A stretch of DNA of 52,106 bases from positions 1 through 52,106 of the forward strand of contig MGPH01000050.1 in NCBI GenBank assembly GCA_001797365.1, given 5' to 3'. Below, piece after piece: positions 1 through 52,106 of the stretch (within the stretch, counting starts at the first letter, position 1; each line of letters opens with the position of its first letter). Both the position numbers and the translations under genes were made by a program. The notes under the pieces were generated by a model that did no database searches, was not told where the DNA came from, and saw only the letters and a program-made list of their open reading frames with translations. The stretch comes from Deltaproteobacteria bacterium GWA2_45_12. GTDB lineage: Bacteria; UBA10199.

Positions 1-1212
1 CCCTGTTTGTTTATCTGCTTGTACCGACCCATCATGGCACGTGGCACATTGGGGGGATGCCGGGGTTGTATCTCCAATAGTCCCCACACCCACCCAATCG
101 GCCGCGTTAATGGTAAGAGTCCCTGGAGATTTTACAGTCGTGGCCGCAGTAGCCCCGGCATAGGCCCCTGTCACACTCGAATAGCTTACAGTATAAAGGC
201 CGGCCCCATCCGGGACAAATTTGGGAGTTTGTAAAGTGGAGGATGTAGTCCCTGAATCGACGAAAGTGGCAGAGGATCCATCCGGAACCGAAAGTGTCCA
301 GCTCCAATCGGTGATAGGGCCTCCTTCAAGTTGAGTGGTTGTATTAGCCGTTGAGGCTTTAAGATCAGGGCCTGCAAGATAAACAGTTTCCCCTACAGCA
401 ACATTGGGAAGCCCGCTGGCAGGATGAAGTTCAGAACCATCATCCTCCAGATAAACCGTGAAAAAAGTCGTATCCGTCCCCCCATTGCTTCCGGTCACTG
501 TTAATTTAAAAACCATTTTTGCGTCATTTCGTGAAATGGGGAACACCTGCCATTTATAATGATCCGCCACATTGTAAAGGTCAGTTAATGCCGGGGCAGT
601 AAATTCAAGGGTTTCATTGGAAGACCCATTGGTGGTGGTTGCATTTGGGCCTTCAACCTGTTCCCACAAATAATTGCTTACCGTGGCCGCCTTAGGCCCC
701 GCAACACTGGCTAAAGCAGAAACCTGGCTTGTTGCCGCTGAAAGAATGCCCCCCGTATCTTCGGCATCAATGACATATTCGGTTGTATTAAAGCGAGTTC
801 GGGTCGTGACCGCCGAACTTGCAGGAACCGATACAACAGCCTGAACCTCACTGGCCGTTATTGTAACAGTATCTGTTGAGGCTCCGCTATTAATCGAAAG
901 TTGAACAACATAATCCCCATTGACATCAGGGGTAAAGGTGGGGGTTAAGTTATCTTCATTAACAAGGGCCGCTGCAGAGCCCGTGGGTCTTGAAGAAAAA
1001 GTCCAGGTTGCGGTTTCAACACCGGTACTGGCTTCACCATCCAGGCTTGCAGTTTCTGCAGTTAAAACCTCTTGATCATCTCCAGCATTGGCATTGGGCG
1101 TACCCGAATTATCACTCCCGGACCCGCATCCTGTAAGCAAGATCGCCCAAAAAAGAAAAATAAAAAAACCAGAACACCAAAAGATTTTCTTAGAAAGTTT
1201 TAAGTAACTCAT
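1..1212 (-). CDS. Surface multihaem cytochrome lipoprotein with Ig/PKD-like domains (C-terminus cut by window edge)
   Basis: The minus-strand frame is open from an ATG at 1212 to the first base of the window, 404 codons without a stop, so the gene continues outside. The N-terminus is basic then hydrophobic and ends in a lipobox LTGC, with the acylated Cys at residue 29, followed by a Gly/Ser/Asp linker. Residues of about 40-370 look like tandem beta-sandwich (PKD/Ig-like) domains: Thr/Ser/Val-rich, with patterns such as WSWTLSVPDGS. At residues 389-393, just before the edge, a haem motif CATCH appears, so a multihaem domain probably follows. This is the layout of an outer-surface cytochrome lipoprotein. 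It lies downstream of a barrel/nonahaem pair but is separated from it by a 192-base gap with its own TGAT-N4-ATCA site. A purely adhesive protein with a single haem cannot be excluded. Confidence 0.78.
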   Translation of the reverse strand, partial: MSYLKLSKKIFWCSGFFIFLFWAILLTGCGSGSDNSGTPNANAGDDQEVLTAETASLDGEASTGVETATWTFSSRPTGSAAALVNEDNLTPTFTPDVNGDYVVQLSINSGASTDTVTITASEVQAVVSVPASSAVTTRTRFNTTEYVIDAEDTGGILSAATSQVSALASVAGPKAATVSNYLWEQVEGPNATTTNGSSNETLEFTAPALTDLYNVADHYKWQVFPISRNDAKMVFKLTVTGSNGGTDTTFFTVYLEDDGSELHPASGLPNVAVGETVYLAGPDLKASTANTTTQLEGGPITDWSWTLSVPDGSSATFVDSGTTSSTLQTPKFVPDGAGLYTVSYSSVTGAYAGATAATTVKSPGTLTINAADWVGVGTIGDTTPASPQCATCHDGSVQADKQTG

Positions 1213-1297
1213 GGGCACCCCCTTTTAAATGGATTTATTTGACATTTTTTCATGAAATTCTGTTCCCCTTATATCAAAACTATTTCTTCTCTACCTA

Positions 1298-1309
1298 TGA
1301 TCAACATCA
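1298..1309. promoter_or_regulatory. TGAT-N4-ATCA palindrome (CRP/FNR-type operator candidate)
   Basis: TGATCAACATCA, a perfect TGAT-N4-ATCA dyad, about 86 bases upstream of the lipoprotein cytochrome start at 1212 and inside the only noncoding gap before it. It matches the sites found in front of the other cytochrome units. Confidence 0.55.
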
Positions 1310-1404
1310 GCAACTCAACTGACCCCGCTCATCCCATAATTGCCCATTCCCAATGGGGGCAATTTAACAATACAGAATGCTTTGAGGAATCTATTCAAAG
1401 AACA

Positions 1405-2148
1405 CTATTGCGTATGGCAACTTGTGCAAGTCATTCCATTATCGGGATGACGGAGGGGGTTATGGCAACCGCGACAATCCGCTCCTGCAGCATGCAGGGC
1501 ATTATTGGGTCGCGATGGAGTTTGATCGTGTGTGGGTAAATTTGCATGGCATACGGCACATGTTTGGGCTCCTGCGGAGGTAATGGGAAAGTGGCAACTC
1601 ATGCAATGATTGTTGGTCGTGTTCCCCCAAGAGGCAATATGGTTTGTGGGTTTGGTTTCCGAATGGCAACGTTCGCAAAAGTCGGTCCCTGCATGGCACA
1701 CGGCACAAGTACTGCGATTAAGCCCTACCGAAACACCGTGCCCTCGAAGCTTCCAGAACATCGTGTGATTTTGGGGCTCTTCAATTTGATGGCACTGGGT
1801 GCACGTTGAATCAGTGTGGCAAAGCCGGCAAACGTTTTCATCCCTAAATCCGAATTTGAGCTGGGCATATTTGCCATGTTCACGTTCCCAAACCACATCA
1901 TGACTTTTGGGCCTCGAGTTTTTATTCTTTATGGCATCGTGGCAGTCAGAACATTTTGTGTCGCGGTCCATGTCCTTGTGATCATCTTCCCATTTGGCCA
2001 CAACATCTTTATTGATGTCACCCCATGTAAATGTTTTATCGCATCCTTTATTTCCAAACAAAAAGGGAAGCAAAAACAGGAATGGCAAGACATGGAAAAC
2101 CATTTTCCCATGAAAGCGTTTTTGACGAGATGGTTTTAAAAATTCCAT
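1405..2148 (-). CDS. Exported nonahaem c-type cytochrome (copy 1)
   Basis: 247 aa with nine CxxCH haem-binding motifs (CSDCH at 66-70, then CRLCH, CTQCH, CAVCH, CERCH, CMSCH, CAVCH, CRGCH and CTSCH close to the C-terminus), roughly one haem per 23 residues. A hydrophobic export segment at about 17-31 is followed by GNKGC, which places a Cys where a lipoprotein Cys would be, but the box is not canonical. Many extra His residues could serve as distal ligands. The ATG at 2148 lies 13 bases inside the end of the upstream barrel gene, so the two are translationally coupled. Size and pairing resemble the periplasmic cytochrome (OmaB/MtrA role) of porin-cytochrome conduits; that role is inferred. 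A close paralogue is at 7699-8424. Confidence 0.85.
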   Translation of the reverse strand: MEFLKPSRQKRFHGKMVFHVLPFLFLLPFLFGNKGCDKTFTWGDINKDVVAKWEDDHKDMDRDTKCSDCHDAIKNKNSRPKSHDVVWEREHGKYAQLKFGFRDENVCRLCHTDSTCTQCHQIEEPQNHTMFWKLRGHGVSVGLNRSTCAVCHAGTDFCERCHSETKPTNHIASWGNTTNNHCMSCHFPITSAGAQTCAVCHANLPTHDQTPSRPNNALHAAGADCRGCHNPLRHPDNGMTCTSCHTQ

Positions 2149-3518
2149 GTCACTCCTGCTTTTAAACTATGAAAAGTGTTGAACTTGTTATCTTCAATTT
2201 CATAGGCCATTTTCGCCTTGAGATCCTTCTTTTTGGTAAGTATGGCTTCGGCATTGGTAAAATAAGTTCGGACATTGTCTGATTCATTTCCTGTAAGCAA
2301 ATTATAACGGTATAAATAAAACGCCGTTCCGGCACCCACCTTGAGACGTTTTTTGAGAAGATCCTGATTTGCCGAAAAAGACACCCCTGAGGTATTATTT
2401 TTGAGAACATTGTCCCGGCTATGGTAATAGTCGAAAGTGGTTGAAGTCGACAAACCCTTTACCAAAAAGTCCCGGCTCGATAAAGAAGTAAAAACCCGTT
2501 CAAATCCGTGGTTAAAGGCGCTTGCAATTTGCCTGTCATCTAAACGTCGCACCACAAAACCGCCATCGACTGAAAAATACTTGCTCATTTCCTTTGTGAC
2601 ATTTAAACCCCCTTCAGTATAGGGGCGATAACTGCCGGCGATACCATAAGCATCCCAGTCAACCACACGAATGTCATAGTCTTCCAGAAGACGGTACACA
2701 CGAAAACGAAAGGACAGCTTTTGTGGATCAAAACGGAGTGTGGAGGCCGCCTCAACATCACGCATCTCATCTGAAAAAGCACTCACGCGTCCAAAAACAT
2801 TCCAGATCTTTGTTAAATCAGCCCAAACCGAACCTGAAAGAAGTGTGTCCTCTTGATCTTGCTGGGTAATACGGAAACTGCTTGTATCATCTTTAAGATG
2901 AACGACATCTCCACGAAGCCTTAAACGGGCCAAAGGTGTCCATTGAACCGAACCGCCGAGAGTCCAATCTTTTTTCCCAACACCAATCTGGCTTTCATAA
3001 AGATGAACCGGCACACCTCCAAACGCAGAAAAAACGAGACCGTAATAAGGCCGGGTTGTCACCGAAGCACCATCAAAATACACAGAATCAATTTCATAGA
3101 TGTGCTGACGCCCCAAACGAGCCAGGCCAATGGGGCCCACTTTGCGCGCGTCAAAGTAGGCATGATACAAACGTCCAACAGCGCGGCTGGAATAACTATC
3201 ATAGATGCTGGAAAAAAGTTTATTGTCTTCCGCACCGTTGATATCAACGATAAGCCCTGCCTGAACAGAAGCTGAAAAACGATCATAATTCCCATGACCA
3301 AGGTTTAAATTGACGATCGATTCACTATCGTGGTCGGAAACAGCCCCCGTGGAGCGCAATTTATATCGTTGGGTGAGCGACCCCCAGAAAGAGTGCTCTT
3401 TTTCCTTTCCAAAAACAAATGAACTTGTTCCCAAACCTATTAAAAGGAAAATGACTATAAAGAATAAATAATGTGATTTCTTGGAAAAGATAGTTGGCTG
3501 TCTTGACTTAAGTTGCAA
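2136..3518 (-). CDS. Outer-membrane beta-barrel, putative porin of a porin-cytochrome conduit (copy 1)
   Basis: 460 aa. Start is a TTG at 3518 preceded by GAGAGG at a good distance; no ATG lies before the signal segment. A hydrophobic stretch at about 17-35 (LFFIVIFLLIGLGTSSFVFG) is a signal peptide. The rest alternates hydrophobic and polar residues with many aromatic and charged residues and ends in VTWNF, the terminal aromatic typical of outer-membrane barrels. No known enzyme motif is seen. It overlaps the nonahaem cytochrome gene by 13 bases. The same barrel/cytochrome pair recurs at 7699-9785 with the same overlap, which supports a functional complex such as the sheath of a transmembrane electron conduit. 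It lacks recognisable sequence identity to MtrB by eye, so the family is not assigned. Confidence 0.75.
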   Translation of the reverse strand: MQLKSRQPTIFSKKSHYLFFIVIFLLIGLGTSSFVFGKEKEHSFWGSLTQRYKLRSTGAVSDHDSESIVNLNLGHGNYDRFSASVQAGLIVDINGAEDNKLFSSIYDSYSSRAVGRLYHAYFDARKVGPIGLARLGRQHIYEIDSVYFDGASVTTRPYYGLVFSAFGGVPVHLYESQIGVGKKDWTLGGSVQWTPLARLRLRGDVVHLKDDTSSFRITQQDQEDTLLSGSVWADLTKIWNVFGRVSAFSDEMRDVEAASTLRFDPQKLSFRFRVYRLLEDYDIRVVDWDAYGIAGSYRPYTEGGLNVTKEMSKYFSVDGGFVVRRLDDRQIASAFNHGFERVFTSLSSRDFLVKGLSTSTTFDYYHSRDNVLKNNTSGVSFSANQDLLKKRLKVGAGTAFYLYRYNLLTGNESDNVRTYFTNAEAILTKKKDLKAKMAYEIEDNKFNTFHSLKAGVTWNF

Positions 3519-3629
3519 GAGCGACCTCTCTTATTAAAGAACTATTTTTTAATGCCAGAGAAATTGGAGAACTAATTTTTTTTACACTAATTTTGTGTAT
3601 GAGTATATCGGGGAAGAAATTTTTGCAAA

Positions 3630-3641
3630 TGATAAAGATCA
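3630..3641. promoter_or_regulatory. TGAT-N4-ATCA palindrome upstream of barrel copy 1
   Basis: TGATAAAGATCA, perfect dyad, about 112 bases upstream of the barrel start at 3518. The surrounding 3519-3764 is AT-rich and has no convincing gene. Confidence 0.55.
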
Positions 3642-3703
3642 TATTTTTATTTTTTAAAAATAAACCTGACAAACATACTCTTGAATTTAAGAGGAAAACT
3701 AAC

Positions 3704-3737
3704 AAGCCCCATGTTCTGATACTAGAACATGGGGCTT
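3704..3737 (-). terminator. Hairpin terminator after the monohaem cytochrome gene
   Basis: Perfect 14-bp inverted repeat (AAGCCCCATGTTCT / AGAACATGGGGCTT) with a 6-base loop, 28 bases past the stop of the cytochrome gene ending at 3765. On the minus strand it is followed by GTTAGTTTTCC, a weak T-rich tail. It separates that gene from the barrel operon. Confidence 0.6.
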
Positions 3738-3764
3738 GAGAATAAAACAAACAACTAAGGAGGG

Positions 3765-4196
3765 TTATTTTACCGTAAGTAAAAAGTTAACAAGCGCCGT
3801 CAAGTCGGCATCAGCTCCCTTGAACAGCTTTTTATGCTTGCGCGGCTTTTTGTTGGCTCCTTCACCACCTGTATGATCCACCTTTTTTTGGAGGTAATCT
3901 TTCAGGTATTGGGATGCACCCCCGGCAGCCTTTTGGACTTGGTCGTCGGTGGCAACAGCTTTAAGATCGGGCGCTTCAAGAGTATCCGCTTCTTCCTCAG
4001 CTTCAGCTTCTTCCCCGGCTTCAGCTTCCTTGGGAAGTTTGGCGATACTTAAGCTTTTAATTTCATGGCATTTGTTGCATTTTTGATCGAGGAAAATCTT
4101 TTTCCCCGGATCATCGGCCGCATTGGCCACCGAAAAAAGACCCAAGAGACCCAAAAAGAGGATCCCTGTAACTCCATTTTTAAGCATGGTTTTCAT
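3765..4196 (-). CDS. Exported monohaem cytochrome c with acidic Ala/Glu insert
   Basis: 143 aa. Signal peptide ending in VANA-AD (about residue 26), then a single haem motif CNKCH near residue 40. It is followed by a Glu/Ala-rich run (about 56-74) and a cytochrome c-like C-terminal helix (ADADLTALVNFLLTVK). After the signal peptide the protein contains no Met at all, so the usual Met axial ligand is absent; His residues in VDHTG or RKHKK are candidates. AAGGAG lies 8 bases before the ATG. It is a single-gene unit between a NapC-like cytochrome and a barrel operon, with its own operator-like site and terminator. A small periplasmic electron carrier is the most likely role. Confidence 0.78.
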   Translation of the reverse strand: MKTMLKNGVTGILFLGLLGLFSVANAADDPGKKIFLDQKCNKCHEIKSLSIAKLPKEAEAGEEAEAEEEADTLEAPDLKAVATDDQVQKAAGGASQYLKDYLQKKVDHTGGEGANKKPRKHKKLFKGADADLTALVNFLLTVK

Positions 4197-4272
4197 ATTA
4201 ATAAGCTCCTTTTAGTAAAGTTTGTAATCCAAACACGGCAGTGTGTTTATCAAAAATCCTGTAGGACATAAA

Positions 4273-4284
4273 TGATAAAAGTCA
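4273..4284. promoter_or_regulatory. Near-palindrome TGATAAAAGTCA upstream of monohaem cytochrome
   Basis: TGAT-AAAA-GTCA, one mismatch from TGAT-N4-ATCA, about 77 bases upstream of the start at 4196. Confidence 0.4.
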
Positions 4285-4297
4285 TAAACATCAAAGA

Positions 4298-5737
4298 TCA
4301 TGGGGGGTCATCATGGCAAAAGTCACAATCTTGTGAAATGACTTTGCCTTTCTTGGTTTCGTGTTCGTCATCGTGACAACGAAAACATCCATAGCCCTCA
4401 AGTTCATATTCATGACCCAAATGACTTTTGTAAGTCCCCCAATCAATATTCATGTTGGGCCATACATTCCCCATGTATTGTTCCAGCAGATAATCTCCTG
4501 CTACTTGAATATCTTTTGAAAAGAGGTTTGCCTGTTCCTGGTTACGCTCGGTTTGAAGTCCCATGAGATATTGGCCAAGTTCACTCCGGGCTTCTTCCCG
4601 TGAGGCATATCCCTTCTTAAGGGCTTTGAGCCCGTCTTCCCTTAGTCCAATAATTTCAGGATTGATCTTTTTGCTCAACAAACCAAAATCAACAGCCTCT
4701 TCGGCAGACTTATAAATATGCGTCGGTCTGTTGTGGCAATCAACGCATTCCATCACACGCCACTTATTCTCTTTGTCAGCGGGAACTTCTTCACCATTGG
4801 AATATTCATTTATAGAACCATCCTCTTTTTTGACACGAACACGGGGAATGGAAGTACGCTTTTCATCGGCCGCCAGGAAACTGACCTGAATATCCCGGCT
4901 GACATGCCAATGAATGCCTTCAAAAGCTTCCGTCCGCGGGTTACGCCCCCCTATATGAAGGGCAATGTTTGTTTTATCGGGTTCCAATTGATTTTCATTG
5001 GTAAAATGAATGAAGGTTTTTGTCTTTTTGCCGGCAAATTTTTCGGACCAATGACATTGTTCGCAGGTCTCCCGGGAAAAACGTAAATGTTCAATGGGGG
5101 TGTGAATGGGTTTGTTATAGGTCCCCAACATGACGGCAGCCACCTGTCTTAGCCCGGAAATTTTTGCACGGACATACCAGTCAGCTCCTGATCCAATATG
5201 GCAATTCACACAATCAACGCGTGCATGGGGAGATCGTTGATAGACAGTGTATTCAGGTTCCATGACTTTATGGCAAATAGCCCCGCAAAATTGGTTTGAT
5301 TCCGTATAATGATATCCTTCGTAACTAATCATACCCAAAATAACGAAATTAATTGAAGTAAGCACAATAAAACCGATGACAAACAAACGATGCCGATGGT
5401 TACTCAGATTGATCTGCAAATGTTCCTTCTCGACACCATGCTTTTCCCAGTGTCTTCTTCGCAAATAAGCTGCCACGGGCATAATCAGAAGGCCTGCGAT
5501 CATTCCAACTGGAAGAACCAAAAAGATGAAAATTCCCAGATAAGCATTACGAAAAACACCCAGGAATTCAGCGGCCAACCCGATGATCATCAGGGTAGCA
5601 GAAATTGTGGTCAGCATTACACCCAATAATCCCAAAGGGGAACGCCATAGGCCGTGAAAAATATACGCCCATGGGCTTCGTTTTTTCTTGTGATCCCCGG
5701 AGGGGGATTGTGCTTGTCTTTCATCTTGTTGGGTCAT
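4298..5737 (-). CDS. NapC/NirT-type inner-membrane multihaem cytochrome (ImcH-like)
   Basis: 479 aa from the ATG at 5737, chosen because AGGAGA lies 7 bases upstream; an ATG eight codons earlier (5761) has no such site. Three hydrophobic segments lie in the first ~150 residues (LGLLGVMLTTISATLMIIG, a second with LVLPVGMIAGLLI, and FVIGFIVLTSINFVILG). The exported part has six haem motifs: CGAICH (CX3CH), CVNCH, CEQCH, CVDCH, CFRCH and CDFCH. The segment around CGAICHKVMEPEYTVYQRSPHARVDCVNCH is the NapC/NirT signature. Three N-terminal helices and this length resemble ImcH of Geobacter, a quinol dehydrogenase feeding extracellular electron transfer; the family is seen, the role is inferred. 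It probably passes electrons from menaquinol to the periplasmic cytochromes around it. Confidence 0.82.
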   Translation of the reverse strand: MTQQDERQAQSPSGDHKKKRSPWAYIFHGLWRSPLGLLGVMLTTISATLMIIGLAAEFLGVFRNAYLGIFIFLVLPVGMIAGLLIMPVAAYLRRRHWEKHGVEKEHLQINLSNHRHRLFVIGFIVLTSINFVILGMISYEGYHYTESNQFCGAICHKVMEPEYTVYQRSPHARVDCVNCHIGSGADWYVRAKISGLRQVAAVMLGTYNKPIHTPIEHLRFSRETCEQCHWSEKFAGKKTKTFIHFTNENQLEPDKTNIALHIGGRNPRTEAFEGIHWHVSRDIQVSFLAADEKRTSIPRVRVKKEDGSINEYSNGEEVPADKENKWRVMECVDCHNRPTHIYKSAEEAVDFGLLSKKINPEIIGLREDGLKALKKGYASREEARSELGQYLMGLQTERNQEQANLFSKDIQVAGDYLLEQYMGNVWPNMNIDWGTYKSHLGHEYELEGYGCFRCHDDEHETKKGKVISQDCDFCHDDPP

Positions 5738-5788
5738 TTGGGTTCTCCTAAAGTAAACCAACTTATTAAATTTCGAACCTGACTGTAA

Positions 5789-5800
5789 TGATTTTGGTCA
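5789..5800. promoter_or_regulatory. Near-palindrome TGATTTTGGTCA upstream of the NapC-like gene
   Basis: TGAT-TTTG-GTCA, one mismatch from the island consensus, about 52 bases upstream of the chosen start at 5737. It is the nearer of two such sites in front of this gene. Confidence 0.35.
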
Positions 5801-5822
5801 GTAGAAAGGGCCTATAATATAC

Positions 5823-5834
5823 TGATTTAAATCA
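5823..5834. promoter_or_regulatory. TGAT-N4-ATCA palindrome upstream of the NapC-like gene
   Basis: TGATTTAAATCA, a fully symmetric 12-mer, about 86 bases upstream of the start at 5737 and about 145 bases before the divergent membrane-protein gene. Confidence 0.55.
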
Positions 5835-5978
5835 TTGGGCATTGTTTTTTTACAGGCCCCGTGAATCATTAATTTTTGACATTTATCCTGCCTTAAGCCA
5901 TAGTCCCCCTCGCCATATTAGGGGATGGCCATTTACTTCGCTCGTAAAAAAGTTCAATTTCAAAGAAAAGAGTTCAAC

Positions 5979-7682
5979 ATGTCTTGTGAAAAGACACTTG
6001 ATCAACTGAAGCAGTCCATTTCTTCATTGGAAAAGCGCATTGAAAAAATCGAGGGAGCTCTTTTAACTCCGGCAAACAATCCGGTCTACATTATTCCCAA
6101 TAATGAACATCCCACATCCGAATCGATTCTCGACAAGAAAATAAATCTTGAAAGTTTTTCGGGCGCCACCCAACTGGGTTGGCTGGGCATTGCCATGGCC
6201 CTGCTCTTTTGTTGTTTTTTTGTGCGCTATTGCTTTGTTCAAAACTGGGTCACGGGGCTGGGGCAGGTCATTGTCCTTGCCCTTCTGGGTTTGATCTTTT
6301 TTTCCGTATCAAGCTACATTCGCATAAAAAATTATCCCAAATTCGGCGGGTTCTTGGGGCTTATTGGGGCCCTGTTGTTTTTCATGGCCATCTACTGGTC
6401 AAGTATCAGGCTTTCTTTGACAGGGCCTTATTTCCTGCTCATTTCTTCATTGAGCCTCTGGTTGGCATTTCTGCTTTGGGCATTCCTAAAAAAAACTTCC
6501 CTATGGGCCCTTTGGGGCCTTGGGGGATCATGCCTGCTTCCCCTTTTTGTCCTCCCTGACTTCATGGGTACCCACTGGCTTATTCTTTATTATACCGTTA
6601 TTGTTATGGGCAGTTTTGCGCTGACCCTGCTATGCGATTGGCCCTGCCTGAGCGCTGCTGCATCGTTGATGACTCATCTTTTTGTCTTTGTCTTTATCCG
6701 TAATATCAATCTGCAACCCCAACTTGAATCAACACATCTTGTTTTGTGGAAGACAACCCTATTCCCGGCCATTTTCATCCTTTGGAGCGGATTTTTGCCC
6801 CTTACTCACAAACGGCCAACCTTCCTTTCGGAAAAATTCACCTGGGGCTTTAACAACATCGCCCTCTATTTTTACCTCTTTGCCTTCTGGGGAAAATTCA
6901 ACACACCATGGCTTGTGCTGATCCCTGTGGCTCTAAATGCCATCTTGTATTTTACAACCTGGTTAAAAAAACAATCACACGATTTTTTGTTTCTGGTGGG
7001 CACGGTACTTTCAACAGCCATCGCCCTGACCATTCTGATGCCCATTCCGCTGGATATCATCACCCTCTGTCTTTTTGCCGTTCTTCTTGGGCATAAGGGA
7101 AACAGGGAAGATGGATGGCAACTAAAAACCGTGTCCGGCACAATGATCATATGGTCCCTGATATTTCTTTTTTCGATGCGGTTTCATTTTACGGCGCAGG
7201 AAGACATCCCATTTTTTAATTTAAAATTTGTCTCCTTTGTCATCACTTTCCTCTGCTTTGGATACCAGGGCCGGATGATCAACAACGACCTTAAAGCCAA
7301 GAACTTGGGCCCCCTGCTTGGGCAGGGATTATTCAGTTTGGGGTTGGCTGTTTTATTGCTTGGCATGGGAAGTGAAATCATGCGCCTCTTCCCTTCCCAA
7401 AATCAAAACCAGATTTCACAATTAGCTCTTTTGTTTTTGACCGTTCTCGGAGGATTTTTTGCTTTTTGTGTGGCTTACGTCGGGGTTGTTCTCAAATTAT
7501 TTTTCATCCGTATTCTTTCAATTTTTTTATACCTTCTTCTTGTATTTAAACTCCTGTTTTTTGATTTTTTCAGGCTTGAACTTCTCTACCTTGTCATTTC
7601 ACTGGGGTGCATCGGGCTTCTGCTTGGAGGAACGTCCATTTTGCTTAAAAGTAAATTCCCCATCCTGAGGCATTTGGAATAA
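5979..7682 (+). CDS. DUF2339-type polytopic membrane protein
   Basis: 567 aa from the ATG at 5979; an in-frame ATG at 5925 would add 18 residues but has no usable ribosome site, whereas AGAAAAGAG precedes 5979. Residues ~5-30 form a short coiled coil (LDQLKQSISSLEKRIEKIEGA). They are followed by a linker and then at least 14 hydrophobic segments. The region GATQLGWLGIAMALL...NWVTGLGQVIVLALLG has the layout of DUF2339 proteins, whose function is unknown. It is the only plus-strand gene in the island, divergent from the NapC-like gene and ending 16 bases before the stop of the convergent nonahaem cytochrome. It carries no haem or metal motif, so a direct electron-transfer role is not supported. 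Confidence 0.75.
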   Translation: MSCEKTLDQLKQSISSLEKRIEKIEGALLTPANNPVYIIPNNEHPTSESILDKKINLESFSGATQLGWLGIAMALLFCCFFVRYCFVQNWVTGLGQVIVLALLGLIFFSVSSYIRIKNYPKFGGFLGLIGALLFFMAIYWSSIRLSLTGPYFLLISSLSLWLAFLLWAFLKKTSLWALWGLGGSCLLPLFVLPDFMGTHWLILYYTVIVMGSFALTLLCDWPCLSAAASLMTHLFVFVFIRNINLQPQLESTHLVLWKTTLFPAIFILWSGFLPLTHKRPTFLSEKFTWGFNNIALYFYLFAFWGKFNTPWLVLIPVALNAILYFTTWLKKQSHDFLFLVGTVLSTAIALTILMPIPLDIITLCLFAVLLGHKGNREDGWQLKTVSGTMIIWSLIFLFSMRFHFTAQEDIPFFNLKFVSFVITFLCFGYQGRMINNDLKAKNLGPLLGQGLFSLGLAVLLLGMGSEIMRLFPSQNQNQISQLALLFLTVLGGFFAFCVAYVGVVLKLFFIRILSIFLYLLLVFKLLFFDFFRLELLYLVISLGCIGLLLGGTSILLKSKFPILRHLE

Positions 7683-7698
7683 ATAGGAGAGGTGCCCT

Positions 7699-8424
7699 TT
7701 ACGGCATGGCATGACAGCTCAAGCAACTTCCACCATTGTCGGCATGGGTTAAATTAGCATGGCAGGTGCGACAATCAGCTCCTGCCACATGGAGGGGAAT
7801 GGTGTTGGGGGCTGCTGGGGCCGTAAGATGGGATGGGTTCTCTTGATGGCACACTCCGCAACGATCCGGGATGGAGACTGACAATGGGAAATGGCAACTC
7901 AAGCAGTGCGTATTCCGGGTGCTTCCCCACAGACCTGTGTGATCCACGGGTTTGGTCTCGCTGTGGCAGCGCGTGCAAAAATCATCGCTGATATGACATG
8001 CGGTACACTTGCTGCGATCAAGCCCCACAGTCAAACCATGCCCGCGGTTTTTCCAGAATACTGTGTGGTTTTGTGGAGGCTCTATCTGATGGCAGGATTC
8101 GCAAAATGAATCCGTATGGCATAAAGTGCAGATGTTTTCTTTTCGGTATCCGTATTTGAGTTGGGCATACTTGCCATGTTCCCTTTTCCAAACGATGTCG
8201 TGACTATTGTGACTTTTGGGAGCTTTGGTCGCCGATCTGCGGTCATCATGGCATTCCCTGCATTTGGTTGACGCATCAAAGTCTTTGTGATCGGCTTCCC
8301 AAGCCGAAACAAAATCAACATTGGGATCTCCCCAAGTATACGAACGCTTGCATTCCTTGTTCCCAAGAAGAACAGGGAGCAGCAAGAGGCCCATCCAAAA
8401 ATATTTGTTCCTTAAAAATTCCAT
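7699..8424 (-). CDS. Exported nonahaem c-type cytochrome (copy 2)
   Basis: 241 aa, paralogue of the protein at 1405-2148 along its whole length. Nine CxxCH motifs (CRECH at 55-59, CTLCH, CESCH, CTACH, CTRCH, CLSCH, CGVCH, CRTCH, CLSCH). A hydrophobic export segment (~9-20) is followed by GNKEC, matching GNKGC of copy 1. Shared blocks such as EREHGKYAQLK/KREHGKYAQLK and CHSETKP show strong selection. Its ATG lies 13 bases inside the barrel gene upstream. It is probably the periplasm-side or barrel-plugging cytochrome of the second porin-cytochrome pair. Confidence 0.85.
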   Translation of the reverse strand: MEFLRNKYFWMGLLLLPVLLGNKECKRSYTWGDPNVDFVSAWEADHKDFDASTKCRECHDDRRSATKAPKSHNSHDIVWKREHGKYAQLKYGYRKENICTLCHTDSFCESCHQIEPPQNHTVFWKNRGHGLTVGLDRSKCTACHISDDFCTRCHSETKPVDHTGLWGSTRNTHCLSCHFPLSVSIPDRCGVCHQENPSHLTAPAAPNTIPLHVAGADCRTCHANLTHADNGGSCLSCHAMP

Positions 8425-9785
8425 ATAAAACGAAAAGTTCCTGTATGAAAAGCATTCAGCTCGCTGTGCTCAAGCTCGTAACGCGTGACGATTTTTATAT
8501 TGTCAATAATTTTGGTTCCATACTCGGCAAAATAAGTTTGAACATCACTTTCTTCATTGCCTGTCAATAAGTTATACCAATACAAGTAATAAGCCGTTCC
8601 AAGGGTAAACTTCATATCCTTGTCTTTAAGGGTTTTGTGCTTCTTGAATAAGGCCTGGGAAGCAGAAAAAGAAGCCCCCACCGAATTATTTTTAAGGGAA
8701 TTATCCTCACCGTGATAATAATCAAAGACGGCATTGGTAGACAGCCCATCAATCAGGAAATTCTGGCTAAGAAATGAAAAATACCCCCGGCTAAATCCGT
8801 GATTAAAAGCACTGACACTTTGGGCATCATCAAGAATGCGTTTAGCACCTCCCACATCAATACTAAAAAATTTGCCCAGCCCTTTTGTCAGGTTCGCTCC
8901 AATTTCAGTATAGGGCTGATAAACTCCTGCAAAATTCATCGCATCCCAGTCACTCACGCGAATGTCGTAGGATTCAAGCAAGCGATAAGCCTGAAGCCGG
9001 ACTGTCAGAGATTTTTCTGGAAATAACAAGGTGGCGGCCAATGTGGCATCCCTTAACTCATCCGAAAAGGAAGTGAGCCGGCCAAAGACGTTAAAATTTT
9101 TGCTGGCATCAATCCAAAGGGAAGCTCCCAAGAGATTGTCTTCCTGATCCCCTTGGCTCAGTCTTAACCCGACATCGTCATCCTTGATGTGGGAATAATC
9201 AAACTTGACCCTCACAATGCTCACCGGGTTCCATTGAATGCCTCCGCCGACAATCCAATCCCCCACGTCCGTCCCAAGTTTTTTTTCATAGAGATGAACG
9301 GGAATACCCCCGAAGGCACTCACCACAAACCCAACAAAGGGGATTGTTTCAAAAGAAACCCCATCAAAATAATGATGCTCGATGCTTTGAAGATGTTGGC
9401 GCCCCGCACGAACGTAGCTGATGGGATCAAGCTTGTTAATATTGACATAGGCGTGATAAAGCCGCCCGACAACATCGCCTGAATAAGCGTTATTGATGCC
9501 GGAGAAAACATTGGTGTCTTCGTCCCCATTGAGATCGGAAATGATGCCCCCTTGAAGAGACCCCGTGACACGGTCCCAATTAGGGTTTCCAAAATTCAAA
9601 GAAAGAATGTCTTCCAAATCGTGATCCGAAAAATCTCCGGTAGTCCGAAATTTATACCTGTTCGTTAAATAGCCACTGACAAAACTATTCTTTTTCTTTT
9701 TGGGAGTGGCAGCAAACACATCGGCTACCCCCAAAAATGAAAAAACAATAAGAAAAGACACTATTTTAGAAAAGAAAGAAGTCAT
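8412..9785 (-). CDS. Outer-membrane beta-barrel, putative porin of a porin-cytochrome conduit (copy 2)
   Basis: 457 aa. Signal peptide at about 5-26 ending FAA, then a Lys-rich start and amphipathic strand patterns to the C-terminal FIWNF. It is clearly paralogous to 2136-3518: blocks such as VGRLYHAY, GRQHL/GRQHI, FGGIPVHLYE, NHGF and YLYWYNLLTGNE recur in the same order. It overlaps the following nonahaem cytochrome by 13 bases, exactly as in copy 1. Together with that cytochrome it probably forms an outer-membrane electron conduit; this is inferred from the pairing, not from a recognised family. Confidence 0.75.
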   Translation of the reverse strand: MTSFFSKIVSFLIVFSFLGVADVFAATPKKKKNSFVSGYLTNRYKFRTTGDFSDHDLEDILSLNFGNPNWDRVTGSLQGGIISDLNGDEDTNVFSGINNAYSGDVVGRLYHAYVNINKLDPISYVRAGRQHLQSIEHHYFDGVSFETIPFVGFVVSAFGGIPVHLYEKKLGTDVGDWIVGGGIQWNPVSIVRVKFDYSHIKDDDVGLRLSQGDQEDNLLGASLWIDASKNFNVFGRLTSFSDELRDATLAATLLFPEKSLTVRLQAYRLLESYDIRVSDWDAMNFAGVYQPYTEIGANLTKGLGKFFSIDVGGAKRILDDAQSVSAFNHGFSRGYFSFLSQNFLIDGLSTNAVFDYYHGEDNSLKNNSVGASFSASQALFKKHKTLKDKDMKFTLGTAYYLYWYNLLTGNEESDVQTYFAEYGTKIIDNIKIVTRYELEHSELNAFHTGTFRFIWNF

Positions 9786-9828
9786 GACTTTATCTTTTAA
9801 AGACTAACTCAAATAAGACATGCAACCA

Positions 9829-9840
9829 TGATTTTGCTCA
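9829..9840. promoter_or_regulatory. Near-palindrome TGATTTTGCTCA upstream of barrel copy 2
   Basis: TGAT-TTTG-CTCA, one mismatch from the island consensus, about 44 bases upstream of the barrel start at 9785. This spacing is shorter than at the other units. Confidence 0.35.
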
Positions 9841-9982
9841 GTTTATCAAAAATAAACCAATAAAATTGATGTGTGCAAACTATACGTGTAACCCATGAGA
9901 ACCTCAATAATTAACATAAGAAATTCTTCATCTTTATGAAAAATTCTTTTTGAGTAAGGAGGTCATTCTGATTTTTCTCAGA

Positions 9983-11872
9983 TTAGGGTAATGGGATGTG
10001 ACAATAACTTGTACATAGATCAGGGGCCCGAAATTCAAGAACGGGGGATCCTCGTCCATTAAAGTGACAATTTCCTTCAGAGCCCCCACATGTATTTTCT
10101 ATGGCCTCAAATACTGCCGGATTTTCAACCCCATTCACAAATTGGGCCTGATGATTTCCATTTTCGTCCACCAATAATGGGTTTCCAAAAATATAAGAGA
10201 GATGAGCTAAATGCTCGCTTGCAGGCGCCCAATCATTAATGCGCCTTCGACCATTCGGCCTTGGATTTCCATACTCAACCCTGACATGGGGAAAGGCCCA
10301 ATGACAACGATAACAATCAGATTGCTGCGCAAGGCCTTCCAATGTGTCGTTCAAAGTAAAAGTAACAGGAGTTCCATGACAATGCCCGCAGGAGGCATTA
10401 ATCCACACATCCACTGAGTTTGGATTTGAATACTGGCTGACATAATAAGCCCCATGCCCCTGGCCATCGGCCCAAGGTTCAGGAATGTTTCGATGCGTCA
10501 CTCCACTGGGATGACAACCCGCCGCCGTACACGAAACACCATTGACCACACGATCATAATCCTGCCCGTGGCATTCGGTGCAGGCATCGTTATCCCCGGC
10601 TCTTACCTTTGCAATAAAGGTCGTCATATGGGTTGGGTTTTGTTCGGCCATCCAGTTTGGATCAAGTTGGTGGGGGTAATTGGGATGGCAATCCTGATTG
10701 ACACATCCCTTAATAAGGGGTTCACGACCTGAAAAATCGGGGCTGTGGCAATTGGCTGAATTACAGTTGTTCTTTCCTTCTCCATAAGCGGCCACTCCAT
10801 GTTGAGCCGCTTGCACCCAGTTTTCATTGTGGGGATAAGTAGTATGACAGTTGGCATTGTAGCAGGAAATATTTGAATTACCGCCCTGGAAATCGTTCCC
10901 ATGACACAGCTTGCACCCCTCTTTTCCATTGAGCAAAGTCACAACTCCATGTTGATCGGGCTGGGGCCATTGTTCATTGTGAGGGAAACTGGCATGGCAG
11001 TTGGCATAACAACTTACCCCTGAAATCCCACCGGTAAAATCATCTCCATGGCATGTTTTACATGCATTTTTTCCTTCTCCCAGGGCTGCAGAGCCGTGAG
11101 TTTCCTGGCGCCAATTATCAGGGTGGGGGTAAGTCGCGTGGCAACTGGCATTGTAACAAGACACATTGGAGATACCGCCTTGGAAATCCTGCCCATGACA
11201 GTCTTTGCAATCTTCTTTTCCTTGGTCATGAGCAAAAAATCCATGTTTTTCTACTTGAGCCCAACCCGACGGATGCGGATAAGTCGCGTGACAATTGGCA
11301 TTGTAACAAGAAGGTCCGAAAACCCCTCCTTTGTAATCTTCCCCATGGCAACTCTTGCAAGATTCTTTGTCGTTCTGAATGACATATAGTCCGTGACTAT
11401 CGGCCGCGGCCCAACCTTCCGGGTGATGGCAGCTTTGGCAAGAAATCCTGGATAACCCGCTAGCCAAATCGGCTCCATGACAATCGGTGGCACAGCCTGC
11501 TGTGCCATTATCACGCACATAAGCGCCATGGTTGATTGGGTCCTTCCAATTTTCCATGTGAGGAAAAAGCGGATGACAACTAATACAGGTGGGGGCCTCT
11601 TTTCGAAGATTGTGGCAAAGAATGCACAAACTGGAATTGGGGTCTTGACCGTTTTGAAGGGTGGATTGGTAAGCCGCCCCATGGTTTACAGGGGCCTTAA
11701 AATTCTTGGCATGAGGGTAATAAACAGGGGCCCCCCCACTTGGATTGGGGGCCCCAATATTCGGATCGGGTTCAACTAATGGAATTGCATTGGGTGTTCG
11801 CCCGCAATGCACCCCCATGAAGGAAGAAAAAACAAACAAGAATATAAAAAAGTAAGTTTTAGGGGCCATCAT
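9983..11872 (-). CDS. Giant multihaem c-type cytochrome with 50-residue dihaem repeats (18-20 haems)
   Basis: 629 aa. N-terminal hydrophobic segment (~6-21) then VHCG, with Cys at 23 in a lipoprotein-like but non-canonical position (His at -1). Haem motifs: CILCH, CISCH, CATDCH, CQSCH, then alternating CX2CH and CX4CH pairs (for example CKSCH ... CYNANCH) through about residue 400. After these come CTECH, CTAAGCH, CGHCH, CYRCH and a terminal CTSYCH. One further CX6CH (CGGSEGNCH) is uncertain. The repeats carry YPH and xHG histidines that may be distal ligands. The first ~165 residues are nearly collinear with the protein at 12068-14260. Possible roles are a periplasm-spanning or surface electron wire; location is not decided by the sequence. 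Confidence 0.85.
   Translation of the reverse strand: MMAPKTYFFIFLFVFSSFMGVHCGRTPNAIPLVEPDPNIGAPNPSGGAPVYYPHAKNFKAPVNHGAAYQSTLQNGQDPNSSLCILCHNLRKEAPTCISCHPLFPHMENWKDPINHGAYVRDNGTAGCATDCHGADLASGLSRISCQSCHHPEGWAAADSHGLYVIQNDKESCKSCHGEDYKGGVFGPSCYNANCHATYPHPSGWAQVEKHGFFAHDQGKEDCKDCHGQDFQGGISNVSCYNASCHATYPHPDNWRQETHGSAALGEGKNACKTCHGDDFTGGISGVSCYANCHASFPHNEQWPQPDQHGVVTLLNGKEGCKLCHGNDFQGGNSNISCYNANCHTTYPHNENWVQAAQHGVAAYGEGKNNCNSANCHSPDFSGREPLIKGCVNQDCHPNYPHQLDPNWMAEQNPTHMTTFIAKVRAGDNDACTECHGQDYDRVVNGVSCTAAGCHPSGVTHRNIPEPWADGQGHGAYYVSQYSNPNSVDVWINASCGHCHGTPVTFTLNDTLEGLAQQSDCYRCHWAFPHVRVEYGNPRPNGRRRINDWAPASEHLAHLSYIFGNPLLVDENGNHQAQFVNGVENPAVFEAIENTCGGSEGNCHFNGRGSPVLEFRAPDLCTSYCHIPLP
10766..11359 (-). 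repeat. Four in-frame dihaem repeat units of 49-50 residues
   Basis: Within the 629-aa cytochrome, units begin at Cys 172, 222, 271 and 320 and end before 370. Each has one CX2CH, an FxGG segment, a second motif CYNANCH or variant, then YPH/FPH, W and HG. Unit length drops from 50 to 49 in the third and fourth. Confidence 0.8.
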
Positions 11873-11953
11873 AAAATTTCCCTACCAATATCTAAGAGTC
11901 CCCTTTTTCCCCAAATCGTCTTAAGTGTAACAATATCTATCTATTTAAATCCA

Positions 11954-11965
11954 TGATTTAAATTA
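11954..11965. promoter_or_regulatory. Near-palindrome TGATTTAAATTA upstream of the 629-aa cytochrome
   Basis: TGAT-TTAA-ATTA, one mismatch from the consensus, about 82 bases upstream of the start at 11872. The same TTTAAATCCATGAT string context recurs in front of the sister gene at 14260. Confidence 0.4.
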
Positions 11966-12067
11966 GGATTTAAATAAATCGTCTTTAAAAAAGCCCCCCT
12001 TTCTTAAAAGAATTATATTTAATTTCAATTGTTTATACTCTTGCATGCCTGTGAAACCAGGGGATGG

Positions 12068-14260
12068 TTATTCAACATGGCATGCCGCTTCGCAATAAGT
12101 ATTGAAAACATGCCAACCGGGATGTTGCCTATTATTGTTATGACATACGCCGCCGCTGGCACCGTAACAGCCCCCTTGATCCATAGTCGACGTCAAAACA
12201 CTTTCAACGCGATCCCTGCATTCCTGAGTACGACAGTTGTTGTCCAAATTGATGCCCGCATAGCCCTCATTATAATAAATAAAGTTTCTATGACCCTCTT
12301 CCCATTGTTGAGAAATAACAATTCCAAGATCAGCTAGGATAGGATCAATTGCCTCGTAATAGACATGAGGATAAGTGGGATGACACGCTTGGTTGTAACA
12401 ACGTTTCACACCATTTTCAGTGAAATCACTAATGAGTGTGGGAGGACTTTCGTTGTCAAATAAGACCGTTGGGCCATGGCAATTTCTGCATTGGGCATCA
12501 AAAACGGGTTGATTGAATTTATCGTAAGGACTTTGCCAGTAAAAATTTTTCCTTAAAACCGATGATCCATGATTTTCGGCCTGGATCCAGTTTTCATCAT
12601 GGGGATAATTTGCATGGCATGTAAAACAGCTCCATGTGTCATTTTCATAATGGCACTTGGCGCATTCTTCGGTTCCTTCGAGAAGAGCATATTGTCTGTG
12701 TCCCTCTTGCCCTTCATCATGCCATACATCACGGTCCCAATGGTTGTCAGGAAATGATGGATGACAATCAGCATTTCCACAATTGGGCAGGCCACGGGCT
12801 ATCCCCTGATCGCCATGACACTGACTGGTTTGACATGTTTGGTCGATATTTTCATAAATATCCCCTGGCATGGCCTTTAGCTGACTACCGTGTTCATCTT
12901 GCCAAGCTTCAAGATGGGGATAAGCAGTGTGGCAATTGGCATTGTAACAGGAGACTCCTGATATGCCTCCGTTAAATTCTTCTCCGTGACAAGCTTTGCA
13001 ATCTTCCTTTCCATTTTGAAGAGCGAAGACACCATGGTTTTCAACTTGGGCCCAATCGGCTTGGTGAGGATAATTGGCATGACAGTTGGCGTTGTAACAA
13101 GTGATACCCGAAATCCCTCCGGTAAAATCATCTCCATGACAGCTCTTACATTCATTTTTTGCATCTCCAACGGCAAGGGCCCCATGATTTTCGGGTTGAG
13201 CCCAATTCTCAGTGTGAGGATAACTGGCATGGCAATTAGAATTATAACAAGTGACCTCTGATATCCCGCCTTTAAAATCTTCCCCATGGCAGTTTTTGCA
13301 TTTTGTCACTCCGGTTAACAAGGCAAACATCCCATGTTGATCAAACTGGGCCCATTGTTCGTTGTGAGGGTAACTGGCATGGCAATTGGCATTGTAACAA
13401 GTAACCCCTGAAATCCCTCCGGTGAAATCATCCCCATGACAAGTTTTACAATCTTCCTTGCCATTTTCATGGGCAAAGAGTCCGTGATTTTCCACTTGCA
13501 CCCAATCGGCTTGATGCGGATAAGTTGTATGACAATTGGCGTTGTAGCAGGAAATATTTGAAATGCCCCCTTTAAAATCTTCCCCGTGGCAACTCTTGCA
13601 ATCTTCTTTTCCCTCCTCATGGGCAAAGAATCCGTGGTTCTCGACCTTGGCCCAATCGGCTTGGTGCGGATAGGTTGTGTGGCAACTGCTGTTATAACAA
13701 GAAGTGTTTGTAACACCGCCCTTGTAATCTTCCCCATGGCATTTTTTGCATGATTCCTTGTCGTTTTGAATGACATACAAACCATGGGTATCCGCAGCGG
13801 CCCACCCTTCGGGATGGTGGCAACTCTTGCATGAAATTCCGGATAAGCCATTTGTCAAATCGGCTCCGTGGCAGTCTGTTGCACAATTTGCGGTCCCATT
13901 CTCACGAACATAGGTTCCATGATTAAGAGGATCCTTCCAATTTTCTATATGAGGAAACTCCGGATGACAACTGCCGCAGGTGGGGGAATCTTTGCGGAAA
14001 TTATGGCAAATAACGCACAAACTTGATTTGGAATTCTGATTGTTACGAATGGTTGCCCGGTAGGCATCCCCATGGGTGGCAGGATTTTTCCAACCCTCGG
14101 CATGGGGATAATAAACAGGGGCCCCACCACTAATATTGGGAGCTCCCGCATTGGGATCAGGCTCAACCAAAGAAACTGCATCGGGCGCGCTTCCACAATG
14201 CACTACAGTCAAAGCAAAAAAAACGAAAAAAAATAGTAAAAACCAATTTTTTGGGAACAT
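12068..14260 (-). CDS. Giant multihaem c-type cytochrome with exact 50-residue dihaem repeats (22-24 haems)
   Basis: 730 aa. Hydrophobic N-terminus (~5-20) and VVHCG with Cys 22. Motifs begin CVICH, CGSCH, CATDCH, CKSCH. Then six repeat units follow with CX2CH at residues 171, 221, 271, 321, 371 and 421, each paired with CX4CH (CYNANCH type) at +17. Later motifs are CQTSQCH, CGNADCH, CAKCH, CFTCH, CRNCH, CYNQACH and a terminal CEAACH; a CX7CH (CYGASGGVCH) is doubtful. The mature protein shares a Pro/Gly-rich start (VEPDPNAGAPN) with its neighbour at 9983. It follows the second NrfD gene on the same strand across a 178-base gap with its own operator-like site. Likely a long multihaem wire linking the quinol-oxidising modules to the outer membrane; inferred. 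Confidence 0.85.
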   Translation of the reverse strand: MFPKNWFLLFFFVFFALTVVHCGSAPDAVSLVEPDPNAGAPNISGGAPVYYPHAEGWKNPATHGDAYRATIRNNQNSKSSLCVICHNFRKDSPTCGSCHPEFPHIENWKDPLNHGTYVRENGTANCATDCHGADLTNGLSGISCKSCHHPEGWAAADTHGLYVIQNDKESCKKCHGEDYKGGVTNTSCYNSSCHTTYPHQADWAKVENHGFFAHEEGKEDCKSCHGEDFKGGISNISCYNANCHTTYPHQADWVQVENHGLFAHENGKEDCKTCHGDDFTGGISGVTCYNANCHASYPHNEQWAQFDQHGMFALLTGVTKCKNCHGEDFKGGISEVTCYNSNCHASYPHTENWAQPENHGALAVGDAKNECKSCHGDDFTGGISGITCYNANCHANYPHQADWAQVENHGVFALQNGKEDCKACHGEEFNGGISGVSCYNANCHTAYPHLEAWQDEHGSQLKAMPGDIYENIDQTCQTSQCHGDQGIARGLPNCGNADCHPSFPDNHWDRDVWHDEGQEGHRQYALLEGTEECAKCHYENDTWSCFTCHANYPHDENWIQAENHGSSVLRKNFYWQSPYDKFNQPVFDAQCRNCHGPTVLFDNESPPTLISDFTENGVKRCYNQACHPTYPHVYYEAIDPILADLGIVISQQWEEGHRNFIYYNEGYAGINLDNNCRTQECRDRVESVLTSTMDQGGCYGASGGVCHNNNRQHPGWHVFNTYCEAACHVE
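12911..13750 (-). repeat. Six exact-length tandem dihaem repeats (150 bp each)
   Basis: Residues 171-450 of the 730-aa cytochrome repeat with a strict 50-residue period and no insertion or deletion. Each unit holds CKxCHGxxF, GGIS, CYNxNCH, YPH, W and ENHG. Nucleotide similarity between units is also high, so they may still recombine. Confidence 0.85.
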
Positions 14261-14342
14261 ACATTAATCTTGATTTTTTGCTGACTCTTCCCCTTTATTC
14301 TCCGGACTTGTTTTGTTAACAACATTTGGCATTTTAAATCCA

Positions 14343-14354
14343 TGATATGGGTCA
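14343..14354. promoter_or_regulatory. Near-palindrome TGATATGGGTCA upstream of the 730-aa cytochrome
   Basis: TGAT-ATGG-GTCA, one mismatch from the consensus, about 83 bases upstream of the start at 14260. Confidence 0.4.
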
Positions 14355-14438
14355 TCTATTCAAATAACTAATCTTTGAAAACTGCTGTTTTAAGTTCATC
14401 TGTTTTGAATTTAATGAATGATATTTGATTTCAATAAC

Positions 14439-15743
14439 TTACTGCCAAGAAGAGGAAAACCATTTTTTCCAAGAGGAAGGAGGTTTGCTTTCGGTCCAAT
14501 CTTGATTCACATAGCGCGGTTCATAGATCTCTTCTTTTTCCATGACAAGTTCATCGGTTAATATGGCAATGGCCACTTTTGTGGTGATGGTAAACATGAG
14601 GGCTCCCAAGGACACAACCCCCAGACATACAAAAATTTCTCCCATATTCGGCACATACTCGACGATTTCTCCCAAAGGAGTGGGAATAAAACCGGGAAAA
14701 ATAAGCCCCATGCCTTTTTCGATCCAAATGCCGATGATCGTCATGACACAAGCCCCCAGAAAAATTCTTCGATCCGAACGGAGCCTTGGAACCACGACAA
14801 TAATGGTCGACAGAATATTGAATGCTGTCGCTGTCCAAATAAACTTGGTGAGCATATTGTGGCCATCCAATCCGAAAAAAAGATACCTGGCAGACAAGGC
14901 ATGAATGGTATTGGGATATAGTTCCTTAAACAGCTCACAGCCAAGAAGAAACAGGTTAATGGGCAAAGTCACCTTCATGATATTGAGCAAGTAGGCGAAA
15001 ACGGATGGCTTAACATGTAGCTTGGTTTGACGATTGATGATTTCGAAAATAATGGTCAGAAGGGCCGGACCAACAGCAAATGCCGTGATGAGAAAACGAG
15101 GCGCCATAATGGCCGTATTCCAGAAATAGCGGGTTCCCAGACCAGAAAGCAAAAATGCGGTGACCGTGTGAATGCTGACAGCGAAAAAAATCGATACAAA
15201 AACCAATGGGAGATAAAAATAGGGCTGAGGTTTTTCCCCCTTATACCTCATGTACAAAAGATAACCGGGAATATGTAAATTCAAGGCAAGGTAAACATTG
15301 AAAACAACCACGTCCCAGGCCAAAAGGGAGCTGGGAAGATTGAGCTGGCCGCCAATCAAAGGAATGAGGTGCCATAAACGTTCGGGTCTTCCAATGTCAG
15401 TGGAGATAAAAAGCAGACACATCACAATGGCTGTGAAAGCAAGCTGTTCCCCGAGAATGACCACTTCTTTGATGTCTTTATTTCCTTTGACGTAAGCAGG
15501 ATAGACCAAGAGAACAGCAGACGCTGCCACACCTACAAAGTACACGAAATTGGCGATCCCGATGCCCCAGCTCACCTGGTCACTCATGTTGGTAACCTCA
15601 AGCCCTGCCACAAGATGATGGTGATAACTAAAGCCACCAATAGCCAAAAAAAAGCCAAGGACGCCCAGCCAAATATAATAAAGCCGCCCGCCGGTCAAAG
15701 CACAGCGGGTCATGCGCATCCAGTATTCGAGATAGTTCATCAT
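14439..15743 (-). CDS. NrfD/PsrC-family membrane quinol-oxidising subunit (module copy 1)
   Basis: 434 aa, polytopic, with about ten hydrophobic segments. The first segments (LGVLGFFLAIGGFSYHHH, then QVSWGIGIANFVYFVG) and later blocks RPERLWHLIP, LNLHIPGYLLYMRY, FAVSIHTVTAFLLSG and EKGMGLIFPGFIPTPLGEIVEY are those of NrfD-like subunits of complex iron-sulfur respiratory enzymes, which bind quinone in the membrane and exchange electrons with a ferredoxin partner. It follows the ferredoxin gene by 21 bases. No molybdopterin or other catalytic subunit is nearby, so this module probably moves electrons between quinol and the tetrahaem cytochrome. Paralogue at 18442-19686. Confidence 0.87.
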   Translation of the reverse strand: MMNYLEYWMRMTRCALTGGRLYYIWLGVLGFFLAIGGFSYHHHLVAGLEVTNMSDQVSWGIGIANFVYFVGVAASAVLLVYPAYVKGNKDIKEVVILGEQLAFTAIVMCLLFISTDIGRPERLWHLIPLIGGQLNLPSSLLAWDVVVFNVYLALNLHIPGYLLYMRYKGEKPQPYFYLPLVFVSIFFAVSIHTVTAFLLSGLGTRYFWNTAIMAPRFLITAFAVGPALLTIIFEIINRQTKLHVKPSVFAYLLNIMKVTLPINLFLLGCELFKELYPNTIHALSARYLFFGLDGHNMLTKFIWTATAFNILSTIIVVVPRLRSDRRIFLGACVMTIIGIWIEKGMGLIFPGFIPTPLGEIVEYVPNMGEIFVCLGVVSLGALMFTITTKVAIAILTDELVMEKEEIYEPRYVNQDWTESKPPSSWKKWFSSSWQ

Positions 15744-15764
15744 AGCTAATTAATCCTCTCAACA

Positions 15765-16703
15765 TTAACCGAAGTAATAAAAAAACTGTGGGATTGTGTT
15801 CAGATCCTCCTTCAGAACAAAAATATTCTTGTGCTTTAGAATGTAATAAACCTCGCTATTCGGATCCAGGATATTCCCAAATTTTCTGGCTCCCGTGGGA
15901 CAAGCCTCGAGGCAGGCCGGATATCTGCCATTGCGCGTGCGGTGGAGACAAAAAGTACATTTTTCGACCACGCCACGCATTCGAATCCGGTTACTTAAAT
16001 AAGCCTGATTCGGATTAATTTCTTCGGCGGGAACCTCAGGCGCATGGAAGTTGAAATGCCGGGCCTCATAAGGACAGGCCGCCTGGCAATAACGGCAACC
16101 GATGCACCAGTTATAATCGATGACAACAATCCCGTCTTCTTGCTTCCAAGTGGCTTTAATGGGACAGGCGCGCGTACAAGGGGGGCTTTCGCACTGGTTA
16201 CATTGGACGGGCAGATAAAACTTCCCTTCTTTGGGAACTTGCCCATCATAGTAACGGTTGCCCTTCTCAAGATTAAAGTTCCCCTTATCCATCTCAAGAA
16301 CCTTGATATAGCCAAACGAGCGGTCAGTGTTGTTTTCCTTCTGGCAAGCCGCCACGCACAAACGATTCCCGTTGCACTTGGTGAGATTTAAGCCATAAAC
16401 GAATTTGACTCCCGGAATGGGTTGAGGATCGGTAATATGCACGTCAACCCCATATTTGCTTTTGGTTTCGGCCTCCAAACGCTCAAAAATTCTTTTTTTG
16501 TCATCCGGCGTGAGATTTTTGTAATGCTTCTGAAAAAAGGATTCAAACGAGAAGGCTTGGGATTCCGCCGGATTTCCGACAACGGCCGCCGCCGCAACCC
16601 CCACAAGACCCTTCAGGAAACTTCGACGGGATGCCTTCCCCTTAAGTTTTTTTTTGGCCAGCAGTCCGGCCCGTAGTCCTGTATCTGTCTTTTTCATGTT
16701 CAT
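15765..16703 (-). CDS. Tat-exported four-cluster ferredoxin subunit, first cluster missing one Cys (module copy 1)
   Basis: 312 aa from the ATG at 16703, which overlaps the TGA of the upstream cytochrome as ATGA; an upstream TTG is less likely. A twin-arginine signal SRRSFLKG precedes a hydrophobic stretch. Cys motifs: CNGNRLCVAAC, CNQCESPPCTRAC, CIGCRYCQAAC and CTFCLH...CLEAC, the four [4Fe-4S] pattern of DsrO/NrfC/PsrB-type proteins. In the first motif the second Cys of CxxCxxCxxxC is Asn (codon AAT), whereas copy 2 has a full CVGCRRCVYAC. The first cluster may therefore be a [3Fe-4S] or be tuned or lost. It sits between its cytochrome and NrfD partners. Confidence 0.85.
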   Translation of the reverse strand: MNMKKTDTGLRAGLLAKKKLKGKASRRSFLKGLVGVAAAAVVGNPAESQAFSFESFFQKHYKNLTPDDKKRIFERLEAETKSKYGVDVHITDPQPIPGVKFVYGLNLTKCNGNRLCVAACQKENNTDRSFGYIKVLEMDKGNFNLEKGNRYYDGQVPKEGKFYLPVQCNQCESPPCTRACPIKATWKQEDGIVVIDYNWCIGCRYCQAACPYEARHFNFHAPEVPAEEINPNQAYLSNRIRMRGVVEKCTFCLHRTRNGRYPACLEACPTGARKFGNILDPNSEVYYILKHKNIFVLKEDLNTIPQFFYYFG

Positions 16704-17398
16704 AAAACCCAAAAGGTATTCACGGGTGGCACTGAAGTTTTCTTTGTATCCATGGGCTTGAACTTAGGGTCATGAGGATCGTGACATTCCGGACACGAGT
16801 ATACCTCGCGCGGTCCGTTCCACAACCCGACCCGCTTCCCATGGGCGTTTTTATTCCATTTGTTGAGGAGGTCACCATGACATTCCCCGCAGATAAGATA
16901 GGATTCGTTGAAGTTGATTTCTCGCCCACTCTGAAGAATGAGTTTCTTGTAATTGCCTTCCAGATGGCAGTTATGACACCACCTTTCCTCCACACCTTCC
17001 TTAGCCGCAAAATGAAGCTTTTTATCAGTGTGTTCTTCATTCAGAATACGCTTCGTTGGGTTAAAATCCTTGGACGTACTGTGGCAATCATCACAGGGAT
17101 ACATTTCTAATTTGGGAATACGTTTGATGACCTTATCTCCTTCCGGACCGGGAACAGGTGGTCCCCCACCCATGCTAAGTACGGGCGCGGTTTCCTCTGC
17201 GGGTTCCGTGCTCCAACTTGCAAAAGCAGGAAACAAGGCAAGCCCCAAAATAAATCCTGCGATCAATGGTATGCACCCCAGGGCAAGCCCTGGACCCAAG
17301 ATTCCGTGGCAAGCCACGGGGTTTTGACCCAGTAAGGCTCGTCCCCGAAGCCAACGAGCGTAGGGGATAAGAATAGATTGTCTTGGGCCAAATATCAT
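16700..17398 (-). CDS. Exported tetrahaem cytochrome c with repeat-derived insert in its N-terminus (module copy 1)
   Basis: 232 aa with four haem motifs: CDDCH, CHNCH, CGECH and CPECH. The C-terminal ~150 residues match copy 2 (20632-21279) closely (YPCDDCHST, ERWCHNCH, LICGECHG, SCPECHDPHDPKFKP). Copy 2 begins MTYGLRQPVLK then directly a hydrophobic signal. Copy 1 has about 35 extra residues (about 12-47, bases 17258-17365) that are encoded by a dispersed repeat also present at 24651-24774. The reading frame is kept and a hydrophobic signal GFILGLALFPAFA follows. By position it resembles NrfB/DsrJ-type cytochromes that accept electrons from the ferredoxin subunit. Confidence 0.82.
   Translation of the reverse strand: MIFGPRQSILIPYARWLRGRALLGQNPVACHGILGPGLALGCIPLIAGFILGLALFPAFASWSTEPAEETAPVLSMGGGPPVPGPEGDKVIKRIPKLEMYPCDDCHSTSKDFNPTKRILNEEHTDKKLHFAAKEGVEERWCHNCHLEGNYKKLILQSGREINFNESYLICGECHGDLLNKWNKNAHGKRVGLWNGPREVYSCPECHDPHDPKFKPMDTKKTSVPPVNTFWVL
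17262..17365. repeat. Dispersed repeat inserted in-frame in the tetrahaem cytochrome signal region
   Basis: Begins atcaatggtatgcaccc and shares a 46-bp block with 24651-24696 with only two mismatches; further similarity (ggctcgtcc, ccaacgagc, gtagg) continues to about 17365. It is absent from the paralogous gene. The insert adds about 35 codons without a stop. Confidence 0.75.
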
Positions 17399-17429
17399 CC
17401 GATGCTCAATTCTTGGAAAGAAGGGTTTT

Positions 17430-18299
17430 TTAAATTGTCTTCTTTAATTGCGGAGCAGGCTCGGCCAAAACGGGCAAACCCGTCATGGCACCCAACCCCA
17501 TCGTTTCGACAGCCGAGGAGGGAACAATAATAATGGAGGAATTTTGTCGCATACCTTCTAACAAAATATTCATGGCCCTTAAATGCAAGGCTGTCGGATT
17601 ATTCACGTATTTTTCGGATGCTTTGCTGAATTTTTCTGAAACTTGTAGTTCGGATTCGCCTAGTATCACCCGAGCCTGTCTCTCCCGCTCGGCCTGGGCC
17701 TGCATGGACATGGCATTTTGTAAATTAGCCGGGATTTTCACATCACGGAGCTCCACAGACAGCACTCTGATACCCCAGGCTTTTGTACTGGCATCAATGG
17801 TCTGACAAAGTTTCGAGTCAATTTGCGCACGGCCCACCAACATATCGGCTAAAATCGTTTCACCAATCACGTCCCGCAGGGCTGTTTGAGAAGCCCACGA
17901 AATGGCTTTTTTGTAATTTTCAACCTCCAAAGCAGCCTTGGCCGGATCAATCACACGCCAGAACAGGACGGCATCTACATCCACAGGCACGCTATCCTTG
18001 GTCAGGGTTTGCTCGGCGGTAAAAGGGGTTGTGATTGTTCTTAAATCGATGCAATAGGGAATGGTATCCACAAAAGGGATGATCGTGAAGAAGCCAGGCC
18101 CTTTGAGCTCCTTAAACTTCCCAAGACGCAGTACGATTGCTCTTTGCCACTGGTTGGCAACCCGACAAACAAAAAGAAAACTCAGCCCTAGTACAGCTCC
18201 CATCAAGCCGTAAGCACCCACGGATGTAACTTCCCATGCTACAAACCCGGCAACCGTTGACACTATCAACACAATTAAAATAAATGGATGTAACTTCAT
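17430..18299 (-). CDS. SPFH/band-7 protein (slipin-like), first gene of module copy 1
   Basis: 289 aa. Two hydrophobic segments at the N-terminus (~5-45), then an SPFH domain: QWQRAIVLRLGKFKELKGPGFFTIIPFVD, LRTITTPFTAEQTLTKDSVPVDVDAV, RDVIGE and a C-terminal QAQAERERQARVILGESE helix. This is the slipin (stomatin-like) arrangement; such proteins oligomerise on the membrane and organise or protect complexes. AGGAGA lies 8 bases before the ATG. It precedes the tetrahaem cytochrome by 31 bases, and an identical arrangement starts module copy 2. No NfeD-type protease partner is seen, so a scaffolding role for the redox complex is the simplest guess. Confidence 0.85.
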   Translation of the reverse strand: MKLHPFILIVLIVSTVAGFVAWEVTSVGAYGLMGAVLGLSFLFVCRVANQWQRAIVLRLGKFKELKGPGFFTIIPFVDTIPYCIDLRTITTPFTAEQTLTKDSVPVDVDAVLFWRVIDPAKAALEVENYKKAISWASQTALRDVIGETILADMLVGRAQIDSKLCQTIDASTKAWGIRVLSVELRDVKIPANLQNAMSMQAQAERERQARVILGESELQVSEKFSKASEKYVNNPTALHLRAMNILLEGMRQNSSIIIVPSSAVETMGLGAMTGLPVLAEPAPQLKKTI

Positions 18300-18411
18300 G
18301 GATGTTTTTTCTCCTATGATGGTTATGCAATCAAACTGCTTCTGTCGTTCATGCCAAAACCCATATCAGCTCCTTCATAAAACCAGCCATGACTCAGATC
18401 ATGTGCACAAA

Positions 18412-18423
18412 TGATCATGATCA
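18412..18423. promoter_or_regulatory. TGAT-N4-ATCA palindrome upstream of module copy 1
   Basis: TGATCATGATCA, perfect and itself fully symmetric, about 113 bases upstream of the slipin start at 18299, in the only gap between the two modules. A weaker TGACTCAGATCA is at 18390-18401. Confidence 0.6.
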
Positions 18424-18441
18424 TGGCTCAAAAAGTGCGAA

Positions 18442-19686
18442 TCATTCTTCCTTACTCATTTTCGGAAAATCGAGGGATTCTTCCTGCCATCTCAGCTTTC
18501 CAGATTCAATGGGAATCGCCGCTTTCAAAAGAAGGGTAAAAATAAAAAATCCCGTAGCCCAAATACCCACGCAAACTTGAATCTCCGTAAGAGAAGGAGC
18601 ATATTCGACAATGTCACCCAAAGGAGTGGGAATGAATCCCGGCACAATGAGCCCCATGCCTTTCTCAATCCAGATGCCCACAATAGCGCATCCTGACGCG
18701 ATATTGATGTAAAGCCGGTTTTGATTGAGCCCGGGGCTAATGTAAGTGATAGTTGCAATAATATTGAGGACAATGGCAGTCCAGATAAACGGGACTAAAA
18801 GGTGATAGCCGTGCAACCCCGTAAAAAGATATTGAGCGGAGGCACTGTGGACTGAATCGGTGTAAAACTCTTTGAACAGCTCACATACCAGAAGAAAAAG
18901 ATTAATCACAAGCGTGACTGCGATGATTCTCTTTAAAACCTTATAAACTTCATGATCCACTTTAAGACTCGAGAACTTTTCAATGACCTGTAGGGACAGG
19001 AGAATAAAAGAAGGTCCTACTGCAAAGGCAGATGCTAAAAAACGAGGCGCTATGATGGCCGAATTCCAGAAAGGCTTACCCCCGAGACCTGAATAGAGAA
19101 AAGCCGTCACAGTATGAATGCTGACAGCCCAAAAGATGGAGATCATCACAAAGGGCATGTAATAATGTGAAGTTGGTTCCTGACCCCGATATTTTTTATA
19201 GAGAAGATAACCAGGAATGTGCAGGTTCAAGAGCAAGTAACCATTAAGCACAATCACGTCCCAGGTCAACATCGAGATGGGCCAGTTCATGCGACCAAGC
19301 TTTGGAATTAAGTGCCATAGACGGTCTGGCCTGCCCATATCTACGGTTACAAACAAGAGGCACATGACAATCGACGCAATGGCAAACAGTTCCCCCACAA
19401 GAAGAATCTCTTTTATGGACTTGATCTTGTAGACATAGGCAGGAATCACCAGCATAACAGCTGCTGCAGCCAAACCGACAATATAGGTGAAATTGGCAAT
19501 ATAGGCGCCCCAGGATACCTGGTCGGTCATGTTGCTGAGAATGAGACCTTCTTGAAGTTGCCGCGCATAGCCCGCGACTCCTATCAATATCAACACACCC
19601 AGGAAACCCAGCCAGGCAAAGTAAATACGGGGGCCTTGGTAGACCTGCCGGATCATATCTTTCCAGAATTGAATATATGCTGACAT
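18442..19686 (-). CDS. NrfD/PsrC-family membrane quinol-oxidising subunit (module copy 2)
   Basis: 414 aa, about ten hydrophobic segments, collinear with 14439-15743: WLGFLGVLILIGVAGYARQ, QVSWGAYIANFTYIVG, RPDRLWHLIP, LNLHIPGYLLYKKY, SIHTVTAFLYSGLGG, EKGMGLIVPGFIPTPLGDIVEY. The C-terminus is about 20 residues shorter than copy 1. NrfD-type subunits hold the quinone site and hand electrons to a periplasmic ferredoxin. It is the last gene of module copy 2, 32 bases after the ferredoxin gene. Confidence 0.87.
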   Translation of the reverse strand: MSAYIQFWKDMIRQVYQGPRIYFAWLGFLGVLILIGVAGYARQLQEGLILSNMTDQVSWGAYIANFTYIVGLAAAAVMLVIPAYVYKIKSIKEILLVGELFAIASIVMCLLFVTVDMGRPDRLWHLIPKLGRMNWPISMLTWDVIVLNGYLLLNLHIPGYLLYKKYRGQEPTSHYYMPFVMISIFWAVSIHTVTAFLYSGLGGKPFWNSAIIAPRFLASAFAVGPSFILLSLQVIEKFSSLKVDHEVYKVLKRIIAVTLVINLFLLVCELFKEFYTDSVHSASAQYLFTGLHGYHLLVPFIWTAIVLNIIATITYISPGLNQNRLYINIASGCAIVGIWIEKGMGLIVPGFIPTPLGDIVEYAPSLTEIQVCVGIWATGFFIFTLLLKAAIPIESGKLRWQEESLDFPKMSKEE

Positions 19687-19718
19687 ATTTTAAATCCTAA
19701 AACTTGAATGCCATTAAC

Positions 19719-20675
19719 CTAATCAAAAAAATAATAAAAATGCGGATATGTTTTTAAATCTTCCTTAAGAACAAAAATCCGCTTTTCCTGAATAATGTTT
19801 CTCACCTCGCTATTCGGGTCTAAAAGATTCCCGAATTTTCTGGAACCTGTTGGGCATGCCTCAAGACATGCCGGGTAACGACCCTGACGCGTCCTGTGAA
19901 GACAAAACGTACATTTTTCCATAACCCCACGCGGACGAATACGGTTTGAAAGATATCCCTGCTCAGGATTGATCTCTTCAGCGGGTATTTTGGGAGTTGC
20001 AAAATTAAAGCGTCTGGCCTCGTATGGGCAAGCAGCTTCGCAATACCGGCAACCAATGCACCAGTTGTAATCGATAACGACAATGCCATCCTTCTCCTTC
20101 CAGGTTGCTTCGACAGGACACACCTTGGTACAAGGCGGATTCCGGCACTGATGGCACTGAACAGGCATGTAGAATTTGTCTTTTCGAGGAACTTGGTCCG
20201 TATCGTAATATATGTCACCCTTTTCCACGTCGAGCGAGCCTTTGGGAATTTCAAGAACTTTAATGTATTGTATTTGTGGGTCACGCGATTGGTTATTTTC
20301 AGCCACACACGCATAAACACATCGCCGGCATCCGACACATTTTGAAAGATTGAGAAAATAGGCAAACTCGACTCCATCCATCGGCGGCGGATCGCCAATC
20401 CGGACTTTAACCCCGTATTTCTTCTCAGTTTCTTTTTCCAGACGAGCAAAAATCCTTTTTTTATCCTCGGGAGTAAGCTCCTGGTAATGCCTTTGGAAGA
20501 ATTCCCCCTGAAGAAATCCATCGATGGTAAACGCCTGGCTGGACTCAGGTGAAAGCGCCATCGCCGAAGCGACACCGGCAACAGCACCTTTCAAAAACGT
20601 TCGCCGGGAAACCGTCTTCTTTAGCTTGCGATCAATGAGGTGTTTCGTCCTCTTTGTGTTTCTGTTTTCCTTCAT
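19719..20675 (-). CDS. Tat-exported four-cluster ferredoxin subunit, complete Cys set (module copy 2)
   Basis: 318 aa from the ATG at 20675 (GGAA upstream); a TTG at 20690 would add five residues. Twin-arginine motif SRRTFLKG. All four Cys motifs are intact: CVGCRRCVYAC, CHQCRNPPCTKVC, CIGCRYCEAAC and CTFCLH...CLEAC, so four [4Fe-4S] clusters are expected. Related to DsrO/NrfC-type subunits that bridge an NrfD protein and a c-type cytochrome. The gene overlaps the end of the tetrahaem cytochrome gene by 44 bases. Compare with copy 1, where one Cys of the first cluster is Asn. Confidence 0.87.
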   Translation of the reverse strand: MKENRNTKRTKHLIDRKLKKTVSRRTFLKGAVAGVASAMALSPESSQAFTIDGFLQGEFFQRHYQELTPEDKKRIFARLEKETEKKYGVKVRIGDPPPMDGVEFAYFLNLSKCVGCRRCVYACVAENNQSRDPQIQYIKVLEIPKGSLDVEKGDIYYDTDQVPRKDKFYMPVQCHQCRNPPCTKVCPVEATWKEKDGIVVIDYNWCIGCRYCEAACPYEARRFNFATPKIPAEEINPEQGYLSNRIRPRGVMEKCTFCLHRTRQGRYPACLEACPTGSRKFGNLLDPNSEVRNIIQEKRIFVLKEDLKTYPHFYYFFD

Positions 20676-21279
20676 AAATAAAATTTCCAAACAAGAGCTT
20701 CAAAAATGATCGACTTTTCCCTTTTGGGAGCACGGGCGGCGGCTTGGGTGTGAGTGGTTTGAATTTAGGATCATGGGGATCGTGGCATTCCGGACACGAA
20801 GATACTTCACGCGGCCCGTTCCATAACCCGACCCTTTTGCCGTGTATGTTCTTGTTCCAGTCATCTAAAATCGTACCATGGCATTCTCCGCAGATAAGAT
20901 AGGTCTCATTAAAGGTGATCTCCCGTCCACTTTGAAGATAGAGTTTCTTGTAATTTCCTTTCTGGTGGCAGGTATGGCACCATCTTTCTTCTTGACCGTC
21001 CGTGGCTGCGAAATGGAGCTTTTTGTCGGTGTGTTCCTCATCCAGCACGCGCTTCTCTGTGTTGAAATCCCCAGGCGTGCTGTGACAGTCATCGCAGGGA
21101 TACATTTCAAGCTTGGAAATGCGTTTAAGAATCTTATCCCCCCCAATTCCGGAAACCGGCTGAGCTGACGTCACCGGTGGGTTCGCAGATTCCGCACCCT
21201 GACTTACAAAGGCAGGAAGCAAGGTGAGCCCTAAAAGGAACCCTACTTTAAGAACGGGTTGTCTTAGACCATATGTCAT
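20632..21279 (-). CDS. Exported tetrahaem cytochrome c (module copy 2)
   Basis: 215 aa. Signal peptide (VGFLLGLTLLPAFVSQGA) and four haem motifs CDDCH, CHTCH, CGECH and CPECH. GGAG sits 6 bases before the ATG at 21279. It lacks the N-terminal insert of copy 1 and represents the ancestral layout. Its C-terminus (about 25 residues, Lys-rich, including SRSFLKLLFGNF) is longer than that of copy 1 and runs over the start of the ferredoxin gene. Likely the electron exit of a quinol-oxidising slipin/cytochrome/ferredoxin/NrfD complex. Confidence 0.85.
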   Translation of the reverse strand: MTYGLRQPVLKVGFLLGLTLLPAFVSQGAESANPPVTSAQPVSGIGGDKILKRISKLEMYPCDDCHSTPGDFNTEKRVLDEEHTDKKLHFAATDGQEERWCHTCHQKGNYKKLYLQSGREITFNETYLICGECHGTILDDWNKNIHGKRVGLWNGPREVSSCPECHDPHDPKFKPLTPKPPPVLPKGKSRSFLKLLFGNFIYEGKQKHKEDETPH

Positions 21280-21309
21280 TCGATGCTCCGTTCTTAAAAG
21301 AAAAGATTT

Positions 21310-22176
21310 TTAAACTGTCACTTTTTTTTGCGGAGCTTGCTGGGCTAAGGCAGCCAAACCCGTCATGGCGCCCAATCCCATCGTCTCAACAGCCGAGGAG
21401 GGGACAATAATAACGGATGAGTTCTGCCTCATTCCTTCCAACAAGATATTCATGGCCCTTAAGTGCAAGGCTGTGGGGTTGTCTTTGTACCTCTCAGAAG
21501 CTTTTTCGAATTTTTCAGCCACCTGAAGTTCCGATTCGCCAAGAATCACCCTGGCCTGTCTTTCCCTTTCAGCCTGGGCTTGCATGGACATGGCATTCTG
21601 CAATGCCTGGGGGATTTTCACATCCCTTAGTTCCACCGATAAAACCTTGATCCCCCATGCGGTGGCACTGGCATCGATTCTTGCACAGAGTTTGTGATCA
21701 ATTTCCCGCCTGCCCACAAGCATTTCGGACAAATCGGTTTCACCAATCACATCCCGAAGGGCTGTTTGCGAAGCCCATGAAACCGCTTTCTTGAAATTTT
21801 CGACTTCCAAAGCGGCTTTTACCGGATCAATCACACGCCAGAACAAAACAGCATCCACATCCACGGGGACACTGTCTTTTGTCAGGGTTTGCTCTGCGGT
21901 AAACGGGGTAGCCACGGTTCTAAGGTCAATGCAGTAGGGGATCGTATCGACAAACGGGATGATGGAAAAAAAGCCCGGGCCTTTAAGCCCATTAAATTTA
22001 CCAAAACGCAACATCACAACTCTTTGCCATTGGCTAACCACACGAAAAATGAAAATACAAAGGCCCCCCGAAAGAAATCCAAGCACACCAAAAGCAGCAT
22101 GACTTGTGGCTAGCGCCCCGCCCACCCCAAGTATTGTTATGCTTAAGGCTAAAACTAAAATAAATGGATGCATCAT
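21310..22176 (-). CDS. SPFH/band-7 protein (slipin-like), first gene of module copy 2
   Basis: 288 aa, collinear with 17430-18299 and highly similar in the SPFH domain (QWQRVVMLRLGKFNG-like start, FSIIPFVDTIPYCIDLRT, FTAEQTLTKDSVPVDVDAV, QAQAERERQARVILGESE, SSAVETMGLGAMTGL). Two N-terminal membrane segments. GGAG precedes the start codons. As the promoter-proximal gene of the whole 22-14 kb run it carries the operator-like site about 107 bases upstream. Keeping a slipin in both module copies implies that it works with the redox subunits. Confidence 0.85.
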   Translation of the reverse strand: MMHPFILVLALSITILGVGGALATSHAAFGVLGFLSGGLCIFIFRVVSQWQRVVMLRFGKFNGLKGPGFFSIIPFVDTIPYCIDLRTVATPFTAEQTLTKDSVPVDVDAVLFWRVIDPVKAALEVENFKKAVSWASQTALRDVIGETDLSEMLVGRREIDHKLCARIDASATAWGIKVLSVELRDVKIPQALQNAMSMQAQAERERQARVILGESELQVAEKFEKASERYKDNPTALHLRAMNILLEGMRQNSSVIIVPSSAVETMGLGAMTGLAALAQQAPQKKVTV

Positions 22177-22282
22177 AAAATATATCTCCTCATTGGAAAA
22201 TTTGATTTCAAATTACTTAAGAATCAACTTGTAGCTTATAGGGTGAGGCGGGAAAAAGAATGATCTACATCTCAAATCGGGA

Positions 22283-22294
22283 TGATTGAAATCA
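22283..22294. promoter_or_regulatory. TGAT-N4-ATCA palindrome upstream of module copy 2
   Basis: TGATTGAAATCA, perfect dyad, about 107 bases upstream of the slipin start at 22176. The stretch 22177-22402 holds no gene. Confidence 0.55.
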
Positions 22295-22402
22295 GGATGG
22301 GTGAATTTACCCAGCACCGTCCTCGCTCGTTGGCAGGGACATGGCAGGGACTTCGATTGACAAATACGGTCAAAATGTTGATGGTGGGCTTTTTCATGCA
22401 AG

Positions 22403-22476
22403 CGGAATGTAGCTCAGCCCGGTAGAGCGTTCGGTTCGGGACCGAAAGGTCGTCCGCCTAAGGCGGATCATCCCGA
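22403..22476 (+). pseudogene. tRNA-Pro-like sequence with its T-arm replaced by a palindrome
   Basis: 74 bases that fold as a tRNA up to the variable loop: acceptor CGGAATG pairs with CATCCCG (one A-C mismatch), D-arm GCTC/GAGC, anticodon arm TTCGG-TTCGGGA-CCGAA (CGG, Pro), AGGTC variable loop. The 17 bases where the T-arm should be are GTCCGCCTAAGGCGGAT, the same length as a normal T-arm but with no TTC loop; this is a dispersed palindrome of the genome. A TTGACA at 22357-22362 could be a -35 box, with only a weak -10. Probably not a working tRNA. Confidence 0.6.
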
Positions 22477-22480
22477 CTAT

Positions 22481-22738
22481 ATGAAGCACATTGTATATGT
22501 AATTAAAAATTCTGAAGGGAAACTATACAAAGGCTATACAACTGATCTAAATAAGAGAATACAGTATCACAACCAAGAACTGGGTTCGTGGACACGGCAT
22601 CGCGGACCTTGGCAACTGGTTTATCAAGAATCTTGTAACGACAAATCAGAGGCATTAAAAAGAGAAAAATTTCTGAAAAGTGGTAAAGGCAGAGAATTTC
22701 TGAAAGAAAAATTACGGGGCATAGCTCAGCCCGGCTAG
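22481..22738 (+). CDS. Small GIY-YIG nuclease-domain protein ending inside tRNA-Pro
   Basis: 85 aa. The motifs VYVIKN, YKGYTTDLNKRIQYHN and the Arg and Glu positions of YhbQ/UvrC-type GIY-YIG domains (RHRGPWQLVYQES, ALKREKFLKSGKGREFLK) are present, so it is a stand-alone nuclease domain. The last seven residues (RGIAQPG) and the stop TAG are encoded by the 5' part of the intact tRNA-Pro starting at 22715. The ATG starts 4 bases after the tRNA-like copy and has no ribosome-binding site that I can see. Sandwiched between two tRNA-Pro copies, it looks like a homing-type or insertion cassette. Confidence 0.75.
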   Translation: MKHIVYVIKNSEGKLYKGYTTDLNKRIQYHNQELGSWTRHRGPWQLVYQESCNDKSEALKREKFLKSGKGREFLKEKLRGIAQPG

Positions 22739-22789
22739 AGCGTTCGGTTCGGGACCGAAAGGTCGCAGGTTCAAATCCTGTTGCCCCGA
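22715..22789 (+). tRNA. tRNA-Pro (anticodon CGG)
   Basis: Full cloverleaf: acceptor CGGGGCA/TGCCCCG, D-arm GCTC/GAGC, anticodon arm TTCGG-TTCGGGA-CCGAA with CGG at 34-36 and G37, variable AGGTC, T-arm GCAGG-TTCAAAT-CCTGT, discriminator A. CCA is not encoded. Its first 24 bases double as the end of the GIY-YIG gene. Confidence 0.93.
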
Positions 22790-22866
22790 CATTCGAGGGG
22801 TCGTCCGCCTAAGGCGGATTGCCCCGACATTCGAGGGGTCGTCCGCCTAAGGCGGATTGCCCCGAG
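22781..22866 (+). repeat. Tandem 38-bp repeats made of the tRNA-Pro 3' end plus palindrome
   Basis: Two exact 38-bp units (22781-22818, 22819-22856) and a partial third. Each unit is TTGCCCCGAC, ATTCGAGGGG, then TCG-TCCGCCTAAGGCGGA. TTGCCCCGA is the tRNA acceptor end. Where the T-arm should precede it the palindrome TCCGCC-TAA-GGCGGA stands, as in the upstream tRNA-like copy. Confidence 0.75.
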
Positions 22867-22927
22867 ATTATATTTGAAAATAAAAAATTGTTTTTTGAAA
22901 TTTCATGGGTTTTTATCCTTCTGATTC

Positions 22928-23389
22928 TCAAAGATCTGCTGATTTTATCAGGATACTTCCATCGGGTTCAAAATGATCAGCAAAATATTTTCGCCGCGCT
23001 TCCTGTTCAATACGAACACGATTTGCCTCAAAAGTCTTGAGAGGATCAGCATCATTACCTCCAAAATGATCTTCCAAGGCTTCTCGACTGATGGAACAGG
23101 GAATAATCGAATCCCCATCCTTCCCGCGAAACAAAACCACATCACGATTGAAATCATGTCTTTCTTCTGGAAATACCAGCTGACGCTGATCAACCATCCC
23201 CAGCACTTTTAAAATGCTGATAACCGTTGATAGCTGGATATCTTTTTCGCCATTCTCAAAGCGCGAAATAGTGGGCGTACTAACTCCTGCCAGAAGCGCC
23301 AGCTTTTTTTGTGTCAGACGCTCGTTTTTCCGCCGCTGTTTCGCTTCTTCGACAAGAGCTGACCAGTTAATTTGAAACTGCCGTTCCAT
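22928..23389 (-). CDS. HipB-like XRE regulator fused to a DUF1488-like domain (antitoxin)
   Basis: 153 aa. Residues ~8-70 form an XRE helix-turn-helix (RLTQKKLALLAGVSTPTISRFENGEKDIQ). Residues ~78-150 resemble DUF1488 (DFNRDVVLFRGKDGDSIIPCSISREALEDHFG). GGAG lies 6 bases before the ATG. The gene starts 76 bases inside the end of hipA and is downstream of it, the reverse of the order in Escherichia coli hipBA. It most likely represses the operon through the palindromes upstream of hipA and neutralises the kinase. Confidence 0.8.
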   Translation of the reverse strand: MERQFQINWSALVEEAKQRRKNERLTQKKLALLAGVSTPTISRFENGEKDIQLSTVISILKVLGMVDQRQLVFPEERHDFNRDVVLFRGKDGDSIIPCSISREALEDHFGGNDADPLKTFEANRVRIEQEARRKYFADHFEPDGSILIKSADL

Positions 23390-24558
23390 CGTTTCTCCAT
23401 TTTTTGAATTATTTGATCCTGCAAACTTTTGGTCCCAATTTCCGACTTTGATAAAGCTTCAAACGCCATTGGCAGGCGTTTCCCCAGTGCCTCCACGGAA
23501 TCAACAAGGGCTTCTTCACTCAAACCAAAACTAACTCCCATTTTTAATAAGTGTTTGGGTTTTACCGAATGCACAGCGAGATTTTTGATTCCTGCTACCG
23601 AGAGAGCGACGTATTGATACTCCGGATAGATGGATGAAGCCACTAGATCGTAGGAGGGAGTCAAGCGAAGCCCATCACGAGTATGAAACATGGCAAAGTT
23701 TTTGAAATGCGCATCCGTATTCCCTACCAAAAAACAAGCCAGAATGCGATTGAACAAACGATCGGCCTCCGCAGGAATACAGGCCGCTGTTTTCCGGATA
23801 AATTGCCCCATTTCTTCGTAAGAGCCCTCGTATTTTTCATCTCCTGAAGATCGGCCCAAAACTTGATTGAATTCTTCAAAATGAAGTCGCTTGATGCCAC
23901 TGCTGGTCATGACACGGTCAAAACGGGAAATGATGAGAACGTGCTCTTTAATGGAGGCAACAGCGCTCACTTCCAGATCCACTACATCGTCATTTGGCAA
24001 TAATTTACGAATTGCCAGAGTTGTCAGGTATTCCAGTTCAATCAAATTTTCATGATTTCCGGAAGTCAGCTTAGCAATGTGTGTACTAAGCTCCTTTGGG
24101 CCTACGGGACGATAATACTTGCCGTCTTTGACCACCAACAGTTTTCGTTGCACACCCGACAAGGAAGCTTTGCCCAGCGTTGCTGCAAGAGTAGCTTGGT
24201 CGGCATGGTCAAGGGATTGGAGTTCTGTTTTTTCTGGATCAATAACAGATACCGCACCGGCCAAATCAAACCCAAATCCCAAAAGCAAACTCAACCGATG
24301 ATGAGGGTTCACTCCCAAAACTTTTGCCTGCGCATTTTGGAGCCACCCCTCTGCCACCAAATTATCAAAAAATGAATGGAGTCCCGATTCCGAAATATAA
24401 GGTTCAGCCCGCAACGGCAAGGTATGGGCAATGGCTGGCTCCTTGGCTTCCAAATAGGAAGCATCATAGGTAAAAACCACTCGTCCGCCTGGCTCTTCCT
24501 GAAGCCGTCCTACATATTTATCTTTAAAGTAAACCTTGCCCCACAGTGTCTTTGCCAT
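23314..24558 (-). CDS. hipA: HipA-type serine/threonine kinase toxin
   Basis: 414 aa, close to the usual 400-440. N-terminal HipA domain (LWGKVYFKDKYVGRL), then the kinase: Gly-rich SLSGVQRKLLV, STHIAKL, ISRFDR, the catalytic GNTDAHFKNF and metal-binding LTPSYDLVA. Such kinases phosphorylate tRNA synthetases or similar targets and cause growth arrest. The last ~25 residues overlap the start of the hipB gene. The ATG overlaps the first of two palindromes (24557-24572), as expected for an autoregulated promoter. Context next to tRNA-associated mobile sequence suggests acquisition. Confidence 0.88.
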   Translation of the reverse strand: MAKTLWGKVYFKDKYVGRLQEEPGGRVVFTYDASYLEAKEPAIAHTLPLRAEPYISESGLHSFFDNLVAEGWLQNAQAKVLGVNPHHRLSLLLGFGFDLAGAVSVIDPEKTELQSLDHADQATLAATLGKASLSGVQRKLLVVKDGKYYRPVGPKELSTHIAKLTSGNHENLIELEYLTTLAIRKLLPNDDVVDLEVSAVASIKEHVLIISRFDRVMTSSGIKRLHFEEFNQVLGRSSGDEKYEGSYEEMGQFIRKTAACIPAEADRLFNRILACFLVGNTDAHFKNFAMFHTRDGLRLTPSYDLVASSIYPEYQYVALSVAGIKNLAVHSVKPKHLLKMGVSFGLSEEALVDSVEALGKRLPMAFEALSKSEIGTKSLQDQIIQKMEKRWNGSFKLTGQLLSKKRNSGGKTSV

Positions 24559-24652
24559 AAAATATATTTTATATAATTAAAATTATTAAATATAAAACTA
24601 AATATAGTTTATCTATTTAATTAAAATTATCAATATATAAAATATATTTTAT
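24557..24652. promoter_or_regulatory. Very AT-rich hipA promoter with two identical 16-bp palindromes
   Basis: ATAAAATATATTTTAT occurs at 24557-24572 and 24637-24652, exactly 80 bases apart, bounding an almost pure AT stretch. The first covers the hipA start codon, the second abuts a dispersed repeat. Probably operators for the HipB-like protein. Confidence 0.55.
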
Positions 24653-24774
24653 CAATGGTATGCACCCTAGGGCAAGCCCCGGACCCAAGATTCCGTCCGC
24701 CTTAGGCGGACGGGATTTTAACCGTTTCGGCTCGTCCGCCGAAGTCCCCGCCAACGAGCCGGGACGTAGGTGGA
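24651..24774. repeat. Dispersed repeat, second copy of the element found in the tetrahaem cytochrome gene
   Basis: 46 bp nearly identical to 17262-17307, then a palindrome GTCCGCC-TTA-GGCGGAC and ggctcgtcc...ccaacgagcc, which can fold back. It fills the gap between hipA and rsmA. Confidence 0.7.
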
Positions 24775-24779
24775 TAATA

Positions 24780-25541
24780 TCACGGGATCGATCTTAAAAA
24801 TTTCACCAACTCTTCCACAGTCAGCTCTTCTGCCCGCACTTTTTGATAGGATTCTGGAAAATCAATTTTCTTTTTCTTTAAAACAGACCCCATAGTTTTT
24901 CGTCGTTGCTGAAACAACAGGCGCATCAAAATCCAAAAATTTTCTTCTTCAGATTCTTCAATCAAGGGCTGGGTTTTGATTTTAAAATGGACAAAACTCG
25001 AATTCACCTTGGGTTGGGGCTTAAACACAGTGGGGGGGAGATGAAAAAGGATTTTGGGGGCGGTATAAATTTGCGCCCATAATGAAAGAAGCCCGTAATC
25101 CTTGGTGGAAGGCTTGGCCACAAAACGGGCGGCCATTTCTTTTTGAAACATCAAAAACAAATCCGAAAAATATTTCCTGTTTTGGACAAGCTTGATAAAA
25201 ATCTGGGAAGCCACATTATAGGGAAGATTACCTACCACAACCCAGTTTTTTTCTTCCCCAAAAAGTGCCGATAAATCACATTCCAAAAAATCCGCCTCAA
25301 CAACGCGAACCCCTTTAGAATACTTTTCGATTAAATGAGAAGCCAGCTCGCGGTCTTTTTCAACCACCAACAAATGGCCGGCCCGCTTTACAAAATGCTG
25401 GGTCAGAGCCTCTCGCCCGGGACCAATTTCCATGATGTTGGATGGATTTGTGCAACAAACAGCCTCAAAAATTTTTCGTTGATAATTCCCATCAACCAAA
25501 AAGTTCTGTCCCAGACTTTTTTTAGGGCGAAGAATGGTCAT
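24780..25541 (-). CDS. rsmA: 16S rRNA adenine dimethyltransferase
   Basis: 253 aa, normal length for RsmA/KsgA, which dimethylates two adjacent adenines near the 3' end of 16S rRNA late in small-subunit assembly. The N-terminal KKSLGQNFLVD, the SAM-binding IMEIGPGREALTQHF and the catalytic NLPYN are all present; one Gly of the usual GxGxGxLT is replaced (GPGREALT). The start overlaps the end of the DUF2062 gene by 20 bases, so these two are probably co-transcribed. Confidence 0.93.
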   Translation of the reverse strand: MTILRPKKSLGQNFLVDGNYQRKIFEAVCCTNPSNIMEIGPGREALTQHFVKRAGHLLVVEKDRELASHLIEKYSKGVRVVEADFLECDLSALFGEEKNWVVVGNLPYNVASQIFIKLVQNRKYFSDLFLMFQKEMAARFVAKPSTKDYGLLSLWAQIYTAPKILFHLPPTVFKPQPKVNSSFVHFKIKTQPLIEESEEENFWILMRLLFQQRRKTMGSVLKKKKIDFPESYQKVRAEELTVEELVKFLRSIP

Positions 25542-25974
25542 GTTTGAATTTTTTAAAACGTGGATAAATGGTTAAAACAATCCAATAACTGGCAAACGCA
25601 CTCACCAAGCCCACAAAAACCCCTCCCACCAAAAGAGGGGCCATCACCGACTGCCCCATATGAAGCATATCCGTCAAGGATTCCGGGCGAAGTTGCCTGA
25701 TATGCCGCGTCCCCAACAACCAGTGCCCTATGCGATAAATAAAATAAAAAACAGGGAACAAGGTAAGGGGATTGACCACCCAGCATCCCAAAAGAGACGC
25801 TATTTTATTCTGCCTGGTAAAGGCCGCCAAAGCCAAAGTGATAATGGTATGAAACCCGATGGTGGGCGTCATGGCCACAAAAATGCCGAGGGCGAAACCA
25901 CCTGCAACTTCTCTGGGCGTTGCATGGGAAGCAATGAGTTTATGATAGTATGTTCGTAATTTTCGGATGGGCAT
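25522..25974 (-). CDS. DUF2062 membrane protein
   Basis: 150 aa from the ATG at 25974. A TTG at 26010 would extend it into an inverted repeat and was rejected. The segment SHATPREVAGGFALGIFVAMTPTIGFHTII and WVVNPLTLFPVFYFIYRIG are the DUF2062 pattern; three hydrophobic segments are present (the last LVGGVFVGLVSAFASYWIVL). Function unknown. No good ribosome site precedes the start. It overlaps rsmA and lies downstream of tsaD. Confidence 0.8.
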   Translation of the reverse strand: MPIRKLRTYYHKLIASHATPREVAGGFALGIFVAMTPTIGFHTIITLALAAFTRQNKIASLLGCWVVNPLTLFPVFYFIYRIGHWLLGTRHIRQLRPESLTDMLHMGQSVMAPLLVGGVFVGLVSAFASYWIVLTIYPRFKKFKHDHSSP

Positions 25975-25987
25975 TTTGTTGTTCGTC

Positions 25988-26064
25988 ACTCGCGAACTCG
26001 TCGCTCGCAACCCAAGATTTTCAAATAACAGGTTTACGAGCCCGCGAGCGACGAGCTCGCGAGT
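25988..26064. repeat. 21-bp inverted repeat between tsaD and the DUF2062 gene
   Basis: Arms 25988-26008 (starting actcgcgaactcg) and 26044-26064 (ending gctcgcgagt), complementary with one mismatch and separated by 35 bases. It may act as terminator or be another palindromic element. Confidence 0.65.
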
Positions 26065-26080
26065 AGTCCCCCACGAGCAA

Positions 26081-27121
26081 CTACCCTATCGGCATTGAAG
26101 CATGGGCATTCACATCTTGATTGGCGGTGCGTCCCAACGCAATTTGTTTGGCCCCCACATAAGCAACCATCGCCCCGTTATCGGTGCATAAACTGGGGGA
26201 TGGTCTTAAACAAAGAACCTTTTTTTGCGTACAAAATTCCTGCAAACGCTCCCGTAAACGTGAGTTAACCGCCACTCCCCCACTTACCGCCACGGCCTTA
26301 ATTTCCGGATGGTCGTTTAAGGACAAATTAATTTTATCAATTAAGGATTCCACAACTTCATTTTGAAAAGAAGCTAACAGATCCCAAACAAATTTGTCTT
26401 CCTTCCGATTTGCATCTTTCCAAAGTTTTTCGCCCCGTTTTTCCTTTTCTTTGGTTATTAAATGATGGACAGCTGTTTTAAGCCCACTAAAACTTAAGTA
26501 ATAAGGACCCCGTTTGACTTTGGCTCGGGTAAACGAAAAAGCTTTTGGGTCTCCAAGTCTGGCCAATTTGTCAACAATGGGACCACCCGGATACCCCAGG
26601 CCCAAAATTTTAGAAACCTTGTCATAGGCCTCACCAGCGGCATCATCAACTGTTTGCCCAAGACATGCAATATCATCAAAACTTTTTACTAAATACAAAG
26701 CCGTATGTCCTCCTGAAACAACTACCCCCAAAAAGGGATACACTTCATTATGCTCCAGGAAAGGACTGAACAGATGGGCCTTGAGATGATGCACCATCGT
26801 GAGAGGAATTTTTTTGGAATACGAAAGGGCCTTGGCATAGGACAAGCCCACCAATAAACATCCAATAAGTCCCGGTGAGTTGGTAATAGCCACCCCTGTT
26901 AAATCATCAAACCCTATTTGGGCTTTATCAAAAGCTTGCAACACAACATGGGAGAGTGCTTCCACGTGGTTACGTGAAGCAATTTCAGGCACAACCCCTC
27001 CATAAGGAGCATGAAGAGCCACCTGGGAGGAGATAATATTGGCCCGGAGGGTTTTGCTTCCTTCCAAAACAGCCACCGAAGTTTCATCACAAGATGTATC
27101 GATTCCAAGAATGATGGACAT
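26081..27121 (-). CDS. tsaD: tRNA N6-threonylcarbamoyladenosine synthase, catalytic subunit
   Basis: 346 aa, normal length. The ASKHA-fold start GIDTSCDETSVAVLE, the metal-binding HHLKAH, SGGHTALYLV, VDDAAGEAYDKVSKILGLGYPGGP and AVSGGVAVNSRLRERL are the TsaD signature. It transfers the threonylcarbamoyl group made by TsaC onto A37 of tRNAs reading ANN codons, with TsaB and TsaE (not in the window). Flanked by dispersed inverted repeats on both sides. Confidence 0.96.
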   Translation of the reverse strand: MSIILGIDTSCDETSVAVLEGSKTLRANIISSQVALHAPYGGVVPEIASRNHVEALSHVVLQAFDKAQIGFDDLTGVAITNSPGLIGCLLVGLSYAKALSYSKKIPLTMVHHLKAHLFSPFLEHNEVYPFLGVVVSGGHTALYLVKSFDDIACLGQTVDDAAGEAYDKVSKILGLGYPGGPIVDKLARLGDPKAFSFTRAKVKRGPYYLSFSGLKTAVHHLITKEKEKRGEKLWKDANRKEDKFVWDLLASFQNEVVESLIDKINLSLNDHPEIKAVAVSGGVAVNSRLRERLQEFCTQKKVLCLRPSPSLCTDNGAMVAYVGAKQIALGRTANQDVNAHASMPIG

Positions 27122-27136
27122 TGTTTTGACTCACCC

Positions 27137-27279
27137 TTCGATCACCGCGTAGCGGGATCCCGTTTGCGGGACAAGCTCAGGGTGTCCTTTATGTAAGGGC
27201 AATTCATGAATTGCCCTTACACGATACGGACATGGTGAGCCCCGTCCCGCAAACGGGACCCCGCTACGCGGTGGTCGAA
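27137..27279. repeat. Composite palindromic element (36-bp arms around a 28-bp palindrome)
   Basis: Arms 27137-27172 and 27244-27279 start TTCGATCACCGCGTAGCGGG / end in its complement with two mismatches. In the centre (27193-27220) lies the palindrome GTAAGGGCAATTCA-TGAATTGCCCTTAC. It resembles a non-autonomous mobile element and recurs at 49737-49878 and, in part, at 42660. Confidence 0.75.
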
Positions 27280-27290
27280 CCATAAAAACC

Positions 27291-28073
27291 CTACATCGGT
27301 TTCTTCTCTAACGCTTCTTTTTGCTTTTGATCAAGAAGTTGATCTATTTTTTGGATTTTTTGTTTGGCTAGAATAGCTTCTGTGGATTGGGGAAACATCG
27401 TCACAAGCTTGTTTAAAAAAGCCTTGGCATCCGCAAAGGATTGCATTTCAAAAAAAGCATAACCCTGTTTTAAAAGGGCGGGAGCCACCTTTTCACTTTT
27501 GGGAAAATTTTTGACCACCTTCTGAAATTCCGTAATGGCAATGGGGTAATCACGAAGGGCATAATTGGTTTCTCCAAGCCAGTACTGGGCATGAAGCACA
27601 TAAGGACTTTTGGAACGATTTTTTAGAAAACTTTGTAAAGCGCTTTGGGCTTCCTTATAATTTTCGACATTGACAAGGGTGAGTCCTTTTTCGAGTTCTT
27701 TAAAATCTTCCAAATTTTTGACTTGAGCTGGGTTTAACAACCCCGTAACTTTAATTTCTTCAAGCTGCTTTATAAGGAGGGCCTGTTTTTCCTCCAAAAC
27801 ATCCAGACGTCGCTGGCTGTCACGAATGGTGGCGTTCTGTTCATCAACGGTGTGCATGCTCTGTTCCAAAAGACCATTCATCCTTTGAAACTCGGAAGTC
27901 ATGCTTTGAACCTGGTTTACCGCATCTGCCAAGTTTTGGGATTGGGCCTCAATAACACGGCTGACTCGATCAACTTCAGCCTCCAACTCTTTTGAGGAAA
28001 GACCATGGCTCTTAAAAGAAAAAAGAAGGGCCACTCCACAAACAAGTAGGCTAAAGCCCTTGGAATGATGCAT
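27291..28073 (-). CDS. cpoB: Tol-Pal system protein CpoB (YbgF)
   Basis: 260 aa. Signal peptide (~1-25), then a coiled coil at about 27-100 (EAEVDRVSRVIEAQSQNLADA...) that in this family trimerises. Tetratricopeptide repeats follow at about 130-250 (YKEAQSALQSFLKNRSKSPYVLHAQYWLGE, YPIAITEFQKVVKNFPKSEKVAPALLKQGYAFF). CpoB coordinates outer-membrane constriction with peptidoglycan synthesis. It directly follows pal (8 bases), as in tol-pal operons, but no tolQRAB genes are in the window. Confidence 0.88.
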   Translation of the reverse strand: MHHSKGFSLLVCGVALLFSFKSHGLSSKELEAEVDRVSRVIEAQSQNLADAVNQVQSMTSEFQRMNGLLEQSMHTVDEQNATIRDSQRRLDVLEEKQALLIKQLEEIKVTGLLNPAQVKNLEDFKELEKGLTLVNVENYKEAQSALQSFLKNRSKSPYVLHAQYWLGETNYALRDYPIAITEFQKVVKNFPKSEKVAPALLKQGYAFFEMQSFADAKAFLNKLVTMFPQSTEAILAKQKIQKIDQLLDQKQKEALEKKPM

Positions 28074-28080
28074 AGATTAA

Positions 28081-28530
28081 TTATTTTCCCTTCACAAAAT
28101 CATCCCGACGGTTTTTCCACCAGCATGATTCATCGGACTGGGTACAAATAGGACGTTCTTCACCATAACTGATGGTTGAAAGACGTGAAGGATCAATACC
28201 TGTGTTAATAAGATAATCGTAGGAAGCCCGCGCACGACGATCTCCCAAGGCCAGATTGTATTCATTGGTGCCCCGATCATCGCAATGACCTTCGATAGTC
28301 ACTTTGAGTTTGCTCTTGTCTTTTAAAGTAGAAATATTGGATTTCATGACCGAGATTTGATCGCCCCGAATGGTTGACTGGTCAAAGTCAAAATAAACAG
28401 AATCCAACACTTTTTCAGCACCACTTCCATTGGTGGTGCTGTCATAATCAGAACGCGCCCCTTTCTTTCCTCCACAAGCAGCCAGAGCCAAGATTAAGGC
28501 AAAAGAGCCCAAAATGATTATTTTTTTCAT
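28081..28530 (-). CDS. pal: Peptidoglycan-associated lipoprotein Pal (OmpA-like)
   Basis: 149 aa. Lipobox LAAC with the acylated Cys at about 19. The OmpA-like domain has VYFDFDQSTI, GHCDDRGTNEYNLALGDRRA and SYGEERP, the peptidoglycan-binding Asp/Arg set. The C-terminus has two Cys (PICTQSDESCWWKNRR) that could form a disulfide. It anchors the outer membrane to peptidoglycan. It is followed at 8 bases by cpoB and preceded by a shorter pal paralogue. Confidence 0.9.
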   Translation of the reverse strand: MKKIIILGSFALILALAACGGKKGARSDYDSTTNGSGAEKVLDSVYFDFDQSTIRGDQISVMKSNISTLKDKSKLKVTIEGHCDDRGTNEYNLALGDRRARASYDYLINTGIDPSRLSTISYGEERPICTQSDESCWWKNRRDDFVKGK

Positions 28531-28556
28531 AACGCCCCCTTTTTCTTACTCACACA

Positions 28557-28979
28557 TTATTTATTTCCAAAATCGGCACGACGATTTTTCCACCAGCATG
28601 ATTCATCTTCTTGGTGACATACCGGTTTTTCTTCGCCATAGCTTACGGCCTTCATCCTGCTTGATTCAATGCCTTTTTTAACCAAAAACTGCTTTGTCTG
28701 GCTGGCTCTACGGTCCCCCAAGGCCAAATTGTATTCGTTGGTCCCACGGGAATCACAATGACCTTCAATGGTGACCGATGTTTTTTCATGTTTTTGAAGA
28801 TAGCCTGCGTTGCCATTCATCACTCCAACCATGTCCGACTTGATATTAGAATGGTCAAAATCAAAATGAACCGCATTCAAGCTTTTTGAACTTGAACTTT
28901 GGGCCGACTTTTTACCCTGACAGGCATTCAACCCGACAATCAATAAAGCTGCAACGGCTAAACGAGACAAAAGTTTCAT
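28557..28979 (-). CDS. Second Pal-type lipoprotein (OmpA-like)
   Basis: 140 aa. Lipobox LNAC with Cys at about 20, then a Ser/Gln/Lys linker and an OmpA-like domain (VHFDFDHSNI, GHCDSRGTNEYNLALGDRRA, SYGEEKP) with the same C-terminal Cys pair (PVCHQEDESCWWKNRR) as its neighbour. Tandem duplication of pal is evident: the same residues flank both domains. Whether both act with Tol is unknown. A good ribosome site (GGAGG) precedes the ATG. Confidence 0.87.
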   Translation of the reverse strand: MKLLSRLAVAALLIVGLNACQGKKSAQSSSSKSLNAVHFDFDHSNIKSDMVGVMNGNAGYLQKHEKTSVTIEGHCDSRGTNEYNLALGDRRASQTKQFLVKKGIESSRMKAVSYGEEKPVCHQEDESCWWKNRRADFGNK

Positions 28980-29094
28980 GATTTTCCTCCTTGAAATTGA
29001 AAATAAAACATTGGATGCTTCATCGACATGTAAATTATTTAAAGGCGTGTAAATTTACGAAATTTACGTGCTGTGATTTCTAATTTTCTATTCG

Positions 29095-29943
29095 ATGAAA
29101 AATTCAAAGTCAAGACCATTCTCTGTTGCAAACAAAAGAACCAAACTCAAAGTCGGTCTTGTTCAATACAATATTGCAAACAATCCGGAAAAAAATCTCA
29201 AAACCATTTTTACTCATCTCAAAACATGCCTGAAACAAAAACCCCATTTCATTGTACTGCCTGAAATGGCCTTGGGAAGCCCTGCAAATAAAAAAGAAGC
29301 CAAAAAGTGGGGGCAAATATACAAAAAAACCCTTCCCTCATTACAAAACTGGTGTGCCACCCATAAAACGGGGCTCGTTTTTTTTGGCATGGAAGAAAAA
29401 AATTCCCGCTTTTATAATGCCTGTTTTTGGATAACCCCAAAAGGTCACATTCAAAATCGTTACCACAAAATCCATCTTTTCTCTTTTGGAGGAGAACATC
29501 ATATTTATTCTTTTGGGGGCCAGCCCGCTGTCACCCCAAGCCCTTGGGGACCTATGGGGTTTGCTGTTTGTTATGACATCCGGTTCCCGGAATTATTACG
29601 TGCCCTTACTTTTAAAGGAGCAAAAATAATTGTTGTGGGGGCCCAATGGCCAAGTGTGCGCATTCATCACTGGCTCGGCCTGCTTACTTCCCGTGCCATT
29701 GAAAATCAGGTATACATTATTGGCTGTAACCGTACCGGACGGAAAAAAGGATTGAAGTTTAATGGACAATCCGTTGTCATAGGCCCTTGGGGGCGTATTC
29801 TTTTACAAATGCCTGCCAAACAATCAACCTCAGTGACAATGATAAATCTGAACACAGTGGATATCTTAAGAAAAAAATATCCCTTTTTAAAAGAGGCCCG
29901 ACTCATGGGTGGAAGCCTCTCTAAAAAACCATTTCGGCCATGA
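29095..29943 (+). CDS. Nitrilase-superfamily carbon-nitrogen hydrolase (omega-amidase-like)
   Basis: 282 aa. The catalytic triad of the superfamily is visible: Glu in VLPEMALG, Lys in YHKIHLF, Cys in CYDIRFPELLR. The order and the HLF/CYDIRFPE strings fit the YafV/omega-amidase branch, which hydrolyses alpha-keto acid amides such as 2-oxoglutaramate. The first ~17 residues (basic) lie outside the domain, and no clear ribosome site fixes the start. It overlaps the next gene by ATGA, so the two are coupled; substrate is not certain. Confidence 0.82.
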   Translation: MKNSKSRPFSVANKRTKLKVGLVQYNIANNPEKNLKTIFTHLKTCLKQKPHFIVLPEMALGSPANKKEAKKWGQIYKKTLPSLQNWCATHKTGLVFFGMEEKNSRFYNACFWITPKGHIQNRYHKIHLFSFGGEHHIYSFGGQPAVTPSPWGPMGFAVCYDIRFPELLRALTFKGAKIIVVGAQWPSVRIHHWLGLLTSRAIENQVYIIGCNRTGRKKGLKFNGQSVVIGPWGRILLQMPAKQSTSVTMINLNTVDILRKKYPFLKEARLMGGSLSKKPFRP

Positions 29944-30347
29944 AAAACATCTTGTACATATCGCAATCACGTTTAAGCCACAATTTGCTCAGGGCCCTTC
30001 TCCCTTATCTGCCTGAAATGGTGCAGCTTACCTGTGTTGACCGACTTAACGAGGCACTTCTATTGCCTAAAATGGGAAAACCCTACCAACTTGTGATTAT
30101 CGACTGGAATACATTGGCTGGCCATAACCCCCTTGAACCCCATATCAATGACTTAAATCGCCATCCTCTTATTACCAAAGCACCGAAAATTTTGATCCAC
30201 TCTTATAACCAGGAAATCCCCAAGGAAATTTTGACAACAAAAGGCTTCGTGGCTTTTTACACAAAACCTTTTTTAACAGATGAACTTATTAATATTATGG
30301 TGAAGTGGACCAAAAAACAGAGCGATCTGTTTGTTGAATTGAATTGA
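29940..30347 (+). CDS. Receiver-like (CheY-fold) protein
   Basis: 135 aa. The start MKNILYISQSR, the strand LVIIDWN, PKILIHSYN and the C-terminal FVAFYTKPF follow the receiver-domain plan, including the Lys-Pro of the last motif and an Asp (IID) at the phosphoacceptor strand. The acidic pair near the N-terminus is missing (SQSR instead of DDE), so phosphorylation is doubtful and this may be a pseudo-receiver. It sits between an amidase gene (overlap of 4) and a PilZ gene (10 bases), suggesting a small signalling operon. Confidence 0.6.
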   Translation: MKNILYISQSRLSHNLLRALLPYLPEMVQLTCVDRLNEALLLPKMGKPYQLVIIDWNTLAGHNPLEPHINDLNRHPLITKAPKILIHSYNQEIPKEILTTKGFVAFYTKPFLTDELINIMVKWTKKQSDLFVELN

Positions 30348-30357
30348 GAGACCACTT

Positions 30358-30717
30358 ATGTTTAGCTCTTACGAAGAACATCGCATATCTCCCAGAAAAG
30401 CCCTGCGCACGCGTGTCATTTTTGAAGACGAGCTTAATGAAGAATTTTTATATTTTCTCTCAACCGATATTTCCCTTTCCGGGATTTTTATTGAGTCAGA
30501 TATTGAGCTTCAAAGCCACACCAAGCTTTTCCTGAAATTTTCCCTTTACGAAGGAGATGCCCCCATCCAGGTCACAGGCGAGGTCATTCGCATTCAAGAG
30601 CCCCCCCATCATCGCGGTCGCCGGAAAAAAAATGAAAAGCGCGGCATTGGCATCCGATTTTTGGGGCTTAAATCGACAGACCTGAAAAAAATAGAGGAAT
30701 ATATTTTATCCAAGTAG
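30358..30717 (+). CDS. PilZ-domain protein (c-di-GMP receptor candidate)
   Basis: 119 aa. The PilZ signature is nearly intact: RKALRTRV near residue 13 (RxxxR) and DISLSGIFIES near 42 (D/NxSxxG), followed by the beta-barrel pattern and the GIGIRFLGL strand. The insert PPHHRGRRKKNEKR is strongly basic. Single-domain PilZ proteins bind c-di-GMP and modulate motility, adhesion or polysaccharide export through partners. The receiver-like gene just upstream is a plausible partner. Confidence 0.85.
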   Translation: MFSSYEEHRISPRKALRTRVIFEDELNEEFLYFLSTDISLSGIFIESDIELQSHTKLFLKFSLYEGDAPIQVTGEVIRIQEPPHHRGRRKKNEKRGIGIRFLGLKSTDLKKIEEYILSK

Positions 30718-30826
30718 TGACCCCTGCGACGCGGGGTCACGACAACTAGATGAACATCGGGGGTAAGCCCTCGAGTTTCATCCTGAGCAACCCTTCGACT
30801 CTCCGCCTGCGGCGGATCGCTCAGGG

Positions 30827-30878
30827 TTGATCCGTTTTTTATTTTGGCCCCAAGGGGCCAAAATAAAAAACGGATCAA
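30827..30878. repeat. Perfect 25-bp inverted repeat with 2-base loop
   Basis: TTGATCCGTTTTTTATTTTG... folded around CCCC-AA-GGGG; every base of both arms pairs. It lies between convergent genes and includes the stop codon of the gene at 30875. No T-run follows the GC core on either strand, so a standard intrinsic terminator is not clear. Just upstream, 30780-30826, another hairpin with CCGCC-TGC-GGCGG and CCTGAGC/GCTCAGG is present. Confidence 0.8.
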
Positions 30879-31714
30879 TATTGCACCTGGGTAACCTGAA
30901 ATTCGAAATAATCTTTGAAAAAATGAAAGATCCCCTTAAAAGCGGAAGGAACCTCCGCTGGATTGAACTCAATATTTAAAATAAGGGGGGTCGAAGCATT
31001 GTTTAAAACCGTTAACACCACATATTTGTTCCCCACCAAAACAGCCGGAACCTTCGCCTGATTTCCATTCACAATCAGGGGTTCGTTTTTATTTCCTTCC
31101 AAAAAATGGATATGTCTTAGATCGTGGATAAAGGCTTCCAGCTTCCTTTTGTCTTTCAGGGGTAAATTGGTGGCTGCCTCCGGATTATCCGGGGACAATA
31201 CAAGCCCCACCAAGGTGCGAAACTCGTTTACTTTCTGAAACAATCCTGAATCTATTTTCCCAAAATTTTCGATGAAAGGATTTAGAAAAACCAGATCAAA
31301 AAAAACATCTTTTTTCGCAATAGCCGGATTTAGTAATTCGGCCGGCACCCATAAAGGGTTCCCTTCCTCAAGGCTGGAAAATCCTGACGACCAGAAATGA
31401 GGATGAAGCCAAAAAGTTTTCAGGGAATGGGCCGGCCATTGAATCACCCCGCGCTTCATGGCCACCTTATACTCGGGCCAGGGCTTTGTTTTTTTGGACA
31501 ATCGTACCGTAGAAAACCAATCGATTTTGACAGTATTCCCATCCGCCGATACTGTAATAGTTTTCACCCCCAAATCGCCCACGGGCTCCACTGTTTTGGG
31601 GACAAGACGAATCTTAAGACCGTTTAAGGGGATATGAATATTTTCTGCAGCCCGAAGGGAAAAACTGAGCAAGAAAAAAACAATAAAAAAAAATGATTGA
31701 ACCCTAAAAACCAT
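30875..31714 (-). CDS. Exported protein of unknown function
   Basis: 279 aa from the ATG at 31714, which starts a signal peptide (MVFRVQSFFFIVFFLLSFSLRAAE). A start further upstream (31774) falls in a dispersed palindrome whose ATG reads MNCPY, and was rejected. The mature part is rich in beta-strand and aromatic residues (FWLHPHFWSSGF, DVFFDLVFLNPFIENFG); no motif is recognised. It probably acts in the periplasm. The frame ends in the perfect 25-bp palindrome, which supplies the stop TGA. Confidence 0.65.
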   Translation of the reverse strand: MVFRVQSFFFIVFFLLSFSLRAAENIHIPLNGLKIRLVPKTVEPVGDLGVKTITVSADGNTVKIDWFSTVRLSKKTKPWPEYKVAMKRGVIQWPAHSLKTFWLHPHFWSSGFSSLEEGNPLWVPAELLNPAIAKKDVFFDLVFLNPFIENFGKIDSGLFQKVNEFRTLVGLVLSPDNPEAATNLPLKDKRKLEAFIHDLRHIHFLEGNKNEPLIVNGNQAKVPAVLVGNKYVVLTVLNNASTPLILNIEFNPAEVPSAFKGIFHFFKDYFEFQVTQVQY

Positions 31715-31718
31715 ATTA

Positions 31719-31813
31719 CGGAGCTCCCTCCAGAGGAGGGCAGGCAGGATGCCCTTTTTGTAAGGGCAATTCATGAATTGCCCCTACCCAGACATGAGGC
31801 TCCTCGAACCATG
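31719..31813. repeat. Dispersed palindromic element with central GTAAGGGC palindrome
   Basis: Contains GTAAGGGCAATTCA-TGAATTGCCCCTAC (31760-31787, one base off perfect) flanked by gagctccctcc...gggcaggcagg and tcctcgaaccatg. The flanks resemble those at 46799-46867. Confidence 0.65.
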
Positions 31814-31833
31814 AATGGACTTTTCAGCAGTTA

Positions 31834-32928
31834 CTACACATTAAACCTAAAGTGCATCAGGTCGCCGTCCTTCACCACATATTCTTTTCCTTCCGATCGC
31901 AGCAACCCCGCTTCCTTTATTTTTTGTTCTGATCCAAGACGAATAAGGTCATCGTAGTGATAAACTTCTGCGCGAATAAATCCTTTTTCAAAATCGGAAT
32001 GAATAACACCAGCTGCTTGCGGCGCCAGGGCTCCACGAATAACTGTCCATGCCCGCACTTCCTTGGGGCCGGCGGTAAAATAGGTGATCAGATTAAGCAA
32101 TCTGTAGGCAGCCGTTCCCAAACGATCAAGACCTGATTCTGTAAGACCATAATCTTTCAGAAAAGCCGTTTTTTCTTCTTCCTGCATCTGCGCTATTTCT
32201 GATTCGATCGAGCCACAAATAATCACGACCTGTGTCCCTTCTTTGGCAGCCAATTCCTGCACTTTGGCCACACTGGGAGGAGGATTTGTGACATGGGCTT
32301 CGTCAACATTGCAAACATAGAGCACGGGTTTGGCCGTAATCAAAAACAACGGGACCAAATGTTCTTTTTCTTCCGGGGACAAACGAAGGGAGCGTATGGG
32401 ATTGGCTTCATTTAAGGCCGCACGCACTTTTTCAAGAACAGCCACTTCGGCGGCAATTTTTTTGTCGCCAACTTTGACAAGCCTTGCCTGCTTTTCGATG
32501 CGTTTTTCCACAGCCTGAAGATCGGCTAAAATCAGCTCGGTGTTGATCACTTCAATATCACGAATGGGATCAACTTCCCCATGCACATGCACCACATCGG
32601 CATTTTCAAAACAACGCACAATATGGGCGATGGCGTCCACATTTTTGATATTCCCCAAAAACTGGTTTCCCAAGCCCTCACCGGTAGAAGCCCCTTTGAC
32701 AAGGCCGGCAATATCTACAAACTCAACTGTTGTGGGAAGAATCTTTTCAGGTTTAAAAAGCTCGGCAATGCGTTTCATCCGGAGGTCGTTTAAGGGCACC
32801 ACCCCCACATTGGGCTCAATGGTGCAAAACGGATAGTTTGCCGCTTGAGCCCCTGCATTGGTAAGCGCATTGAAAATGGTGGACTTGCCAACATTGGGAA
32901 GCCCTACGATGCCACAATTAAAACCCAT
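31834..32928 (-). CDS. ychF: Redox-regulated ATPase/GTPase YchF (Obg family)
   Basis: 364 aa, full length. P-loop GLPNVGKST, FCTIEPN, switch DIAGLVKGASTGEGLGN and, in place of NKxD, a CNVDE motif typical of YchF proteins that prefer ATP. A coiled-coil insert is followed by the TGS-like C-terminus (YFTAGPKEVRAWTVIRG, IHSDFEKGFIRAEV). YchF binds ribosomes and affects stress responses; the exact role is open. Confidence 0.95.
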   Translation of the reverse strand: MGFNCGIVGLPNVGKSTIFNALTNAGAQAANYPFCTIEPNVGVVPLNDLRMKRIAELFKPEKILPTTVEFVDIAGLVKGASTGEGLGNQFLGNIKNVDAIAHIVRCFENADVVHVHGEVDPIRDIEVINTELILADLQAVEKRIEKQARLVKVGDKKIAAEVAVLEKVRAALNEANPIRSLRLSPEEKEHLVPLFLITAKPVLYVCNVDEAHVTNPPPSVAKVQELAAKEGTQVVIICGSIESEIAQMQEEEKTAFLKDYGLTESGLDRLGTAAYRLLNLITYFTAGPKEVRAWTVIRGALAPQAAGVIHSDFEKGFIRAEVYHYDDLIRLGSEQKIKEAGLLRSEGKEYVVKDGDLMHFRFNV

Positions 32929-33054
32929 GCGCGACCTTTAGTGGAGAAAAACGAAAGAATCAAGTTGATAGAACAATGCGGCTTTAACTAAGATTTGACT
33001 TCGGAATTCAAATTTATTTATGGTGACATTTCATTATTCCTGATGGGAGGTTTC

Positions 33055-34908
33055 ATGCCTTTTCAAAAATTGATGAAAAGTTTGGTGATTGTTTTCTCCT
33101 TTTTCTTGTTGCTTTCAAAGCAAGTGTGGGCCGTGCCGGTGGACCTCGACGGCGATTTTGGGCAAGCCGGATCTGCGTTTGCTCAACTCCCCGTCGATTG
33201 GGAAATCACTTACACCGACATGGTGCTGTTAGAAAACGGCCAAATCCTTGCGACAGCTTCAGTCTATCTGGATGCCCCACGATGCCAATGCGCCCCGGAA
33301 GAAATCATGTGCAACCAACCGGAAGGCTGCCTCTTCTCAGAACCTTCAGGGCAGGATTCCCTTGTTTTGACACGATATAACCCTGATGGAAGCGTCGATG
33401 AAAATTTTGGGAATGGAGGGTTTTCCATCATTTCTTTTCCCGAATGGGATGGGCTTGAATTATCAAAATTAGCAGTCCGGCATGACGGTAAAATTGTGGT
33501 GATGGGATATGCCTGGGTAGGGCCGGATCGTCAGGAATTGGTGGGGCTTCTTCTTCCTGACGGGCAGATCGACCCCGACTTCGGCCACGGAGGTTTTGTG
33601 ACCGGTCAGGATGGCCTCTTTGGGATAAACGATGACTCTTACCGTTTTGCCCTTCAAGCCGATGGCAAAATCTTGGTATCGGGCCGGCTTCAGGGCCAAG
33701 ACCGTTCCGTCATTTTGGGACGTATTGCAGAAGACGGCTCCATCGATGACACATTTGGGAATCAGGGATCCATCAACATCTGGCAACTGGCTCCGGAGGA
33801 GGAGCGCTATGTCATCAAGAATATATTTCAACAGCCCGATGGTAAAATTCTTACCGTCGGTGGCATGTACCGTCCCGCCCAAGCCAACGGGATGCTTGTT
33901 GCAGGACAAGAAGTGCTTGCCTTGCGTTTTTTTGCCAATGGGGAACCGGACGCCGGATTTGGTGCGGGAGGAAAAGTATCCATGGATGTCAGCCCTGATT
34001 CCATGGACACGGCCACAAAGGCCATCATTGGGGAAGATGGTCGTATTCTTCTTTTGGGAAACGGAAGATTCGAAGGGCCCTACCTGGGAGACACCATCCA
34101 ACCCTTTCTGATTCGGTTGATGGAGGATGGCCGGGTGGATCCCGGTTTTGGTGAAAACGGAATTGTACGGGCTTCCATGCGCGATGATCGCGGCAGTCTT
34201 TGGAATACGGACATGGCTCTAGATGACCGTGCCAACATCGTCGTTAGCATGACACGATGGTACGAGAACGAAAATGACCCCATGCGCACCAACATGCTCT
34301 TGGCCCGCTATAGGACCAATGGCCGCCTTGATCGGGATTTTGGAAACAATGGTTTCATCGAGAGGGAAAACCATCCTTATGGAAAAATATTAATACAGGA
34401 TGATGGCAAGCTCCTCTTAAGTTCGGGGTTTAACCTCGCTCAAATGCAGGTGAATCGTTACGTTCCGCCCATCAGACAGGAAGCCGATCTGGAAGTAAGA
34501 TCCCTTTTCAGAATGCCCGTCGTCACACGACCAAACCGCAAGGTCGTTTATGATTTCGAAGTGACCAACCATGGCCCCATCGCTGCCCAAAATACCAAAT
34601 GGGCCGTTTCCATGCCTGGAATCCAGGGATCCTTGAACGCCAAAACCAGTCAAGGGCGGTGCCAAACCATCATCCAACCCCCAAGAGTGGAACAAATCAA
34701 TCCTTGGACCCGTGTGGAATGTCTGTTCGGTGTCGTGGAAGTAAATGCACGAATTTCAATTTCGGTTGTTGTCCTTTCCCAAGTGGCAGGTGTTTTCAAC
34801 CACAGAACCGCAACAACAAGCCAAACACGGGATCCTGATGAAATGAATAATTCGGGAGGATGGGTTTTACGAGTGGGCGGACAAAATGCGTTCGAAAGAC
34901 GGCCGTAA
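33055..34908 (+). CDS. Exported delta-60-repeat protein with DUF11-like C-terminal domain
   Basis: 617 aa from the ATG at 33055, placed after GGGAGG; an earlier in-frame start (32995) lacks one. Signal peptide ends at about VWA-VP. Seven delta-60 repeats of the form DGxxDxxFGxxG are seen (NPDGSVDENFGNGG, LPDGQIDPDFGHGG, AEDGSIDDTFGNQG, ANGEPDAGFGAGG, MEDGRVDPGFGENG, TNGRLDRDFGNNG, plus the starting DLDGDFGQAG), expected to form a beta-propeller-like fold. The last ~130 residues (ADLEVRSLFRMP...FEVTNHGP) look like a DUF11 beta-sandwich. Probably secreted or on the surface; a cluster of Cys in CQCAPEEIMCNQPEGC may form disulfides. Confidence 0.78.
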   Translation: MPFQKLMKSLVIVFSFFLLLSKQVWAVPVDLDGDFGQAGSAFAQLPVDWEITYTDMVLLENGQILATASVYLDAPRCQCAPEEIMCNQPEGCLFSEPSGQDSLVLTRYNPDGSVDENFGNGGFSIISFPEWDGLELSKLAVRHDGKIVVMGYAWVGPDRQELVGLLLPDGQIDPDFGHGGFVTGQDGLFGINDDSYRFALQADGKILVSGRLQGQDRSVILGRIAEDGSIDDTFGNQGSINIWQLAPEEERYVIKNIFQQPDGKILTVGGMYRPAQANGMLVAGQEVLALRFFANGEPDAGFGAGGKVSMDVSPDSMDTATKAIIGEDGRILLLGNGRFEGPYLGDTIQPFLIRLMEDGRVDPGFGENGIVRASMRDDRGSLWNTDMALDDRANIVVSMTRWYENENDPMRTNMLLARYRTNGRLDRDFGNNGFIERENHPYGKILIQDDGKLLLSSGFNLAQMQVNRYVPPIRQEADLEVRSLFRMPVVTRPNRKVVYDFEVTNHGPIAAQNTKWAVSMPGIQGSLNAKTSQGRCQTIIQPPRVEQINPWTRVECLFGVVEVNARISISVVVLSQVAGVFNHRTATTSQTRDPDEMNNSGGWVLRVGGQNAFERRP

Positions 34909-34912
34909 GTAG

Positions 34913-34963
34913 GAAATCACACTTCTTGAATGACCGGGATCACCACCGGTTTGCGGTCAAGTT
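34913..34963. repeat. 51-bp direct repeat, displaced copy of the RNase J gene 3' end
   Basis: Identical over 51 bases to 35457-35507. It encodes, on the minus strand, the last 14 codons and stop of RNase J (ends VVIPVIQEV) but is cut off from that gene by the two-gene DUF2283 cassette. Confidence 0.9.
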
Positions 34964-35168
34964 ATATAGATGAACTTGAAATTGTTTGATAAGAAACATC
35001 CAGGCTCTTGTCTTTCTGCCGGGCATGCTCGATAGTCATGCTTATCACCTTACCATCCTTGTCCAAGTCAATGAGGATGTTTTCGTTCAAATCTTTCGTT
35101 TCAATAACCTTCCCGTCAGAAAGAGTTATATGAAGCGTATCTGTATCTGGAAAATATTTTAATTTCAT
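34962..35168 (-). CDS. DUF2283 protein (possible antitoxin partner)
   Basis: 68 aa. The sequence MKLKYFPDTDTLHITLSDG ... ENILIDLDKDGKVISMTIEHA is the DUF2283 pattern, a small beta-alpha fold often found next to small DUF4258-like or related proteins. A perfect AGGAGG lies 5 bases before the ATG, and the gene starts immediately after the stop of its partner. Its own stop touches the displaced 51-bp repeat. Toxin-antitoxin function is a guess from the pairing. Confidence 0.75.
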   Translation of the reverse strand: MKLKYFPDTDTLHITLSDGKVIETKDLNENILIDLDKDGKVISMTIEHARQKDKSLDVSYQTISSSSI

Positions 35169-35408
35169 TTATTCCTCCTGAAAATCACGATCAAAAAAAG
35201 CATTATGCACTGTTTCCTTATCCTCCAACAAAATGACTCTCAAATATTTATTGCCTGCCTCTTTTATTTTACCCCACAACCGAATGCGATCATCTTTTTG
35301 AATTTCTTTCTTTATCGGTTTTTGAATCACCTCCTCAATCCATTCGAATTTAATCCCCACACGATCTGGGCGCTTCATAGCAAATTTGAAATATTGCGAA
35401 GTTTTCAT
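35169..35408 (-). CDS. Small partner protein of the DUF2283 gene (DUF4258-like)
   Basis: 79 aa. KRPDRVGIKFEWIEEVIQKP, RIRLWGKIKEAGNKYLRVILLED and VHNAFFDRDF make a compact alpha/beta protein that resembles those regularly encoded with DUF2283; I recognise the pattern but not a biochemical function. The two genes abut with no gap and lie between the 51-bp direct repeats, so they were probably acquired together. The order (this gene first) would fit toxin then antitoxin. Confidence 0.65.
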   Translation of the reverse strand: MKTSQYFKFAMKRPDRVGIKFEWIEEVIQKPIKKEIQKDDRIRLWGKIKEAGNKYLRVILLEDKETVHNAFFDRDFQEE

Positions 35409-35456
35409 AATGATACCCGCTTATCAAACTACTTTCAAGCCAAGCATTCCTTGATA

Positions 35457-35507
35457 GAAATCACACTTCTTGAATGACCGGGATCACCACCGGTTTGCGG
35501 TCAAGTT
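35457..35507. repeat. 51-bp direct repeat, native copy inside the RNase J gene 3' end
   Basis: Matches 34913-34963 base for base and includes the RNase J stop codon at 35461. The two copies bracket a 493-base insert containing just two genes. Confidence 0.9.
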
Positions 35508-37122
35508 CTTTATTGAAAAAACGTCTTAAGGCCACGCGCACCTCTTCCTGAACTTCGGCCAGATCTTTTCGTTCTTCAAAGTTAAAACTTTCCAAAAGTT
35601 CCGTCACAATTTTTTTGGCCCGTTCAAAAATTTCCTGGCCGTCTTCTGCCTCGATAAATCCACGTGAAATAAGTTCTGGCCCGCGCAAGATTTCACCCTT
35701 CACACGGTCGATCATCAGCACGCAAATAACAATACCCGTACCGGCAAGCTGGCGTCTGTCACGCAATACAACGGTATCAATATCCCCAATGCCACTGCCA
35801 TCGACAAACACACGTCCCACTTGCAGCCCTCCCTCCCTTGCGCCCTTTTTATTGTCAAAAAGAAGGGTCTGCCCATTTTCAACCACAAAAATATTTTCCT
35901 TCTTCACTCCCCATTCTTTCACCAATTGGGCATGTTGAAGCAATTGACGATAAGCCCCGTGTATAGGAATAAAATGTCTTGGTCTTAATTTTTTAACGGC
36001 GGTTTCAAGCTCGTCTTGATGGGCGTGCCCCGAGGTGTGAATATCGTGGATGGCTTCATAGAGCACCTTGGCCCCATGGCGCGAAAGCTGGTCAATGTTG
36101 TGATAAATATTACGTTCATTTCCGGGGATCACACGGGCCGAATACAAAACCAAATCCCCCTCGGCAATCTGGAAAGGCTTGAAATTATTATGAGCCAGGC
36201 GCGTCAAAACCGAACGCGGTTCTCCTTGGGTCCCTGTCACCAAAAGCATCACGCGTGAAGGGTCAAGGCCCCTGGTTTCTTCCACATCCACAACATCCAC
36301 ACCGGCAAAGGAAAGACTTCCCAGTTGGTTGGCAAGCTTTGTATTTTCCTTCATGCTGCGCCCCAGCAGCGAAACAACACGACCGGTTTCTTTGGCTATT
36401 TCTAAAAGCCCCTGCACGCGCTGAACATTGGAAGCAAACAAAGTCACAATAATGCGCCCCTGGTGCTTTTTAACGATTTTTTTGATCTGTTTTAAAACTT
36501 CTTTTTCAGAAAGGGTGGCCCCCGAAATATTCACATTGGTTGAATCGGAAAAAAGCGCCAACACCCCTTCTTTTCCCCAGCGTTTGAAAGTTTTGAGATC
36601 GGTGGAAAGCCCTGAAGGGGGCGTGTAGTCAATCTTCCAGTCCGTCAGATGAATAATGGAACCTTGATCGGTTTGAATGGCCAGGGCACACGCATCGAGA
36701 ATACTATGATTGACAAAAGCGGTCTGAATTTCAAAAGAGCCCAGCTTGACCGTGTCTCCTGGCTTGAAAACATTGATCCTTGGTTTTTTGGGAAGCGCAT
36801 ATTCCTCACATTTTTCACGGATAAGCCCCGCGGTAAAGGGAGTGGCATAAACAGGAATATTGAATTGTCTAAGCAAAAAAGGAGAGGACCCGATATGGTC
36901 TTCGTGACCATGCGTGAAAATGATTCCCTTGAGTTTGTGGCGGATGGATTCAAGCGATGAAAAGTCGGGAATAATCAGATCAACACCCAAGATTTCTTCA
37001 TCGGGAAACATGGAACCGCTATCGATCAAAAAAGCCTCGGTGGCCGTTTCGTACAACATGCAATTCAGGGAACCGATCTCACCAACCCCGCCTAACGGGG
37101 TAATCCATATTTTTTCTGTCAT
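35461..37122 (-). CDS. rnj: Ribonuclease J
   Basis: 553 aa, full length. Metallo-beta-lactamase fold: GGVGEIGSLNCMLYE, zinc motif HGHEDHIG at 71-77, HSILDACAL, SDSTN, the beta-CASP segment (IIVTLFASNVQRVQG, LVTGTQGEPRSVL) and the C-terminal GHAHQDEL with IPIHGAYR. RNase J has 5'-exonuclease and endonuclease activity in RNA processing and decay. Its 3' end is duplicated downstream as a 51-bp direct repeat around a small cassette, but the reading frame is intact. Confidence 0.95.
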   Translation of the reverse strand: MTEKIWITPLGGVGEIGSLNCMLYETATEAFLIDSGSMFPDEEILGVDLIIPDFSSLESIRHKLKGIIFTHGHEDHIGSSPFLLRQFNIPVYATPFTAGLIREKCEEYALPKKPRINVFKPGDTVKLGSFEIQTAFVNHSILDACALAIQTDQGSIIHLTDWKIDYTPPSGLSTDLKTFKRWGKEGVLALFSDSTNVNISGATLSEKEVLKQIKKIVKKHQGRIIVTLFASNVQRVQGLLEIAKETGRVVSLLGRSMKENTKLANQLGSLSFAGVDVVDVEETRGLDPSRVMLLVTGTQGEPRSVLTRLAHNNFKPFQIAEGDLVLYSARVIPGNERNIYHNIDQLSRHGAKVLYEAIHDIHTSGHAHQDELETAVKKLRPRHFIPIHGAYRQLLQHAQLVKEWGVKKENIFVVENGQTLLFDNKKGAREGGLQVGRVFVDGSGIGDIDTVVLRDRRQLAGTGIVICVLMIDRVKGEILRGPELISRGFIEAEDGQEIFERAKKIVTELLESFNFEERKDLAEVQEEVRVALRRFFNKELDRKPVVIPVIQEV

Positions 37123-37189
37123 AGCAACTCTTTATCCAATCCACCGATAATATTAATGTTAATTTAACATTGAATGGAAAAACTTAATT

Positions 37190-39004
37190 ATGCTAAAGTG
37201 GCATCACTCTTTTGGCAGAAAAAATTTTCAAATTCAATCTTTTACTTTAAAAAGTACATTGCGAAAAATACTAGCCATCGTCATCCTCTTCAGCAGCCTT
37301 AGTCTAAGCGCCCCTGTGTGGGCCATTGATTTTTCAGCCCATGGCTACTACCGTCAGCGTTTTGAATTCACCCACGACCTTGATTTGCAACGTCCCAACC
37401 CCGGTATTGTCGGGGCCGATGACGACAATGACCGCTTTGGCACCATCGCTTTTGGGCAACAGCGTTTTCGCCTACAACCCCTTTTAAAACTCAACGACCA
37501 CATTTCCATCCATGGTGAAATTGATTTTTTGGACAATCTTCTTTTTGGCCAAAGCAATGTTCAATCCCTTGAAATTTCCAATCCCATTGTGGGCACACTT
37601 GAACTTCCCCCCGCCAATGGCGCCTTTGGGGTGGTTGGGGGAGATGCCGGTGCCAACTTGGGAAGCGGTGGGGGAAATATCAATGTAAGGCAAATGTATG
37701 TTGATATCATGACTGCCGGCGGAAAATTCCGTATCGGCCGACAGGCTTTCAACTGGGGGCTGGGTGTTTTTGTAAACGATGGAGAAGGAGTGGAGGGTGA
37801 TTTTGGCGACGTATTTGATCGCGTTCTTTACTTGGCCGGTTTGGGGCTTAAAAACGGGGCGCAAATCAATGTGGGTATTGCCTATGACTTTGCCTTTGAA
37901 GCCACGCGTGACCCCTCTATCGGCGGGCTTGATTCAGGTTTGGGTTCCAACTGGAACGATGTGTCCCAGGCTGCGGTTATCCTGCTTTATCGAAGCACCA
38001 ATTTTGAAATCGGCTTATTAAGTGCCCTGCGTTTTAGGGATGGCAACGACGGCTCCACCACAACAACCGCCACTTTCATTGACACGGGCGATGTGGATGG
38101 GGATGGCAACGTGGATGAAGGGGTGGAACTCCCCGCCGGCAAAGATGGCGATACCCTTTTGTTTGTTTTTGACGCTTACGGAAAACTTCACTTTGCCAAA
38201 TATTATACCGTGGCTGTGGAAGCCGTTTTCATTGGCGGTAAAATTGCCCCCGGCGTGGCCATTGATGCCATTATTTTAGATGACCCTGCCCAGGCAGGGC
38301 TGACCAACCCCTTAGATGAACCCATCACCCTCCCCTTGGATGGAAACCAAAACGACATTGCTGTTTTTATGGCCGCGGCTGAACTAACTGCCGACTGGGA
38401 TTTTGGAGGGGAAGCCAAGGTTCAAGCGGGCTTTGCTAGTGGCGATAGTTCGCCTCTTTCCTCCAAAATAACCCAACTGGGGTTCAGACCCGACTACGAC
38501 ATTGCTCTGATGATGTTTGATGTCCCCTTGGGAACTTCCCCTTCCATACGTGTTGGAGGTATTCGTGAGCTGGGTAAAAAGCCTGTTTCATCCAATTACA
38601 TTAACAATGCCATTTATTTTACCATGGGGTACAAGCATGAATTCGACATTACCAGTGGGGTCCCTTGGGCCCAGGATTTCAAGGTAGGAGGGAAAGTCAT
38701 TACAGCTTTTGCCCCTTCGCGCACCATCGATCTTGATTTTACTGAAATCACGGGCGTGGCTGGCCTGCCCCATGTGGTTAACGACAGTCCTTGGTATGGT
38801 TTTGAAATTGACCTTTCGGTGGAAGCCCGGTTCTTTGAATTCATGAAATGGGAAACCGTCATCGGTGGGCTCTTCCCCGGAGGGGTTTACGATATCAAGG
38901 ATGATTTCATTGCTTCAAACCCGGGTGGAGTCATCAATTCCATTTCTGCCGATGGAGCCGAACCCGCCTTTGCTGCCAAAACCACCTTGTTTTTTGAATT
39001 TTAA
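37190..39004 (+). CDS. Outer-membrane beta-barrel protein of unknown function
   Basis: 604 aa. Signal peptide ends at about PVWA-ID (residue 45). The mature protein has the barrel pattern from its first strand (FSAHGYYRQRFEFTHDL, RFRLQPLLKLNDHISIHGEIDFLDNLLFG) to the last residues TTLFFEF. GRQAFNWGLGVFVNDG recalls alginate-export and similar large porins, but the link is weak. An acidic run (DGNDGSTTTT, DTGDVDGDGNVDEG) may bind calcium in a loop. Substrate not predictable. An inverted repeat (39009-39050) follows the stop. Confidence 0.72.
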   Translation: MLKWHHSFGRKNFQIQSFTLKSTLRKILAIVILFSSLSLSAPVWAIDFSAHGYYRQRFEFTHDLDLQRPNPGIVGADDDNDRFGTIAFGQQRFRLQPLLKLNDHISIHGEIDFLDNLLFGQSNVQSLEISNPIVGTLELPPANGAFGVVGGDAGANLGSGGGNINVRQMYVDIMTAGGKFRIGRQAFNWGLGVFVNDGEGVEGDFGDVFDRVLYLAGLGLKNGAQINVGIAYDFAFEATRDPSIGGLDSGLGSNWNDVSQAAVILLYRSTNFEIGLLSALRFRDGNDGSTTTTATFIDTGDVDGDGNVDEGVELPAGKDGDTLLFVFDAYGKLHFAKYYTVAVEAVFIGGKIAPGVAIDAIILDDPAQAGLTNPLDEPITLPLDGNQNDIAVFMAAAELTADWDFGGEAKVQAGFASGDSSPLSSKITQLGFRPDYDIALMMFDVPLGTSPSIRVGGIRELGKKPVSSNYINNAIYFTMGYKHEFDITSGVPWAQDFKVGGKVITAFAPSRTIDLDFTEITGVAGLPHVVNDSPWYGFEIDLSVEARFFEFMKWETVIGGLFPGGVYDIKDDFIASNPGGVINSISADGAEPAFAAKTTLFFEF

Positions 39005-39008
39005 CCCC

Positions 39009-39050
39009 TCGACTCCGCTCGGGGTCCCCCTGGTCCCTGAGCGGAGTCGA
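39009..39050. terminator. Hairpin after the outer-membrane barrel gene (TCGACTCCGCTC repeat)
   Basis: Arms TCGACTCCGCTC (39009-39020) and GAGCGGAGTCGA (39039-39050), perfect 12 bp, 18-base loop. It may stop transcription or be a dispersed palindrome; no T-run follows. Confidence 0.5.
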
Positions 39051-39063
39051 AGGGACTCTCTTC

Positions 39064-40476
39064 ATGACATCTATCAAATTCGGTACCGACGGATGGCGCG
39101 CCCTTATCGGCCAAGATTTCATTCCATCCAATATAGAACAAGTCATTCAGGCCTTCTGCGATTGGCGCACAGCCCATTCCCCAAAACAAAAAAAAATTAT
39201 TTTGGGTTTTGACCGAAGATCCCAGTCGGACACATCGGCAAAGCTTGCCGCCGAAGTATTGGCGGGCAATAATTTCAACGTCCTTTTGTCCAAGGATTAC
39301 TGCCCCACCCCGTGCATTTCGTGGATGGTCAAAAATTCCGAGGCCTTTGCCGGCATCATGATCACTGCCTCGCATAACCCTTGGACCTGGAACGGAATCA
39401 AATTCAAGGAAGAATACGGGGGATCAGCATCTCAAGAATACACCGAAAAAATAGAAACTCAGTTGCAGGCAAACCAGAAAACTTCCCGAAAAATTTTGAA
39501 AATGCCCTTTCAAGAAGCCCAAAAAAAAGGCTTCGTTCAATTTTTTGATCCAAAAAAAGATTATTTAAACCAGATTGCCAACCTCATTGACTTGCCAGCC
39601 ATTCAAAAGGCCGGCTTTAAAATTTTATATGATGCCATGTTTGGTGCCGGGTCGCATTATATGGAAACCTTGCTTGGCCCCCAAGTGACTGAAATGCGAA
39701 ATTCAGCACCCCCGGCCGATGCCACAAACCCCGAACCCATTGACAAATATCTGGGAGAATTCATCGCCACCATGAAAAAAGGCAGTTACCACTTAGGGCT
39801 GGCTACCGACGGCGATGCCGACCGCATTGGTGCGCTTGATGAAGACGGAAATTTTGTCAGTTCGCACCTTATTTTTGCCCTCCTTTTAAAACACTATGTT
39901 GAAGATAAAAAATTAACCGGGACCGTGGTCAAATCCCTTTCAACGACCAACATGATCAATCTCCTTTGCCAAAAATATGATATCCCCTGCCTGGAAACCC
40001 CGGTGGGCTTCAAATATATTTGCAAAGAATTGGTCGCTCACGATGCCCTGATGGGGGGGGAAGAATCCGGGGGAATCAGCTTTAAACCCCATGTCCACGA
40101 ACGTGACGGAATTTTAAACGGCTTGATGATTTTAAACATGATGAGTGTCCGTAAAAAAACACTTAAGGAACTCGTTGCCGATCTTTTTGCTGAATTTGGA
40201 AACTTTTTTTACAACCGCCTTGATCTTCACGTAAAACCTGAAAACATCACACGCATGAAGGAAAATTTGTCAAAAAATCCTCCGCAAGATATTGCCGGTT
40301 TCCGTATTGTAAAAATCAACTCCATGGACGGGTTTAAATATATTTTCGAAGACGGCAGTTGGCTCTTGTTCCGCACCTCGGGCACAGAGCCCTTGGTGCG
40401 CGTGTATGCCGAGGGCCGCACCATGGAAAAAGTAAAAGCTCTTTTAGAGGCGGGGAAAAATATTGTCACCACATAG
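39064..40476 (+). CDS. Phosphoglucomutase/phosphomannomutase family enzyme
   Basis: 470 aa, normal length for alpha-D-phosphohexomutases. Catalytic-serine loop TASHNP (Ser 103), metal-binding DGDADR (249-254), sugar-binding GEESGG (~344) and phosphate-binding RTSGTEPLVRVYAE. It interconverts hexose 1- and 6-phosphates for polysaccharide or lipopolysaccharide synthesis; which sugar is not decided by these motifs. The start FGTDGWRALIG is typical of the PMM/PGM branch. Confidence 0.92.
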   Translation: MTSIKFGTDGWRALIGQDFIPSNIEQVIQAFCDWRTAHSPKQKKIILGFDRRSQSDTSAKLAAEVLAGNNFNVLLSKDYCPTPCISWMVKNSEAFAGIMITASHNPWTWNGIKFKEEYGGSASQEYTEKIETQLQANQKTSRKILKMPFQEAQKKGFVQFFDPKKDYLNQIANLIDLPAIQKAGFKILYDAMFGAGSHYMETLLGPQVTEMRNSAPPADATNPEPIDKYLGEFIATMKKGSYHLGLATDGDADRIGALDEDGNFVSSHLIFALLLKHYVEDKKLTGTVVKSLSTTNMINLLCQKYDIPCLETPVGFKYICKELVAHDALMGGEESGGISFKPHVHERDGILNGLMILNMMSVRKKTLKELVADLFAEFGNFFYNRLDLHVKPENITRMKENLSKNPPQDIAGFRIVKINSMDGFKYIFEDGSWLLFRTSGTEPLVRVYAEGRTMEKVKALLEAGKNIVTT

Positions 40477-40485
40477 GGGTACCAC

Positions 40486-40513
40486 GTAAGGGCAATTCAT
40501 GAATTGCCCTTAC
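40486..40513. repeat. 28-bp palindrome (GTAAGGGC family)
   Basis: GTAAGGGCAATTCA-TGAATTGCCCTTAC, perfect. Same family as 27193, 31760, 47868, 49810 and, diverged, 50236. It lies between the hexomutase and lolA. Confidence 0.9.
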
Positions 40514-40532
40514 ACAGACCGGACATAACACC

Positions 40533-41165
40533 ATGCCCTCATCAAAATATCTCATCCCTTTAATCCTCCTCCTCACCGCAGCCTCCCCTTCCCTTTCCCA
40601 AAATAAAATCGTGGAAGGGGTTCAGTCGGCTTATCAGAAATCCAGGACATGGCAGGCTCATTTCAAACAGAAAACCTATGTTGAACTCACCGGTCAGCAC
40701 ATTGAAAAAACAGGCCGGCTATGGTTTCAAAAACCGGGGCAAATGCGCATTGAATATGAGGGACCCCTTGCCAAAACCTATATCAGCAATGGGAAAAAAT
40801 TATGGGTGTTAGACGAAAACAAAAAAAACATGCAGAGCTTTGAAAAACTGGCGATCATGGTCGACAAACAGGCCCTGGTTTTTTTGCAAGGCTTTGGAAA
40901 TTTGTCGGAAGAATTTTTCATCGAAAAACTTGATTTCGCAAAAATTCAAGAGCTAAAATTGGAAACAAAAAAATTTGTTTTCCTGAATTTGAAGCCAAAA
41001 AAAAATTCCTCTGTCAAAAAGCTTATTTTGGGAATCAACCCCAAAACTTTTCTGGTGGAAAATTTGATTCTGTTTCATGTTTCAGGCAATTATACGATTT
41101 ATCAATTTGTCGACATTGGCTTGAATGAAAATTTAAACTCGAGCCTTTTTAAGGCTTCATCGTAA
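40533..41165 (+). CDS. lolA: Outer-membrane lipoprotein carrier LolA
   Basis: 210 aa. Signal peptide (~1-22). The LolA beta-barrel pattern follows: SRTWQAHFKQKTYVELTGQHIEKTGRLWFQKPGQMRIEYEGP, then ISNGKKLWVLDENKKNMQSFE. LolA carries lipoproteins from LolCDE across the periplasm to the outer membrane, in keeping with the several lipoproteins in this window. C-terminal VDIGLNENLNSSLFKA is also LolA-like. Confidence 0.87.
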   Translation: MPSSKYLIPLILLLTAASPSLSQNKIVEGVQSAYQKSRTWQAHFKQKTYVELTGQHIEKTGRLWFQKPGQMRIEYEGPLAKTYISNGKKLWVLDENKKNMQSFEKLAIMVDKQALVFLQGFGNLSEEFFIEKLDFAKIQELKLETKKFVFLNLKPKKNSSVKKLILGINPKTFLVENLILFHVSGNYTIYQFVDIGLNENLNSSLFKASS

Positions 41166-41289
41166 GGAATAAGAGAGAATTTTAATGAAAAAATCCTACC
41201 TCCCCTTTCTCCCCTCCTTATCAAGGAGGGGAGATTTTACTGCCTGTCCGCCTTTGGCGGATAGGGGGAATTACATGCTTTCCTTCTGT

Positions 41290-41335
41290 CCCCCTTAATC
41301 CCGCGAAGCGGGATCCCGTTTGCGGGATAAGGGGG
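41290..41335. repeat. Dispersed palindromic element (CCCTTAATCCCGC / GCGGGATAAGGG)
   Basis: Arms at 41290-41304 and 41322-41335 with CCCGCGAAGCGGGATCCCG between them. The same string recurs at about 42746-42787. It lies in the 204-base gap before yajQ, which also holds GTCCGCCTTTGGCGGA. Confidence 0.65.
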
Positions 41336-41369
41336 ACTACAGGGGGTAGAAAACCAAGGAGTCTATTTT

Positions 41370-41861
41370 ATGCCCAGCTTTGATACTGTTTCAGAAGTCA
41401 ATTTGCAGGAAGTTGACAATGCCGTTAATCAAACGGTCAAAGAAATTGTCACACGTTACGATTTTAAGGGGTCCAAAAGTACGATTGAATTTGATAAAGA
41501 AAAAAAAGTCGTCAAACTCTCCGGCGATGACGACTACAAACTAAAAGCCCTCACCGATATTTTTCAATCCAAACTGGTCAAACGCGGCATTGGACTTCAA
41601 TCCGTCCAGTTTGAGGCTCCCTTTGATGCCGCCGGAAATTTTAAAAAGCGGGAAGCTAAACTCGTCTTGGGCATTGAACAAGACAAGGCCAGGGAAATCA
41701 TCAAATCAATCAAAGACACAAAACTGAAAGTGCAGGCCCAAATCCAGGACCAAAAAGTGCGTATTTCCGGAAAAAAGAAGGATGACCTTCAGGAAGCCAT
41801 TGCCTTTTTGAAATCGAGGGATTTTGGCATCCCGCTTCAATTCAATAATTTTAGGGATTAA
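41370..41861 (+). CDS. yajQ: YajQ family nucleotide-binding protein (c-di-GMP effector family)
   Basis: 163 aa, exact family length. MPSFDTVSEVNLQEVDNAVNQ, ITRYDFKGSKS-like (VTRYDFKGSKSTIE) and the C-terminal KDDLQEAIAFLKSRDFGIPLQFNNFRD are nearly invariant in YajQ. The family binds c-di-GMP or nucleotides and RNA; its cellular role here is not known. GGAG lies upstream of the ATG. Confidence 0.94.
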   Translation: MPSFDTVSEVNLQEVDNAVNQTVKEIVTRYDFKGSKSTIEFDKEKKVVKLSGDDDYKLKALTDIFQSKLVKRGIGLQSVQFEAPFDAAGNFKKREAKLVLGIEQDKAREIIKSIKDTKLKVQAQIQDQKVRISGKKKDDLQEAIAFLKSRDFGIPLQFNNFRD

Positions 41862-41889
41862 AGAAAAAACGGGTACGGAAACAAATACG

Positions 41890-42025
41890 GGCTCAAATCC
41901 CCCCTACCCCCCTTTTTTCCCGCATACGGGATCCCGCTACGCGGTGACAAAGGGGGATGAAAGCCAGGGGATCCCTGTATTCTTTCCCCCTTTACAAAAG
42001 GGGGATTCAGGGGGATTTTCCCCCG
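41890..42025. repeat. Run of dispersed palindromes (CCCGCTACGCGG and CCCCCTTTACAAAAGGGGG types)
   Basis: The 288-base gap before the DcrB-like gene contains gggatcccgctacgcgg and ccccctttacaaaaggggg, both seen elsewhere in the window. No gene is visible in it. Confidence 0.55.
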
Positions 42026-42149
42026 TTCCCGTTCCCGTTCTCGTTTTCTTTTCCCACAAATTCCACTTTGCATTCATTCCTTCTTTCCCTACAATGACCC
42101 AATATCCCCGCTATCAGTGGTGGGGTGTCAAATTTAAGGAGTATTGCAT

Positions 42150-42632
42150 ATGTCGAAATTAAGTATGACCGATTTTGAAGTTGAAATACCCGCCAACTGG
42201 ACGGACCAGGGTATGGTTACTTTGACCATGCCATCCACCGATAAAAAAGTGCGTCCCAACATTATTCTTACCAAGGAAAGGCTGGCCCAACCCACTGACT
42301 TGAATGCTTATTTTGAAAAAATAAAAAAATCGGTGCAATCCCGTGGCATTGAGAGTTTCAAAATTTTGGAAGAAAAAGATGTATCGTTGGATGGAGTCCC
42401 CGCCAAAATGATGGTGTGCACCTGGGATCTTGCCGCCATGAAAAAAATGATGGGAAACCAGTCCGGTAATTTGGACCATATTCAAGCCGGACAAATGGTG
42501 CAGCAAATCCAGGTTTCGTGCATCCGCAATGATGCGGCCATCAATTTAACAGCCAGTTTCCCCGCGGACCAATTCCAACTCTACACCCGCCCTTTCCAAA
42601 ATTTCATCAAAGGGTTTAAATTTTTGGGATAA
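42150..42632 (+). CDS. DcrB/DUF1795-like protein
   Basis: 160 aa from the ATG at 42150, which has AAGGAG upstream; a TTG two codons earlier is less likely. The pattern FEVEIPANWTDQGMVTLTMPS ... PNIILTKERL ... FQNFIKGFKFLG resembles DcrB/DUF1795 proteins, beta-rich and often linked to secretion systems or phage adsorption. There is no signal peptide, so it is cytoplasmic as predicted here. Function unknown. Confidence 0.62.
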   Translation: MSKLSMTDFEVEIPANWTDQGMVTLTMPSTDKKVRPNIILTKERLAQPTDLNAYFEKIKKSVQSRGIESFKILEEKDVSLDGVPAKMMVCTWDLAAMKKMMGNQSGNLDHIQAGQMVQQIQVSCIRNDAAINLTASFPADQFQLYTRPFQNFIKGFKFLG

Positions 42633-42654
42633 ACCACTACCTCCCCTTAATCCC

Positions 42655-42790
42655 CTCTCCTTCGATCGCCGCGTAGCGGGATCCCGTGCGCGGGACAAGC
42701 TCAGGACGGCGCTTATAAAGGAGGGGAGAATTTGACAATCTCCTCCCCTTTGTCCCGCGAAGCGGGATCCCGTTTGCGGGATAAGGGGAG
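42655..42790. repeat. Partial composite palindromic elements before the fabH-like gene
   Basis: Holds TTCGATCGCCGCGTAGCGGG with GGGACAAGCTCAGG (like 27137), and GTCCCGCGAAGCGGGATCCCG (like 41296), flanked by repeated cctccccttt/aggggagg strings. No gene seen. Confidence 0.6.
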
Positions 42791-42828
42791 GATACAGGAG
42801 GGGTAGGATAATCAAAAAATAATTTTCT

Positions 42829-43827
42829 ATGCCCTCCCACGCCCTCATCACCGGAACAGGTTCTTACCTTCCCCCACGTGTTGTTTCCAACAAGGAACTG
42901 GAAAAAAAACTCGACACGACCGATGCCTGGATTCGTGAAAAAGTCGGCATTCAGGAAAGGCGATTTGTCGATGCCGGGGTCGGCACCTCCGACCTGGCTG
43001 TCAATGCTGCAAAAAAAGCCTTGGAGAAAGCCCAAAAGACAGCGGGGGACGTTGATTGCATTTTGGCCGCAACCTCCACCCCTGACTACAATGCCCCCGG
43101 CATTGGGGTACTCATCCAAACCAAGCTTGGATGCCACAAGATTCCGGCCTTTGATATTCACAATACATCTCCGGGATTTTTATTTGCCCTTGAACTGGGC
43201 AACAGCCTCATACAATCCGGAAAATATGAATGTGTTCTGATTGTGGCGAGTGAAGTGCATTCAACGGCCCTCGATTTTAGCCCCCAAGGCCGCATGATGA
43301 GTGTTATTTTTGGTGATGGTGCCGGCGCTGTTCTTTTAGAACGCACGGAAGGGGATCATGGAGTATTGGCTACAAAGCTCCATTCCGACGGACTCCATTT
43401 TAACAAACTTTGGTGTGAGGCTCCTGGGTCTCTTTTCCATCCTCGAATTACACAAGAAATGATCAAGTCAGGAAAAACCGCCCCCACCATGGATGGGCGT
43501 TTTGTTTTTGAAAAAGCCGTGCATAGCATGAGTCTGGTCTGTCAGGAAATTCTGGTGGCTCACAATTTATCTGTCAAAAATATTGATCACGTCGTTCCCC
43601 ATCAAGCCAATTTGCGCATCATCGAAGCCATCGCCGAAAACCTGAAAATTCCCATGAGCCAAGTGCACACCACCATCCAAAAATATGGCAACACCTCCTC
43701 TGCGGCCATTCCCATTACACTCGATGAAGCCATCAATGCCGGAAAAATAAAAAAAGGGGAACTCATTCTCACCACCAGCTTTGGGTCAGGCCTGTCGTGG
43801 GGAGCGGGATTGATAAGGTGGGGTTAG
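42829..43827 (+). CDS. FabH-like beta-ketoacyl-ACP synthase III with Ser in place of catalytic Cys
   Basis: 332 aa. GTGSYLPPRVVSN, TDAWIREKVGIQERR and ATSTPDYNAPG are KAS III features. The catalytic His (VPHQANLRIIEA) and Asn (YGNTSSAAIPI) are present. At the nucleophile position, where FabH has Cys in AAC(A/S)GF, this protein has HNTSPGF, placing Ser at 114 (codon TCT at 43168). A Ser nucleophile is known from DpsC, a FabH homologue of polyketide synthesis. The enzyme may use other acyl donors or have lost condensation. No other fatty-acid genes adjoin it, so it is not assigned as fabH. Confidence 0.82.
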   Translation: MPSHALITGTGSYLPPRVVSNKELEKKLDTTDAWIREKVGIQERRFVDAGVGTSDLAVNAAKKALEKAQKTAGDVDCILAATSTPDYNAPGIGVLIQTKLGCHKIPAFDIHNTSPGFLFALELGNSLIQSGKYECVLIVASEVHSTALDFSPQGRMMSVIFGDGAGAVLLERTEGDHGVLATKLHSDGLHFNKLWCEAPGSLFHPRITQEMIKSGKTAPTMDGRFVFEKAVHSMSLVCQEILVAHNLSVKNIDHVVPHQANLRIIEAIAENLKIPMSQVHTTIQKYGNTSSAAIPITLDEAINAGKIKKGELILTTSFGSGLSWGAGLIRWG

Positions 43828-43834
43828 AAATTTT

Positions 43835-44509
43835 CTAGGGTTTACGTGGAGGAGGGGGTCTTTTTCCCACGGGCACTCGCCCACGCGGGGGTTTGAAACC
43901 GTGGCGGAATGTCTGGGCCGTGGGGCCATTGGAGTCAACCACATCAATAATCTGGCCAGTCTGGGTTTCCCATTTACGAAGGGCTTTTTCTAAAAGAGGC
44001 TGGTTTACCGACCACAGCATTTCATCGGTGCCTTCAAGCAGGCTTTCATTAAACAAGGTGTAGCTGATACTGAAATTCTGAAACCCCGTTTCATCAGGCC
44101 CTCCCCAAACGATAAACGAACTCGGTTCCTGGATTTGAATGCGCACCAGATTATCCGGATTGTGATGGGTACGGATAAAACCAACCAGGTTCAAATTAAG
44201 CCGCAAGGTCCAGAGCGGTTCCTTCAAATTTTTCATCATCAACATCAATTCATCCAGAAAGGTTTGCTGTTCCAGGTTTTCTTTTTTGACATGCTTGGTG
44301 GCATTGTAGGTGATCAACTCGATATTGTCAGGAAGGATAAGACCAAAAAAGGCCCGCAAAAAATTAAACACCTGCTCAAAAAACCAGACATTGGTTTCTT
44401 CGGCGGAAACACGCGAAAAGTCACGGTTGGAATTAAAACCCCACGTACCCACCACATGCTTTTTGGCGGTCATTTCATCTAAATAATCATCAAGGCTGGT
44501 AAGGGCCAT
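43835..44509 (-). CDS. Conserved-looking protein of unknown function, coupled to the FTR1 gene
   Basis: 224 aa. No signal peptide. It starts 1 base after the stop of the cytochrome c-FTR1 permease gene, with GGGGG upstream of the ATG, so both are one operon. The body is mixed alpha/beta (FFEQVFNFLRAFFGLILPD, LWTLRLNLNLVGFIRTHHNPDN), and the last ~25 residues are Pro/Arg-rich (RGRVPVGKRPPPPRKP). I do not recognise a family. A link with iron import is suggested only by position. Confidence 0.6.
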   Translation of the reverse strand: MALTSLDDYLDEMTAKKHVVGTWGFNSNRDFSRVSAEETNVWFFEQVFNFLRAFFGLILPDNIELITYNATKHVKKENLEQQTFLDELMLMMKNLKEPLWTLRLNLNLVGFIRTHHNPDNLVRIQIQEPSSFIVWGGPDETGFQNFSISYTLFNESLLEGTDEMLWSVNQPLLEKALRKWETQTGQIIDVVDSNGPTAQTFRHGFKPPRGRVPVGKRPPPPRKP

Positions 44510-46768
44510 TTATTCCCCCGTACGGTGTTTAAGACAGGACATGTGAATCTTAAATTTTTGGACCTTTTCAAGCAATCGTTGTTTTTCGTCCTTGTCTTTT
44601 AATCCTTCGACATCACGATAAATCTCTTCAAACTGCAAGGGCAAATGGGCCTGCAATTCTTCCAGGCGCATGATGGCATGATGAATCCCCTCATCCAAAT
44701 CTTCCATATGCCCCACAACCTCGCGCATTTCTTCCTTTGAAATATCCCCGCGTCCCAGGCGTTTTTTAAGTTCGCCCAAATGCTCTTTTAAATGTTCTCC
44801 CAACTCATGCACATTTAAGAGTTCAACAGAGGTGTCCGCCATCTGTTGCTCAAGCTGTTTTTCTTCGCGGGGAACTTTGACCCATAATTGCCATAAAAGC
44901 CCCAAGCCAAAAATAACCACAAAGACAAATTGCACCCCCAGGCTTTCGGCGAAGGGATAAATCCCCAAAAAGGGAATAGTTAAAAAGGGAATGGGTGTTT
45001 GGGGCAAAAAATCAGCTTCCTGGAGGTTGTGAATGCCCTGTCCAAAAAAGACAACGGCCAGCAAGTAAAGCAGAACACCGCTCACCCCAAAAAATAGGTT
45101 CAGGGGAATTTTTTTGCCAAGCTTTAAGATCATCCAGGCAATAATGATTAATACGACAAATCCCAGAACAACCCCGGACACAAGCCACACCGGCTGATGG
45201 GTTCCTTGCACACTTAAGGCCTCATAAAAAAGGATGGATTCAAAAACCTCGCGATAAACCGCCATGAAAGCGACCAAAGAAATGGTAAAAGCCCCAAATG
45301 TCTTTCCACGAATTTTTCCCATGAGAAACTGCTTCCAACGTTCGGCATCTTTTTTGGCCAACAACCAAAAACTGACATACAAAAGAACCAGGGCCGCAAG
45401 CAAACTCACCCAACCTTCCAAACCCTCTCTGGCCGCACCACTCACCACTTTGCGCGCTACAAGCCAGGTCAAAAATCCGACGAACAAAGCCAAAACCCAA
45501 CTGGCATGCACCCATTTTTTGTACTCATCATTCTTTAACGCCTGAAGGACTGAAAAAATAATGGCGAGCAGCAAAATAGCTTCCATCCCTTCCCTGAAAA
45601 CAATCATGAACGAAGCCGTCATGGAAACCCAACGATTAACGACCCCTTCTTCCTGTAAAATATTTTTGGCTTCCGTTAAATTTTTTGTGAGGCTGGCCAC
45701 TACAATATCTGGAGTACTTCCCTCCCTGATTATTTTTCTTAAATGAAGAAAATCGCGTTCAATATGATTGACCAGATCGCCATGTCCGGACGATTTGAAA
45801 AATGCCTCTGTTTTTTCAAAACCATCTAAATAAGCACTCACGCACAAATTAAGGGCTTCTTCTTTTTTTCCTTCTTCCAGGGCTTTGACCGAATCCCGAA
45901 GCATCTTGAGAGTCTGTTCAATTTCTGCACCGGCTTTGTGCGAAGAAGCGGTTAAGGGGGCCTTTCCATTTAAATGCCGCACCTGGCTTAAAGCACTTAA
46001 GGCCACATCGTCTTTCAAACCTTTTTCAGACAACAAGGCCAACAACTCACCATCGGTTAAGGCCATGGTTTTTTCCCAGTCGATGATAGGAGCTCTTTCC
46101 GTAGTGGGAGCAGATAAATTATTTCTTAAAAGAAAAACATAGGAAGCCACGGCCCATCGATCTTCGGCTGAAAGCATGCCAAAAGAAGGCATGGGTGTTT
46201 TTTCGATGCCAAAGGTGACGGTATTAAAAACCCGAAAGGGAGAAAGTTTTTCCAAAACTTCATGATTGGCAAAAGCGGGTGGTTTGATGGGGAAATGCCC
46301 TGCAGCAGGCGTTTGCGAAAGACCATCGGCGCCGTGACATGTACTGCACGACTGCAAAAATAGAGCGCGTCCACGTTCTAAATCGGGTTTTTTCTGAGGC
46401 GCTACTGCTATCGAAAACTGACGGATTATTTCATTTTTCAAGGAAACCGCCCTGTTTTGGACCCCGGATACCGGGTCTTTTTGGAAAATGGCCTTTTGAA
46501 GGTCGCCTGCCTGTTTTAAAAGGGGAGAATCGGCCGTGGTTAGTTTTTGGATATAGCCAAAAATGATGCCGGCAAAATCCTGCATTTCCAGAAATTCATC
46601 TTCATTGATTATTTTTTTGCCTTCAGAAGCGACCGCCTTATCGTAATCACCGGCAATGTATTCGGCCAAGCCCACGGCACGCAGGACATCATCATTGGAG
46701 TGAGAGTAAGCTTGAGGGGATGAGACAAGAAAGATGGATAGAAAAACTAAAAAATTGAAAAACTTCAT
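44510..46768 (-). CDS. Cytochrome c-FTR1 fusion iron permease
   Basis: 752 aa. Signal peptide (~1-22), helical region, then a monohaem cytochrome c domain with CSTCHG at 141-145 and a Met in MPSFGM near 200. The FTR1 permease follows from about 390: FREGMEAILLLAIIF and YREVFESILFYEAL are the two RExxE iron motifs, within seven membrane segments. A long coiled-coil tail ends the protein. FTR1 imports iron coupled to oxidation; the fused cytochrome may oxidise Fe(II) in place of a copper oxidase. The Fur gene lies just upstream, which suggests iron control; no clear Fur box was found. Confidence 0.88.
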   Translation of the reverse strand: MKFFNFLVFLSIFLVSSPQAYSHSNDDVLRAVGLAEYIAGDYDKAVASEGKKIINEDEFLEMQDFAGIIFGYIQKLTTADSPLLKQAGDLQKAIFQKDPVSGVQNRAVSLKNEIIRQFSIAVAPQKKPDLERGRALFLQSCSTCHGADGLSQTPAAGHFPIKPPAFANHEVLEKLSPFRVFNTVTFGIEKTPMPSFGMLSAEDRWAVASYVFLLRNNLSAPTTERAPIIDWEKTMALTDGELLALLSEKGLKDDVALSALSQVRHLNGKAPLTASSHKAGAEIEQTLKMLRDSVKALEEGKKEEALNLCVSAYLDGFEKTEAFFKSSGHGDLVNHIERDFLHLRKIIREGSTPDIVVASLTKNLTEAKNILQEEGVVNRWVSMTASFMIVFREGMEAILLLAIIFSVLQALKNDEYKKWVHASWVLALFVGFLTWLVARKVVSGAAREGLEGWVSLLAALVLLYVSFWLLAKKDAERWKQFLMGKIRGKTFGAFTISLVAFMAVYREVFESILFYEALSVQGTHQPVWLVSGVVLGFVVLIIIAWMILKLGKKIPLNLFFGVSGVLLYLLAVVFFGQGIHNLQEADFLPQTPIPFLTIPFLGIYPFAESLGVQFVFVVIFGLGLLWQLWVKVPREEKQLEQQMADTSVELLNVHELGEHLKEHLGELKKRLGRGDISKEEMREVVGHMEDLDEGIHHAIMRLEELQAHLPLQFEEIYRDVEGLKDKDEKQRLLEKVQKFKIHMSCLKHRTGE

Positions 46769-46798
46769 TAGCAGTTTGTTGACAATCCCAATTCATGG

Positions 46799-46867
46799 TT
46801 CGACGGGGCTCACCATGTCCTATAATGGACACCCTGCCTGCCCGCCTCTGGAGGGAGCCCCGTCGAA
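46799..46867. repeat. Dispersed inverted-repeat element before the FTR1 gene
   Basis: Arms TTCGACGGGGCTC (46799-46811) and GAGCCCCGTCGAA (46855-46867) are perfect. The middle holds ccctgcctgcccgcctctgg, whose reverse complement resembles the flank at 31719. Outer GTTGACAA and TTGTCAAC also pair. Confidence 0.65.
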
Positions 46868-46895
46868 GGGTCAATTTTGATTTGTCAACACGCTA

Positions 46896-47333
46896 TTATT
46901 TACATTTATGGCATAACCCATACAATTCCATCTTATGGTTGGTAAGCTTGAAATTGTGTTTTTTGGCCACTGACTCCTGCAATTTTTCAATGGCATCGTT
47001 TTCAAATTCTATAATAACCCCACATTGGGTACATATGAGATGGTCATGATGATGGCTGGCGACTGACTCAAACAGTGACTGCCCCTTCCCAAAATGGCGT
47101 TGGGTGGCCAGGCCCGCTTCCACAAGAAGCATCAAGGTGCGATAAACGGTGGCATAGCTGATTGTGGAATCTTCCTTGCGTGATTTTTCCAAAATATCTT
47201 CAATGCGATAATGCCTGTGCGGGGGAGCAAAAAAAATATTGCAGATAACATCCCTTTGATGGGTTTTTTTTAGCCCCTTGGTGGAAAGGTATTGATTGAG
47301 TGTTTCAATGTATTGCTTCTTTTGCGAAGACAT
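46896..47333 (-). CDS. fur: Fur-family metal-responsive repressor
   Basis: 145 aa from the ATG at 47333; the longer frame to 47537 runs over the divergent ruvX start and was rejected. Winged helix: GLKKTHQRDVICNIFF, ISYATVYRTLMLLVEAGLA. Metal sites: HHHDHLIC, CTQCG and CHKC (structural zinc Cys pairs). Fur-type by overall pattern; Zur or PerR cannot be excluded from sequence alone. The adjacent cytochrome c-FTR1 permease supports iron sensing. Confidence 0.85.
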   Translation of the reverse strand: MSSQKKQYIETLNQYLSTKGLKKTHQRDVICNIFFAPPHRHYRIEDILEKSRKEDSTISYATVYRTLMLLVEAGLATQRHFGKGQSLFESVASHHHDHLICTQCGVIIEFENDAIEKLQESVAKKHNFKLTNHKMELYGLCHKCK

Positions 47334-47445
47334 GAAAACAAAGCTAGCAAACAGGCCTTTTAAATCAAGCAATTTTTGAAAGTCGTTTTCAATTTTGCCA
47401 GTCCGACATTGCAATAAACAAATCCTTTGGGCATACTCACTCCCT

Positions 47446-47865
47446 ATGAGAATTCTGGGCTTGGATGTCGGCACAAAAACGGTGGGCGTGGCTTTAAGCG
47501 ATCCCTTGCGGATGACAGCCCAACCGGTGGAAACCATCCGTTATCAAACCGTGTCGCAAGCCTGGAAACGCCTGGCTGAAATCATCAAAAGCCAGACCGT
47601 CAGGCAAATTGTGGTGGGGCTTCCCTTAAACATGAATGGATCAGAAGGCCCCCAGTCGGAAAAAGTGCGGAAATTCATGGACGACTTTTTAAAATGGGCC
47701 AAAAATATTAATGTCACGATCACTTTTTGGGACGAACGGCTGTCGACGGTGGGCGCCGAACGTGTGTTGCTCGAAGCCGATCTTTCCCGCGCAAAACGGG
47801 CCAAAGTCATCGATAAAATGGCCGCCGTGTTTATTTTGCAGGGGTATTTGGATTCACTTAGCTAG
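47446..47865 (+). CDS. ruvX: Putative pre-16S rRNA nuclease / Holliday junction resolvase YqgF (RuvX)
   Basis: 139 aa from the ATG at 47446; an earlier in-frame start overlaps the Fur promoter. RNase H-like fold: ILGLDVGTKTVGVALSDP, IVVGLPLNMNGSEGPQSEKV, WDERLSTVGAERVL with Asp and Glu catalytic residues, and DKMAAVFILQGYLDS. In bacteria YqgF processes the 16S rRNA 5' end. Divergent from fur and followed by mltG. Confidence 0.93.
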   Translation: MRILGLDVGTKTVGVALSDPLRMTAQPVETIRYQTVSQAWKRLAEIIKSQTVRQIVVGLPLNMNGSEGPQSEKVRKFMDDFLKWAKNINVTITFWDERLSTVGAERVLLEADLSRAKRAKVIDKMAAVFILQGYLDSLS

Positions 47866-47867
47866 TT

Positions 47868-47895
47868 GTAAGGGCAATTCATGAATTGCCCTTAC
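47868..47895. repeat. 28-bp palindrome (GTAAGGGC family) before mltG
   Basis: Perfect GTAAGGGCAATTCA-TGAATTGCCCTTAC. Its inner ATG would start the downstream frame as MNCPYKI, which is not a natural start. Confidence 0.9.
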
Positions 47896-47901
47896 AAAAT
47901 T

Positions 47902-48933
47902 ATGAAAAAATTCCTTTTCATTCTTTTTTTATTAGCCGCTGTTACCTTTGCAGGTTGGAAATGGACGCAATATTTTTTCGCCTACCAGAACCCTCAAACC
48001 ATTATCTTAGAAATTCCCCCAGGAGCCTCGCTTAAAACTATTAGCCGTCTTCTTTTTGAAAACAAGGTCATTCCTCATAAGCTTTCTTTTGAACTTTATG
48101 CCCGTCTCATAAAAAAAGCGAACAAACTTAAAGCCGGCGAATATGAACTGGAAGCCGGGCTCCGTCCCTTGCAAGTTTTGGACAAAATGGTGGCGGGTCA
48201 GGTGAGGCAATATGCCCTGACCATTCCCGAGGGTTTTAATCTGGATCAGATTGGAGACATTCTCATCACCAAGGGCCTTGCCACAAAACAGGAATGGTTT
48301 CTTCTTAAAAAAGAAACAAGCTTACTGCGCCCGTTGGGCGTAGAAGCCACAAGTTTAGAGGGCTATCTTTTTCCTGAAACCTACACTTACACCAAAACAT
48401 CCACGGCAAAAAACCTCATGGAAAACATGGTTCGTTTGTTTGCAAAAAAACTGATGGATGAAGAAAAAAACAAGGCCGCTTCGATGGGGTTAAATCTGCA
48501 TCAATGGGTGACACTGGCTTCCCTTATTGAAAAAGAGACGGGGCTTGGCTCTGAACGCCCTTTGATCGCCGGGGTTTTTTTAAACCGGCTTAAATTGGGC
48601 ATGCTCCTTCAAACAGACCCTTCTGTCATTTATGGCATTCCCCATTTTAACGGCAACCTCACCCTGGCCGACCTTGAACGTGACACCCCCTATAACACTT
48701 ACACCCGTCCCGGACTCCCCCCCGGTCCCATTTGTTCGCCCGGATGGGAATCCATGCAGGCAGTCCTCCACCCCGCCCAAACCCAGGCCCTTTATTTTGT
48801 GGGCAAAGGCGATGGCAGCCATTTTTTTTCCGAAAATTTGGACCAACATAATCAGGCAGTCAGGTATTACCAGTTACGTCAGGGAAGGGAGCCGATTCCC
48901 ACATTCCATCCCCCTTTAAAAAAGGGGGACTAA
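47902..48933 (+). CDS. mltG: Endolytic murein transglycosylase MltG
   Basis: 343 aa from the ATG at 47902 (MKKFLFILFLLAAV), a single N-terminal membrane anchor; the earlier ATG belongs to the palindrome. LysM-like region (~35-110: LKTISRLLFENKVIP), then the YceG catalytic domain with ASLIEKETGLGSERPLIAGVFLNRLKLGMLLQTDPSVIYG, holding the catalytic Glu, and the C-terminal NTYTRPGLPPGPICSPG. It cuts nascent glycan strands and sets their length. The last ~10 residues (HPPLKKGD) are encoded by a dispersed repeat. Confidence 0.93.
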   Translation: MKKFLFILFLLAAVTFAGWKWTQYFFAYQNPQTIILEIPPGASLKTISRLLFENKVIPHKLSFELYARLIKKANKLKAGEYELEAGLRPLQVLDKMVAGQVRQYALTIPEGFNLDQIGDILITKGLATKQEWFLLKKETSLLRPLGVEATSLEGYLFPETYTYTKTSTAKNLMENMVRLFAKKLMDEEKNKAASMGLNLHQWVTLASLIEKETGLGSERPLIAGVFLNRLKLGMLLQTDPSVIYGIPHFNGNLTLADLERDTPYNTYTRPGLPPGPICSPGWESMQAVLHPAQTQALYFVGKGDGSHFFSENLDQHNQAVRYYQLRQGREPIPTFHPPLKKGD

Positions 48934-49010
48934 GGGGGATTTTACCCGCACCCGTATCCCCCCCATTTCCCCATTGTCAGCCTTTTTTGGTTAGGCTATG
49001 CCTCATACCC

Positions 49011-49724
49011 ATGAAAAAAATCCTCTTTTTGATCTTTTTATTTGGTGTCAGCTTCCAGGCCCATGCCTACAACACCTTTCATCCGGAAGCGGATGAAGAG
49101 TTAAAACAGGGTAAAATGTGGGCCATAGTCGAGTTTGAAAAAAAGAGCACGGCAACCAAATGCAGTTTTCGTACATGGCTTGATTTTCCGGCCGACAAGT
49201 TATGGCATGCTTTAATTGATATCAACCAGTGGAAGATCATTCATGATGACTATAAAGACTCCCGGTCAATTGACAAAAACCAGTTTGAACTCGTCAATGA
49301 AAAAAAACCGACCAATATCCAGGCATTTTATGAATTAGTGGGAGAAGAGATTTCCCCTTCCGAACTTTACCGTGTCCCCGGAAAAATTTGGGAAAGTTAT
49401 GCCTTTCAGCGCTTTGCTTTTCCGTTCCCCTTAAAGGACCGATGGGTTGTCATGAAGGTTAAAAACAATGAAAATAATGCCCAAAAAAAAGAATATCGTT
49501 ATGACTACGAGATGACGGTGGGCAATTTCAAGTCCCTTAAAGGTTATTGGGAATTGCTCCCTGTGCCGGAAAATCCCGGCTGGATCGAGTTTCGCGGGGA
49601 ATACAAGGCCGATCCCGGCATTTCCGTCCCCCATTTTTTGACACGATCCATTTTCAAGTCATCGATGAAGAACAATGTTCAGGATATTGTTAAAGTATTG
49701 GAAGCCCAGGGACAGCAGAAATAA
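49011..49724 (+). CDS. Exported START/SRPBCC-like protein
   Basis: 237 aa from the ATG at 49011 (MKKILFLIFLFGVSFQAHA signal peptide); the eight residues of an earlier start look spurious. The mature sequence (KCSFRTWLDFPADKLWHALIDINQWKIIHDDYKDSR ... RFAFPFPLKDRWVVMKVKN ... GYWELLPV) has the helix-grip plan of SRPBCC/START lipid-binding proteins. A periplasmic lipid or hydrophobic-ligand role is possible but not shown. Confidence 0.68.
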   Translation: MKKILFLIFLFGVSFQAHAYNTFHPEADEELKQGKMWAIVEFEKKSTATKCSFRTWLDFPADKLWHALIDINQWKIIHDDYKDSRSIDKNQFELVNEKKPTNIQAFYELVGEEISPSELYRVPGKIWESYAFQRFAFPFPLKDRWVVMKVKNNENNAQKKEYRYDYEMTVGNFKSLKGYWELLPVPENPGWIEFRGEYKADPGISVPHFLTRSIFKSSMKNNVQDIVKVLEAQGQQK

Positions 49725-49736
49725 TTATGGTTCATC

Positions 49737-49878
49737 TAAATGCCGAGTAATGGTTCGATCACCGCGTAGCGGGATCTCGTGCGCGGGACAGGCTTAGGGT
49801 TTCCTTTTTGTAAGGGCAATTCATGAATTGCCCTTACCCGGACATGGTGAGCTCCGTCGAACCATCACTCGGCATTTA
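49737..49878. repeat. Composite palindromic element with 12-bp outer and 9-bp inner terminal repeats
   Basis: Outer arms TAAATGCCGAGT (49737-49748) and ACTCGGCATTTA (49867-49878); inner ATGGTTCGA (49750-49758) and TCGAACCAT (49857-49865). Between them lie the GCGTAGCGGG block and the 28-bp palindrome (49810-49837), as at 27137-27279. Confidence 0.75.
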
Positions 49879-49891
49879 CCAGACCCGTTTT

Positions 49892-50233
49892 ATGAAATAC
49901 CTTTTACTTTTATTTTTTTTACTCCCCATCATTTCACACGCCCAACAACGCAACAAGTTTGACAACCATCGTGACACCCGCGCCCAAGAAGAAACCGTTG
50001 ACGAGCAAATAGACCAAATCCCCATTTTTCGCGACAAGGTGGAAGGAGATTATGTCATTTTGGGGGAAATCGACGGCCAGGATGTGTTTAACAAAAATAT
50101 TAAAGGAATTGTGAAACAGATACGAGTCAAGGCCTACCAGCTTAAAGCCGATGCCGTTATGGAATTTAGCTGCCAGGAAGGCTGGAAAAAAACATTTCAG
50201 TACTGTGCCGGGTACGCGATTAAGTATAAATAA
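49892..50233 (+). CDS. Small exported protein of unknown function
   Basis: 113 aa from the ATG at 49892 (MKYLLLLFFLLPIISHAQ signal peptide); the ATG at 49823 belongs to the repeat (MNCPY). The mature part has IPIFRDKVEGDYVILGEIDGQDVF, IVKQIRVKAYQLKADAVMEFSCQEG and two Cys. The KAYQLKADAVMEF stretch resembles the end of YbjQ-like small domains, but this is weak. Probably periplasmic. Confidence 0.6.
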   Translation: MKYLLLLFFLLPIISHAQQRNKFDNHRDTRAQEETVDEQIDQIPIFRDKVEGDYVILGEIDGQDVFNKNIKGIVKQIRVKAYQLKADAVMEFSCQEGWKKTFQYCAGYAIKYK

Positions 50234-50235
50234 CC

Positions 50236-50263
50236 GTAAGGACGATTCATGAATCGCCCCTAC
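50236..50263. repeat. Diverged 28-bp palindrome (GTAAGGAC variant)
   Basis: GTAAGGACGATTCA-TGAATCGCCCCTAC: the inner part has compensatory changes (gacgatt/aatcgcc) that largely keep pairing. It lies just before cstA. Confidence 0.8.
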
Positions 50264-50279
50264 AAAAAACCCATCAACC

Positions 50280-52010
50280 ATGCCCCTCCCCTTACTTGCC
50301 ATCCTCGTTTTGGTTGTTCTTTTTTTGGGCTACCACTTCTACGGTAAATTCATCGCCCGCGTTTTTATTCCAACGGATAAAAACCAGACCCCGGCCCACA
50401 CTTTTAATGACGGGGTTGATTTTGTCCCCACCAAACCATTCTACCTTCTAAGCCAGCATTTTAGCGCCATCGCAGCAGCAGGGCCGATCGCCGGGCCCAT
50501 TTTGGCGGCACAGAATTTTGGGTGGCTCCCTTGTTTGTTATGGATTGGATTTGGCGTTGTCTTTATTGGAGCCGTGCACGATTTTGGGGCGCTTATGGCC
50601 AGCGTGCGCCACAAGGGGAACTCCATTGCGGAAATTATTCGCGAAAACATCGGAAGCAAAGCGGCCCTGGCCATGATGGGCTTTATATGGCTGGCCCTTT
50701 TATACGTGATTGTGGCGTTCACCGATATTACCGCCAGCACTTTTTTGGGAAAAAGCGAAGAATTGCAGGGGTTGAATGTGTCATTTAACCGCGGCGGGGC
50801 TGTGGCCATGGCCAGCGCGCTTTATCTGGCCCTGTCGATTGTCCTTGGCATCATCCAAAAAAAATTCAATCCACCCCTGTGGCTTGTCACCCTTGTTTTT
50901 GTCCCGGCCACACTGGGCGCTGTTTGGCTGGGAACGCACTGGGACGGTTTTTTTGTCATGGGTCAAAAAAGCTGGGGCCTCACGATTTTGGCTTATTGTT
51001 TTGTGGCCAGCCTTTTACCCGTGTGGATGCTTCTTCAACCGCGCGGCTATTTGGGCGGCTTTGTTTTGTACATGGCCCTGGCTGTAGGCACACTGGGGCT
51101 TTTTTTTGGGGGATACGAAATTACCCAACCTGCCTTTAAAACCTGGCAGGCCCCCGGCTTGACTGGTTCCCTCTTCCCTTTTTTATTTGTCACCATTGCC
51201 TGCGGGGCATGTTCGGGCTTTCACGGTCTGGTCTGCACCGGCACCACTTCCAAACAAATTGACAAAGAAACCCACTGCCATCCCGTCGGCTACGGCGCCA
51301 TGCTCATGGAAGGTTTTGTCGCTGTGATGGCCCTGACCACGTTCATGATTTTGCCGGCAAGCCAGGCCGTGGGGCCGCCGGCACAAGTGTATGGGGCAGG
51401 CCTAGGACAGTTTTTAACGCTTATTATAGGGAAGGAAAATCTCGTTTTTGCCATGACTTTTGGAGCCATGGCTTTTTCGACTTTTGTGTTTGATACGCTG
51501 GATGTGGCGACGCGGTTGGGGCGCTACATCATTCAGGAACTCACAGGGCTTAAAAATTTTTGGGGTGCCGCCCTGGGAACGGGGCTTACTGTGGCCATTC
51601 CCGCTTTTTTTCTGCTTTCGGCCAAGGAAGGCAGTTGGACCCTCTTTTGGGTGTTGTTTGGCACCTCCAACCAAATGCTGGCCGCCCTCACCCTTTTGGG
51701 TATTTCCATCTGGCTTAAAAAATCGGGGAAAAAATACTGGTTCACTTTTTATCCGATGATTTTTGTGATGGGGATGACGGTGTGGTCGCTATTCAAACAA
51801 ATCACCATGGGCCTCACCCAATGGCAAACCACCGGCTTTGGCACCCCTGCCATTAATGCAGCCATCGGCATCATGCTGTTGTTACTAGCGGGTTTTATGG
51901 TGATGGAGGCGGGAAGGGTGTGGAAGAAAAACAAATATAAACTGGGTGGGGGACCCTATTATTCCTCCCGCGACATTCTTCATGATCGATGCGGAAAAAA
52001 CCGGTTGTAA
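50280..52010 (+). CDS. cstA: Carbon starvation protein CstA (peptide/pyruvate transporter family)
   Basis: 576 aa, many membrane segments. GPIAGPILAAQNFGWLPCLLWI, GAVHDFGALMASVRHKGNSIAEI, ACGACSGFHGLVCTGTTSKQID, ETHCHPVGYGAMLMEG and FVFDTLDVATRLGRYIIQEL are CstA hallmarks. Members import peptides or pyruvate and are induced at starvation in enterobacteria. The length is between long CstA (~700) and short forms. A start at 50280 is plausible without a strong ribosome site. Confidence 0.94.
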   Translation: MPLPLLAILVLVVLFLGYHFYGKFIARVFIPTDKNQTPAHTFNDGVDFVPTKPFYLLSQHFSAIAAAGPIAGPILAAQNFGWLPCLLWIGFGVVFIGAVHDFGALMASVRHKGNSIAEIIRENIGSKAALAMMGFIWLALLYVIVAFTDITASTFLGKSEELQGLNVSFNRGGAVAMASALYLALSIVLGIIQKKFNPPLWLVTLVFVPATLGAVWLGTHWDGFFVMGQKSWGLTILAYCFVASLLPVWMLLQPRGYLGGFVLYMALAVGTLGLFFGGYEITQPAFKTWQAPGLTGSLFPFLFVTIACGACSGFHGLVCTGTTSKQIDKETHCHPVGYGAMLMEGFVAVMALTTFMILPASQAVGPPAQVYGAGLGQFLTLIIGKENLVFAMTFGAMAFSTFVFDTLDVATRLGRYIIQELTGLKNFWGAALGTGLTVAIPAFFLLSAKEGSWTLFWVLFGTSNQMLAALTLLGISIWLKKSGKKYWFTFYPMIFVMGMTVWSLFKQITMGLTQWQTTGFGTPAINAAIGIMLLLLAGFMVMEAGRVWKKNKYKLGGGPYYSSRDILHDRCGKNRL

Positions 52011-52023
52011 TCAAAACACAATG

Positions 52024-52038
52024 ATGTATATTATACAT
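52024..52038. promoter_or_regulatory. 15-bp palindrome ATGTATA-T-TATACAT at the start of the antitoxin-like gene
   Basis: Perfect dyad two bases before the ATG at 52040, as expected for an autoregulatory operator of a ribbon-helix-helix protein. Confidence 0.45.
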
Positions 52039-52039
52039 T

Positions 52040-52106
52040 ATGAAACGAACACAGCTTTACATAGACGATCAAATTTTTTACAGGCTATTCCTTATCAGCA
52101 AACAAA
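52040..52106 (+). CDS. Start of a ribbon-helix-helix (CopG-like) antitoxin gene, cut by window end
   Basis: Only 22 codons are visible, starting MKRTQLYIDDQIFYRLFL and running off the window without a stop. The xxTQLYIDDQIFYRL strand-helix pattern is that of RHH antitoxins and CopG-like regulators. A palindrome overlaps the promoter. The protein family is a guess from a short piece. Confidence 0.5.
   Translation, partial: MKRTQLYIDDQIFYRLFLISKQ

Follow-up and report, generated by a model that had tools for sequence, protein, structure and literature searches.

A putative haem-wire cytochrome built of dihaem modules and encoded beside a candidate outer-membrane barrel in Deltaproteobacteria bacterium GWA2_45_12

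Described electron conduits and the gene cluster

The protein analysed here is of a kind that is not new: multihaem proteins that resemble wires, giant cytochromes built from repeats and extracellular cytochrome filaments are all known already, and cytochrome wires have mostly been studied as polymers or as proteins of fixed length. MtrCAB combines a barrel with a cytochrome on the periplasmic side and a surface lipoprotein cytochrome, in Cyc2 an outer-membrane barrel carries a monohaem cytochrome at its N-terminal end, and the Geobacter CxxxxCH...CXXCH domain (PF09698, TIGR01904), which by name pairs CX4CH with CX2CH, is repeated in several proteins. OmbB-OmaB-OmcB is described as a barrel with a periplasmic-side cytochrome and a surface lipoprotein cytochrome (PMC12307469). 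The PCC3 systems described by He et al. 2017 pair a barrel with very large, repeat-built multihaem cytochromes that have 22-39 residues per haem and were proposed as wires (PMC5566968). The GSU1996-type nanowire was solved as a linear crescent of 12 haems, with three haems, one of them His-Met, per domain (PMC10138318), and the OmcS filament is reported to rise 48 Å per subunit of six haems (PMC6584659).

The window, a stretch of 52,106 nucleotides from Deltaproteobacteria bacterium GWA2_45_12, carries a cluster whose genes between 22176 and 7699 are without exception on the minus strand and comprise two SPFH/tetrahaem/Fe-S/NrfD copies, two repeat cytochromes (A730 and B629), a barrel and a 9-CXXCH cytochrome. 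The features of this region and of the adjoining genes are:

1405..3518, minus strand: second barrel (460 aa) and 9-CXXCH cytochrome (247 aa), 50% and 59% identical to the first pair
4298..5761, minus strand: NapC/NirT-family multihaem membrane cytochrome, 487 aa
7699..8424, minus strand: exported cytochrome, 241 aa, 9 CXXCH, overlapping the barrel gene
8412..9785, minus strand: candidate outer-membrane beta-barrel, 457 aa (signal peptide and C-terminal Phe, judged by eye), no Pfam match
9983..11872, minus strand: B629, paralogous repeat cytochrome, 20 candidate sites, 62% identical to A730 over 473 aligned positions
12068..14260, minus strand: A730, multihaem cytochrome, 730 aa, 24 candidate haem sites, 12 modules
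14439..15743, minus strand: NrfD-family integral membrane quinone subunit (DsrP-like)
15765..16712, minus strand: 4Fe-4S subunit with Tat-type signal; best NCBIfam match DsrO, below cut-off
16700..17398, minus strand: tetrahaem cytochrome, 232 aa
17430..18299, minus strand: SPFH/Band 7 protein
18442..22176, minus strand: second NrfD/Fe-S/cytochrome/SPFH module, 52-76% identical to the first

The four-gene SPFH/tetrahaem/Fe-S/NrfD module at 14439-22176 is a complete tandem duplication, and a DUF2339 membrane protein encoded on the opposite strand (5925-7682, plus strand) splits the cytochrome cluster. Similar sets of NrfD and Fe-S proteins with multihaem cytochromes have been proposed, for the MBNT15 phylum, as quinol-linked entries to periplasmic cytochromes (PMC9386147). 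Cytochrom_C_asm proteins are present in the same genome and are, in our reading of their length and order, CcmF- and CcmC-like; no ResB was found there, and a suspected in-frame TGA in the CcmC-like gene was dropped, as the frame reads open. A second electron-transfer locus of this genome (L059; contig C24, 20001-40000) encodes a 1149-aa multihaem protein with LVIVD-like repeats, judged by eye, a barrel-like protein, and cyclic-nucleotide-type domains fused to ferredoxin.

The dihaem module and the terminal cap

The 730 residues of A730, all encoded on the minus strand, divide into the following parts:

14195..14260, minus strand: signal peptide; Cys22 is the candidate lipoprotein Cys (VVHC, off-consensus at -1)
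14018..14194, minus strand: N-terminal cap with the first YPH...HG His pair, before any haem motif
13886..14017, minus strand: module 1 (CX2CH, CX2CH)
13751..13885, minus strand: module 2 (CX3CH, CX2CH)
13601..13750, minus strand: module 3 (CX2CH, CX4CH), first of the six regular units
13451..13600, minus strand: module 4 (CX2CH, CX4CH)
13301..13450, minus strand: module 5 (CX2CH, CX4CH)
13151..13300, minus strand: module 6 (CX2CH, CX4CH)
13001..13150, minus strand: module 7 (CX2CH, CX4CH)
12836..13000, minus strand: module 8 (CX2CH, CX4CH), 55 residues to the next motif
12170..12835, minus strand: modules 9-11, diverged and irregularly spaced; motifs at residues 476, 494, 533, 545, 591 and 621
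12071..12169, minus strand: C-terminal cap module with CX7CH (CYGASGGVCH, 12140-12169), then CX3CH, two residues from the protein end

Over the whole protein, the motif count gives 24 candidate sites (12 CX2CH, 2 CX3CH, 9 CX4CH and 1 CX7CH), in agreement with the 22-24 haems expected by an earlier note on this DNA. That note had described an array of six dihaem units starting at Cys 171, 221, 271, 321, 371 and 421, and indeed each contains CKxCH, a CX4CH at +17, YPH and HG; the array is not confined to them, as the pattern extends over all of A730 in 12 dihaem modules, two ahead of the six units and four diverged ones behind. The units had been said to follow one another with no length change, which holds for five exact 50-residue steps but not for the 55 residues that separate the sixth from the next motif, and to share CYNxNCH, whereas the first of the six CX4CH motifs reads CYNSSCH. 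Self-identity over residues 101-480 reaches 162 matches (49%) at offset 50, whereas the runner-up among offsets 30 to 69 gives 12%, and Tandem Repeats Finder detects a 150-bp period in the A730 DNA (4.1 and 2.2 copies, 68-76% matches). Rapid unit slippage is not supported, since modules 3-8 (A3-A8) are 57-77% identical as DNA, with 77% between A4 and A7.

The alternation of CX2CH with CX4CH, which had been taken as the key feature, did not hold up as such, since relatives show CX2CH, CX3CH or CX4CH at either place. The standard motifs of 39 family proteins comprise 630 CX2CH, 98 CX3CH and 72 CX4CH; many relatives alternate CX2CH and CX3CH at the first motif from one unit to the next, which makes mixed spacings a common trait and the CX4CH series of the window a local version among others. 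Because relatives with the same array have CX2CH at both places, CX4CH appears to be a haem site that has locally gained two residues, and one CX4CH of A730 is a CX3CH in B629. A comparison of the two paralogues over 445 codons, in which codon-position identities were used because NG86 dS was saturated, found that all 33 Cys and 33 of the 35 His are conserved, with a match of 44.5% at codon position 3. That CX4CH motifs are haem sites, as previously claimed, thus gains indirect support from their alignment with CX2CH motifs of relatives and from the retention of all 33 Cys.

The arrangement of His residues relative to haem motifs was examined in the window and 28 loci, which yielded 39 proteins with at least two unit hits, 37 of them with at least four. 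When these 37 were reduced to haem motifs, PH and HG as the only tokens, the order PH-HG-haem-haem occurred 259 times, compared with a mean of 22.8 and a maximum of 40 in 200 token shuffles, and accounted for 518 of 786 tokenised motifs. PH lies upstream in 301 of 366 haem pairs, HG or HA in 345 and both in 287, counted without shuffle control, and in each of the 37 proteins the His residues outside the motifs are at least as numerous as the haem motifs. The module boundary was set before PH because nearly all family proteins open with the His pair and most, apart from those with extra tails, stop shortly after the last motif. As read from these sequences, the actual module is [YF]PH-HG-CXXCH-CXnCH, with one candidate axial His per haem, and the His pair precedes the haems that it probably ligates. 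Family proteins have 26-60 residues per standard motif (median 34). A two-unit profile (A2) was built from 47 of 56 segments chosen by a pattern requiring CXnCH and PH. Selection therefore accounts for part of the invariance at those columns, but not for that of the HG His in the first unit.

The arrays also share an unusual ending. A CX5-7CH motif stands last or next to last in 28 of 37 proteins (15 CX7CH, 6 CX6CH and 7 CX5CH), with a loop that is 48% Gly and often reads CGGGTxGxCH; only three occurrences lie at other positions. To our knowledge CX5-7CH falls outside the spacings of standard c-type haem attachment, and no use of CX5CH, CX6CH or CX7CH as multihaem or haem-binding motifs was found among the matches listed by a literature search. 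The unusual spacing would suit a reading in which the CX4CH and CX5-7CH sites are haem-free, with a portion of the array binding a different metal or forming disulphides. We consider this highly improbable, given the CX2CH motifs found at the CX4CH position in relatives and the complete Cys conservation between the paralogues; moreover, including CX5-7CH raises the number of proteins with an even motif count from 11 to 32 of 37, and CX4CH occurs in cytochrome c3 (PMC10454114). If real, a CX5-7CH haem site would broaden the range of attachment motifs, and counts of CXXCH would miss one haem in most members.

Family distribution, length variation and barrels

A730 found matches in 25 of 60 genomes, its own counted, while profile A2 matched 24 of 46 genomes of the window's phylum at 1e-10; in a wider draw of 385 genomes it matched 43 at 1e-8, of which 19 were labelled only 'same domain'. 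A relative from outside this phylum, in Deltaproteobacteria bacterium GWA2_38_16 (L021), contains a run of 17 units matched by pattern, most of them spaced 47 residues from the next, with CX2CH at both motifs; 12 of 290 sampled genomes of that phylum match at 1e-18. Relatives were identified by mechanical ORF calling, in which the longer frame is retained wherever frames overlap; start codons may be incorrect, and family members can be missed, as happened to the family frame in L069 and L071.

Searches of Pfam and NCBIfam with A730 produced no match above a curated cut-off, including those of Cytochrome_C7 and Cytochrom_c3_2, and the 47 two-unit segments gave weak generic matches and no specific model. 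A Pfam match of A730 to FANCL_C (E 1.9e-5, below cut-off) was taken for a Cys-rich artefact. Relatives such as L021, L042 and L024 do exceed the Pfam Cytochrome_C7 cut-off, and since some relatives pass generic cytochrome c7/c3 cut-offs, the family is regarded as a branch of the broad small-module multihaem cytochromes. The PDB sequence search with A730 found no match, and profile A2 found weak matches to nitrite reductases (best E 0.027). Searches of the open-access literature listed no description of the dihaem repeat module; a large survey of multihaem families reports 76 new ones (PMC11475568), of which the A730 module may be one. A search of phages for the repeat cytochrome found none, and a search of plasmids found one Emticicia protein with a different repeat.

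The suggestion that array length changes by gain or loss of units agrees with what the family contains. The 37 relatives range from 4 to 27 unit hits and from 8 to 56 motifs, the motif number being about twice that of unit hits, and A730 differs from B629 by 24 to 20 sites. The DNA of L038 repeats with periods of 306 and 156 bp (80-85% match), which represent two-module and one-module copying. Two species of one genus (G009 and G020; loci L033 and L035) have nine unit hits each, so length is not changing fast at that depth. At an OmcS-like spacing, 24 haems would reach ~19 nm and 56 haems ~45 nm. Such a natural series of ~4-27 modules would allow conduction to be followed against length within one architecture and would provide ready building blocks for the design of haem wires.

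Of 28 related loci, 12 have a gene for a homologous barrel no more than 4.5 kb away and on the same strand; of the 16 without it, some are on short contigs. These barrels are mostly followed by a 7-motif and a 2-motif cytochrome. In two loci, the modules and the barrel are joined in one protein: G001 (L024:323-2497, minus strand) has six dihaem modules (12 motifs, module spacing 44-45 residues) fused ahead of the barrel, and G004 (L044:7381-9036, plus strand) has two (4 motifs). The barrel part of both fusions scores an iE of ~1e-90, and both genomes belong to the same order; a fusion query in a draw of 290 genomes returned only these two as joined proteins among the matches listed. The window's own barrel family occurs in 9 of 46 genomes, all nine of which carry the repeat cytochrome, itself present in 24 of the 46 (Fisher p 0.0016). 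When this barrel was compared with the family beside other cytochromes, the HMM gave no hit and hhalign a probability of 34%, which makes it at best a very remote relative; it belongs to a second group.

A loose lipobox pattern is matched by 30 of 37 family proteins; that of A730 has His at -1. C-terminal Big_5 Ig-like domains were present in three of six relatives scanned, these three having been chosen for their long tails; the repeat cytochromes of L033, L034 and L046 end in two such domains each, which suggests surface display. For the L024 and L044 fusions, the placement of the modules ahead of the barrel is easier to reconcile with modules in the periplasm or inside the barrel than with modules at the surface.

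These observations bear on two other functions that could be assigned to A730 and B629. Paralogues lying side by side and arrays of variable length would fit storage capacity as well as reach, and a capacitor role has been described for the monomeric, multi-domain haem protein GSU1996 (PMC10138318). An electron store in the periplasm or on the surface, with no role in long-range conduction, nevertheless appears unlikely, because the barrel association and fusions, together with probable lipidation, point to a trans-membrane path; capacitor and wire roles are not exclusive. We consider it very unlikely that the two proteins polymerise head to tail and form filaments of micrometre length, in the manner of OmcS or OmcZ. 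The N-terminal His pair could ligate a haem of the neighbouring subunit, much as OmcS takes one His from the neighbouring molecule (PMC6584659), but lipoprotein anchors and a distinct C-terminal cap better suit a tethered, finite rod, variable subunit length would be needless if polymerisation set the length, and the PDB search with A730 gave no sequence match to any solved cytochrome filament (OmcS, OmcE, OmcZ or archaeal).

Proposed conduit and comparison with known systems

We favour, as the probable explanation, a model in which A730 is an outer-membrane lipoprotein haem wire of a porin-cytochrome conduit, carrying 24 c-type haems, whose length is set by the number of modules. A730 would be exported and, as an outer-membrane lipoprotein of 12 two-haem modules, would form the distal, probably surface-exposed, part of the conduit encoded by the same cluster. 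Within each module, the upstream His pair ([YF]PH and HG) would provide the distal ligands to the next two covalently bound haems; if so, all haems would be bis-His ligated, and adjacent modules would form one continuous haem chain. Electrons would pass from the quinone pool through the NrfD/Fe-S/tetrahaem complexes or the NapC-type cytochrome to the 9-haem cytochrome in or behind the beta-barrel, and from there through A730 and B629 to an extracellular acceptor, or would flow in reverse. Chain length would depend on module number, with whole modules duplicated or lost. The family would mark extracellular electron exchange as a likely trait of this uncultured phylum.

AlphaFold was applied to six units (339 aa, 13 rows) and returned a pLDDT of 36, with little alignment diversity and superimposed L021 rows, while three units (18 rows in register) gave a best of five at pLDDT 60.5 and pTM 0.43, the other four lying at 41-47. 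No geometry was drawn from the three-unit model, and with this low-confidence model Foldseek and VIA-align found no fold match in the PDB, solved cytochrome filaments included.

It is decidedly unlikely that A730 belongs to a described family, although the Geobacter C4xC/C2xC repeat cytochromes, the GSU1996-type triheme nanowires and the PCC3 cytochromes share the same design idea. The Geobacter domain pairs the same two spacings by name, but its models (PF09698, TIGR01904) find no match in A730 up to E 10; their matches elsewhere in the genome are below cut-off. GSU1996 and GSU0592 (c7-type, TIGR04257) are likewise single polypeptides of tandem haem domains; TIGR04257 has no match to A730, in which every ~44-55 residues contain two haems together with an apparent His pair, in contrast to the three-haem, partly His-Met domains of the GSU1996 type. 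PCC3 cytochromes are described as having repeats with at least one haem site each and a low residue-to-haem ratio (PMC5566968), and the window, with its barrel (judged by eye) beside a giant repeat cytochrome, shows the PCC3 layout. It is set apart by description: PCC3 is reported to include very large porins, whose predicted transmembrane regions number up to 42, more than 457 aa could accommodate, and a conserved, unannotated ~300-aa inner-membrane protein (PMC5566968), whereas the window has a 457-aa barrel and an NrfD/Fe-S or NapC entry. Genes between 7699 and 22176 are otherwise accounted for and include no PCC3-type ~300-aa inner-membrane protein. The cytochrome of Emticicia plasmid pEMTOL02 (L073, 5800-8802) is also repeat-built, with ~40 CXXCH in 1001 aa, but its repeat is different, lacks the PH-HG grammar and is 25.6% identical to A730. 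On this Bacteroidota plasmid, the gene adjoins a cytochrome c biogenesis gene.

What appears to be new, as far as could be found, is the dihaem module, its extendable range, the C-terminal cap and the barrel fusions. We put forward tentatively, and as a possibility more than an expectation, that these define an undescribed family of single-chain haem wires, tuned in length by dihaem modules (8-56 sites), barrel-plugged or barrel-fused, and closed by a conserved terminal glycine-rich CX5-7CH (mostly CX7CH) haem site. The cluster resembles OmbB-OmaB-OmcB and MtrCAB in its layout, and differs from both in that the putative surface cytochrome is a homogeneous, extendable repeat array; the OmcA/MtrC models (TIGR03507, PF22113) have no match to A730. 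The L024 and L044 fusions have the same N-terminal order as Cyc2, but place 12 and 4 haem motifs, respectively, before the barrel where Cyc2 has one haem; they are candidates for a single-gene multihaem conduit.

Follow-up and report, generated by a model that had tools for sequence, protein, structure and literature searches.

The 3' ends of genes, that of tmRNA included, are classic sites for integrases. Restriction-modification systems are able to insert while duplicating a long stretch of target, variable in length and on the order of 100 bp, as related in section 7 of PMC3874152 and in PMC1643837, through which the descriptions by Nobusato et al. (2000) and Furuta et al. (2010) are cited here. 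Among small toxins, DUF4258 is tabulated as a BECR-fold family whose target is listed as unknown (PMC11980606). The footprint described below bears on a question about solitary chromosomal toxin-antitoxin pairs: by what means they pass from genome to genome when no carrier element takes them along.

This footprint lies at the end of an RNase J gene in the window, the whole stretch of 52,106 nucleotides from Deltaproteobacteria bacterium GWA2_45_12 that was analysed. The favoured reading, to which we assign a probability of about 0.6, is that a bare toxin-antitoxin operon fragment was inserted here without a recombinase and with duplication of 51 bp of the target. The features concerned, in the order met along the minus strand, are these:

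35461 to 37122, minus strand: RNase J, 553 aa, the intact target gene (Pfam RNase_J_b_CASP and RNase_J_C; NCBIfam TIGR00649)
35457 to 35507, minus strand: 51-bp repeat, copy inside RNase J (exact repeat)
34964 to 35456, minus strand: the unit, 493 bp of unique sequence bounded by the two copies, with a promoter-like site and two genes
35410 to 35438, minus strand: sigma-70-like site TTGAAA-17-TATCAT, 1 base before the toxin ATG (consensus scan only)
35169 to 35408, minus strand: DUF4258-like protein, 79 aa, presumed RelE/BECR-type toxin (Pfam match below cut-off; AlphaFold2 model)
34962 to 35168, minus strand: DUF2283 protein, 68 aa, presumed antitoxin (PF10049; stop shared with the repeat)
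34913 to 34963, minus strand: 51-bp repeat, downstream copy (exact repeat)
32995 to 34908, plus strand: gene for a DUF5122/DUF11 protein; it converges on RNase J and separates the unit from ychF
31834 to 32928, minus strand: ychF-type GTPase; in two relatives from the same order it comes immediately after RNase J

Comparison of the window with itself shows that the 51 bp at 34913-34963 recur without a mismatch at 35457-35507, in direct orientation and 544 bp from start to start; an exact match of 51 bases cannot be due to chance. The copy inside RNase J comprises 14 codons and the stop, four bases past the stop, and two bases of the preceding codon. A gap of 4 bp separates the downstream copy from the stop codon of the DUF5122/DUF11 gene, which runs convergently. 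The minus strand thus reads RNase J, 52 bp, the 79-aa gene, the 68-aa DUF2283 gene, and then the RNase J end once more. The original prediction, of an exact repeat of the RNase J end around two small coupled genes, with RNase J intact and no recombinase inside, stands on each of these points: Pfam RNase_J_C spans residues 452-553 of 553, so the gene is complete to its C-terminus, and the 79-aa and DUF2283 reading frames are the only ones between the copies, neither of them a recombinase or integrase. Neither a third copy of the 51 bp nor a second DUF2283 was found in the source genome (a draft of 68 contigs).

The two genes are tightly coupled. The TAA of the 79-aa frame (35408 to 35169) abuts the ATG of the DUF2283 frame (35168 to 34962), whose own stop, TAA at 34964-34962, runs into the repeat, the first bases of which complete it. 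DNA similarity of the DUF2283 gene to its nearest relative (locus L039) stops seven bases short of the gene end. A stop made by the junction, together with similarity that ends near the gene end, is as expected for an arbitrary breakpoint. At the other edge, a TATAAT-like site (five of six bases) lies at most 45 nt upstream in 48 of 81 family loci, against 263 of 1620 random sites.

The window also holds repeats of other kinds. A palindromic REP-like repeat, TGTAAGGGCAATTCATGAATTGCCCTTAC, has five dispersed copies (27178-27220, 31745-31787, 47853-47895, 49795-49837, and 50221-50263), and a second palindromic repeat, CCCGCGAAGCGGGATCCCGTTTGCGGGA, has near-identical copies at 41291-41334 and 42745-42788 with a weaker third at 42659. 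The segments 10761-13751 and 17417-21910 contain 150-nt repeat arrays and diverged paralogous blocks, probably repetitive coding sequence.

The 79-aa protein matches Pfam DUF4258 (PF14076) with E=0.04 and 14.7 bits, below the gathering cut-off of 25, and is hence called DUF4258-like only. Its AlphaFold2 model (pLDDT 93) has the order HHEEEE; the best PDB matches to that model, HigB2 (E 0.066) and BrnT (E 0.85), are weak and not significant. The 68-aa protein belongs to DUF2283 (PF10049; E=8e-18, 64.8 bits, cut-off 23), and its model is all-beta, with no DNA-binding fold recognized in it. Plasmid relatives of the 79-aa protein directly precede genes annotated DUF2283, and one relative is itself annotated DUF4258. 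A scan of the whole collection with a four-row alignment yielded a sample of 80 relatives from many phyla: DUF2283 lies side by side with the toxin gene, within 300 nt, in 80 of 80, and the gap between the genes (measured for 78) ranges from -11 to 5, most commonly -4, often as an overlapping ATGA. Conserved adjacency and likeness to DUF4258 make a toxin-antitoxin role likely, much as the original prediction suggested, and DUF2283 thereby gains a likely role as the antitoxin of DUF4258-like toxins. Models of defence systems gave no match, and the papers searched contain no mention of DUF2283.

Relatives support insertion at this site. In two genomes of the same order (G003 and G004; loci L005 and L006), RNase J is followed directly by ychF and the pair is absent; in the window, ychF lies 2.5 kb from RNase J, beyond the pair and the convergent gene. 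The original prediction proposed a search for the empty site. Here the comparison reached as close as the order, since the relatives searched included none from the same genus or family. The exact precursor arrangement, in which RNase J, with one copy of the 51 bp, would meet the DUF5122 gene tail to tail, was not seen. (The DUF5122/DUF11 gene at 32995-34908 may likewise be an insertion, since RNase J and ychF adjoin in the two relatives.)

Is the window a singular case? For each locus with enough flank (78 in all), 400 bp of left flank were aligned with 400 bp of right flank. A direct duplication with a score of at least 20 brackets 15 of the 78 pairs (window included) versus 15 of 936 sites chosen at random from those loci; once palindromes and low-complexity matches are filtered out, the figures are 11 of 78 versus 8 of 936 (leaving out the window, p is about 1e-7); and in the DUF4258 family without the window, 17 of 87 pairs are bracketed by direct duplications of local host DNA, all three being automatic counts that contain some terminators or paralogues. 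At the same score, inverted matches occur at 2 of 78 loci and matches between flanks of different loci in 1 of 770 pairs. Duplicated gene ends around other DUF2283 pairs, which the original prediction proposed to look for, therefore occur far above chance; one, at tyrS (L018), is in the window's own phylum. Most of the loci come from metagenome-assembled genomes, and L096/L108 and L048/L051 are not independent.

Some candidates did not hold or are doubtful. The repeats at four Chloroflexi loci (L048, L051, L056, and L059) were dropped as common terminators; L115, with a duplicated HicA-like gene, and L186, with a pair of DUF559 paralogues, probably do not represent duplicated targets either.

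The original prediction took relatives that stand elsewhere without repeats to count against insertion. About 80% of family members are of this kind, the nearest relative (L015/L039) included. They leave insertion unrefuted: the enrichment is real, and a repeat may have decayed or may not form at every event.

Size is informative as well. Where DUF4258 loci have long flanks, duplications are in excess only if the DNA added between the copies is 800 bp or less (11 locus-bin counts in 45 loci, versus 6 in 491); beyond that, rates are near baseline. With the excess restricted to units barely larger than the operon, the inserted unit is the operon itself and not a large island.

Flanking duplications are not special to DUF2283. 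In the same 50 genomes, 17 of 73 BrnT pairs are bracketed, versus the 17 of 87 for DUF4258, and HicA pairs show the same rate (6 of 30, taking the better of two gene orders). Controls came from two gene families outside toxin-antitoxin systems: cold-shock genes (2 of 50, one or both of them tandem paralogues) and IVP genes (5 of 65, all five low-complexity). Pooled DUF4258 and BrnT pairs differ from these pooled controls with p = 3e-4. Across three toxin families and many phyla, about one pair in five is bracketed by duplicated host DNA.

The IVP control uncovered a pattern of its own. These solitary four-helix genes (PF05635; L215-L244 and L275-L314) have imperfect simple repeats in inverted orientation, for example CAGTTGTCAGTAACTGATAACTG, on either side, with an inverted score of at least 20 at 25 of 65 loci and at least 14 at 49 of 65; this suggests a mobile unit with terminal inverted repeats.

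What is duplicated differs at every locus: local host DNA without a common core, about 25-175 bp across the DUF4258 loci and up to 377 bp for BrnT. Gene 3' ends recur as targets: RNase J; tyrS, where the pair at L018 lies directly after the gene and a second tyrS tail lies about 100 bp behind the pair; a pilT-like gene (L076); tmRNA (L112); and a hydrolase (L041). Other duplications take in an R3H ATPase, the end of hypF with the start of hypC (L108), gene starts (L079, L173, and L199), and intergenic DNA. A fixed target gene was considered and rejected, as flanking genes rarely recur between loci. The original prediction's attachment site at the 3' end of a protein gene, taken as one of the integrase type, is not supported by this survey: the repeats vary in sequence and length from locus to locus, and they include gene starts and intergenic DNA. 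(Around 4658-5712 of L054, the pair sits between two truncated neuB-like N-terminal pieces, neither of which continues to a full gene.)

These observations suggest a mechanism in which a small fragment, comprising the promoter-like site, the DUF4258-like toxin, and the DUF2283 antitoxin, would enter RNase J at its 3' end, carrying no recombinase, and leave a direct target duplication of 51 bp and a whole RNase J. The duplication would arise at insertion, by either of two routes. In the first, the fragment would be joined into a staggered break, and fill-in would duplicate the target. In the second, the fragment would come from a donor with a homologous gene end already attached, and recombination would be one-sided. 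Once formed, the direct repeats would render the insert prone to deletion, and yet a cell would be expected to keep an addictive pair: if the repeats recombined, the pair would be lost and the toxin set free, so addiction may explain the persistence of unstable insertions.

Differences between the copies bear on the choice of route. At several loci they are rich in synonymous changes even though one copy is a fragment: L054 has eight synonymous differences and no other (8:0), and the corresponding ratios are 8:1 at L041, 8:3 at L076, 4:2 at L173, and 5:1 at L125; in the tyrS tail of L018, all four differences in a 40-nt match are synonymous. Over 17 loci the combined synonymous excess has p = 9e-7 against a null of random changes, with the frame taken as the best of six and the same choice applied in the null. 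As gene fragments could hardly diverge synonymously in place, this suggests that the extra gene end sometimes arrived with the pair, and the route by donor fragment is favoured at L018, L041, L054, L125, and L076. Other copies (L108, L203, and L199) seem instead to have decayed where they stand; in the hypF-hypC duplication at L096/L108 it is the non-functional parts that decay, which fits fill-in.

Could the RNase J end itself have arrived in this way? A fragment or small circle would then have carried a homologous RNase J 3' end together with the pair, and one-sided or Campbell-type homologous recombination would have duplicated the shared stretch. The synonymous differences just described at the six loci speak for such donors, but the decay in place at the three others does not, and no genome within the order was found with the pair already behind RNase J. 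The window's own copies are identical; they are silent on a donor and cannot decide between the two routes. For the window this account seems unlikely, and fill-in of a staggered break is preferred for this locus with its identical copies.

An integrase-bearing island that entered at the gene 3' end, and of which all but the addictive pair was later deleted, is an improbable source. It would account for targets at gene 3' ends, tmRNA (L112) among them; element-borne gene ends often carry synonymous changes; and a toxin-antitoxin pair would survive deletion longest. Against it, the duplication excess is found only at operon-size units, the copies share no core, and gene starts and intergenic DNA are hit too. 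Moreover, the toxin has no relatives in phage records or viral-contig collections, and a search of viral contigs for RNase J gave no match.

More improbable still is that the pair first stood behind RNase J and that a local template switch later copied the 51 bp to its far side. The repeat does form the DUF2283 stop, as if 51 bp had been pasted into the tail of that gene; but the pair is absent from RNase J in the two order relatives, and the many loci with duplications around exactly such units would be left unexplained. Least credible is an assembly artefact, a de Bruijn join that duplicated a 51-mer in a metagenome contig: the genome is a draft, and an exact repeat of this length would suit a plausible k, but both junctions need real reads across them, and independent assemblies show this arrangement too, with copies that have diverged and come in many lengths.

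Insertion of the bare operon fragment thus remains the favoured reading for the window. A broader generalization is tentative, and on balance doubtful: that small type II toxin-antitoxin operons are generally autonomous insertion units, bare 0.5-kb fragments that insert into host genes with a preference for gene edges, leave long direct duplications, lack a recombinase or fixed ends, sometimes restore the target with a donor gene end, and are kept since their loss by recombination of the repeats is lethal. The footprint, present on about a fifth of pairs and common to restriction-modification systems, makes insertions datable and yields predictions of empty sites. It also allows a direct test of whether addiction stabilizes otherwise unstable insertions.

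How does the locus compare with described systems? With the DUF4258 toxins of the BECR fold (PMC11980606) it shares a weak profile match, an HHEEEE model, and a small upstream gene in a coupled pair. It differs from the entries tabulated there, which have the order antitoxin-toxin: here the match is below the Pfam cut-off, the toxin gene comes first, and the partner is DUF2283. BrnT-BrnA type II systems are alike in gene order, size, and rate of flanking duplication, and BrnT is among the best fold matches; however, no homology was detected at the Pfam level, and the presumed antitoxin is a DUF2283 protein, modelled as all-beta, whereas BrnA is ribbon-helix-helix. Integrase elements at gene 3' ends (tRNA, tmRNA, or protein genes) also restore their target and leave a direct repeat of the 3' end, but here there is no integrase and no common attachment core, the unit is 0.5 kb, and gene starts are hit as well.

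The closest analogy is with the insertion of restriction-modification systems. In both cases a selfish, addiction-type gene pair without a recombinase would be bracketed by a long, variable, direct duplication of host DNA, and the marks of insertion with long target duplication are found here: duplicated host sequence around an addiction-type unit, variable length, and no recombinase in the unit. The differences are that these units are toxin-antitoxin pairs of about 450-600 bp, from three toxin families and many phyla, and that the extra copy appears to be donor-borne at some loci. A literature search covering few subscription journals found no report of such insertion for toxin-antitoxin pairs as a class, so the variant appears new and the kind known. 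The best reading is that the restriction-modification pattern of insertion extends to toxin-antitoxin pairs, probably stabilized by addiction.
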